Positions 1-64,000 of a stretch of DNA of 64,000 nucleotides are shown here, in pieces. This stretch comes from Muricea muricata (Eukaryota; Cnidaria; Anthozoa; Malacalcyonacea; Plexauridae), in the NCBI GenBank assembly GCA_963855995.1, contig OY979724.1, positions 9,934,532-9,998,531 on the forward strand, read 5' to 3'. A program made the translations under genes and the position numbers. Positions within the stretch are counted from its first letter, which is position 1; every line of letters starts with the position of its first letter. Under the pieces are notes generated by a model. It was not told the origin of the DNA, made no database searches, and was given only the letters and a program-made list of their open reading frames with translations.

Positions 1-61
1 ACGAATAATTTATAAACTATAACATGATAAGTTTCTTGTACGTTTGCATGGTGAATACAAT

Positions 62-148
62 ATACTTATTAAGCTTTGTGGAAACACCACGTAAATTTAT
101 TATTGCAATAATAAATTTACGTGGTGTTTCCACAAAGCTTAATAAGTA
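62..148. repeat. Perfect hairpin near palindrome 1 end (TTTGTGGAAACACCACG family)
   Basis: Self-palindrome AAGCTTTGTGGAAACACCAC with its complement, centred on TTATTGCAATAA. Mirrored at 12,691-12,777. The same core ends occur in foldbacks at 32,521, 35,814 and 52,803. Confidence 0.85.
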
Positions 149-184
149 AACTATAACATATTAAGCACTTATTGGATGAGGTTT

Positions 185-295
185 TTGTGATATGCGAAAT
201 GATCAATGTCGAGGTAAGAGTTATCAGCCGAGCCGAAGGCGAGTCAGATAACTCTTACCAAGACATTGATAATTTTGCATATCACAAAACCCGAA
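185..295. repeat. Hairpin in left arm, deleted in right arm
   Basis: Inverted repeat with about 45-bp stems (TTTTTGTGATATGC ... GCATATCACAAAA) and a loop rich in GCCGAAGGCGAG. At the mirror position (about 12,590-12,655) 47 bp are missing and the hairpin is lost. Confidence 0.8.
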
Positions 296-492
296 TCCGA
301 TAATTGCTTTATTATACATTGTAAGTCTTTTTCCTCGAGCAATTGACGAATTTCGCCTTCGGAAGAGCTTAAAAAGCAAGATGCCATAACATGAAACAGA
401 AAATATCGAAAAAATGTTGTTGCCATGCCAACCATTGATGCCAACGAATACCGCATACTGTAATAATCTGCACCGTAGGCTCAACATGCAGA

Positions 493-768
493 TAACTCAG
501 TTATCTGCTAGCAGATAACTGAGCCATAGAATAAGAATACATAGAAGGGCCACTCGCGTCGGAGCCTTTGGAGTTTTTGAAGCCGCGCATGTCGCATTAC
601 GCACGTTATTAGCATTTTCTCAGCCAGTCAATTGCATTTTCTGGCCAATAGGAATGCTGAACTGGCTGGTGGCAGCCAGTAAACTGCATAAACATAGTGT
701 GACATGTTGCACTGCTGAGTGGCCCTTCTATGTATTCTTATTGTATGACTGAGTTATCTGCAGATTGT
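493..768. repeat. Foldback element inside palindrome 1 left arm
   Basis: Ends GATAACTGAGCCATAGAAT and its complement, with GAATACATAGAAGGGCCACT facing AGTGGCCCTTCTATGTATTC. Mirrored in the right arm at about 12,115-12,390. A diverged relative of its interior lies at about 25,530-25,880. Confidence 0.8.
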
Positions 769-838
769 GTGATAGTCGCATTTATCTGCATACAACTGAC
801 CAATCACAACGCATAAAACAACTGCAATGTATAGTAAT

Positions 839-955
839 TAACACTTATTGACTGAGACCGAGGGAAACAGTATGTTTTGTGGACCAGAGACTGTCGATGT
901 CGAGGGTCCACAAAACATACTGCTTTCCCGAGGTCTCAGTCAATAAGTATTTTAT
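839..955. repeat. Hairpin, palindrome 1 left arm
   Basis: ACTTATTGACTGAGACC and GTATGTTTTGTGGACC face their complements, with a short loop near 890. The mirror copy is at about 11,935-12,050. Confidence 0.85.
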
Positions 956-956
956 G

Positions 957-1180
957 ATATACTGAGTGCCAAAAGAGAAGAAAAGTACCACAAATCAATC
1001 AAACATGTGTAAAAAGGATTACCTTTTACCTGACATGGCTACGTGAGGCTTTGTGGATTTGTTGTCTACCGGTGAATAAAAGTAATGTCCACCGCTTAGC
1101 TACGTTGCCAGGGAGACAATAGAATTTCTCCACTATCACGTGATAGGAATAAATGAACTTTGACACTCAGTATATTATAA
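957..1180. repeat. Foldback, palindrome 1 left arm
   Basis: Short terminal inverted repeat ATACTGAGTG(C/T)CAAA at both ends. The mirror (11,690-11,935) carries an extra 22 bp beside TATCACGTGATAG that the left arm lacks. Confidence 0.7.
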
Positions 1181-2120
1181 AATAGTATTAATTAGGCCGG
1201 CCAAATTATTGTGTAAGCTGTTAATATGAAATTTTTTTATTAAAATCTCGAGAATCATTAATAAATCGTGAGCAAAACACAAAAGAAAATCATAGCCGTG
1301 AAGGAGTCTTTATTTCTCACAAGCACACAACTTGCAGCTACCCTAATTTATGAATTTAGATTAAAATATCTCGAGAATTAAACAACACGTAAGGAATGTG
1401 TAAATTCTTAAAGCTCTTTCGAACAATAAAAATTAATATTTCGCACTAATCTCTCTCAAAAGCTCTCTCAAATTTATTGCCGATATCTCTTTGAGAATTA
1501 CTGTGCACGTGAAATGTAACTTATATCAAAACTAGCTTACTTCAAGCTGTTTGGGAATCAAGATTTTACGTGTCAACGAGATCAAATATGAATCTAAGAT
1601 GGCAGACAGCGCATTAAATTTCTATCTTTACGACCAACTCCCCAACGAAAGGCTTTAGTTCGCTCGAAAGTCGAATTTTGTTTTTTTTTTATTGTTTCAG
1701 GTAGTGAAAGATCCTGTGTGCTTTTTACAGTACTACCGACACTAGCAACGTTAGTGCGAGATGTTAATTTTTATTGAAACAAAAGCTGAACTGCTAAAAA
1801 AATGGAAACGACAAGATAAAATAAAAAAACTTACTTTCACTCTATCTTTGGATCTTCTTGGCTTCGGTTGTTCTCGTTTCATCATGCTGTTTATGGTTTC
1901 ATCTGGTTGGCGCACTCTCTTCATGGAGCATCAAGGCGGTCCAGTAGGTAACTAGCTCACTCGTGTCCAGTCAACCAACATAAAATAAGGAGAAAATTAA
2001 TGTTACAAAATATTTTAGAATATAGGACACTAAGCTTTAATTGAATTGACTTTAACAAACCGTACATTGTGATAGTATTTGCATCTTAACATCTGATGGA
2101 GACGGCTTGTGATTTACTTC

Positions 2121-2507
2121 TTATGTCGATATGAATTCTTTCCCATCTTGTTGCATCATTAGTTGATGGTTGTTGTATTCACTTTTTACTTGGCATTCTT
2201 TGAAAAAAAAATTACGATGTTCAGAAAACTGTTTACAAGATAAGCAAAGAAAACTACGTTCACAAGCATTAGAGAGGACTAAGTAATTATAATAGGCGTG
2301 ACAGGTCACAGAGGTTAGTCGACGAAGAAACTCATGGACAAATTCCCGGCATGATGATACCCCGATAGCAAGAAATACAGCAAGTGTAGAACGTGTACGT
2401 GTGAGCTTAAACTGTATGTATGCAACTCCAAGAAAAGCGCAACACAAAATGGCGGAATTTAAAGACATTTCTGGTGTCATTTCCAGTTCCCTAACTTTCG
2501 CGGACAA
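2121..2507 (-). CDS. Hypothetical small ORF in palindrome 1 (left copy)
   Basis: Open for 128 codons from a TTG; the first ATG gives about 119 residues. The N-terminal half has a hydrophobic stretch (LNSAILCCAFLGVAYIQF) and the C-terminal half is Cys/His-containing (CERSFLCLSCKQFSEHRNFF). An identical translation lies in the right arm. I recognise no family. Identity of the two copies may reflect arm homogenisation rather than selection. Confidence 0.25.
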   Translation of the reverse strand: MSAKVRELEMTPEMSLNSAILCCAFLGVAYIQFKLTRTRSTLAVFLAIGVSSCREFVHEFLRRLTSVTCHAYYNYLVLSNACERSFLCLSCKQFSEHRNFFFKECQVKSEYNNHQLMMQQDGKEFIST

Positions 2508-2930
2508 ATATATTTATATATTTTTCTCAAATTTTTTTGAAGTAAATCTAGATGGATTTTGTGAATAAACAAATTAAAAAAAGTATTGCCCACGTTAGGA
2601 AACTAGAACGGGCGCCCAGGAATGCCCACAATTTCTCCAATCTGGATTATATTTATTGATTGCGCAAATGACTGATAAAAAATAAGAGAGTAATAAAATA
2701 CCAAATGGTTTCCTCTTCAAGATAGTGTCATACATGCGCGCGGCATTTCGGGATATTTGGGAAAACTCGTGTTGAAGTTGAACCTAAGGCAACATGCCAA
2801 GTACATGGATGACGCTATCCTGCTCAGGAAACTATTTAGTAATTGTCTTACAAAATGATGACAGTGAAACACAAGTCAACGCCACGGCATTTAAATTTCT
2901 CGTGTAGGATTGTTTGATCCTGCACAGTAA

Positions 2931-3125
2931 TAGCCAAGTGGCGCAATCGTCAGAGCAAACGCCTATCACATGTGAGGTCGTGGGTTCAATCCTTACTTCA
3001 GACTCGTGACGCCCATGTGAGGAGTTAGTCAGTCGTGGGTTTATCCCGGGTACTCCGGTTTGCGAATGTTGACTGGATGGTTAAAATTGTAAAATATCAG
3101 TAATCACCGGAACACGGGTACTTAA
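2931..3125 (+). mobile_element. tRNA-derived SINE in left arm of palindrome 1
   Basis: The head GCCAAGTGGCGCAATCGTC resembles an A box and GTGGGTTCAATCC a B box. A body follows with GTGGGTTTATCCCGGGTACT, a core shared by metazoan SINEs. The mirror copy (9,735-9,935, minus) differs by about one base in the head, so the element predates homogenisation of the arms. Confidence 0.75.
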
Positions 3126-5095
3126 CTAAACTGCTGACGATGAGGCGGAACTCATAATGAATTAATGAAAATGTGTTTCACTGTAGTTATCATATAATGT
3201 AATTGCCAAGCTGAATGAATAATTCTCCAGTAACTACGTCATATGAATAACTTACAATTATGAGAGTAGTGGGGGGGGGGGGGGGGGCAGCATAAAGATT
3301 GAAGTAGTGTCAAGGAAGGGGTACTACCCTGACGGGTACTAGGCGAAGAAGTAGAGTAAACAGGAGGAAGAAGATTAAATTGGAGTAAATAAGGGGGATT
3401 GGGGTAAAGAAGGGGAGAAGCAGGATAAAGAAACCAGTGGAAGGGGGTGCTATCCTGGAAGGAGTACCCGGGAAAGAAGAGGGTGAACAGGAGGAAAAGT
3501 AGATTGGAGAAAAGAAAGGGGAAATTAAACGGATCAGGAAATTCAGACTTGCAATTCAAATGAAAGGCAGCTCATTGGTCATGTAAACACTCGTTAAATC
3601 ATGGTTCTCGCTTGCCTTTAGCTTGGAATCATCTTTGAATTTGAACTGAAAGTCTGAATTTGCATGTTTCTTGTATAGAGTGCAGTGTATCAGAACAGAA
3701 GAGGTTTTGAAGAAAAAGAAAGAAAGAATAAAAGTAAGTTAAAATTTGTAAAGAATAATGAAGAAACTATTGGTACAGCACTTGATACATGATGATAATC
3801 ATCATTATAAACTCTCTATTAATCCGGGGGGGGGTATAATAGAGAATTTGCAATGATAGTAAGTATATTGTAATATTTGGGTTTTTACCACTAAATCCTC
3901 TTGAAAGTTCTTTTTGGCTGTGGCTTCTCTCATCACAGTTGTCTGTGCTTGTCTTGCAAAATCTCTGGAATATCTATAACGTGAAGGTCAATATTTAAGA
4001 TTAGAAAAATAGAAACCGTAAAATAGAAAGAAATTTAAATCGTGGCGAATACTTTTTACGGTCTTGCTGGCATGACAAAAAGAGAGTATAGATTTATAAG
4101 ATCATGTTGATTTATCCTTTATCTGAACTATATTTAACTTAGATTTTAAAATAGATTTCACCCTGGTAAGCAGACCGAATGGGTTTTCAAACAAGATAAC
4201 ATTTAATGACTAAAACGTGCACAGAATAGTTAGAGAATGCTTACATGTCGAATAAAAATCCAATACTTTTAATGTCCAACTACACAATAGCGATTTTCGT
4301 TGCATTTCTAGACTGGAGAAGAAGACGACGCCATTTTGATTTTGATTTCTCCCGACAACGGCAGATTTGTCTTCGCAATTTTTTTCCATTTCTTCGTCGT
4401 TTTAGCTCCAATTTGCTCGTTGTGTTTCTTTCGTACCTTCCTCGCCATTTCCGTACAATCAATGGACATTTATACTCAAGATTAAGACTGTATTGAGACT
4501 TTCAAAATGTTCGTCAGGAGACATAATAATCGAAGCTTCTTCTTCGGGTTGCAGAAGCAAATGACGTCAGACGACCTTTGCCCGCCAGCAAATACCCGTA
4601 TGTATAACATTCAATGATCTTTTTAGGAAGCTGAAAATCAGTTTTTATTGCGCGAACGAAATGTTTTTGCCATTATTTCTTACTCAGGTCTTTGTTCTAC
4701 TACTTTACTTCCAGTTTAGTTAGGTAACTTGCCAAAAGAAACGCCTGTAAGGGACAATTTTGCATTTTTTTTTATTTCGATGCTGATGAAGAAGAGAAGA
4801 CTCGTTAGAGCTTTCATTGGCAAATATCTTTCCCTCCGTGGCCGAGAGGTAAAGACAACTGTCTTGACTTCGATTTTGGGTGGATCGAGGACCGGTCCAG
4901 TTCAACTGAGTTTGGTAAGAATTTAATTCTGATCGGTGCTCGATCCACCCAAAACTGAATTCAAAGCTGGGCGTGGAGTGCAGGAAAACACTAGGCAGTA
5001 CCGCGAGGCCGAGGAGGCAAACGTTATTTTCCTAGCGTTGTTAACTAATATTTAAGCAAATTTCATTAACTTGACTGTTGGGGACAGACCTGTAG

Positions 5096-5260
5096 GGTTG
5101 GTGCATTGAAGACTTCTCGTCGTTATTTCCCTTCGTTCAAGAAGACAAGTTGTCTTCATCGAGAAATAACGACGAAAAGACTTCAAGACACCACTAAACC
5201 ACTACACTTTAAAGCTACAGTGTAGTGGTTTAGCTAGCTAAACCACTACACTGTGCCAAT
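5096..5260. repeat. Two adjacent perfect hairpins, palindrome 1 left arm
   Basis: Stem 1 at about 5,103-5,190: GAAGACTTCTCGTCGTTATT with its complement around ACAAGTTGTC. Stem 2 at about 5,213-5,258: ACAGTGTAGTGGTTTAGCTA with its complement. Mirrored at about 7,610-7,765. Confidence 0.85.
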
Positions 5261-6132
5261 AATATATGGCTGACTTCTTCCTAACGCTTACGGTACGACC
5301 ATGGATGCGCAAAGATGCGCAAACACATTAAAGCCTTGAAAGCAAGTGTTTTCTTTTAGGAAAGAATCAAGGACGACAACGCTTACTAAATCAAAGCCGT
5401 CTAGTCATGTTTTAAGTACTTCAGCTATGTTTAACGATCTTTTACCAGATCTTTGCAAGAGGAAAAGTAAAATTTTGCATCATTATTATTAACTTTCCGT
5501 CAGTCGTTTCTTTCTTGATCGAGCATTATATGCCATTGTGTTCAGTGTCCTTGATATAGGAGCCATATACTTATGGCCTTGGGTTTAATTCCCAAACACT
5601 GAATGGCAGTGTTTTGCTCTTCCAATGAGATAACAAGATGGCACTGTAGAACGCGTGGTTTTATATAAGCTACGAGCGTCAAGATATCCTTGATAGGTAA
5701 CTATTGATCCTACAATGGACACTTATGTTCACTGCCAATAGGAACGTTTCCAACTCACAGCTTGTACATAATGGATTTTATAGGTTGTGTCACAAGGAAA
5801 CTGCAGTTCGGTCGTAAAATCAACTTGTTTTCAAGGTTGCCGGGTTTTAAACATTACTGACACTGTTAATGTTGTAGCTCGGAATTGTAAAACAACGGCG
5901 GCAATGCAGTTTTCTTGTGCCATAACCATATAAGCTACGACCGCCAAGCTTTATCCTTGATAGGAAAGAATTGATCCCACCAACGACATTTGTATTCTCT
6001 ACCGATAGGAACGTTTGAGACTTACAGCTTGTACATAACGCATTTTATCGGTGAGTCGTAAAACCAACCTGTTACTGCTCAGCAAACTACCATTTCCCTC
6101 GATCAACGATAGTCGATGAAGCTTGGCGCTCG

Positions 6133-6710
6133 AGTTGTTCAGCTAAGTTAAACGATCTTTTATGGCGAGGTCTTTTCAAGAAGGCATGAAGCATAGATGC
6201 GCAAACACTGTACAGCCTGTAAAGAATATGTCTTCTTTCGGGAAAGAGTCAAAGACGATAACGCTTATTAAATCAAAACTGCCGTGTAGGCATGTTTTAA
6301 GTTGCTCAGCTATGTTTAACGATCTTTTATGACCAGGCCTTTGCAAGAAGGAAAGTCGAAGTTTGCATATACTATTGACTTTCCGTCGGTCGTTTCTTTC
6401 TTGATCGAGCTTTATATGTCATTGTGTTCAGTGTCCTTGATATAGGAGTCATGTATTTATGGCCTTGGGTTTGATTCCCAAACACTGCATGGCAGTCTTC
6501 AGCTCTTTCAAGTAATAAGATAACTTTGGAACAAGATGGCAATGCGTTATTTACTATATGCCTGGTCATGCTGTAACTAATCATGTAGTATATTCTACAA
6601 ACCTTAACTCAGAACGTTGGCTGTCAGTTTCTATTCGTGGTTGCTTTGAAACATTGCAGATACTGCTAACCTGGCTATAACCTGTAAAATGCTTGGTTTT
6701 ACACAACCTA
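6133..6710. repeat. Palindrome 1 spacer: diverged copy of the inner arm
   Basis: The spacer is a diverged direct copy of about 5,305-5,640 of the left arm. Both share a run from GATGCGCAAACAC through TTTCTTTCTTGATCGAGC to GTGTCCTTGATATAGGAG. No hairpin spans it, so it forms the loop of the large palindrome. Confidence 0.8.
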
Positions 6711-9700
6711 CGAGCGCCAAGCTTCATCGACTATCGTTGATCGAGGGAACTGGTAGTTTGCTGAGCAGTAACAGGTTGGTTTTACGACTCACCGATAAAA
6801 TGCGTTATGTACAAGCTGTAAGTCTCAAACGTTCCTATCGGTAGAGAATACAAATGTCGTTGGTGGGATCAATTGTTTCCTATCAAGGATAAAGCTTGGC
6901 GGTCGTAGCTTATATAAATGATAAAACCACCCATTTTACAGGTTATGGCACAAGAAAACTGCATTGCCGCCGTTGTTTTACAATTCCGAGCTACAACATT
7001 AACAGTGTCAGTAATGTTTAAAACCCGGCAACCTTGAAAACAAGTTGATTTTACGACCGAACTGCAGTTTCCTTGTGACACAACCTATAAAAGCCATTAT
7101 GTACAAGCTGTGAGTTGAAAACGTTCCTATTGGCAGTGAACATAAGTGCCATTGTAGGATCAATAGTTACCTATCAAGGATATCTTGACGCTCGTAGCTT
7201 ATATAAAACCACGCGTTCTACAGTGCCATCTTGTTATCTCATTGGAAGAGCAAAACACTGCCATTCAGTGTTTGGGAATTAAACCCAAGGCCATAAGTAT
7301 ATGGCTCCTATATCAAGGACACTGAACACAATGGCATATAATGCTCGATCAAGAAAGAAACGACTGACGGAAAGTTAATAATAATGATGCAAAATTTTAC
7401 TTTTCCTCTTGCAAAGATCTGGTAAAAGATCGTTAAACATAGCTGAAGTACTTAAAACATGACTAGACGGCTTTGATTTAGTAAGCGTTGTCGTCCTTGA
7501 TTCTTTCCTAAAAGAAAACACTTGCTTTCAAGGCTTTAATGTGTTTGCGCATCTTTGCGCATCCATGGTCGTACCGTAAGCGTTAGGAAGAAGTCAGCCA
7601 TATATTATTGGCACAGTGTAGTGGTTTAGCTAAACCACTACACTGTAGCTTTAAAGTGTAGTGGTTTAGTGGTGTCTTGAAGTCTTTTCGTCGTTATTTC
7701 TCGATGAAGACAACTTGTCTTCTTGAACGAAGGGAAATAACGACGAGAAGTCTTCAATGCACCAACCCTACAGGTCTGTCCCCAACAGTCAAGTTAATGA
7801 AATTTGCTTAAATATTAGTTAACAACGCTAGGAAAATAACGTTTGCCTCCTCGGCCTCGCGGTACTGCCTAGTGTTTTCCTGCACTCCACGCCCAGCTTT
7901 GAATTCAGTTTTGGGTGGATCGAGCACCGATCAGAATTAAATTCTTACCAAACTCAGTTGAACTGGACCGGTCCTCGATCCACCCAAAATCGAAGTCAAG
8001 ACAGTTGTCTTTACCTCTCGGCCACGGAGGGAAAGATGTTTGCCAATGAAAGCTCTAACGAGTCTTCTCTTCTTCATCAGCATCGAAATAAAAAAAAATG
8101 CAAAATTGTCCCTTACAGGCGTTTCTTTTGGCAAGTTACCTAACTAAACTGGAAGTAAAGTAGTAGAACAAAGACCTGAGTAAGAAATAATGGCAAAAAC
8201 ATTTCGTTCGCGCAATAAAAACTGATTTTCAGCTTCCTAAAAAGATCATTGAATGTTATACATACGGGTATTTGCTGGCGGGCAAAGGTCGTCTGACGTC
8301 ATTTGCTTCTGCAACCCGAAGAAGAAGCTTCGATTATTATGTCTCCTGACGAACATTTTGAAAGTCTCAATACAGTCTTAATCTTGAGTATAAATGTCCA
8401 TTGATTGTACGGAAATGGCGAGGAAGGTACGAAAGAAACACAACGAGCAAATTGGAGCTAAAACGACGAAGAAATGGAAAAAAATTGCGAAGACAAATCT
8501 GCCGTTGTCGGGAGAAATCAAAATCAAAATGGCGTCGTCTTCTTCTCCAGTCTAGAAATGCAACGAAAATCGCTATTGTGTAGTTGGACATTAAAAGTAT
8601 TGGATTTTTATTCGACATGTAAGCATTCTCTAACTATTCTGTGCACGTTTTAGTCATTAAATGTTATCTTGTTTGAAAACCCATTCGGTCTGCTTACCAG
8701 GGTGAAATCTATTTTAAAATCTAAGTTAAATATAGTTCAGATAAAGGATAAATCAACATGATCTTATAAATCTATACTCTCTTTTTGTCATGCCAGCAAG
8801 ACCGTAAAAAGTATTCGCCACGATTTAAATTTCTTTCTATTTTACGGTTTCTATTTTTCTAATCTTAAATATTGACCTTCACGTTATAGATATTCCAGAG
8901 ATTTTGCAAGACAAGCACAGACAACTGTGATGAGAGAAGCCACAGCCAAAAAGAACTTTCAAGAGGATTTAGTGGTAAAAACCCAAATATTACAATATAC
9001 TTACTATCATTGCAAATTCTCTATTATACCCCCCCCCCCCGGATTAATAGAGAGTTTATAATGATGATTATCATCATGTATCAAGTGCTGTACCAATAGT
9101 TTCTTCATTATTCTTTACAAATTTTAACTTACTTTTATTCTTTCTTTCTTTTTCTTCAAAACCTCTTCTGTTCTGATACACTGCACTCTATACAAGAAAC
9201 ATGCAAATTCAGACTTTCAGTTCAAATTCAAAGATGATTCCAAGCTAAAGGCAAGCGAGAACCATGATTTAACGAGTGTTTACATGACCAATGAGCTGCC
9301 TTTCATTTGAATTGCAAGTCTGAATTTCCTGATCCGTTTAATTTCCCCTTTCTTTTCTCCAATCTACTTTTCCTCCTGTTCACCCTCTTCTTTCCCGGGT
9401 ACTCCTTCCAGGATAGCACCCCCTTCCACTGGTTTCTTTATCCTGCTTCTCCCCTTCTTTACCCCAATCCCCCTTATTTACTCCAATTTAATCTTCTTCC
9501 TCCTGTTTACTCTACTTCTTCGCCTAGTACCCGTCAGGGTAGTACCCCTTCCTTGACACTACTTCAATCTTTATGCTGCCCCCCCCCCCCCCCACTACTC
9601 TCATAATTGTAAGTTATTCATATGACGTAGTTACTGGAGAATTATTCATTCAGCTTGGCAATTACATTATATGATAACTACAGTGAAACACATTTTCATT

Positions 9701-9734
9701 AATTCATTATGAGTTCCGCCTCATCGTCAGCAGT

Positions 9735-9935
9735 TTAGTTAAGTACCCGTGTTCCGGTGATTACTGATATTTTACAATTTTAACCATCCAGTCAACATTC
9801 GCAAACCGGAGTACCCGGGATAAACCCACGACTGACTAACTCCTCACATGGGTGTCACGAGTCTGAAGTAAGGATTGAACCCACGACCTCACATGTGATA
9901 GGCGTTTGCTCTGACGATTGCGCCACTTGGCTATT
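9735..9935 (-). mobile_element. tRNA-derived SINE in right arm of palindrome 1
   Basis: Reverse-complement twin of the SINE at 2,931-3,125, at the symmetric position. It carries ACCC where the left copy has GCCC after the B box. Confidence 0.75.
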
Positions 9936-10356
9936 ACTGTGCAGGATCAAACAATCCTACACGAGAAATTTAAATGCCGTGGCGTTGACTTGTGTTTCAC
10001 TGTCATCATTTTGTAAGACAATTACTAAATAGTTTCCTGAGCAGGATAGCGTCATCCATGTAATTGGCATGTTGCCTTAGGTTCAACTTCAACACGAGTT
10101 TTCCCAAATATCCCGAAATGCCGCGCGCATGTATGACACTATCTTGAAGAGGAAACCATTTGGTATTTTATTACTCTCTTATTTTTTATCAGTCATTTGC
10201 GCAATCAATAAATATAATCCAGATTGGAGAAATTGTGGGCATTCTTGGGCGCCCGTTCTAGTTTCCTAACGTGGGCAATACTTTTTTTAATTTGTTTATT
10301 CACAAAATCCATCTAGATTTACTTCAAAAAAATTTGAGAAAAATATATAAATATAT

Positions 10357-10743
10357 TTGTCCGCGAAAGTTAGGGAACTGGAAATGACACCAGAAATGTC
10401 TTTAAATTCCGCCATTTTGTGTTGCGCTTTTCTTGGAGTTGCATACATACAGTTTAAGCTCACACGTACACGTTCTACACTTGCTGTATTTCTTGCTATC
10501 GGGGTATCATCATGCCGGGAATTTGTCCATGAGTTTCTTCGTCGACTAACCTCTGTGACCTGTCACGCCTATTATAATTACTTAGTCCTCTCTAATGCTT
10601 GTGAACGTAGTTTTCTTTGCTTATCTTGTAAACAGTTTTCTGAACATCGTAATTTTTTTTTCAAAGAATGCCAAGTAAAAAGTGAATACAACAACCATCA
10701 ACTAATGATGCAACAAGATGGGAAAGAATTCATATCGACATAA
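10357..10743 (+). CDS. Hypothetical small ORF in palindrome 1 (right copy)
   Basis: Mirror twin of 2,121-2,507 with an identical translation. The first ATG is at 10,384. Followed by AT-rich sequence with no clear terminator or polyadenylation signal. Function unknown and coding status doubtful. Confidence 0.25.
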   Translation: MSAKVRELEMTPEMSLNSAILCCAFLGVAYIQFKLTRTRSTLAVFLAIGVSSCREFVHEFLRRLTSVTCHAYYNYLVLSNACERSFLCLSCKQFSEHRNFFFKECQVKSEYNNHQLMMQQDGKEFIST

Positions 10744-12838
10744 GAAGTAAATCACAAGCCGTCTCCATCAGATGTTAAGATGCAAATACTATCACAATGT
10801 ACGGTTTGTTAAAGTCAATTCAATTGAAGCTTAGTGTCCTATATTCTAAAATATTTTGTAACATTAATTTTCTCCTTATTTTATGTTGGTTGACTGGACA
10901 CGAGTGAGCTAGTTACCTACTGGACCGCCTTGATGCTCCATGAAGAGAGTGCGCCAACCAGATGAAACCATAAACAGCATGATGAAACGAGAACAACCGA
11001 AGCCAAGAAGATCCAAAGATAGAGTGAAAGTAAGTTTTTTTATTTTATCTTGTCGTTTCCATTTTTTTAGCAGTTCAGCTTTTGTTTCAATAAAAATTAA
11101 CATCTCGCACTAACGTTGCTAGTGTCGGTAGTACTGTAAAAAGCACACAGGATCTTTCACTACCTGAAACAATAAAAAAAAAACAAAATTCGACTTTCGA
11201 GCGAATTAAAGCCTTTCGTTGGGGAGTTGGTCGTAAAGATAGAAATTTAATGCGCTGTCTGCCATCTTAGATTCATATTTGATCTCGTTGACACGTAAAA
11301 TCTTGATTCCCAAACAGCTTGAAGTAAGCTAGTTTTGATATAAGTTACATTTCACGTGCACAGTAATTCTCAAAGAGATATCGGCAATAAATTTGAGAGA
11401 GCTTTTGAGAGAGATTAGTGCGAAATATTAATTTTTATTGTTCGAAAGAGCTTTAAGAATTTACACATTCCTTACGTGTTGTTTAATTCTCGAGATATTT
11501 TAATCTAAATTCATAAATTAGGGTAGCTGCAAGTTGTGTGCTTGTGAGAAATAAAGACTCCTTCACGGCTATGATTTTCTTTTGTGTTTTGCTCACGATT
11601 TATTAATGATTCTCGAGATTTTAATAAAAAAATTTCATATTAACAGCTTACACAATAATTTGGCCGGCCTAATTAATACTATTTTATAATATACTGAGTG
11701 TCAAAGTTCATTTATTCCTGTTTCTTATTGGTTAAGAACGTATCACGTGATAGTGGAGAAATTCTATTGTCTCCCTGGCAACGTAGCTAAGCGGTGGACA
11801 TTACTTTTATTCACCGGTAGACAACAAATCCACAAAGCCTCACGTAGCCATGTCAGGTAAAAGGTAATCCTTTTTACACATGTTTGATTGATTTGTGGTA
11901 CTTTTCTTCTCTTTTGGCACTCAGTATATAATAAAATACTTATTGACTGAGACATCGGGAAAGCAGTATGTTTTGTGGACCCTCGACATCGACAGTCTCT
12001 GGTCCACAAAACATACTGTTTCCCTCGGTCTCAGTCAATAAGTGTTAATTACTATACATTGCAGTTGTTTTATGCGTTGTGATTGGTCAGTTGTATGCAG
12101 ATAAATGCGACTATCACACAATCTGCAGATAACTCAGTCATACAATAAGAATACATAGAAGGGCCACTCAGCAGTGCAACATGTCACACTATGTTTATGC
12201 AGTTTACTGGCTGCCACCAGCCAGTTCAGCATTCCTATTGGCCAGAAAATGCAATTGACTGGCTGAGAAAATGCTAATAACGTGCGTAATGCGACATGCG
12301 CGGCTTCAAAAACTCCAAAGGCTCCGACGCGAGTGGCCCTTCTATGTATTCTTATTCTATGGCTCAGTTATCTGCTAGCAGATAACTGAGTTATCTGCAT
12401 GTTGAGCCTACGGTGCAGATTATTACAGTATGCGGTATTCGTTGGCATCAATGGTTGGCATGGCAACAACATTTTTTCGATATTTTCTGTTTCATGTTAT
12501 GGCATCTTGCTTTTTAAGCTCTTCCGAAGGCGAAATTCGTCAATTGCTCGAGGAAAAAGACTTACAATGTATAATAAAGCAATTATCGGATTCGGTTTTT
12601 GTGATATGCCTTCTATAACTCTTACCTCGACATTGATCATTTCGCATATCACAAAAACCTCATCCAATAAGTGCTTAATATGTTATAGTTTACTTATTAA
12701 GCTTTGTGGAAACACCACGTAAATTTATTATTGCAATAATAAATTTACGTGGTGTTTCCACAAAGCTTAATAAGTATATTGTATTCACCATGCAAACGTA
12801 CAAGAAACTTATCATGTTATAGTTTATAAATTATTCGT

Positions 12839-13716
12839 AACTATCATCTCATGACTTAATTCTTTCTACTATTGCAAAGGGTGATGGGATGTGAAAAAAA
12901 CGCACAAGAAGAGAAAAGAATGAACGATCCTGGACGGCAAGACCCACAAAACAACAATCCACAAGAATAAGAAGACACGACATTGTAATAGAAAGTAGTG
13001 GTAATGTGCAAGTTAGTAGAAAACAAGATACTTATTATTGAGGGATCAAAGAGGATTTAATAGATATTTCTCGTTAATGAAAAAGAAAAGACAGCAAATT
13101 AAGTGAAAAAAATTGGATTGAAATAACATTGATATCAAATACATTCAACAAAATAATTAAATAGAATATCTAGGAGTTTGGCAGTCAATTTTCGAGTCAA
13201 AAAACAGGTAAAAATATGGTAAATGTCGACAATATTTTTTAAAGAAACAATACCTTAACGCCTGGAAATTTCGTCTCTAACATTTGGATTTGGATATTCC
13301 TAAAAACAAAACAAAATAACATGTAGGATTGAACGTTTTACAAAAATAAGTTTCGTAATAATGCCACTAAATTATAGTTGATGCATTTGGTCACTATTTT
13401 TGGTTTGCACATGCCGTCATTTCGTGTGATTGGGCGCCATCTTGGTTGACTCTGCAGATTACTTCAGCTGTTTACAGCGAAGTACTTGTGTCAATTTACT
13501 ATTTCATCGTTAGTTTTAGCGTATTATGAATGATACTTTAAAGATGTATGGCTCGATAGGATCAGATATAATGAATAGATACTTTGTGGTTGCCATGTGT
13601 TTCAAACGTCAACAAAGATGGCGTCGATTGCAAACGATCAATTCCGTCGTTCTACCTTTAAAGAATGTGTTCTCTGGTTAAAAAGCGAGAAAGTGTGACT
13701 TGTATTCCAATTCACC
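12839..13716. other. Non-repetitive flank of palindrome 1
   Basis: AT-rich sequence with no supported gene. A 26-codon ORF starting AAGATGGCGTCG at 13,618 (MASIANDQFRRSTFKECVLW) could be a first exon, but I found no partner exon. A minus-strand segment 13,256-13,302 has splice-like borders yet is too short to trust. Confidence 0.4.
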
Positions 13717-13946
13717 GTAGCAAAACAGATGGTGGCATGTCGATTTTACCAGAATTTAATGCGGGTATCAATCAAGAATAGCAGTGAAATGATATTTAAG
13801 ATAAGCTAATGGACGGAATTTTAACACAAGTGACAAAATAACCTATCTGTCTGTTCCTCAAACGAGGTTAATTTACCTTAAGTTTTTAAACGATTTCAGA
13901 CCGCAAGGCATTCTGGTAAAATCAACACCCGCCATCTTTTTGCTAC
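13717..13946. mobile_element. MITE, GTAGCAAAAAGATGG family, copy 1
   Basis: Terminal inverted repeats GTAGCAAAACAGATGG and CCATCTTTTTGCTAC, with the inner repeat GATTTTACCAGAAT facing ATTCTGGTAAAATC. About 230 bp, non-coding. Related copies lie at 19,405 and 45,483. Confidence 0.85.
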
Positions 13947-14448
13947 ATTAAATTCCCAAGGGAATATATCATTTCTTTGTTTCTTAGCTAATTTGGTTCA
14001 TACATCCATGCAAATCAGTAGGATCATTATATTTTTTTGTGCATTTTAAATTCCCATGGGAATACGGCATGCTTTGTTTCAATGGTGATGCGTCTGTTTA
14101 TGGTAATTACTGCATAATGCGAATCCTCTTTGATTATTAATATGATAAGTATCTTGGTGCTTTCAGATTTGTTTTGGTAAGCAGGAACAATGAAGTCATT
14201 GTTTGTGTACACTAAAGCAAATTACGAAGGTGGTTTGAGAGCAGCTGCGAGGTACCATGCAAATGAAGGCGTTTCGGTTAAATAAGTGTGAGAATTACGG
14301 CATTAAAAATTGCATGTCATCTACACTTAAGGATATAAGTTGCCAAAAAAAAAACAACTTTAGTGAATCTGTTGAGTTTCAATTGCTTTTTATTTTTGCC
14401 TAATTCTCATGCTTATTTGACCCAGCCTTGGACTTTGGTAAGTATCAG

Positions 14449-14688
14449 GGGCCGGTTGTATCAAAGGCGTTTAGCTTAAACGGTGGATAAGTCAAAAATA
14501 TGAAAAACGTTTCCATGTTGTATAAACAAACCAGCTGAAGTTATTTGACCTGAGAAGAACAATTATATATAAAACTAAATATTTATTCTATTTCAACTCA
14601 TAATTTCGGTTCCGTACTAGGTGTAAAACTGATTTTTAAATTTCACTTATCCACCGTTTAAGCTAAACGCCTTTGATACAACCGGCCC
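14449..14688. mobile_element. MITE with CAG target duplication
   Basis: Long terminal inverted repeats start GGGCCGGTTGTATCAAAGGC and include CGTTTAGCTTAAACGGTGG. CAG flanks both ends (14,446-14,448 and 14,689-14,691). The paralogous site at 21,660 reads TATCAGGTTTAT without the insert, which directly shows the insertion and the 3-bp duplication. Confidence 0.9.
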
Positions 14689-15522
14689 CAGGTTTATATT
14701 TACTCCGGAACAGTTAACACAACGAAAAGCCCATGCCCATTCAGCTAAGGTTTTACGTTTGAAAATTCAATCAAAAACTCAGTCTAAGTGGGTTTAAGTA
14801 GCTAGAGATAACGTAATTTATCTTTTTATTTTGCTTTTTTGTTTATAACGTAATTTATTAGCTAAATGTATGGACTGCGAGGGTGTGCGCCGTGTGTAAG
14901 TTGCATGGGGTTAGGTTTATTAAAGGAATTAAAATTTTTGAAAGTATGCTTAAAAACCAAAATCTGTCGTCACTTCTAACAAAACAGTTAAGAGTAGGTT
15001 TCAACATCAACGAAATTGATCTATACTATTAACTAAGAAAAATGCGAATTAAGTTTTATATTTTGCAAGCAAATTTTAAATAGAATTCTCACCTGTTTTT
15101 ATGTACGAGCTTTTTCTGTTTACGTTTGATCTAAAATATCCAAATAAATTGCATTTAAAATGCATACTTTACCGAAATTTTAACTCTTTTAATTTTCGAA
15201 ATTGGGTGGCAGTCGGGGTGGTGGTGGTGCATGCGGGTTTATCAGCTGTGAGTGACTGTGCGATGGTGAGGAAAGTGAAGGTAACGAATGGAATGCAGGA
15301 GCTTAGAACTGAGGAAGACAGCTTAGAACTGAGGCAGGTAGGCAGTTGGTAGGATCAGCGGGGGGCACTTGACATTTTGGCTTTGGGAATCAAATTTGCA
15401 TGCTAAGTACTTAAGTCACTAACGTTTGTTGTTTTAATTTGTTAGGTACGCGCGGCTGCTCTCTAGGGAAGATCAACTTAGCAATTGCATTAGGACTTGC
15501 AAAGTTGGTCTTCTCTTTGCCG

Positions 15523-15645
15523 GCTACCCCGGCCAGTTCTCCGAGTGCTACTTCCACCGTGAATAAGTAGAAGTACTTGTACTACATGTATAAGTACTTC
15601 TACTTAGGTGGAAGTGGCACTTGGGGAGCTGGCCGGGGTAGGGGG
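15523..15645. mobile_element. Hairpin MITE in copy A
   Basis: CTACCCCGGCCAG and GTGCTACTTCCACC face GGTGGAAGTGGCAC and CTGGCCGGGGTAG. The centre is AAGTACTTGTACTACATGTA. Copy B keeps a degraded remnant at about 22,195. Confidence 0.75.
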
Positions 15646-16134
15646 ATTTTTTTTATTCAATTTCTCAATTCCCATGGGAATTGAATTTTTAATTAAAAAG
15701 GGGTCACAAGTAAATTTTGTAAACAATTTATTGAAAAAATTTGTAAAGATTACATACAATTTGAATAACAATAAAAAGAGATTAACTACCACACATTGTA
15801 CTTATTAAAATAACAACAGAAGAAAACAGAACATGGCAGAGAGAACAATAACACAAGTGAATGAACAAAGTCCTAAAAAACTTGGGTCTTTTCAACGTAA
15901 GTAAATGTTTATACTTCAAAATATATTATAACAATGAAACAACTTGAAGTGATAAATTTTGAGAGTTTTGCAAAGGTTTACCCAGCATATAACGAGTTGT
16001 TTCACAATTACAAAGAAAAACATGTGGCTCAAAACATGCAACTGATAGAGATGACGAGAAGGCTTAACAAGTCTAAGTAGAAAGGTTTTCAAAAGTTAGT
16101 CACATTTTTATAACCATATGTAACTACCCTGTCA

Positions 16135-16210
16135 ACTCTCCCAGTGGGAAGAACCGGAGTACCCGGAGAAAACCCACGAGTTTTGGCGGAGCGTTGACCA
16201 ACGCTTTTTC
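16135..16210 (-). mobile_element. SINE core fragment in copy A
   Basis: Minus-strand GTGGGTTTTCTCCGGGTACT followed by CCGGTTC, the same core as the SINE at 2,931. Copy B has a decayed counterpart near 22,590, so the insertion predates the duplication. Confidence 0.55.
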
Positions 16211-19200
16211 AAATACAGCCAGCCTCACAGAAGAAAGGTATTTTTGTCAAAAGAAAAATATTATTTTTAATCAATTGTGCTTTTATAAGTCAGAAAAAAT
16301 ACATGCACGAATTACCAACGAATTTTGATGGCTTTGAGACATGTAACGTGGGCACATAATTCTTCCTAAAAATACTTTTTTGTACTCGAAACAACCCTTC
16401 AAAACGTCGAAAAACAACGAAGAAACGATTTTTTTATAAATTCCAAATTGACCAAGCTGTAATGTTCGGAGCCACATTTTTCTTATTGCGTTTCTAACCT
16501 GACAATGTGAAATGCACTAAACATTGCTACCTTTATTTTTTTTAACAAAAAATTCAAAAATACATAGAATAAAAACCAAGCATTTTTAGAATATTGTGTG
16601 TAGCACGACATTTTTCAGAAACCAATCTCTTACACTTTTCTTTGCATAACACTGCATGCGATCTATTTTTCGCAAAAAAATACAAAGAAAGTCTCAGACA
16701 TCTCATTTTTCTGGTGGGCACAAGAACAGAAGCTTTTTGTTCAAATTGTGATAATTTATTTGAGATAACTTTGGGCAAAATTCTATTTTTCATTGAAAAC
16801 AGCCGAAAAATCAATGCTTTGGCTTTGCCCAGCAACTAATGAAGTCACTCGATAGTGAAGTTGCTTTATATACAATTGATAGTTTCAGTGTTAAAGAGAC
16901 CAAAATAAAAGTAGAAATACATAACTTAGATTGATCTTGGATTGAAAAGTAAAAAATTTATTCAAAGAATCAATTTAAATTTAGTCTTTTTGGAAGGTAC
17001 CATTGTCAGGTTAGGAACATATCTCTTTGAAGTATAAATTCATCTTTACTTACTTGTTGAAAAGACTATATTCAAGAGCCATGTAAACCTGTTTTCTTAT
17101 ATTATTATTACCACGCAAGTATTACAAAGTGGAATATTTGAAATGTAAACTTGAACTGAAGCAAAGGAAATGCACATACAAATTCAGAAATATTTCAATT
17201 GCCAAAATACAAATTCACCACAACCAAACAATATAAAAAGTTCCAGTAGGCAATATGTTGTAATTTTAATTAAGAAACTTATAAAGTAATAAATCATACA
17301 GGAAACACAAAAGAAATCATTTTCTCATCTTACAGAATCGGTATTTTCAAAATCACTTTGCTATAGATCTGATGTATAAAATTGACGAGTTTCACAAGCC
17401 ATTTACAACATTCGCATCTGTGTATGTCAGATATCTCGCCTTCAGCTTGGGTTTGTACATCCGATACAACCCGGTCACTTGTATTGTAAATAGTACAAAT
17501 CAAAATTGTTATCAAATCAAAGTCTCAAACTAATTTAAATTATTCTACTCCATATAATGCCAGACAGTTTTACTTTTTCTCAGGAAAGGCCTTATGTTCA
17601 ACAAGGTAAATTTGGCATGTTAATTAAGAAGTCTGTAAAATTTGAAATTGCATAGTATCAACTAAAAGCTTCATGTGACTTAAAACTTTTTCAAGTCGAT
17701 GTAATACGAAGAACTCTGGTAAAGTATTTACTGTATCCAGGCATCAATAGAAAACTTTTAAAATTAAAAATTGTAGTTACTTATACTTATTATTGGCCAA
17801 CATCTGTACTGCTTGTTTATCTAGAAAATCTGGCATACTGTCAATTTTTTTAGTCCAAGGAAACTTTTTTACTCTTAAATTCTTACATCCGCCACATCTT
17901 TTCTTTGCTAATAAAAAGAGCCCACAGAATTTATTTGGCAAGTTATGGTTTTCTTTTTCAATTAAGATATGTAATTAATTGATAAAGTTAAAGAACAACT
18001 GCATCAGTTCATCTCAATTCCAAACAAGTTCCACTTTGTAAACAAAAGACAATATGCTAGCTTATTTTGTCCTTAATAAGTAGTTCATCTTAAAGTTTGA
18101 AAGTCAACATTCTAGTACAAAATCACAAAGTCTGTATCTAAGATAAATTACCAGTAGTATAAAATATTACAAAGTATTTTTTTAACTTTAAAGGGTCCAA
18201 TATAACATTGAGAACTATTGTGATTTTCAAATGAACTTTCCAAACTTTCAAATGAACACTCAAAGCCAGCTTAAACAAAAGATGATTGAGATAGTAAACC
18301 AGGAAATAACATAGGTGTTGTAATTTTTTATCAAAAATATGATATAGTGCATATAACAGAAACATTTCAATTAAAAAGTAGAAATATATTTCCTGTGGTT
18401 AGTTTTAATTGCTATATATATTGAAATTTTAGTATAATAATGGATGTTTTTGTTTCTGGCAAAGTCACCTCAATCTCCTTATGTTTAACCAACATTACAA
18501 AGTCAAATAATGACAAACACAAATGATTAAACACAAATTTATATTTTAATGGGTAAAAATAAATATGTCCAAATTAGTATAATCATGCATATAGGTCTAG
18601 TAGGGTACCAATTTTTAGAAACAGAATTGTGTTGTTTAGAGGCATAACATATAAAATTGCTAGATTTGATATTTCAGTTTTTTAAGAAAGCCTTTTGTAT
18701 GTGTTTTCATGAACTCTTGGGCCATAATTCAATTGATTTGAACCAAATAAGATTCTAACTTTCTTTTAAAACACAGTTCATCATTATTTGACTTTTTCTA
18801 AGATTAAAATGCTTCTGGAGCACATGAGATTCCACGGTATGTGTACCCACAAAATAATCGTCAAATTAGGTGAGAATGAAACCGCCATGTCCAAAATTAT
18901 ACTGTCCCAAATTGTCCCATATTCAATATTGTACATGCAATATTCCAATACCTTTAACAATTTCATTTTTCATAATCTGCCAGTTGTTGAGAGGAGGTTA
19001 AGCATTTTGTCGATCTACAAACAAATTTCAAAGAATTCTATTGAAGATAGATAACTGAAATGGTAAACAAACTGCAAAAGATAACAATGCAAGTGGTTGT
19101 GTAAAAACTAAAGACCACGTAAAGTCGGCCATTCTGTACAGTGTTTGGATTTGACAGTTTGAATTTTAATTGCCTCAAGAAAAGTCTAAAAGGCATTAAA

Positions 19201-19367
19201 AACATAACATTCCTTGTTCTTTTTTAACCTCCCGACCTTGCACGACTCCCACATCCTGCTCCGTCTCCTCCTATCCACCTCCCACACTCAAGGCCCTGTC
19301 ACACGGTGCAATTTTTCTTGCACTTGTAACTGCTCCGTCTCCTTCTCTATCCACCTCTTACCCTTAA

Positions 19368-19794
19368 GGCCCTGTCACACGGTGCACTTTTCCTTGCATT
19401 CACCGTAGCAAAAAAGATGGCGACATGTCGATTTTACCAGAATGCATTGCAGGTATCAAGAAAGAATACGTGGGAAAAGATGACAAGAAGCAAAGCTACT
19501 GGATTGAAATTTTAACACAAGTGTGAAAATAACCTATTGTCTTCTGTCTGTTCTTCAAAAGACGTTAATTTGCCTTTTTAAACAATTTCAGACTGCCATG
19601 CACTCTGGTAAAATCGACATTTGCCATCTTTTTTGCTACAGGGAAAATCTACTCTTAAGTAAATTTGTGACAAATGTTTGGTACGTTAAAAAACCCCAGC
19701 AAACTGTGATGGAAACTTGCATTTGCCAATTTTACATCTCTCAATAGTAGAATTGCATTTCAAGTTGCAAGAAAAATTGCATTGTGACAGGACC
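19368..19794. mobile_element. MITE of GGCCCTGTCACACGGTGCA family, interrupted
   Basis: Left end GGCCCTGTCACACGGTGCA, right end TGTGACAGGACC, split by another MITE at 19,405-19,639. A second partial left end lies at 19,292. An intact relative is at 30,638-30,830. Confidence 0.75.
19405..19639. mobile_element. MITE, GTAGCAAAAAGATGG family, copy 2 (nested)
   Basis: GTAGCAAAAAAGATGGCGAC faces GCCATCTTTTTTGCTAC, with inner GATTTTACCAGAATGCA. It sits inside the GGCCCTGTCACACGG element, giving a relative age. Confidence 0.85.
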
Positions 19795-20400
19795 TTTATT
19801 CTCCAGTGTTCCCGCAAACCTGCTCCCACCATTAGATGGAAAGTCCTTTTTTCACTACATTTTAGTAATTAGGCTACCCCCCTCCTCTCACAAGTCTGTA
19901 ATCGCCTGACGAAATCAATTGGTCGACAGTCCAAGGCATGTTTTGTAATCGAAATTCACAAAATTAAAATTAAATTGCCTTTTTTCAATAAATTTGAACC
20001 AGAACCAACTCTATACATAGAACTGTCTCAGCATACTTTCTTCGACAATCTCAACAATTCAAGACCTCATTCAGTTTCTATAGCGGATTTCATGGTATTA
20101 TTATCGAACCAACTTCAACTGAAAACGGTAGCCTTAATCTTACATGCGACCATAGCCATGCTTGGAAAGCACAAACTTACAATACTCGAAAATTGTACTT
20201 ATTTCCAGTCTGATCTCTCAAAAATCGATCTCTATGCACAATCTAAGTACTTTGCTACAAATAATGATAGAAAATAAAGCATATTACCTTAAAACAAAGT
20301 TAGGATGCATGAAAATTTAGAGGACTTTCAAGGAGCAAAATCTTCGAGCTAGAGAAAAATTTTGAAAAAATAGTATTCGGAAAATCTTCGAGCAGCGTCG

Positions 20401-21651
20401 GAAACCGACGAATTCCGAGGAACGCCGAAACTACCACTTTGTGTCGACATGCTCCGAGCATAGTATAGTACGTCTAGATTGCTGACTCATAGTATAATTA
20501 CTATTGCGTAGGCGTGACCTGTATGATAAATCCAAGATGGCGCGGGAACCGGGCAAAAAACTATAAGACTCTACAGGGAAATCCATGTTTTTCGCGATTT
20601 AAAACGTCTCGTTGCTTGGAATCGCTTCGAATCAACATGTTTTGGAAACAGCTAATTATTGCGGAAGTTTTGAGCACAATTTGTATAATTTCTGTTGAAT
20701 TCCTCGTGAAAATCTCGCTCGTGAAATGTGTTGTGAATTGGTCAGTTGGTCAGTTCGAGACATTTGTTGTCCAAAATATGTATTTTTGACCGGCTTTGGC
20801 CTCTTGGTTGTTATTGTGACCTACAGCTATCCTAAATCAAACATTTACAAAACGATGGAGCAAAATGTTCGCGTGCAAATCGATTATTCGCTTGATTTGT
20901 GTGGTGTGTGATTTTCATTTACAATGAATCATGTATACTGTAATGCAGTGCACAGTGTGTCGATGAATCAATGGAGCAAGATGATACTTTTTTGACGTTG
21001 CCAATTTGAAAATTATTCTAGCGGTATTTGTGTTCACTTCATACAATGTCTTTTACCCTTAATTAGGCTTAATTAGGTTAAATTTGTGTTGAGTGTGTGC
21101 AAACTACCCAGACTGAAAAGTTTTAGTTTGCGCATAAAAGATCCTTTTCACCAGAGAATTTTGCGCAGAAATGTAGAAAACTTCTAGAGTCTAATCAGGT
21201 GGTCTGGGTTCAGTTTGGTTGATGACCCTCAGACTCAGTAAATAAATTTATCATCATCAATTTATCATTGTCAATATTGAGCACAGTTGGCAGGTTAGCC
21301 TAGATTTTCTGATGATTTGTGCAGATTTCTTTATGAATTATTAATGATTTTATAATCACGAAAATTAAAAGTACGTAGATTATGAAGAAAGTTTTGCCAA
21401 TTACGATGTCAATATTTTTTGCTTAATTTCAACAATATTAATTGGTACTATTTTTTGCAAAATTTCAACAATATTAAAAAGAATCTGAATCAAACAATAA
21501 ACTCTTCCAAACGCGAACATGTCAGCATTTTATCCCCATTTCAGCTTTTTACCCTCCACTTCAGCTTTTTATCCCCATTTCAGCGTTTTATTCCCACTTC
21601 AGTTTCCGTTTTCAGCTTCCGTTTCCACTATTCAGTTTTCAGCGTTTCATC
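20401..21651. other. Region between duplicates, no supported gene
   Basis: Starts with CG-containing sequence around AAGATGGCGCGGGAAC at 20,533, which resembles a promoter or 5' UTR. A 91-codon ORF (20,514-20,789) has a hydrophobic stretch from MFWKQLIIAEVLSTICIISV but no recognised domain. The rest is AT-rich; 21,515-21,660 is a pyrimidine-rich run repeating TTTCAGCTTTTTA-like words. Confidence 0.4.
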
Positions 21652-24600
21652 TAGACCCAGTATCAGGTTTATATTTACTTCCAACCAGTTAACAAAACGA
21701 AAATCGCATGCCCTTTCAGCTAATGTTTTACATTTGAAAGCTCAATTGAATACTGTAAGGTTTAGGTAGCGCCTAGAGATCACGTGATTTATCTTTTATT
21801 TTGCTTTTTTGCTATAACGTAAATTACTTGCTAAATGTATGGACTGTGAGGATGCGCGCCGAGTGCAAGTTGCATGGGGTTCGGCAGTTCGGATTATTAA
21901 AGGAATTACCCAACATCTATCATCACTTCTAAAACCCAAAATCTATCATCACTTCCAACAAAACAGCTAAGAGTAAGTCTCAACATTAACTAAATTGATC
22001 TATTACTATTATTAGGGAAAAAAATGCAAATTGAGGTTTTGTATATTTGAGTTCTCACCTGTTTTTATACACGACCTTTGGTGTTTTTACATCAGACCTT
22101 TTTTGTTTGTACGTTTGACCTAAAATATCCAAATAAATTACATTTGAAATATATACTACACCAAAAGTCCGAAATTTATTGATACACTCTGTATACGCAA
22201 GTACTTCTACTTACGTGAAAGTAGCATTGAAGAGAGGGCTAGGGTAGTGGGATTTTTAATCCAATTTTTTAATTCTGATAGGAATTGAATTTTTAATTAA
22301 AATGCATCACATGTGAATTTTTTAAAAAAAATTTGGAAAAGAAGTTGTAAAAATAATTATAAATTTTAAAAATTTGGGAGTTTCTCAAAGGAATTGTTGC
22401 ACTGTTACCAGTACAAACAAATATATGGCTCAAAAACATGAAACTGATCAAGTCAAGCTGATATATATGTTCTTTTCTTTAAACATAGTTTTAAAAAGAA
22501 ATTTAATGGCAAGTCTTAACAGGTCTAATTAGATAGGTTTTCAGACAATAGTTATATTTTTATGATCACAAAACTACTCTGTTAACTTTCCCTGTGGAAA
22601 TACAGCTAAGTACCTAGAAAAATTCTACTACTTTTGGCAAATTCTTTTTTTTGGCAAATGCTCTTTTTTACATACAAAGCAATGCAAACCTTGGAGATAA
22701 AAGGCATTAATGACAATAGAAAGACATAATTTTATTTCAGCTATATTTTTTGTCAAAGTAAATGCACAAAGTACTGTAATGTGTAATTGAGCACATGATT
22801 CCTCTACAAAATACTTTTTTGTAACCTGAAAAACTCTTCCAAACATAAAAAAATCATGAAGAAACGATTATTTCTCATGAAAAAATATTAAATTGACAAG
22901 GATGTAAAATTTCAATCTTTGGAGCCATATACTTTTCTGATTTTGTTTCTAACATGACAATGTGGAATTAACTAAATAATTCTAACTTCATTTTATACTA
23001 AGAGGTAAAATCGCTTTTGTACTTTGCAAACATACAATTTCATTGAGCTTGTTTTGCTATCATTCAGGCAAACAAATGCACAAATGACTTATTAATTTTC
23101 ATGCCTTTGCAAATGTAACAAAGCACATGATGAAAATACTTTTTTGGATTGCAAAAAAACTCTTTTAAACATCTAGAAATCACGGAAAAATCAATACTAA
23201 GCAGTTGCACAAAATAGTGATCAAATTAGGTGAGAGAAACTGCTACTTCCAAAATAACATTGTCCCAAGTCCCAACTCTTGCACAATGATGAAATAATTT
23301 TTACATAAACATTCAAAATTATCTTTCTTGACACATTTTTAGGCACATAAAATAACTATTTTTTCAAAACACACAGCCACTTTTTGTGGAAAATCATTCA
23401 CAATATTCAAAGCTTATTTTACTTGAAATTAAGCATAAAAATATGATAAATTTTATGACCTTCTGTGCAGCTTTCATTAACAGTGTTCACTTGATTATCC
23501 AGCTTAATAAGCATTCAATGTGCTGTATACATAGATCTAAAAAATGTCAAAATATAAGGTAAGTAAATTAAAGTTTCATCACATTCACACACATCTTAAT
23601 TCCATTCTACATAGGAGGCATACAAGTGATTCAATATGAGTGCCCAAAGTACTATAGAGAAAAGCATAGTTTTCAAGTGGCCTTGCTCATATTTTACATC
23701 AGACTATTGTTGATGTCAAGCTTAATAGAACCAGCTGTGTATAATATTCAATGTTGTCCCAAGCCGGGCAGAATCATGACATCAGTTTATACTAATAACT
23801 GTTTTCCCACATTACCTAACCCAACCCTGTCCCTTTCCCTGTGCAAGGAAACCAGATTTGTACCCTTTCATGAGGGCAGGGTTTGAGTCCCATTGCAACC
23901 CCACTGAGAATCAAAGCCACAACCTAAGAGGTAAAAGGCAAGTGGTTTAACCTTTTTGCCACCAAGGAGGGGGGGGGGGGGGTAGTATAAATTGACCTGG
24001 GCACTCAACACTCAATCAATCTTTAAGGTGGTTAGTCTAAATCATGGCACATTGTGTTTCTTTTGCTGTATAATCTTTTACAGTGCATGTGTAAAGCTTA
24101 GTTTAGGTCATTGCATAGCTCTACTTGTTGTCTTCTGCTACCATTCACATGTTCAGAGACATTGTTGTCATGCAGATGAATTTATAATTAGAATTGAGTT
24201 CAAACTGGAAAACATAATTTCTATTTTTAGGTGAATTTTGAAGCAGAAAACAGTGCTGAATGACCTAAAATGAGACTCAAGTATTCACTCAAAACATGGT
24301 GAAAAGATAATCAATTCCGACTATCAACAGGATACATTGACCTTAACAGGTACATTTAATTAATTTAGGAAAAAAGTTGGGATCTATTTTCTATTATCAC
24401 AATCCACTAATATTTACTATTGTGATTTGCTAAATGCATGCTGGAGATCTCCGGTACATGAATCTGGAACGAGTTCCAAACCCAAATAAGACTTCTATTC
24501 ACCAGTCTTGAGCTTCAAACTCTCAAATTCTCAATAACACGGATTGAATTTAGAGTGTCATTCGAAACTGAAACTTAATCAAGATTCATGTAAACTACTC

Positions 24601-24760
24601 CATAGATACTCTTCTACAACTACGGACAGAAAATACAGCATATTACCTTGAAATAAAGGCAGAATGGCTTTAAATATCTTCAGGAATGAAGATTTTATGA
24701 ACGAATTGGACGCCATTCTTGAAAAAAATTTCGAATTAGGGGGTTTCTGAATTCCGACGA
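21652..24760. repeat. Segmental duplication, copy B
   Basis: Diverged direct copy of 14,436-20,400. Inside it, a unit with ACTTTTTTG...AAACTCTT recurs at about 22,812 and 23,135. A minus-strand ATG exon (24,712-24,643, MASNSFIKSSF to LFQ, GTAATA donor) is open here. The copy A counterpart has lost its ATG and has stops. Confidence 0.7.
23850..23965 (-). mobile_element. Degenerate tRNA-derived SINE
   Basis: On the minus strand GGTGGCAAAAAGGTTAAACC looks like a decayed A box and GTTGTGGCTTTGATTCTC a decayed B box, spaced as in a tRNA. A G-rich tract abuts its 5' side. Confidence 0.5.
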
Positions 24761-24944
24761 GCAAATACGACAAACACGCGAACGAGTCGATGAATCCCGA
24801 GCAGTTGAAGAGAAAAAAAACCCCGGGGGAGGTATAGGTCTCGTGGTGAAACGAATAGTCCAATAGACCACTTACAGTCGCGGAAATAGAAGCGAAAATA
24901 TTTGACCAATTCATTCGCTCAAGTTTATTAGTCCCTGTGATCAA

Positions 24945-26064
24945 TCATGAATTGGTCAAATATTCTCGGAACGATTCCATTGCCGTGGCTGCAAAATTCT
25001 TGGATTACGAGAGTGTTGTCTGAATGGCCCACTTCCAGTAGACGCACTGTAATTTACAAGCAAGCTAGAAATTGACATGTACTTATGTCACGAAAATTTC
25101 ACGGGTTTTTAAAACAATAAAGGTTATCTTATGTATGTAACACTCCCTTCCAGGATTGCACCTAGGTCGGACCTTCACTCAAGGGAGTGAAAAATGAGAA
25201 AGCAGGGGAGAAAGTTAATTCACATCATATTCATTCCTCGGATTATTTTACAAGTCTTTTAACTACGCTTCTTTCACTATGAGCTGTTTACGTGATCACT
25301 CTTTGCAGCAGGAGATGAAAGGCGAGACTATTTTGATGTATTGAAAGCAGAAAGGGTGTTAACTAACCATCCCCCTCCCCCTTTAGTCAGCTATTTCAAA
25401 ACATCAGAGCTATCTTATCCCGGCTGAACATCGTCTGGACTGAATAGGATCACATAAAGAGACCTTTCGCTGTGCAAGAGCTCTGGCTAAAGCACGGTAT
25501 AGCGAATAATCAGTAGAGCTACTAAGCAGCACAGAATATAAAATAAACAGAAGAGCCATTTGAATCGGAACCTTTGAACAATTGCCTTTTCTGGCCAATA
25601 GACTGAAACATTAAGTCGCTGTTCCGCCATTATTTTGGGGACATGTTGCATTGTTGAGTGGCCCTACTGTTTATTCCCTATACTGTGCTCAGCAGTGCAA
25701 CATCTCGCCCCCCCCCCCCACTTTTATGCAGTTTACTTGCCAGAATAATGGTGAAACAGCCAGTTCAGCATTTCTGTCGGTTAAAATGAACATGCGCAAT
25801 GAAACATGCGTAATGAAACATGCGTAATGATACAAACTTTAAAGCCTCGGAACAGAGTAGCCCATCTGTTTAATTCCCTATTCTGTGGTACGAACCTCCT
25901 CGGATATACATGCTGTTTATATGTCCATGTCCTGCATACACCAATAAATAACATGTATCTCGTTCTATTTTTGTATATATTATGTATTGGTATATCTAGG
26001 GCATGGACATAGAAGTAATACACAGGTCAATACAACTAGTCCATCGTTGTGACCTGGGGAGCAT
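24945..26064. other. NOL11 3' flank with MITE remnants
   Basis: Contains a small hairpin (CACTCCCTT ... AAGGGAGTG, about 25,140-25,190) and a diverged relative of the palindrome 1 element at 493-768 (about 25,530-25,880; GGCCAATAG, GAGTGGCCCT, GCAGTTTAC). An imperfect hairpin lies at 25,922-26,007 (TGTCCATG ... CATGGACA). No gene seen. Confidence 0.5.
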
Positions 26065-26184
26065 TCATAATGTTACAGTTTCAATGCTATATGCAGACAA
26101 ACGGTCGCTTTTTGGCAAAGGTTCGTGCTTCTTAAAATGGCTTAGATGTCCATGGAGTTGGTTCAGTTGTTCGTACGCTGCAAC
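26065..26184 (-). CDS. NOL11: NOL11 exon 20, C terminus and stop (residues 625-663)
   Basis: GTATTTAG acceptor. Encodes AYEQLNQLHGHLSHFKK and AYSIETVTL before TGA at 26067-26065; the family ends in YSIEVLELF. I did not find a convincing polyadenylation signal just downstream. Confidence 0.93.
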   Translation of the reverse strand, partial: VAAYEQLNQLHGHLSHFKKHEPLPKSDRLSAYSIETVTL

Positions 26185-29100
26185 CTAAATACAAAACAAC
26201 TCATATCTTCTAGATCGTAAACCCTATGGTAAACCCTCCATCAAGCCTCCATCAACCTCGTATGTGATGGAACTTGCCTGCATTGTGGTGTCACTGTGCG
26301 TCTACTATAACCATAGACATAGTTAGTTTTTGACAAGACTAGCCGATCCTTTTCCTACTATCATTGTTGTGTCAACATAAGTCAATATAAGTGGATTGCT
26401 CATGCAACACTAACCAATCACATTGAAAAACGAAAATAGAAAATCGTTCACAATGACACGATAAGCAATCATCGTGGCGCAAAAATAATGTCGATTTCAC
26501 AATAACAATACTAGTAACAAGCGTGAAATTTGAAAAAAGTCAACGAATTAACTGTTATCGTAAAGTGTAGTAGTCATACAGACACACAGCCTGTACTCAG
26601 CATGTTTCCATATCTAAATCTGGCTATCAACAATAGCGGTGGACCATACGCGAGTGTTCTCTAAGTGATCCCACTTATACAGTAGACGCACTGTAAATCG
26701 TGGTCGCCAATACGAGTTTCTGGATTTATTTCCTTTAGGCTGCGTCCTCAAAGAAGTCTATGGAGGGGGGGGGGTGGTGACCAAAAGAGACAAAGAACTA
26801 TAGCACCCCTTCCCCTATCCTCCTCAACCACCGTAATGAGCTTTTCCATTGCAACTTTCATCTTCTATGTTAGAGGGGAGTTCAATAAACTTATTTCATA
26901 ACTTGTTTACTATTTTTGTACTGACCTGCTCTGCAATAACTTTATGAAGATTTACCAACAATGTCTGTGCTTCTGGAATGACTATCAACTGTGTGAAGTG
27001 GGCATTCAGTGTGAGAGCTGCCCAATCAAGAACCTAGAAGATAATTTTAAAAAATTAATCCAACTTCAACCTATTCAAATATTGCCAAACATCTCTTACT
27101 ATCTCAGAGTACTGATCAAAAAAAGTTTTCGAGTACGTTTACAATGTTGTTGCATCAAACCTTTGAAATCAGCCAGCAACAAGTTATCGAAAAACTTTTC
27201 ATCAAGCTTGTGGATAAAAAGTCTGCACAATCAACTTGCATCAAGCCTGTTGACAACTTGCAGCAGACTTGTTATCATCAAGCCAAGCCGGAGCAAGCGA
27301 TGCGAACGCATTCTGATATCGGCTTGATGACCGCCAGGTAGCAAATCTGCAACAGACTTGCGCGTTTCTGAATTTGTGGGCGATACTAGTTGATATTTCC
27401 TAATAGGGCTTTGAGAGATTCAGAACGCATTTTAAAATGCCTGTTTGTTCAACACTATAGCAGTTGGAAATGCATTGAAACAACTTACCTGTGTATATGA
27501 CAACGTACGTTTGCATCCCTCTAATTGTAACCAGTCGCGTAGAGTAATTGACCAACATTTAATAATATACAGCAGAAATTTCATAAAGAACTAAACAAGA
27601 ATGAATCAGACGTGAGTGCTATTTGAGCCCAGCAGTATTGCTTTAAACTGCACGCTTTAAACTGTTACTATGCAGAGTTATAACGAAAAATTCATGCTTG
27701 AAAACTACCAAAATCTTCATACGGGGATGTAAAGTCTTACTGGTCTAACTCTTTTCATCAAAAGAGAGGTTCTGATTTCGCTTCCAATACCCTCTAGCGC
27801 TACCTTAATCTATCTTTCAGCCAACCAGATGTGTCGTACCTATCCGATTAACCAATCAAATTGTTTAAAATTCGGGAAAAGGTAGGGGTAAAGGAAGTCA
27901 AATCTGAACCTCTTTAAAGACTGCTGTAAGGAGGTTTGTCGAAGAACTACATTCCAAAAATACAAATTGAAACACAAAATCCGCAGGGCAGATCATGATG
28001 TACACTAAAAGAATGTATTACATATATTTATGGCTTAAACGATGATTTATCTCTTAATAGCTCCTGTAATAACCCCACAAAGGTACTTTGGTCATGTTGT
28101 ATTAATAGAGCAGCAAATAAAAACAGAAAAAAACTAAATCAAAATTCCAGGAGTAGGACCATCAGTCCACTACTTTCAAACGGGATTCATAAGTCTTTTA
28201 TAGGAGGAGGTGAAATCTCAAAAGGTGCAACCCATTCTTTTGGAGCAACTCTTCTACAAATAAACTTACCAAAGTTTCTTCAAAGTTTAGTTTTCTAAGA
28301 CTTGTCTGTAAAAATGCTTCATTGATAGAATGGGATAAGACGAGAGATCTGATACCATTAAAGTTAAGGTTCAATTTTTGCATTCAGTTTTGCGCATTGC
28401 ATTGTCCCTGTGTGTTTTTACCGTGCAAGTTTGAGGTTGTCTTTACAAGTTCTACAGTGGATACAAATATTTTGCTCTTGATGAGCTGCAGGGCGAGCTT
28501 GTTTCATCCCAAATGTCTGTGTTTTTGCTCGTCGGGAAAACATCGTCATCGCACCTGGCAATTGAAAAAACTTAGCATGAAATCAGACAACAAGAAAACA
28601 TGTGTGCATAGCCAGAAAAGCTATTGACGTAGTGTTGATTTACCGGCTTATCTACTTGGCAATGACTTTCCATCATGCCTACTGCTGTTGGCTTCATCTA
28701 GTTGCTCAAGTATGTTAAAACCGGGCTTGTTGCAAATTGATATTTACAGTTGGTGAAACAACTTGGATCAAGCTTGTGAGTAAGAAGTCTTGCCAACATA
28801 CGACCACCGTTTCCCCTTGGAAATCTGTATTCTTCATTTTTCGTTTCACGGGCCAATTGCTCAAAAGCCTGTTACTTAACCCTGGGTTAACACAAGATTC
28901 AAAAGAAATTTCGCAGGAGCCTGTTTGTAAGCTTGCAAATATTTCTTCAGATATCTTGTCTGAATCAATGGTAGTTTTGGTTTCTGAGGCTTTGAAAGAT
29001 ACGGCGGAGTAGAAATGAAGAATCTGAAATAGTGGGTTAAGTTTTAACCACGGGTTAGTGCTAACCCAGCGTGGAACAATAGCCCCTAAATGTCATGTAT

Positions 29101-32100
29101 AATAAAGTACAGCTTAGTTTCACGACAGAAAAATTGCTGTTATAGTGTCGTTAGAGTAATGTACAGTTCTACGGAGCATAATACAAAGGATTCTTGATCT
29201 TATCATAACTGAAACCGATGCTGGATTAAGATGTTAATTTACAAATCCAAAGTATTCGATATTCATCAGCAATGGTGAAAAACAGCAGTTATCCAAACGT
29301 ACCTTAACACAAATTTTAAACAATCGACAAGCGTTGATTCTGAAATTCCATTTAGATCGAAAAGGCAGTCTTGTAAAAGACCCTAAAATTGAAGGAAAGC
29401 TGTCAGCTCCTATACAATCTCTTTGATGTACACAACCAAAAACAAACAACCTGTTCTGGCCTGATGAAAACAGCATTGAACAATGTTTTGCTGGCAAGAT
29501 TGAACAAGTTGTTGATCCTGAACTAGCCTGCAATTAGGTGTAACAATGTTGAACAATATTTTTGACAACCTTGAACAATGTGGGCAGCAAAACATTGTTC
29601 AATGCTGTTTTTATCAGGTCAGAACATCTTGTTCGTTTTTTTGCTGTGTAGTTTAAAAGTTTCAGCAGTTTAATAAGCTTCCTTCTGCAACAACATCAAT
29701 AACAATGCATAACAGTGCCTTAAGGCCTAATTTTGCTGCGGTTTACAACGGATTTTCTCCTTTTAAAGGATGGGAAAAAGTCAATAAGTTACACATGTTC
29801 CAGGTTATGGATATTTCAGAACAACATGGTCAAGTAATTCACTTTTTCACATCTTCTAAAAGGAGAAAATTGCAACAAAAAATTGCAGTTAAATCGTCTG
29901 TGTAAACGGGTCTTTATGAGGAAAAATTTAATGTACATTATACTACAATGCAACTATAATATACGTACTATGTCATTATTTTCCAAAACCAAAGAGAAGA
30001 ACTTTGGAAAACACCTGTAAAATAAGAAATATACTGTAAGAAATGGACAAGACATAGGGAAAAGCGGGGAAGAAGAGTCCACTATCCACCCTCAGCCCAC
30101 GAGAATTTCAGAAAGTCTTTCCGTAACGGCAAAAAAACCAACTTAAGACAAATAGCAGGAACAACAAAATGACTTATGCAAAAATCCAATGTCTTCCCTC
30201 ACTCACAAAAAAGAAAGCAAAAATGCTTGCGTAATCTATACGTGTACTCAACAGTGAAAGAAGACAAGATCATGCTTGGAGTGTGACTAACAGATCAGCT
30301 CTATACAACCAGAAACGCGCAAGGCACAGGACTTGTTACCTTGCAGTCACCAAGCCAATACCAGAATGCGTTCACATCGCTTGCTTTGGCTTGATGAAAA
30401 CAAGTCTGCTGCAAATTGTCTAAAAGGCTTGATGCAAGTTGACTGTCAAGACTTCTTCTCCTTCTCCACAAGCTTGATGCAAGTTGTCACTTGATGACAA
30501 ACTTGGATAAAGCTTCTCAAATCCACAACTTGCATCAAGTCTGTGACGTTTCTGACTTCGTATGTAGTAAGCAGTCTCATTGCTTTTGTTTACATTGTAA
30601 TCTAGTACATACGGGAATGGTGCACCCTTTTGTTAAAGGCCCTGTCGTACGGTGCAATTTTTCTTGCAACTTGAAATGCAATTCTACTTTTGGGAGATGT
30701 AAAATTGGCAAATATATGTTTCCATCACAGTTTGCCAATATATTTTCAACATACCAAACATTTGTCACAAATTTACATCTCTTAAGAGTAGAAATGCGTT
30801 GCAAGAAAAATTGCACCGTGTGACAGTAGCTTATGATTAGGAGGGTGTGTGTACCCCAAGAATCTTTCTCCCAGTAAATCCATCCCGCAACAGTAACCTA
30901 TTCTACTATACAGTGAACGTAGCTAACCTTTGAGGTAAAACACGAGTTTTGACAATAATTCTGCCAGTTTCACTCGACCACAATTTTTTCTCTTTGAAAC
31001 ATCTTTCAAATATACTGGTGATGAAATACTGAGAGACGGCAGGATCGCCTACGAGGAAAACATTGTTCCATTTCACATGTGAGAATTGCAGCAGGGAAGA
31101 AGGCAACAAAAGGGAAGGTTGAACTGGTAACTCTTTTAACTCGTGTGCCTACACACCTGCATTTGAATCTGCACAAGAGGTCTTTTCCAAATGCTTGCGT
31201 AACTCAGACGCGAGTTTCCTGGCAGTTATCGTCTGAAAAGTATTAGTCGTGGATCATTTTAATAAATCACGATTGCCTCGAGAAAAAATGGAGAGGTACA
31301 AGCTTGCAATAAGTTGTCCTTTATTGTTGTGTTTACAACAAGAACATTTACATCTTGTCGGCAGGTGACGTCATGTTAGCAGAATATGGCGTCACAAGTC
31401 TCAACATCAGATCAGCCCTGATGAAGACACTAGACTGGAGTATCGAAACGTTGGGTCGTGAATGCAATCATTGTGTAGCGATTGCATTCGCCAACTAAAA
31501 ATGTCCAATGCTAGAAATTGATTCATATATATAAACCTTCTTTGAATCCAGCACACGACACAGTAACTCATTCTCCGTTTCGTCGTCTTTAGAAACTCCA
31601 CGGGTCCATTCTTCAATAGACTATGATGGAAAAATAATACATATACGTCCTAAATACATAATACGTTATAAATAGGGCGATGAATGTATATTAGGGCCAT
31701 TTTAGGGGGTTACATAAGATCATGACAGCTGGTGAGTCATTACATGATAAATCACCCCCCCCCCCCTTCCATACCCGCCAAGCTGATCGTCACATATTTT
31801 ATGAACGACCTCTTAGATAATAAGTGCACCAAATTTCATTGGTTTAGTCGAGCATTGTGGTTTCCATTCTGCACTTCCATTGGTTGATATGATTGAGTTT
31901 TGCTCACCTGAGTTGGATCGATGAGTTTGGGTGTCGTCAAAAACTGTGGTTTTAGATTCTCTCTCTTCCTTAAAGTCGAAACAAAATACGTCGTAATGGA
32001 CACTGTCAAAACGCCGCACGCTTGTTGCAAGTTTTCGACTTTCGCGCCTTTTTGCACCTTGTCAACAGATGCACTGCTGCAGCAAGCCTGTGAGCGACAA

Positions 32101-35100
32101 GCCAACGTGTAGCCAGTAGCGAAGCCAGCCCGACAATTTGGTCATGCTATGCAAATTTAAATCATTATCATTATTCATTTCTTTAGAAATTGATTCCTTA
32201 TACGGTTTATAAACACTTAAAAATTTGCATTTGTACGATCAAATGTCAGGCTGGCTTCGTCATTGCTTGCAACAAGTCAGCAGATCACAATGCTGAGACA
32301 TTTACATTTCAACAATAGGACAATTTCTATAGTTTTACAGGACCTCGTATACTGTACTTTTAAAATTCGAGAATTGGGACATCATTTGCTCTAGATGCCC
32401 TATTGTCAGAATATGGATAACTGTTATCGATTAGAAAACAGCGATTTATACCAGTTGTAATTGTTGCACTGTAGGTGTAGTTAATTTCCATTCTTTAATA
32501 ATATTCATATTAAAATATAATTTTGTGGAAACACCACGTAAATTTATCATCGCAAACTAATTTAATTATGAATTTACGTAGTGTTTCCACAAAATTATAC
32601 TCTAATTCGATATTCACCTAGCAAACATACAAGAAACATAATCTTCATACTTAATATACTTACTTATCACTATGTTGTAATATTCCGAGCGACGTTTGTA
32701 AGGTTGATTTCACCACGGTGTAAGCACAAGCAGATACGCCAGTATCACTTGCAACGACTAGAAAACTCGCTGTTGACTGCAGGCGACTGAGGCAAGCAGA
32801 GCTGGCTGATCTCAATGCTGATGCAACGCCTGTGAAGTCCCTGAGAGGTTTTTCATCATGCATTATTCTATATTTGGTATCCCAAAAACTTAGTTGATCT
32901 AAATAGCACGAAAAAGTTCTTGGTTAATTAATAGATCTATATGTAGTTTATCATGACGTTACTTCTAGATGATCTGAAAACACGGAAAAGTACTGGCACT
33001 ACAGGGTGTATAAAAAAAACGGAGCCCATCTTTTGTGTCTAATTATTTCTAAATTACTGAAGCTTATAGCACAAGCTTTTGATACGGTACAGTTCAGAAC
33101 TGTTTTAACTAAGATGTACGGACTGGGCTTTTCAAAATCATTTCTGCACTGGGTGATTAATTATCTTACAAACAGACAACAGCTGGTACAGGTTAATGAT
33201 GAGAAATCTAGTCTCCTCACCATAGAATTTGGCGTACCACAGGGTTCAGTTCTTGGACCGATGTCCTTCAACCTATATGTTGCAGACTTACAGGAAAAGC
33301 TTCAATTACCTTCTTATCAATACGCGGATGACACATCGTTTTACTTTCATTCAAAAGTATGCGATCTAGACTCGGCTGTACAAGAGGTTAATGATGGCAT
33401 AGCACGATTGGTTGATTACTCTCAGTGCTCTAACTTAGCACTGAATTCCTCCAAAACTGATTGGATGTTATTTTCCACATCTCAGATGGCACGTGCTCAT
33501 GATCTAGGCGATCGTACGTTCAGTATTAAATGTGGGGACAAATTACTTGATCGAATACGATGTAAAAATCTTTTAGGTGCTCACTTAAATAAGTATCTAT
33601 CATGGTCTTTACATATCGACTCTTTGCAAACTTCGTGTTACGGAATTTTAGCAGCATTGAAGAAGTTGAAGAACTTGGCGCCCTTCCATGTAAGAAAGAC
33701 GCTCGTTGAAAGCCTTGTCCTTTCCAAAATTGACTATGCTAGTCCTGTATTCTACCCATTGCCAGTATATCAACAAAAGCGGCTTCAACGCCTTCAAAAC
33801 GCATGAGCAGGTTTTGTTTTAAGGAAATTTGCAAGACAGGAAGACCTTGCCACCTTGAATTGGCTGAGTATCAGTAAGAGGATGGATTTTAATATTCTAA
33901 AATTAACATATAAAGCCTTGCATGATGATCCTTTTCCAGAATATTTAAGACTATCGCTACACTGTGTCAATGCATATAGGCTAAGATCTTCTTCTGCACC
34001 TGTCCTAAGTATTCCTAAGGAGTCAGGAACTTTTCAAGACTCAGCTGCAGCTACTTTTAACAAACTTCCTGTAGAAATCAGGAATATTAACAATTATAGA
34101 TCTTTTTGTCATTGTATAAAAGAATATCTTAAAAATAGTGAATGATTCCAATTTGAAATGTAATCGGATTAACATTCTTTTTTAAATTCGTAATTCTCGC
34201 TAATATAGATTGTTATATATTTTAATGTAGATAGTTTTACAGGTGAAGAGCCATTCTGTAATGGATATACTGTGAATAAACCATTATTATTATTATTATT
34301 ATTATTTTGCACTTGTTTTAAACCACGTTCTTTTCTCTTTCGAACAAGCCGTAATTCGTATTTTAACTCCCAGTAACGTATGTGCTATGACAAATTTATT
34401 AAAAGCTATCGATTTGAGATGCCTTTCAATTATGCAAATTCACTATGTCTTTCATGGTCGCCAGTTAAATTTTAATTTTTTCGCTAATTACATAAATGCT
34501 ATTTCTGTTAAACTTAATAAAACTTGTTACAAAGCTTTACAGAAGATAACGGACCGTTAACGTGCACTACGAATGGATAGTTCAAACTTGTATCGACGTC
34601 ATGATAATGAATATTGACATTATGCAATTTCGACAACATTGTACACGCGCGGATAAACAAAACGGTAATTTCGATCATTATTTTGGCATAAATCTAAGGT
34701 TTTTGTTAAAGTAAACGGCCCGTTATCTTCTGTAAAGCTTTATAACAAGTTTTATTAAGTTTAACAGAAATACCATTTGTGTAATAAGCGAAAAAATAAA
34801 AAATTTAACTGGCGACCATGAAAGACATAGTGAATTTGCATAATTGGAAGGCATCTCAAATCGATAGCTCTTATTAAATTTGTCATAGCACATACGTTAC
34901 TGGGAGTAAAAATACGAATTACGGCTTGTTCAAAAGAGAAAAGAACGTGGTTTAAAACAAGTCCAAAAGGTCCAAAATTGTGCTATAAGCTTTAGTAATT
35001 TAAAAATAATTTGACACAACAGGTGGGCTTCGTTTTTTTTGATACACCCTGTAGTTGTGAAATAGAAATCCATTTTTCGAGGCAAACTAGCAAATTTCTC

Positions 35101-38100
35101 ATTTAGCATAATTTACTTCGGTTCCAAATTTCTGGTGGACATATAATTTATATTACTGAACATGATTACAAAGTTTCAACAAGTTCATAAAGGAAAATAA
35201 AAGATATGACTGATTAAAAACAGCAAAATGGATTTCTAGTTGGCAGCGAGTTCAAGGCCTTTTACTCACGGTCAGATCAGCTGGTTGGCAATCAGCTGTA
35301 AAAATATTTGAGAATGCAAAGCCGTATTGTTGAACAGTCTAATATTTCGTTATAAAATAAATATTTATTGCCATTATTTTACACATGCTTGCCCGTTTCT
35401 TTTGCAGTGCGTCTACAATAAGTGGCGCCACATGAACAACATTAACCAATCACTTTTGAAAAACGATAATAGAAAATCGTTCAAAATGGCACGATAGCCA
35501 ATCAGCGTAGCGCAAAAACAATGAGAAAAATTTGAACTGTAATAGTCGTACACTGATACACAGCCTGTACTCAGCCTTTACACAGCATGCTTCCATATCT
35601 AAACCTCGCTATGAACCTATTGTTGGTGTTAACAATACCCACTTATAGCAGACGAAATGCAAAACTCCAGAAACTGAAACTGTGCTATTGACCGAGAGAA
35701 GCTCTTTTAAAAAACATTTTCTTGTAAAGAAATCTCAAAAAATCTTAGCTTAAAACCTTGATTATATGTAACTTAAAGCTTTGCATGGTGATTTAGCATA
35801 GTTATATTATTAATTTTGTGGAAACACCATGTTGATAAATCGTCTTTTATTAACAATCTAAGTTTTCGGCCCATTCAACTCAGGCCATCATCAGTTTTGT
35901 AAAATCTTAATCTCTGATGATGGCCTGAGCCGAATGGGCCGAAAGCTTAGATCGCGAATAAAAGACGATTTATAAACATGGTGTTCCCACAAAATTTATA
36001 ATATAACTAACCTTGAATATGTTTTATTCTATATTATTTTTTAATGTGTTGACTGGTCTTAGCTTACCTTTCTGTGTTTTATCAGAACAAGCCACACATA
36101 TGAATGACAAGGCAACGTGACAGAGATGTACTGATGGGACCTGAAAATACATATAAATAAATACCTGGACGTTGAAATCTCACGAAAGAGACATCTCTTA
36201 CCTCAGATATTGACACAGAGCTTTCATAGAAACTGAACATTCGCTCGCAGCTCAACTCGTGCTCACAGTCTGCTTTCTTAACTTCGGGAAATTCTGTTTT
36301 GTAAACACCACCGTCTGACCCTAAAGGACATGGAAAAACCTGGTCAGGTAAGCCTTAGTACTCAAATTATGGGCGGTGAAAACACACGTGCTGTTTAACT
36401 CTGTGACTGAACTACAGTAGACCTTTCTCAATATGACGTCGAATGAGGATGTGTTACTGCTTTTAAGTTACATGAAGTTTTATTGACTCAGGGAAAATGT
36501 CGAATTAACCAATCAAATCAAATGTTCTTTTTAAGAGTTTTGTAACACAAGTTGTTGTGCAATTTACTCTATTCTTGTGTCAATGCTCCTACCCGGGGGG
36601 GGGGGGGGGTAATTTCTCGAGTTAAATACCTTTTTCCTGAGTTGTAAAAACTATAGTGTAAATTTTATAGTAAATTTTTGAACCCATAGAAATATGCATT
36701 ACACATATTATATGCATAATGTAAATTTCAACAAATACAAAACACACTGCCTTGTTGCAACATGAACTTTTTCATACCACACAAGAATTATTTACGTTCA
36801 ACTTGTCAAATACCTCCACCCTCGGGCCTTAAGTAAATGTCAATTTCTCACAATATAAAATAGGGAAAAATATTATGTCAAATCCCTTGGGAACGCCCTA
36901 CCGCCCTCCCACAAGGGCCAAACAATGACAATTGCATAATAGCATGCTGTTTCTGTCTGCTGGCTCCACTCCTGAAAACCTAAGCCATTTCATCTAGTGT
37001 TTGGTTTTTCATACGGGGAGTTCTTGGTGGCGCTTCAAATGGTTTTTTGGGTAACTCTCACAGTCAAAATCAATTCATACACAGGCCTTAAAATATCAAC
37101 CAGCAGGCCGTCTGTTAAAATGTCCGGTATGTGTCAGAACGGGTTGGACATTTAAAAAATTATGTCCGATGGCCAAATGTTTATTTTACCGCGAAAATCA
37201 ATTATTTTAAAATCGTGCTGGTAGGCAAGTTCAAATGCCTCTTCCTGTCCACCCATCCCTCATACATCAGTGATAAAGTGATCAAGAAAACTACACTACT
37301 CTATGTCTAAACTAAAAAATGCTTAGAATGAACAAAATTCAGCTGCAACAAAAACTTACAAAGTGATATATAGAAGGCCGATTCACCATCTTCCTCTATT
37401 AATGAACAACGCAATATTTTCGATTCCTAAAATTCCAAATGATTTAAACACATGATATTGTTTCGCTTTCCTAAATACTGAATATTGTTTCGTTGTGAAT
37501 GAATAAAATATACTTAAAGCAACATATCTCAAGGCAACTCACATTCGGAGCCTTGATAATGAAGACCAGCCTTCTTGACTCTTTGAACAAGTGCATTACC
37601 AGCAAGACTTTTGTGCTATCCTATTTTAAATTTAGACAAATATTATACATGTGTACCGGCAAGCGGGTTTGTGAAATCATTCCACGAATAAAGTGGTATT
37701 ACAAGTTATTACATCATTACAGTTTTTTGCCAACAGATAAACTGTAAAATAGACTAAAAACTGTAAAATGTTGCACTGCAAAAAAGTTGTAGTAAAATTT
37801 TATACCAATTTTATTTTATTTTACTTTACAAGATTCGCCATGCATTAGAATAACAATTAAAAAACAGAATTTACATAGACTAAACAAATGTTACACCCAA
37901 TGGCTGGAATGACCACACAGAGATAAAGTCTCCAATAATGTGGTTCCAATACAAAACATAACACAGGGTGGATTGGAAGGGGAAGAACGTATAGACAGAG
38001 ACAAAGTGAATGAATATTATTATAAGATATTATAATATAGCATTTGTGAATCCTGAACGCTGATTGGTTAAGAGCCGTGTTTACTAAACTCAATGTAAAC

Positions 38101-41100
38101 ACGGAAAATTTCCCGCCACTTGTAAATACGGAAATTTTACGTATCCTTCGGGCTTTTGACATTGCTATATTATAAAAAAAATATAAAACATTTTTCCGTG
38201 TTGATATACAGTTATATCAATACTCGTGGAAATTGGAAAAACTCGAAATTGTGTGAATACACTCCGCCCTTTGGGCGTCGCGTTTCCACACAATTTCTCA
38301 TTTTTCCAATTTCCACTAGTGTTGATATAACTGTATATCATCACGGAAAAATGTTTTATATTTCTTAAATATCACTGTCTCTCTATATATAGGATGAAAC
38401 TAAGCTATAGGACTGAAATTTAAGTAGTAATATAGGTACCGATCAACCCTTTTTTTTAGGGCGCCGCAAGGGTACCGCAGGGCGCCGCAAGCCTCCATAG
38501 GGCGCCGCAAGCCTCCATAGGGCGCCGCACTAATTAGTATGCGAGATTATGATTGGTCAAACAGCGTACGTACACCCCGTGACGTACACCCCGTGACGTA
38601 CGCTGTAGCCGCGCTCTGATTGGTTGAAAAGCGTACGTACTCCCCGTGACGTGAGGTTGCGTGAGGCTGCGTGAGGTTGCGTGAGGTTGCGTGAGGCTGC
38701 GCAAGCCTTCACAGGGTGCCGCACTAATTAGTATGCGAGATTATGATTGGTTGAACCGCGTACGTACACAAGCCGTGACGTACACTATAGCCGTGCTCTG
38801 ATTAGTTAAAACAGCGTACGTTCATCCCGTGACGTACGCCATAGCCGCGCTCTGATTGGTTAAAACAGCGTACGTATACCCCGTGACGTACGCCATAGCC
38901 GCGCTCTGATTGGTTAAAACAGCGTACGTTCACCCCGTGACGTACGCTATAGTCGCGCTTTGTTTACATTGTCTGCATTCTTTCAACAATAAAAAGGGTT
39001 TCATATTTCATATGTCGTGTTTGTGTTGTGTAATATAGTCTAGCTATTATGTGTCGCATTATATGACCGTGTATTTTGTTTGGTTATTTTGTCGCACAGT
39101 ATTGTTTATGCCGGAAACGGGCAAAGATATCGATATCTCCGGATACTATTCAGAATATGTTTAGTACCTTAGTTAAAAATTTAAAGAAAGAAGTACAGGT
39201 GATATTTTGCGAGTAAGAAGGATTTATATCGTCATTTTAGTATATGCAGCATAACAGGCTCTATCACTATTGCATCATGTAGCTATGTGGCAAGGGATGG
39301 TTAAAGCATGCAAGATTTTGAAGTATCCAGAGTCATCGGCGATGCACGGAGACTACTTTGAAACAATGTTTGATATGTCTTGTTTCATTTGGTTTCAGCT
39401 GTATTCCGAATCCCAAAGAACAGTGTGTATTAACAATCTTATTGACTATATTATTCGCGTGTGTAAATTAAAATTCACATCAACTGTATGATGTATTATA
39501 AATCATTTTAAAACTTGCTATATACTATGCATATTCTCTGTGGTTGTAGTATAAGCAAAATCACCAATTGGTTACCGCTATTCAATCGAGAAATTATGAT
39601 TTTTAATTTTGAAGACATTGCATAAGTGAATATAAGTTCTGCGCGATGAACATCATAACAACTGCTCATAACAACTCTTAAGCACATCCTGATATACTAT
39701 ACTATTCAGAATATGAATATGAATTTAGATCCGAATTATTAGGAATGCAATAGCATGGGCTTGTGCGTTTTCCTGCGACGGGACTCCCGGGACCTGATTT
39801 GTCCCTCCACGGGACTTTTTGTCCCTCCACGGGACTTTTGTCAAGAAATAAATCTTTATGAGCACATGCTCAAACAGCATGAGCACTTGCTCATACGCTC
39901 ACAATTGCTCATGAGCACCTGCTCATCAACTTGCTCGTGAGCCATCGCATTAATATAACCCTCGAGGGATGACACCAGACTTAGATATGTATTTGATAAA
40001 TTTATTAAAAATTGAAAAGAAAAGGAGACTTTGTTCATTAATTCTACAAAGTATACTTTATTAACACGCTCATGTAGGGAACAGTTAATCGGCCGCATCA
40101 TCATTTTCCTTTGTAAAACTATAATCTTTTAAAAGTCTTCTTATCAGAAACTTTCTCTTATCAATGGCAGCTTCCATAGCTTCTTCTGGATCAAAGTCAT
40201 CGTTTTTCATCAATGCATTTTTTGTCTGCATTATTTTTCTATGTATTGGATCGTTTTTAAGTTGTACCATCCACATAAGGCGTTGCATGTAAACGCTTTC
40301 TAGTTCTTTCTGAAGTTTCGGCAAAACATTGGAATATGCTTGATCTCTTGCAGTTTGCTCATCTAAACGTCGCTTTGCTTCTTCAATTAATGGTAGCCAA
40401 GGATCCAACTGCTCTTCGTTTTCCCCCTCATTGTCGGTTGCCATTAAACTTTCGGACTCACTATCAATAGAATTTGTTGAAATATTATCTTCGAAATCCA
40501 TTTCCTGAATTCTTCGATCCTTTAGTGTACAGTATTCTCTTTCGTGACGGCGTAGGTTGAAGCTGCGATTAAATACTTTCCCGCAAAACTTGCAGCTCAT
40601 TCCGCTAGACTAACTATCCAGAAATGGCCTGTTTTTGGGAAGCGCTGTAATTTTATGAGCAAATTAATGAGCAATTGCTCATTAGCAGTCAGCGTATGAG
40701 CAAGTGCTCATACCGTTTGAGCAAGTGCTCATACCGTTTGAGCATGTGCTCATAAACATTTATTTCTAGACAAAAGTCCCGTGGAGGGACACAAAGTCCC
40801 GTGGAGGGACAAATTAAGTCCCGGGAGTCCCGTCACAGCAAAACGAACCCACGCCAGCCTTAGGATCTTAAAATAATTTGAATATATAATGTTAGTGTTT
40901 AGATCTCAAAGAACTATATATATATTAATCTACCTTATGAGCAAATGAGCAAGTGCTCATGAGCAATTGTGAGCATATGAGCAAGTGCTCATGAGCAATT
41001 GTGAGCATATGAGCTAGTGCTCATGAGCAATTGTGAGCATATGAGCAAGTGCTCATGAGCAATTGTGAGCATATGAACAAGTGCTCATGCTGTTTGAGCA

Positions 41101-44100
41101 TGTGCTCATAAAGATTTATTTCCAGACAAAAGTCCCGTGGAGGGACGCAAAGTCCCGTGGAGGGACAAATCAGGTCCCGGGAGTCCCGTCGCAGCAAAAC
41201 GTCCAAGCCCATGCTAGTGCAATCCCAATAATTTGGATCGCATGAGTATATCAAGATGTGCTTAAGAGTTGTTATGAGCAGTTGTTATGATGCTCATCGC
41301 GCAGGACTTATATCAATTGGTTGCCCCTTTTCAATCGAGAAATTATGTTTTTTTTTTTTTTGTTTTTTTTTTTTTGTTTTTTTTTTGTTTTTTTTTTTTT
41401 TAAGACATTGCATAAGTGAATATAAGTCCTGCGCGATGAGCATCATAACAACTGCTCATAACAACTTTTAAGCACATCTTGATATACTCATGCGATCCAA
41501 ATTATTGGGATTGCACTAGCATGGGCTTGGACGTTTTGCTGCGACGGGACTCCCGGGACCTGATTTGTCCCTCCACGGGACTTTTGTCTGGAAATAAATC
41601 TTTATGAGCACATGCTCAAACAGCATGAGCACTTGTTCATATGCTCACAATTGCTCATGAGCACTTGCTCATATGCTCACAATTGCTCATGAGCACTTGC
41701 TCATATGCTCACAATTGCTCATGAGCACTTGCTCATTTGCTCATAAGGTAGATTAATATATATATAGTTCTTTGAGATCTAAACACTAACATTATATATT
41801 CAAATTATTTTAAGATCCTAAGGCTGGCGTGGGTTCGTTTTGCTGTGACGGGACTCCCGGGACTTAATTTGTCCCTCCACGGGACTTTGTGTCCCTCCAC
41901 GGGACTTTTGTCTAGAAATAAATTTTTATGAGCACATGCTCAAACGGTATGAGCACTTGCTCAAACGGTATGAGCACTTGCTCATACGCTGACTGCTAAT
42001 GAGCAATTGCTCATTAATTTGCTCATAAAATTACAGCGCTTCCCAAAAACAGGCCATTTCTGGATAGTTAGTCTAGCGGAATGAGCTGCAAGTTTTGCGG
42101 GAAAGTATTTAATCGCAGCTTCAACCTACGCCGTCACGAAAGAGAATACTGTACACTAAAGGATCGAAGAATTCAGGAAATGGATTTCGAAGATAATATT
42201 TCAACAAATTCTATTGATAGTGAGTCCGAAAGTTTAATGGCAACCGACAATGAGGGGGAAAACGAAGAGCAGTTGGATCCTTGGCTACCATTAATTGAAG
42301 AAGCAAAGCGACGTTTAGATGAGCAAACTGCAAGAGATCAAGCATATTCCAATGTTTTGCCGAAACTTCAGAAAGAACTAGAAAGCGTTTACATGCAACG
42401 CCTTATGTGGATGGTACAACTTAAAAACGATCCAATACATAGAAAAATAATGCAGACAAAAAATGCATTGATGAAAAACGATGACTTTGATCCAGAAGAA
42501 GCTATGGAAGCTGCCATTGATAAGAGAAAGTTTCTGATAAGAAGACTTTTAAAAGATTATAGTTTTACAAAGGAAAATGATGATGCGGCCGATTAACTGT
42601 TCCCTACATGAGCGTGTTAATAAAGTATACTTTGTAGAATTAATGAACAAAGTCTCCTTTTCTTTTCAATTTTTAATAAATTTATCAAATACATATCTAA
42701 GTCTGGTGTCATCCCTCGAGGGTTATATTAATGCGATGGCTCACGAGCAAGTTGATGAGCAGGTGCTCATGAGCAATTGTGAGCGTATGAGCAAGTGCTC
42801 ATGCTGTTTGAGCATGTGCTCATAAAGATTTATTTCTTGACAAAAGTCCCGTGGAGGGACAAAAAGTCCCGTGGAGGGACAAATCAGGTCCCGGGAGTCC
42901 CGTCGCAGGAAAACGCACAAGCCCATGCTATTGCATTCCTAATAATTCGGATCTAAATTCATATTCATATTCTGAATAGTATAGTATATCAGGATGTGCT
43001 TAAGAGTTGTTATGAGCAGTTGTTATGATGTTCATCGCGCAGAACTTATATTCACTTATGCAATGTCTTCAAAATTAAAAATCATAATTTCTCGATTGAA
43101 TAGCGGTAACCAATTGGTGATTTTGCTTATACTACAACCACAGAGAATATGCATAGTATATAGCAAGTTTTAAAATGATTTATAATACATCATACAGTTG
43201 ATGTGAATTTTAATTTACACACGCGAATAATATAGTCAATAAGATTGTTAATACACACTGTTCTTTGGGATTCGGAATACAGCTGAAACCAAATGAAACA
43301 AGACATATCAAACATTGTTTCAAAGTAGTCTCCGTGCATCGCCGATGACTCTGGATACTTCAAAATCTTGCATGCTTTAACCATCCCTTGCCACATAGCT
43401 ACATGATGCAATAGTGATAGAGCCTGTTATGCTGCATATACTAAAATGACGATATAAATCCTTCTTACTCGCAAAATATCACCTGTACTTCTTTCTTTAA
43501 ATTTTTAACTAAGGTACTAAACATATTCTGAATAGTATCCGGAGATATCGATATCTTTGCCCGTTTCCGGCATAAACAATACTGTGCGACAAAATAACCA
43601 AACAAAATACACGGTCATATAATGCGACACATAATAGCTAGACTATATTACACAACACAAACACGACATATGAAATATGAAACCCTTTTTATTGTTGAAA
43701 GAATGCAGACAATGTAAACAAAGCGCGACTATAGCGTACGTCACGGGGTGAACGTACGCTGTTTTAACCAATCAGAGCGCGGCTATGGCGTACGTCACGG
43801 GGTATACGTACGCTGTTTTAACCAATCAGAGCGCGGCTATGGCGTACGTCACGGGATGAACGTACGCTGTTTTAACTAATCAGAGCACGGCTATAGTGTA
43901 CGTCACGGCTTGTGTACGTACGCGGTTCAACCAATCATAATCTCGCATACTAATTAGTGCGGCACCCTGTGAAGGCTTGCGCAGCCTCACGCAACCTCAC
44001 GCAACCTCACGCAGCCTCACGCAACCTCACGTCACGGGGAGTACGTACGCTTTTCAACCAATCAGAGCGCGGCTACAGCGTACGTCACGGGGTGTACGTC

Positions 44101-47100
44101 ACGGGGTGTACGTACGCTGTTTGACCAATCATAATCTCGCATACTAATTAGTGCGGCGCCCTATGGAGGCTTGCGGCGCCCTATGGAGGCTTGCGGCGCC
44201 CTGCGGTACCCTTGCGGCGCCCTAAAAAAAAGGGTTGATCGGTACCTATATTACTACTAATTTATGACCTATGCTAACAAGAAACTGGAACAAGCAACCT
44301 TTATTTTTGAGCCTGGCCAATAGTTGTAAATTAGAAGCATAATATTGCAAAAAAATTCCAGTGCATCTCTCTAGAGATTGCTTTTTGCTTTTGATTAAGA
44401 AGAGACTGAATTACTGTATTGTTATATTGGATAAGAACCATTAGATATTCAGTTGTATTTTCTCTTATTTCAGAGGCACATGAAAGCATGCAAAATAAAG
44501 GAGAAATTGGAAAACGCTTCCAAAACTTATTGGTAGGTTGTAGGCACTGCAGTACAACAGTGCTCTCTCTCTCTCTCTCGATGAATAAATGAATGTTTGC
44601 AGTCGTCAAGCAAACGGCATGATGCGTTCATAACGCCTGCTCCGGCTTGATGTCTGATGATAACAAGTCTGCTGCAAATCATCAAAAATCTCGATGCAAG
44701 TTGATTGTCAAGACTTCTTATCCACAAGCTATCAGTGAGAGCAAATTGTTTGAACAATTTGCAGCTATAGTCTGCAAATATCATGTTGTGTATGAATAGC
44801 ACTTTGGCGGAACAGGTTTTTTCAGGGCCCAAAAACTCAATCTTCAATCGATCAAAACTATTAATCATATACATTTATAATGAGCTAATTTATAGACCAC
44901 TGCATTACCTCAGATGCGAGTATTTGTGAAAACCACACGTCACTATCTGACGTCATATGTGTTCCACACGCCAACATCCTGTTAAAAATGTAAAATTGCA
45001 GTAAATGAATGAGTTGTTTAAATATTTATGACATCTTCATGGCCAAGCCATGGAGGTCGTTAGAGTTTAGCTGGCCACTTAAAAAGTTAAGCGATTGCTG
45101 ACTCACTTATTTGGTCAAACCAATTAATGCAGTAAGCTACAAAGGAAATCATTGCCGTGAAGCAGTCTTTATATGTGATAAAACACACGTGGATTTCCAT
45201 AGAACTTTTGCGTCAAATTTCTCGGCTTATACAACATCTATATTGAAAATTCTTTCGCAAACAAACTGACAAGATGGCTATAAAATGGATCGTTTTCGAA
45301 GCTATTTAAAATAATCGCAATTCATGCTTTATCAGAATATAAATGTGATAAAGCACTCCTGCTCGTACATTAAATAGTACTTAAACTTCACAGAGCGAGC
45401 ACAAAGTTGCAAACAGGAGCATAACAGGGGCCCTTAGCCTAGAAATGATAAGACTTTGCTGACAAATACTAGCCCAACTGACCATAACGAAAAAGATGGC
45501 TGCATGTACATTTTACCAGAATGTATTGCGGGCATCAAGCAAAAATGACTGAAAAAAGTTGCCAAGAGAAACGCCCAAGAATAAAAACTTTAACAAAACA
45601 AAGAAAATATGCTCCTCTCTTCAACAGGCATCAATTTGGTTTTTCAAACGACTTCCTAGATCGCAATGCATTCTGGTAAAATGTATATCCGCCATCTTTT
45701 TCGTTACGGTCAATTCCACGAGGAGCCACCATAGATGGTGCAGAGCCTCATCATACTCCAGCCAAGGGAACACACCAAAAACTTCGTATAACTGTTTAGA
45801 TTCGTGGTCTTAGCAGAGCTACCCATTTCAAATGATAATTTTAAATATTATAGTTCGTGGAAGTTATAATTCAACCCATGCATGGTTGGTGGGGAAAAAA
45901 AGGACCTACCTTTCCTTTGTCTTTGACTTTTTCTTCTCTTTGCCAGCTTGTATCAAAGAAAGAGCTTGGTTGTCTTTGTAGACCAGCACAGGTTTGTGCT
46001 GAAACCTTCTTGATGTGGAAACATAAATTCTCGAGGGTTCATTTCGCAGCTGAAATAAATTTCAAAATAGACTGTCTGGTAGTTTGAAGAGAGTGTTGCC
46101 TTTGCAAAAATGCACAGACTTTATAAACCTACCATAATCATACTAGACAGCAAGAGTTCTTGAACTGTGTCATCCCACATTAACAACCACTGAAACAAAA
46201 TAATTCACCAACAAAGTGGTTTAAGGCAGACAATCAGAGCTTCACAGGAGAGAATAGGGGTGGGTGTACTGGTAGGGGTGGGTGCACTGGTAGGGGTGGG
46301 TGCACTGGTAGGGGTGGGTGCACTGGTAGGGCTGGGTGCACTGGTAGGGCTGGGTGCACTGGTAGGGGTAGGTGCCCTCCCAGCGGTGGGTGCACTGGTA
46401 GGGGTGGGTGCACTGGTAGGGGTGGGTGCACTCATAAGGGTCGGTGCACTCATAGGGGCGAGTACGCTCGTAGGGGTGGGTGCAATCATAGAGGTGGGAG
46501 CACTCATAGGGGTCGGTGATTTGCACTCCTTGTGATTGTTAGGCATGCAGTGGCGTGTAAGTAGTGTACAGTAAGTAGAGAGTGTTATACATAATGCATC
46601 CCAAATTCCTCTCAGAGGATGCTCGTTTTGTGAGCCATATGAGTCACTGTATGCAATCACAGTAGTCGTCCAGTGGTATGACTAGAGCATTAATTTTAGG
46701 TGTGGGGTGTTTATTCATAAGTTCAAGCTCTGTCCGATGAATTTCTTTTGAAATCAATGGCATTTGAAATAAAATCTGCCAGAATGCATATGAATAAACA
46801 CCCCCAATTATTGCTCTAGTCATGCCTGTGGTGTTGCCTGCAAGATGTTTGCACTATTTTCACCATCCTACATAATTATACAACTATTTCAATTAAGATT
46901 GTTTTTTCAAAAGCATAAACTGTGAACCATGAGGGTGCAAGGGATGATGGATTATCACTTATTTAGGCCCTGATAGCAAGCAAATTTGCATCATCAGTTT
47001 CCTATGCACAACAGACGCTGGTTCACAGAAATAATTCCAAGTTGAGAAGTGGAAATATTCAATAATCCATCATCTTATTCATCTCTTGAGCCCTCATAGT

Positions 47101-50100
47101 TTACAGTTCACACTTTTGGAATGATAATCTTTATTGAAATAGCTGCATACACAACAAAAATGAATAATTTGTTGCAATATTGCAATGAGTGAACACTGTA
47201 AACCTCCGATTATAAGCCCTGGGATTATACAAGTTTATATAAACACGAAAACAACCAAAAATTAGTATGCTCAGATAAACAAACAAACATTACTACCAGA
47301 ATTATATGGTATACCTGAAAAGTTGGCTTATACTCGGGGAGGCTTATATTTGGGGGGGGGGTGGTCTTATATTTGGAACGGTGTGAACATTAGTAATTTG
47401 ATGGGCTTATAGACAGGGGGTCTTATATTCAGGGGGAGGGGGATGGGGGGAGGGGGCAGCACTTATAAACTGAGATTTACAGTTAAACAACATAGTTCAG
47501 CATTGTTACACCTGACAAAATTGTTCTTATCATGATTTAACAACTGTGAAGATGTTTGCAGCAAAAACCTCCCTTGCATACATATACGGCAGGCAAAAAA
47601 TATTTCAAACAATTTGGTCAAGATTCAAAACAAAGGCTGCACTGAATTTTTCTGGATGTCTACATTTTAGTAGATATCTGATAACACTATTTGGAACATC
47701 CATAACTGGTTGCCTTGGGAAAACATACCTCATCATCTCTGGTACCATAATAGTGTTCACCATAACATACGACTGGGCAAGTCAATTTCTCATTAGGTTC
47801 AACTGACCAACTGTGAATTATTTTCCGATCTGAAATCTGAAAATAACACAATGTTTACAAAAAATCGCTTTATGTTCAAGCTTGATACCAATGGCTCAGA
47901 CCTGTTTCATATGTCACATTTTACTATTTTAGTTGCATCAAAAGCAATTGAAACAATAAATAACAATGTTAGATTGTTAGCCATCTCATTGTCCATTGTT
48001 TGAATTGCATTTGACATGACTGAAATGAAAGAGGTCTTAACTGGCCAGACCAATAAATGGTTGAATGTGAATGTCTGTAGTGCCTCTTCAATGACACTTG
48101 AAGTATACAACCCCACTAAGCCAGAGGTTGCTAAAATCCCACAGTGCATTCCATGTAAACTCCAGACTGGAAATATGCCAATATTTACTATATATACTAT
48201 TGTGATTTGCTAAATATGCAAAGTGCACATAATGCAGCCATGAAATTATATGTTACCTCAATTCCCTTAAGGCCAAAATTAATGTCAATGTTTTGCCCCA
48301 ACAGTGGGAGCACAGGCATAACCAGCAGGGGTTATTGACATTTTAGGAAAGGTTTTCCTCAATACACATAATCTTCTGAGTCTCTTGAGTGGGTATTATT
48401 CATAAGAAACTTTCTTAAAATGACATTATCCCCTGGTTATGCTCACACTCCCCTGTTTGGGCAGGACATTGATAACTGCATAAAGTTTCTGGCTGATGTG
48501 ATTGAGTGAACTCTATAACACTGCAAAAGCAACCTAATATTTGTCTCATACTTTAGTTTGCTCACATATTCATTCACATATGTGAGGAGGAGAAAACCCA
48601 TGATTCTTACAACAAATGAAAACCAGTGTACATTATAATGACTTTGCTACGATCTGACAATAGTCCGACAAACAAGACTGTTGCTCAGACCTTGACAAAG
48701 AAGGTCGGCCAATATCTTAATAATATTGTCTTATGTCGGGTTAAAAATATACTAGGCATGTGGACGTACCATTATCAGTTGGAAATACGTGCAACAAAGA
48801 ATACAAGTAAACAGCTTCATTTGGGGAATTGTGCAACAATATTGAGTAATTTTGGCCCTGAATGACAATTTCATATGATATAGAGGACAGCTTGCTAGTT
48901 TAGGATTTGAGACCTAAGAACTCTTACACCAAACCGCATTTCATGTATTGCATGCGGGCAATCTCTAGCTTGTATCTAGCAAATCACAATAGTATAATTT
49001 CCGATTTCGGGAAAGTTATATCCTGCCCTGCAGGACGGAAATCCTGTCCCATGGAACCAAAATCTCCTCATGCAAAATGGAAATCCCGTCTAATGGGATA
49101 AGAATCCCTTCCTGTGGGACAAAAAAATTAGTCTCTGGAACAGATTCCTACCGGATAAAAAATTCATACAAATAAACAACTTTTTTCATGAGGTTTTTTA
49201 CGGTTATTACGTGGCGTTCTCAAGTTTGATACTTCGGGGCATGGCCCGACAGTTCAGTAACTGCAGCAGTTATATTATATATGTAGAAATTTAATAAGTT
49301 GGATTGTGGAAGTTTCTGGCTTTACCTCATTATCAGTGAAGTCACATACAGAAATTTTTGAGTGGATTTCAAATTCTGTCAGTGCAATTGTGAAATTTCC
49401 ATGATAATTTTCACCATGATATTAGATAGGGGTGCACCAGAAGTTCCGGAAGCTCAGTTTCGGCCGGAACTTGGATTTTTGAGGATTCCGGTTCCGACCG
49501 GAACCGGCGAAAAATGCACGGCTGGAACCCAACGTTGTTGAGCAGCTTGCTTGAACAACATGGTAAAAAACATTATTATCAATATACTGAAAATATAGAC
49601 TAAATTATACAACTAAGACTGAAGTCCTGGTATATCGTCTCAAATCCTCTCTCAAAGTTTATTAAGTATTTCAGCAACAATTTAACGTAATCACAACATG
49701 TTTCTGTCCATTTATGGCACAGTGTTCATAATGCACTTCTCATCGGAAACCCCCACCACCCCCACCCTGGAGAAGCATGGGGCATATGTGGGGGTAATAG
49801 GGGATTAAACTTTTCTTTGCGCCCCATGGGGTGGGGGCTTAGGTCAATTTCGTCAATTGAGTTCACGATGTCAAATACTGAAAGGATTGACTAAATTCAT
49901 GTGTGATCCAAAATGGCCAACATCCAAGGCACAAAGGTTAGAAAGCTTATTAAATCATGTTTTATTCATGCTATTTATTATTGTTATAGGTGGGCTTTGC
50001 CAGTGCTGCTTGCCCCTATATATGGGGCATTTTCCTATATTTTTCTTCAGATTTCTAATCCCCCATGTTTCCCCGGGGTGGGGGTGGTGGGGGCTTCCGA

Positions 50101-50645
50101 TGACAAATGCATAATCAATACTGCTATTTTAATGTACCAAGGTTTTATACGCATGTGAATCCCTAGCTCGGTAGTTTCTTGGTGCATAAAGTCAGTTCCG
50201 GTTCCAGCCGGAACTTACAATATCGGTTCTGGTGCACCCCTAATATTAAACCTGCTAAAGTGTACATTTCATCTGTCTCTAATATGAAATGCACAAATTT
50301 GGGTGCAATTATAGAATACCTGGCCACACAAAGTTAGGGTTAGGGTAAGTGTTAGGGCTTGGGTCAAGTCTACGTTAGAGTTCATGCTAGCGTTATTTAA
50401 ATAAACTGGTCAGGTATTCCATAACTACTCCCAAAAAGTCAAAACCACGTGGCCAACGTGGGCCGTGAAATGATTTTACAAACAGCATTTCCTCAGGAAA
50501 AAAGGACAATACTTACATTATACACGAGAACTTTATCTGTAAATGTCAAGATAACATGGTCGTTCTTTGAATGCCCTTCGACGCCGATAAGTTCAGCTTC
50601 TTTTGAAATTTTACACAATTCAAAACATTCGCCAAAAGTCGCCAT
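26065..50645 (-). CDS. NOL11: NOL11 homolog, nucleolar protein 11 (complete, 20 exons)
   Basis: Encodes a nucleolar factor that, in animals, works with the UTP4-containing t-UTP part of the SSU processome in pre-rRNA transcription and early 18S processing. Seen: 20 exons with GT/AG junctions join in a consistent phase into 1,992 nt (663 residues plus stop). Exons (high to low): 50645-50517, 47836-47729, 46189-46133, 46049-45910, 44978-44909, 37620-37543, 37426-37360, 36320-36202, 36140-36068, 32829-32664, 32073-31908, 31620-31537, 31028-30928, 30014-29969, 29382-29303, 28554-28456, 28348-28270, 27590-27489, 27033-26926, 26184-26065. Recalled family matches: SDRKIIHSWSV and LTCPVVC near residues 45-67 (beta-propeller start), SDGGVYKTEF at 218, LLQDCLFDL at 470, VLDWAALTL at 589, AYSIE near the end. 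The vertebrate protein is about 719 residues, so length fits. Start: homology begins at MATFGECFEL, not at an upstream in-frame ATG. Intron 5 carries palindrome 2. Less certain: acceptors of exons 11 and 13 and donor of exon 16. Confidence 0.93.
26293..26694. mobile_element. MITE with ACTGTGCGTCTAC ends, copy 1 (NOL11 intron 19)
   Basis: Left ACTGTGCGTCTACTATAA and right TTATACAGTAGACGCACTGT. Its interior (AAAATCGTTCA, ACACAGCCTGTACTCAGC) recurs in the copy at 35,404-35,660. A lone end lies at 25,034. Confidence 0.75.
26926..27033 (-). CDS. NOL11: NOL11 exon 19 (residues 589-624)
   Basis: Encodes VLDWAALTLNAHFTQLIVIP and then EAQTLLVNLHKVI, the counterpart of [27 protein letters not shown] acceptor and GTCAGT donor. 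Confidence 0.95.
27144..27345. repeat. Dispersed repeat rich in CATCAAGCTTG / TTGATGCAAG (copy 1)
   Basis: Runs of ACAAGTCTGCTGCAAATT-like and TTGATGCAAGTTG-like words. Related segments lie at about 30,330-30,540 and 44,600-44,740. Non-coding; the overlapping open frames are not conserved between copies. Confidence 0.6.
27489..27590 (-). CDS. NOL11: NOL11 exon 18 (residues 555-588)
   Basis: TTGTTTAG acceptor and GTAAGT donor, phase 0. Encodes FFMKFLLYIIKCW to LSYTQ, matching TLFLKYLYFLYLKC and PTLNQ. Confidence 0.88.
27761..27916. mobile_element. MITE in NOL11 intron 17
   Basis: AAAGAGAGGTTCTGATTTCG and CTTCC face GGAAGTCAAATCTGAACCTC and TTT. 156 bp, non-coding. Confidence 0.75.
28270..28348 (-). 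CDS. NOL11: NOL11 exon 17 (residues 528-554)
   Basis: Encodes SLVLSHSINEAFLQTSLRKL, matching [20 protein letters not shown]. The acceptor (GGTATCAG) lacks a good pyrimidine tract. GTAAGT donor. Confidence 0.82.
28456..28554 (-). CDS. NOL11: NOL11 exon 16 (residues 495-527), acidic linker
   Basis: TTGCCAG acceptor. Encodes a short acidic, Ser-rich linker (CDDDVFPTSKNTDIWDE) where the vertebrate protein has a longer disordered insert. Two donors keep phase, ending the exon at 28456 or 28465. Confidence 0.7.
28850..29086. mobile_element. MITE of AACCCTGGGTTAA / GGGTTAGTGCTAACCC family
   Basis: GGGCCAATTGCTC with AACCCTGGGTTAACAC faces GGGTTAGTGCTAACCC and CAATAGCCCC, in NOL11 intron 15. A relative with GGGTTAGCACTAACTC starts at 54,988 in SMG1 intron 1. 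Confidence 0.65.
29303..29382 (-). CDS. NOL11: NOL11 exon 15 (residues 469-494)
   Basis: TTTTAG acceptor and GTACGT donor. Encodes GLLQDCLFDLNGISESTLV and then DCLKFVL, very close to LLQLCLQQFPDIPESV and ACLKIFL. Confidence 0.93.
29453..29625. mobile_element. Foldback MITE in NOL11 intron 14
   Basis: GTTCTGGCCTGATGAAAACA and GCATTGAACAATGTTTTGCT face their near-complements ending in CAGGTCAGAAC. Confidence 0.8.
29969..30014 (-). CDS. NOL11: NOL11 exon 14 (residues 453-468)
   Basis: 46-nt exon with a TTTACAG acceptor and a GTACGT donor. Encodes RCFPKFFSLVLENNDI, aligning with SLCPDLMEIALKKKDV. Confidence 0.82.
30638..30830. mobile_element. Intact MITE, GGCCCTGTC...GGTGCAATTTTTCTTGCAA family
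   Basis: GGTGCAATTTTTCTTGCAAC faces TTGCAAGAAAAATTGCACC, with TTTGCCAATATATTTTC near the centre. 193 bp in NOL11 intron 13; intact version of the element at 19,368. Confidence 0.85.
30928..31028 (-). CDS. NOL11: NOL11 exon 13 (residues 420-452)
   Basis: Encodes YFITSIFERCFKEKKLW then RIIVKTRVL, matching TVTGLLERCK and QLIQTHVL. The CTCTCAG acceptor fits phase; a TCGTAG acceptor 20 bp upstream would add residues but break phase. Confidence 0.8.
31537..31620 (-). CDS. NOL11: NOL11 exon 12 (residues 392-419)
   Basis: Phase 0 exon encoding SKDDETENELLCRVLDSKK, matching the KDSEKHIEVEVRKFLALK helix of the family. GTTTAT donor. Confidence 0.82.
31908..32073 (-). CDS. NOL11: NOL11 exon 11 (residues 336-391)
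   Basis: Phase demands the GCAGCAG acceptor at 32074-32076; a TCACAG acceptor 14 bp upstream breaks phase. Encodes GVLTVSITTYFVSTLRK, comparable to [26 protein letters not shown] donor. Confidence 0.72.
32521..32594. mobile_element. Short hairpin, TTTTGTGGAAACACCACG family (NOL11 intron 10)
   Basis: TTTTGTGGAAACACCACG and TAAATTTAT face ATGAATTTACGTAGTGTTTC and CACAAAA, flanked by the shared word CAAACATACAAGAAA. Confidence 0.8.
32664..32829 (-). CDS. NOL11: NOL11 exon 10 (residues 281-335)
   Basis: TTCACAG acceptor and GTAAGT donor. Encodes FLVVASDTGVSACAYTVV then TLQTS, matching the family's propeller strand (VAVLGS, CLSVWNIKF, TLQTS). Preceded by the 3.2 kb intron 9 with the nested insertions. 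Confidence 0.85.
33075..34145 (+). pseudogene. Reverse transcriptase pseudogene with one in-frame TGA
   Basis: Encodes the C-terminal RT half of a LINE: AFDTV, GVPQGSVLGPMSFNLYVADL, then the catalytic YADDT box, followed by the thumb and the C-terminal region NKLPVEIRN. A single TGA at 33,804-33,806 (LQRLQNA*AGFVLRKFARQ) breaks the frame, where relatives usually have Cys; the reading continues in frame to the TGA at 34,143. The endonuclease and the RT N terminus are missing, so the copy cannot move on its own. Confidence 0.92.
33075..34306 (+). mobile_element. 5'-truncated non-LTR retrotransposon (RT fragment)
   Basis: Begins exactly at the RT motif AFDTV and ends in an (ATT)n tail, inserted in the left arm of the MITE. 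CR1/L2/jockey-like by motif style; clade not certain. Lies antisense in NOL11 intron 9. Confidence 0.9.
35404..35660. mobile_element. MITE with GCAGTGCGTCTAC ends, copy 2 (NOL11 intron 9)
   Basis: Shares AATAGAAAATCGTTCA, ACACAGCCTGTACTCAGC and TTCCATATCTAAA with the copy at 26,293-26,694; the right end is degraded. Confidence 0.7.
35814..35995. mobile_element. Long hairpin with TTTTGTGGAAACACCATG ends (NOL11 intron 9)
   Basis: Stem words ATAAATCGTCTTTTATT, TTCGGCCCATTC and CAGGCCATCATCAG each face their complements. It shares only its tips with the other members of the family. Confidence 0.85.
36068..36140 (-). CDS. NOL11: NOL11 exon 9 (residues 257-280)
   Basis: TTTTCAG acceptor and GTAAGC donor, ending one base into a codon as exon 10 requires. 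The sequence itself is weakly conserved; phase is the main support. Confidence 0.75.
36202..36320 (-). CDS. NOL11: NOL11 exon 8 (residues 217-256)
   Basis: Takes two bases to complete W217, then SDGGVYKTEFPEVKKAD, the counterpart of SSDGCIYETLIPI. GTAAGA donor, phase 0; followed by a very short 61-bp intron. Confidence 0.9.
37360..37426 (-). CDS. NOL11: NOL11 exon 7 (residues 195-216)
   Basis: TTTTAG acceptor and GTAAGT donor. Encodes ESKILRCSLIEEDGES, matching NSRILTKYTLLLGQDEN, and ends one base into a codon. Confidence 0.88.
37543..37620 (-). CDS. NOL11: NOL11 exon 6 (residues 169-194)
   Basis: AATAG acceptor and GTGAGT donor, phase 0. Encodes KVLLVMHLFKESRRLVFIIK, matching the family's PVLIFITEKHGNYFAYV block. 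First exon after palindrome 2. Confidence 0.85.
38023..38175. mobile_element. MITE with TATTATAATATAGCA ends (NOL11 intron 5)
   Basis: TATTATAATATAGCA faces TGCTATATTATAA. The interior includes GTGTTTACTAAACTC and GTAAACACGG. Immediately followed by another hairpin. Confidence 0.6.
38176..38366. mobile_element. Perfect hairpin MITE beside palindrome 2
   Basis: ATATAAAACATTTTTCCGTG, TTGATATACAGTTATATCAA and GTGGAAATTGGAAAAA face near-perfect complements around CCGCCCTTTGGGCG. Confidence 0.85.
38458..38560. repeat. Tandem GGGCGCCGCAAGCCTCCATA repeats, palindrome 2 left end
   Basis: About four units of a 20-bp GC-rich word containing the palindrome GGCGCC. The mirror copy is at 44,121-44,223. 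Confidence 0.9.
38560..38960. repeat. Subterminal ~56-bp repeats with TGACGT and ATTGG motifs, left
   Basis: About six units built from CCCCGTGACGTACGC, TAGCCGCGCTCTGATTGGTT and ACAGCGTACGT. TGACGTAC resembles a CRE and ATTGG a reverse CCAAT box, so the array could serve as a promoter or a protein-binding platform. Mirrored at 43,721-44,121. Confidence 0.85.
39560..39945. repeat. Palindrome 2 repeat module, outer copy (left arm)
   Basis: Contains TTCAATCGAGAAATTATGAT, GACATTGCATAAGTGAATAT, then ACGGGACTCCCGGGACCTGA, two GTCCCTCCACGGGAC words and GAGCACATGCTCA arrays. The same order recurs at the centre (41,317-41,630) and, reversed, on the other side of the zinc-finger gene (40,640-40,850). 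Confidence 0.8.
40085..40600 (-). CDS. C2HC zinc-finger protein of palindrome 2 (left copy)
   Basis: Mirror twin of 42,081-42,596 with an identical 171-residue translation, also read from the centre outward. The ATG at 40,600-40,598 is followed by an intact frame to the stop at 40,085. Two intact identical copies imply recent insertion or ongoing arm-to-arm conversion. Confidence 0.8.
   Translation of the reverse strand: MSCKFCGKVFNRSFNLRRHEREYCTLKDRRIQEMDFEDNISTNSIDSESESLMATDNEGENEEQLDPWLPLIEEAKRRLDEQTARDQAYSNVLPKLQKELESVYMQRLMWMVQLKNDPIHRKIMQTKNALMKNDDFDPEEAMEAAIDKRKFLIRRLLKDYSFTKENDDAAD
40925..41100. repeat. 32-bp self-palindromic units (GAGCAAGTGCTCATGAGCAA), left
   Basis: Four full units, each joining TGAGCAAGTGCTCA and TGAGCAATTGTGAGCA, which are themselves palindromic. 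The right arm has three. This extra unit plus one extra 20-bp GTCCCGTGGAGGGAC word accounts exactly for the 52-bp offset between the arms. Confidence 0.9.
41313..41420. repeat. Palindrome 2 spacer with interrupted T tract
   Basis: 108-bp non-palindromic centre with about 55 nt of T broken by single Gs (41,347-41,401). The flanks (TTCAATCGAGAAATTATG, GACATTGCATAAGTGAATAT) match the outer module at 39,560, so the T tract has expanded where that copy reads ATTTTTAATTTTG. Confidence 0.9.
42081..42596 (+). CDS. C2HC zinc-finger protein of palindrome 2 (right copy)
   Basis: 171 residues from ATG (42,081) to TAA, uninterrupted and intronless. Residues 3-24 form a CX2CX12HX4C zinc finger (CKFCGKVFN ... 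HEREYC) with basic residues (NLRRH), suggesting DNA or RNA binding. Residues 32-65 are acidic and Ser-rich. Residues 67-160 are mostly helical and charged, with DPWLPLIEEAKRRLDEQTAR, a Met/Leu helix (YMQRLMWMVQLKNDPIHRK) and EEAMEAAIDKRKFLIRRLLK. I have the impression that similar DPWxPLIEEA ... KRKFL proteins occur in many invertebrate genomes but cannot confirm it. Inferred role: binding the element's own repeats. Confidence 0.8.
   Translation: MSCKFCGKVFNRSFNLRRHEREYCTLKDRRIQEMDFEDNISTNSIDSESESLMATDNEGENEEQLDPWLPLIEEAKRRLDEQTARDQAYSNVLPKLQKELESVYMQRLMWMVQLKNDPIHRKIMQTKNALMKNDDFDPEEAMEAAIDKRKFLIRRLLKDYSFTKENDDAAD
44909..44978 (-). CDS. NOL11: NOL11 exon 5 (residues 145-168)
   Basis: Takes up the split codon (AG+G) and encodes MLACGTHMTSDSDVWFSQI, matching the family's ISDEEVIKWTKF region. 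The GTAATG donor opens the 7.3 kb intron that contains palindrome 2. Confidence 0.82.
45483..45712. mobile_element. MITE, GTAACGAAAAAGATGG variant, copy 3 (NOL11 intron 4)
   Basis: ACCATAACGAAAAAGATGGC faces GCCATCTTTTTCGTTACGGT, with TTTTACCAGAATG inner repeats. A diverged relative of the copies at 13,717 and 19,405. Confidence 0.85.
45910..46049 (-). CDS. NOL11: NOL11 exon 4 (residues 99-144)
   Basis: TTATTTCAG acceptor and GTAGGT donor; ends two bases into a codon. Encodes PVLVYKDNQALSLIQA followed by a lysine-rich stretch (KEKKKSKTK). Confidence 0.88.
46133..46189 (-). CDS. NOL11: NOL11 exon 3 (residues 80-98)
   Basis: 57-nt exon with a GTTTCAG acceptor and a GTAGGT donor. Encodes WLLMWDDTVQELLL, aligning with the propeller strand read as VLRIWNNE in vertebrates. 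A C-rich minisatellite (on the coding strand) begins about 66 bp upstream of its acceptor. Confidence 0.85.
46256..46520. repeat. 18-bp minisatellite ACTGGTAGGGGTGGGTGC
   Basis: About 14 units, the last four diverged (ACTCATAGGGGTNGGTGC). All six frames stay open because the period is a multiple of three; the frames are not genes. Lies in NOL11 intron 2; the strand facing SMG1 is G-rich. Confidence 0.95.
46674..46826. mobile_element. MITE in NOL11 intron 2
   Basis: GTATGACTAGAGCATTAATT with GGTGTTTATTCATA faces TATGAATAAACACC and AATTATTGCTCTAGTCATGC. Confidence 0.75.
46884..47142. mobile_element. Foldback MITE in NOL11 intron 2
   Basis: CTATTTCAATTAAGATTGTT and ATGATGGATTA face TAATCCATCAT and AATCTTTATTGAAATAG. 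Confidence 0.75.
47729..47836 (-). CDS. NOL11: NOL11 exon 2 (residues 44-79)
   Basis: TTTTCAG acceptor and GTATGT donor, phase 0 on both sides. Encodes ISDRKIIHSWSV through TCPVVC, the best conserved N-terminal block. Confidence 0.93.
48295..48462. mobile_element. Hairpin MITE in NOL11 intron 1
   Basis: GGCATAACCAGCAGGGG and TGACATTTTAGGAAAG face CTTTCTTAAAATGACA and CCCCTGGTTATGC. Confidence 0.75.
49427..50242. mobile_element. hAT-like non-autonomous element with 8-bp target duplication
   Basis: TAGGGGTGCACCAGAA faces TTCTGGTGCACCCCTA. The flanks ATATTAGA (49,419-49,426) and ATATTAAA (50,243-50,250) form an 8-bp duplication with one mismatch, as hAT elements make. No transposase. A second element is nested inside. 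Confidence 0.85.
49741..50105. mobile_element. Nested element with CATCGGAAACCCCCACCACC ends
   Basis: CATCGGAAACCCCCACCACC faces GGTGGTGGGGGCTTCCGATG inside the hAT-like element in NOL11 intron 1. The interior has further G-rich inverted words. Confidence 0.7.
50517..50645 (-). CDS. NOL11: NOL11 exon 1 (residues 1-43)
   Basis: Starts at the ATG at 50645-50643 and ends in VLVYN before a GTAAGT donor, phase 0. An upstream in-frame extension is open to 50780 but lacks family similarity. Confidence 0.9.
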
Positions 50646-51285
50646 ATTGAAAATTTGGAAAGTCAGATGTAACAGAGATACTTCATGTAACACTCCGTAC
50701 TGAGTTTGCACAGGCCCTAGAGTTTGTGCCGGACCGGACAGAGGGAGGGCATTGTTTGGTGCATTCCCACTAATTCCCACTAGCTAATAAATGGCAGGTC
50801 GAAAGCTCGTCGGTTTCAATAAATTTTACGATCAGAGAACGTTTTCTGAAACTTAGGTATATGTCAATGAAATTTTTGTGAACGCTTGTCAATTCACATG
50901 AGAAGTAAATAAATACGTACAAATTCAGTAGGATTTCAACACAATGATTCCACATACTCGTTAATTGCTACTAAAAAATTGCCATGGTTGAATTGTGACA
51001 TCGTGCGCTTTCTGAAAGTCCGAGATGGAGGAATATTAGTGTCTTCGTCCCTTGTCCTTCAATATTTCAGAAACAAAACAATCCAAAATTGAACTTGAAC
51101 CCGACCACGATTCGTAATTAACACAAACCCCTGTTTGCAAATTATTGATTATAACCATTTTTTTAAGGTAAAATTTTTTTTATTTGAACCGGTGATTGGA
51201 ACAAGATCACTAAAAATTTTGTTAGTGAGTTTCGCAGTGGTACAGGCTTTGCTAAAAAATTAGCTAATCTTCATCCCATAACATT
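50646..51285. other. Upstream region of NOL11
   Basis: Holds the 5' flank and probable promoter of NOL11 in AT-rich sequence. No TATA or initiator could be assigned confidently. The SINE-like word GTGGTACAGGCTTTG at 51,238 marks the first unit of the array interrupted by the telomere-like tract. Confidence 0.45.
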
Positions 51286-51575
51286 AATCTTACCCTAACC
51301 CTAGCCGTAACACTAGCCCTAACCCTAGCCCTAACCCTAGCCCTAACCCTAGCCCTAGCCCTAACCCTAGCCCTAACACTAGCCCAAACCCTAGCCCTAA
51401 CCCTAGCCCTAACACTAGCCCTAACCCTAGCCCTAACCCTAGCCCTAATCCTAGCCCTAACCCTAGCCCTAACCCTAACCCTAACCCTAACCCTAACCCT
51501 AACCCTAACCCTAACCCTAACCCTAACCCTAACCCTAACCCTAACCCTAGCCCTAACCCTAGCCCTAACCCTGAT
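51286..51575. repeat. Interstitial telomere-like array (CCCTAA)n / (CCCTAG CCCTAA)n
   Basis: About 75 bp of pure CCCTAA (51,473-51,548) is flanked by a 12-bp higher-order variant alternating CCCTAG and CCCTAA, with occasional CACTAG. A small GTTAGGGTTAGGG patch also lies at 50,336 in NOL11 intron 1. Confidence 0.95.
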
Positions 51576-52130
51576 AGCCCTGACTGTGGTACTGGCTTCG
51601 GTGTGAATTACCAGTTGGTATAGTTCAGGTCTGCTGAAAGTCATTTGCGAGAATTTTGGGTTTAAATACAGCAAAAAAATAGTTAAGGTCAACAATTCAC
51701 ATCCCAGGTTTAAACATGAGCAAGTGGTACGTACATTACGAGTTGGTTTGGTTCAAGTTTGGCTGAAGACATGCTTTTGCAATAGTTTTGGGTTAAAACG
51801 AACAAGAAATTAGTTAAAGTCAAGAATTTGCATCCCACACAGCTCAAGCATAAACCTGTGATGTAGTGGTACAGGCGTTAGGTGTAGGTTTCTAGCTCGC
51901 CTAGTGTTCAAATCACGTTGAAGTCATTCGCAACTTTTCAAGCTTAAAATAAGGAAAAAAAATAGTGAAAATCAATAATTTACAACCCCTTCCTGAAGTA
52001 TGAACGTGTGGCGAGGTGGTAATGGCTTTGGTTTCAACTACCAGTTGGTCTGGTTCAAGTCTTGCCGAAGTCATCTGGAAAATTTTTTTTGTTTGAAATT
52101 AAAAAATAAAATATTTATAAGTCAATAATT
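51576..52130 (+). repeat. Tandem tRNA-like (SINE-like) units, ~130-155 bp
   Basis: Four diverged units each carry a GTGGTAC/GGCTTTGG A-box-like word, CCAGTTGG, a B-box-like GGTTCAAGTC and then GCTGAAGTCATTTGC; starts lie near 51,590, 51,725, 51,870 and 52,015. A partial unit precedes the telomere-like tract at 51,238. Confidence 0.7.
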
Positions 52131-54169
52131 TACATCTCATAATCATTATCAAAATTAAATAAAAACAACATAATAGTCCATGCAAAAATAAACCATATAA
52201 TCCAACCCTCAAACCCTTAAATTGCAGGTGAAAAGAAATTTTTTATTGCGTGATGTGCAATAACTTTTAAAACTATAACTCTGGTTCTTTTATATTTTTT
52301 TGTTACAGACGCTAATTACATCTCTACGAAGTCACTGATTTCATTTTCAGTGTTGTAATTTCGAACGAAGGGAAGACTAAAAGAGGACCCCAGACCCTGC
52401 CTCGTCCCCAGGCGCCTGATAAGCCTAAGCTTCAGATTCAACCTGATTCTGTAATGTAGTTGATTACTTTTAAAATATGATGCGTTTTAGTATCACTGTC
52501 AAAGTGTTTTCTAAATTTTAGACTTTATGAATAAAAGTGAATCATTTTCAACCGATATGGTTGAGGTAAATCTAACCTTTCGTTCTTAAGAATTAGATTG
52601 GGATTTGATTTCGTGTTCAAATCATAACTCTTCTAAATAAATTCTTTACATGGTTGTATGTCAGAGAGTAAGAGATTCGCTGAAATAGGGAGAAAACTAC
52701 GGAAAAAAGGTTTGAAGTAGATATGGCGCGACCTACGTGTGCGTAAACTTTGTGGTTCGAATGTTTTGTGCACTGGTAAATAGTGAAAATTTTTTTTAAA
52801 AATTTTTGTGAAAATGCCACGTAAGTTTATTATCGCAGAGCGTTCGATACTGATGTAGATCCGAGCTTACGGATCGAAAGCTCTGCGATAGTAAACTTAC
52901 GTGGTGTTTCCACAAAATTATATTTTAATTTGATGTTCACCATGCAAACATACAAGAAAGTGGTGATTTTTATTTTAAATTATTAAGTTTTTTTCTTTGA
53001 AGTTTTACCCCTGTGCGGTTACCCCACAAGCGCCCCATGAATTCCCGCAATCACGCGACAAAAAATCCAAATAGCGTTTCACGCAAGAAAAAAAAGTTAA
53101 TCTCGCGTTCATGCGGGGGAAAAAATACCTCTGTCACTGTTGAATTTGATGTCGTGGCATTAGACATCGAGCAAATCGAGCATGAACAGAAAATGGGACT
53201 TATGGTGTGCTTTCAACACTGGAATAACCAAACAATATTCTGACCAAATATTTTGTTTTAATTTTAACTTCCAACTGAAAAGCATATTCAACAGGATTAG
53301 CATGTGCAACTAACTTTCTTGTTTTTTGAATTAAAATTTTTACATAGATCGAGGCGTTGAACATCTAAATCAACTCGAGAACATAAAACTCCTTCATTAA
53401 TTTGCGTATCCAAATACTCAGTTCTAATGAACATAAATCCGCATGAAAAACTTTACAAAGTTCGAATTTAAAAGTTTTGCTTCGACATTTGTACATTTGT
53501 ACATGTCAATTTTTAAAAAGTGTAGGCGATCTATTACCTTAAGATAGTTTAACATCAAAGTTTGTTTATATTCCTTGACTTTGTATTAATGCAATTTTCC
53601 GGCCTCAATTTGTTAATTTTGGCAAAAGTATAAAACATCAAAACGACTTTCATTGACGGCCATGTTGAAAAAAATGCCAACTAGTAAACAATGCCTCATA
53701 TCTACTGGTTAAGCAACCAATCAAAATGCTTGAAAACTATTATTTACTAAAGAAGTTATGCTAGTTCTTATTATTACAAAAAACTACGGTTTTTGGAAGT
53801 GACAACAATGTAAGTGAATTCGAATTGAGCATATAAGTTCAGCATATAGATTCATGCAGAGAAAATGTATTCCGAACCATGGCAGAGGAAATCATTTTCC
53901 AAGCGACTTTTCCGTTCCCTGAAACAGACTACTAATTATATATGGTTTTCGAGAAAAAATCGATTTGGAAAAAGCTACTGCTCATCGGTACAGTGTGATC
54001 CATACAGATCAGAGTAGGGTCTACAATGGTCGTCACCAGGCCCTATCGTTTTAAAAACCGAAAACTTGAATTGTACTATTAAAATGGCGCCGTATCAGCA
54101 AATTTTAAAAATCGATTTTGAGCTAAAATAACGAGAATGCTAGCCCGTTTCATGATGCTATGAAGTGTC
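52131..54169. other. Rest of the NOL11-SMG1 intergenic region
   Basis: AT-rich and without a supported gene apart from the hairpin at 52,803-52,918. The short ORF at 53,013-53,243 is basic and unrecognised. Probable SMG1 5' UTR and promoter sequence lies around 54,060-54,169. Confidence 0.45.
52803..52918. mobile_element. Hairpin, TTTTGTGGAAACACCACG family, intergenic copy
   Basis: TTTTTGTGAAAATGCCACG with TTATTATCGCAGAGC faces GCTCTGCGATAGTAAAC and CGTGGTGTTTCCACAAAA, followed by CCATGCAAACATACAAGAAA as in palindrome 1. Confidence 0.8.
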
Positions 54170-63795
<9,626 letters not shown>

Positions 63796-64000
63796 GTAAA
63801 GTTAACGAGAGAACTAACGTTACCAGTGTCGACAGTGCCGTCGAAAACACACAGCAGCATAGCATCGTTTACCAGCGAAAAGATACAAGAAGAACTACTC
63901 TGACGTTTCGAGCACTTGGTCGGGAAGGGCCTATGTTCGAAACATATTTCTGCCTGTATCGTTCAGGCAAGAGTATGCCTATGCTTTACCACGTTGCCTG

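Follow-up and report, generated by a model that had tools for sequence, protein, structure and literature searches.

What kind of element is an almost perfect palindrome of 5836 bp (38423-44258) that carries a zinc-finger gene in each arm, and how did it acquire its two arms? The palindrome, recognised in the first-pass annotation of the 64-kb window (the whole stretch of DNA that was analysed), is real, but the boundaries given there (38424-44257) were one base too narrow on each side. Its symmetry is as close as had been claimed, the outer 2334 bp of the arms being identical, with the first mismatch at arm position 2335 and two substitutions over the 2.9-kb arms, and it is a complete element with clean ends, both of which halt at the same base (Table 1). 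In a gapped alignment (38423-41313 against 41420-44258) the two substitutions pair 40757 with 41924 and 41266 with 41467, and the arms also differ in tandem-repeat number, by one copy of 32 bp and one of 20 bp. Either both substitutions were gained since formation, or the likeness was kept by copying between the arms. No further copy of the element was found within the window (BLASTN, E up to 1e-5), nor any Rfam family at gathering thresholds. A second large palindrome occupies positions 1-12838 of the window.

Hairpins in long reads are a known source of near-identical artefact palindromes, and the occurrence of two large palindromes in one window would be in line with an assembly artefact. 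The flanks of the element are, however, unlike each other apart from a 6-bp repeat, which argues against a fold-back sequencing artefact, and both arms stop at the same base while differing in repeat number. An artefact is thus highly improbable, and it was rejected on the exact 6-bp duplication in otherwise differing flanks and on the arm repeat-number differences.

Table 1. Features of the palindromic element and its immediate flanks (positions in the window).
Feature	Coordinates	Strand
6-bp target site duplication AATTTA, left copy	38417..38422	.
Left arm of palindrome	38423..41313	+
Left tip AGTAGT, the (AGT)2 motif known from vertebrate Mavericks	38423..38428	+
Left-arm terminal tandem repeats (20-, 14-, 10- and 54-bp units)	38457..38966	+
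Module with inverted repeat at 41041-41239 of the same arm (93%)	39728..39926	+
TGAGCA/TGCTCA array, 3' side of left gene	39859..39925	.
171-aa C2HC zinc-finger gene, left copy	40085..40600	-
TGAGCA/TGCTCA array, 5' side of left gene	40656..40752	.
TGAGCA/TGCTCA array, 32-bp unit, inner arm	40938..41108	.
106-bp single-copy, T-rich, non-palindromic centre (loop)	41314-41419	.
Right arm of palindrome	41420..44258	-
Right copy of the 171-aa C2HC zinc-finger gene, followed by AATAAA at 42619	42081..42596	+
Right tip ACTACT (minus-strand AGTAGT)	44253..44258	-
6-bp target site duplication AATTTA, right copy	44259..44264	.

The flanks had been described as TAA on both sides, suggesting a 3-bp duplication. 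TAA/TAA is indeed present, but a shift of the boundary by one base turns it into the longer exact match AATTTA/AATTTA and the tips into AGTAGT...ACTACT, so that a 6-bp duplication with AGTAGT tips is the better description (element end, AGTAGTAATATAGG; tip, AGTAGTAATATAGGTACCG). No flank match of 7 to 11 bp was found, 6 bp being the longest. Calculated for positions 13000-63900 of the window, the chance of a match is 3.35e-4 between two random 6-mers and 0.020 between two 3-mers; AGTAGT has a frequency of 2.6e-4 per position and strand and is not enriched relative to shuffled sequences (33 observed, 27.6 expected). Twelve of the 15 listed self-palindromes (matches of 100 bp or more) were put through a near-identical procedure, and a 6-bp flank duplication was found in none of these 12 smaller palindromes (longest match 4).

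The commonest ends of intact vertebrate Mavericks are (AGT)2//(ACT)2, with (AG)3//(CT)3 as an alternative motif (PMC8097293), and their target duplications are given as 6 bp in the same study. Since the duplication and the AGTAGT/ACTACT tips both match those of vertebrate Mavericks, and each is rare by chance, the ends of the element are likely of Maverick type, as judged from a single copy and from a motif that is documented in vertebrates. The earlier view that no standard transposon class fits was correct in that there is no transposase, but the ends do point to a known class, Maverick/Polinton.

PIF/Harbinger elements, by comparison, have a 3-bp TWA target duplication and encode a DDE transposase and a Myb-like gene. 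A non-autonomous element of this type, with a TAA duplication, tips GTAGTAATATAGG and a palindrome produced by recombination, would account for the TAA found on both sides in the one-base-shifted frame, and a TWA duplication alone would add one A:T pair to the palindrome, which is what is seen; that TAA/TAA is a perfect duplication in this alternative frame weakens the Maverick reading. On such an origin, however, both the exact 6-bp AATTTA match (chance about 3e-4) and the AGTAGT motif would have to be accidental, and with no transposase-sized ORF in the element and no Myb-like match among the ORFs searched we consider it unlikely. According to PMC4974454, protein-primed replicons initiate inside the end and then slide or jump back, for which a terminal repetition is required, and the adenovirus end (3'-GTAGTA) has a duplicated GTA and a three-base jump-back. 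By analogy, the doubled AGT at both tips would suit a protein-primed jump-back origin, and the element may have been replicated in this way.

How the two arms arose can be approached from the centre of the palindrome. The loop is colinear with an arm module at 39565-39629, except for a T-run that the module lacks, the colinearity running from CAATTGGTT through AAGACATTGCATAAGTGA and then into the right arm at ATATAAG. It holds on one side only and is interrupted on the other, at the change to the inverted arm: read outward, the left arm is identical from ATATAAGTCC on, where it forms an abrupt junction with the loop. Two equal arms around a single-copy loop that is colinear on one side only favour a strand switch by fold-back, the fold-back point being, as we infer, at 41313/41314. 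The centre thus supports an origin of the palindrome by fold-back, a process reconstructed from its product, and this reading is weakened in that the loop was compared with a module repeated within the arm itself and not with a known parent element. No long inverted homology was seen at the fold-back junction. AAV snapback genomes, which are symmetric or have a loop, provide a documented analogue (PMC8235507); the literature matches held no usable account of adenovirus snap-back genomes.

Two other routes to such arms have to be weighed. End-to-end (inverted) joining of two copies, without replication fold-back, would be expected to yield an identical two-armed structure, and the ends would still be of Maverick type; joining alone leaves the 106-bp, one-side-colinear loop unexplained, although asymmetric joining could explain it, and we regard this route as distinctly unlikely. 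The second route concerns a P- or MuDR-type transposon, the target duplications of P, Foldback and MuDR elements being 7-9 bp. Long repetitive inverted repeats of such a transposon, grown by unequal exchange, would resemble the arms in their internal tandem repeats, and long TIRs with internal tandem repeats are named as the most characteristic trait of Galileo in PMC3573991. The duplication found here nonetheless stops at 6 bp (none of 7 to 11 bp was found), the tips fit Mavericks, and near-identical arms with a unique loop fit a single fold-back better than stepwise growth, all of which makes a Foldback/Galileo-like origin very unlikely. An identity with Foldback/Galileo was rejected on the length of the duplication, the Maverick-like tips and the absence of a transposase-sized ORF.

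Stop-to-stop ORFs of at least 100 aa in the element are limited to the two zinc-finger copies, and Pfam searches of 10 of the 19 other ORFs of at least 50 aa (those of the left arm and the loop) gave no match. Within this scope (ORFs of at least 100 aa, and Pfam on 10 of the 19 shorter ones), protein-primed DNA polymerase B, retroviral-type integrase, capsid proteins, packaging ATPase and protease are absent, as are a DDE transposase and a Myb-like gene. The absence of a transposase, as first annotated, therefore holds, no ORF being of transposase size, and the mobilisation in trans proposed with it follows from the missing genes: with polymerase, integrase and capsid genes lacking, the element could be moved in trans only. 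A helper Maverick was not seen in the 64-kb window. Because these defining genes were sought and are missing, the element does not qualify as a Maverick in the strict sense; it is a non-autonomous element with Maverick-type ends.

The same 171-residue C2HC protein is encoded in each arm, as had been reported, both ORFs being intact and identical. It has a single finger (C3, C6, H19, C24), with a match to Pfam zf-C2H2 (E 4.1e-5) that at 24.2 bits lies below the cut-off of 25.2, and Pfam returned five zinc-finger families for the protein, each under its curated cut-off. Among the best 60 of 80 matches to PDB sequences, the strong ones are zinc fingers and fall within residues 2-33. The finger is followed, in a poor structural model (pLDDT 71.5, pTM 0.25), by a low-confidence acidic linker and then a helical C-terminal part; with this model as query, the 8 matches to BFVD folds (best E 0.34) are not meaningful. 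The protein had no match in NCBIfam, no pattern match in IMG/VR (a prokaryote and virus collection) and no relative in phage records (tblastn), and none of the at least 80 stretches that fit its pattern in GTDB genomes (prokaryotes) was confirmed. These misses weigh little, because the collections cover prokaryotes and viruses; with no relative in IMG/VR, GTDB, phage records or BFVD, the protein gives no tie to Mavericks. Searches with the tip and repeat patterns gave 0 matches each in IMG/VR, and one arm had no match among plasmids.

The terminal tandem repeats of the left arm are mirrored in the right arm at 43722-44224, and this terminal half kilobase contains TGACGT and CCAAT-type words, unlike the inner-arm repeats. 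TGAGCA is the most frequent 6-mer of the arm, with 39 occurrences per arm (13.4 per kb, versus 0.52 per kb in 12901-38100 and 44701-64000), and TGAGCA/TGCTCA sites flank the gene on both sides, one lying inside it; seven pairs of sites make up palindromes of the form ATGAGCA-NN-TGCTCAT. The proposed role of the protein in marking or protecting the ends of the element was not borne out, as the TGAGCA palindromes are found around the gene and within the inner arm (39.6-41.3 kb) and not at the tips. GAG tops the 32 triplets in the inner arm (2.1-fold enriched), and the helix residues R12, N15 and R18 of the protein would, by what we take to be the zinc-finger recognition code, favour GAG. It is a guess from these sequence features that the protein may bind the GAG-containing inner-arm repeats, leading to autoregulation, and the argument is weak because a 3-base word is easily enriched in repeats.

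The placement of the element in intron 5 of NOL11 could not be confirmed, no NOL11 match having been obtained with 20 ORFs searched in Pfam and 2 in PDB, out of 627 counted ORFs of 38 aa or more. Should the element indeed lie in NOL11, transcription through its 2.9-kb arms would give a very long RNA hairpin.

The element is probably a non-autonomous, self-complementary satellite with Maverick/Polinton-type ends that was made by fold-back and is mobilised by a helper. A linear protein-primed replicon related to Maverick would have undergone a strand switch, its nascent strand folding back at the present 41313/41314 and copying itself to its own end, and the resulting palindrome would have the same replication end twice, as in snap-back defective genomes. 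A helper Maverick would then provide terminal protein/polymerase and integrase, which would recognise the AGTAGT ends, and the C2HC protein would be a DNA-binding regulator acting on the palindromic repeats with GAG that adjoin its gene and controlling either its own expression or the copy number of the element. This interpretation is weakened by the single copy and the absence of a visible helper Maverick, as well as by arms (2.9 kb) longer than the TIRs, and a total length (5.8 kb) shorter than that, of intact vertebrate Mavericks (46-1447 bp and 12.7-24.6 kb, respectively; PMC8097293). Were the host a mollusc, it would count in favour that Mavericks are reported for every mollusc genome of one survey and are tabulated for Mercenaria at 1.69 and 1.93, apparently percent.

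More tentatively, there may exist a stable lineage of self-complementary Maverick satellites that are replicated and integrated by the machinery of a protein-primed virus-like transposon and persist in the germ line because of a kept or newly gained DNA-binding gene that is matched to their own repeats and might also let them regulate or interfere with the helper. The literature on Mavericks used for comparison includes PMC8097293, PMC10294476, PMC6431247 and PMC5753468; among the matches listed (titles and beginnings of abstracts), neither a palindromic or non-autonomous Maverick nor a palindromic zinc-finger/transposase element of such a kind is described. If the satellite reading is true, snap-back genomes, familiar as defective particles of DNA viruses, could be inherited as well, fixed in the DNA of a eukaryote by a Maverick-type integrase; the ends and the loop would preserve a trace of the way in which protein-primed replication folds back, and they would speak for replication of Mavericks in their hosts as linear protein-primed molecules. 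Such a satellite, equipped with a DNA-binding protein, would then suggest itself as a possible brake on Mavericks.

Among known systems, the element resembles Maverick/Polinton (polintovirus) in its (AGT)2//(ACT)2 ends, exact 6-bp target duplication and terminal inverted repeats, and differs in its size of 5.8 kb, its almost wholly palindromic structure, the one zinc-finger gene per arm and the lack of an ORF for polymerase, integrase, protease, ATPase or capsid. With AAV snapback genomes, as described in PMC8235507, it shares self-complementarity, one genome end being joined to an inverted copy of itself (through a loop in the asymmetric form), and a need for functions from others, which here would follow from the missing genes. 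Unlike AAV, which uses hairpin priming, the element is read as protein-primed; its gene is intact, and it is inserted between the two copies of a duplicated target. The element and Foldback/Galileo both have inverted repeats that are long and repetitive within, but it is distinguished from them by the length of its duplication (theirs as generally given), its tips and the lack of a related transposase. Like palindromic MITEs, finally, it is hairpin-like and non-autonomous, but unlike them it is protein-coding, with near-identical arms, and far longer than the small palindromes of 98-664 bp in the window.

Within the left arm of the main palindromic element, a module (39728-39926) recurs as an inverted copy (41041-41239, 93% alike), and the zinc-finger gene of each arm is flanked by inverted copies of one module; each arm is therefore itself palindromic in layout, nested within the whole.

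The second palindrome continues past the left edge of the window, i.e., position 1 is the window limit and not the palindrome end. Its arms, of ~6.1 kb each and separated by a 578-bp spacer, differ by 14 substitutions and 104 gap columns when aligned (98.1% in self-comparison of the window), and no stop-to-stop ORF longer than 130 aa is present in positions 1-12838. It is either one more palindromic element of recent origin, a segment duplicated in inverted orientation, or a join introduced by the assembly.

Other repeats and retroelement remains in the window
Feature	Position	Detail
Second palindrome	arms 1-6132, 6711-12838	larger than main element
Dispersed repeat, three copies	13707-13956, 19398-19640, 45474-45717	~240 bp
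Reverse transcriptase fragment	32973-34145	Pfam RVT_1, E 2.5e-14 in first ORF
Long imperfect palindrome	34305-34968	83%
Imperfect hairpin element	38158-38379	222 bp
Long imperfect palindrome	60501-60908	85%

The reverse transcriptase fragment is split into two ORFs, with a break at ~33806, and the copies of the dispersed repeat show 69-79% likeness to one another in the window self-comparison. The hairpin, which pairs at 94 of 112 aligned positions, lies 43 bp to the left of the main element, and no clear target duplication was found at its flanks. Flank comparison likewise revealed none at either long imperfect palindrome; these two are perhaps of the MITE type.
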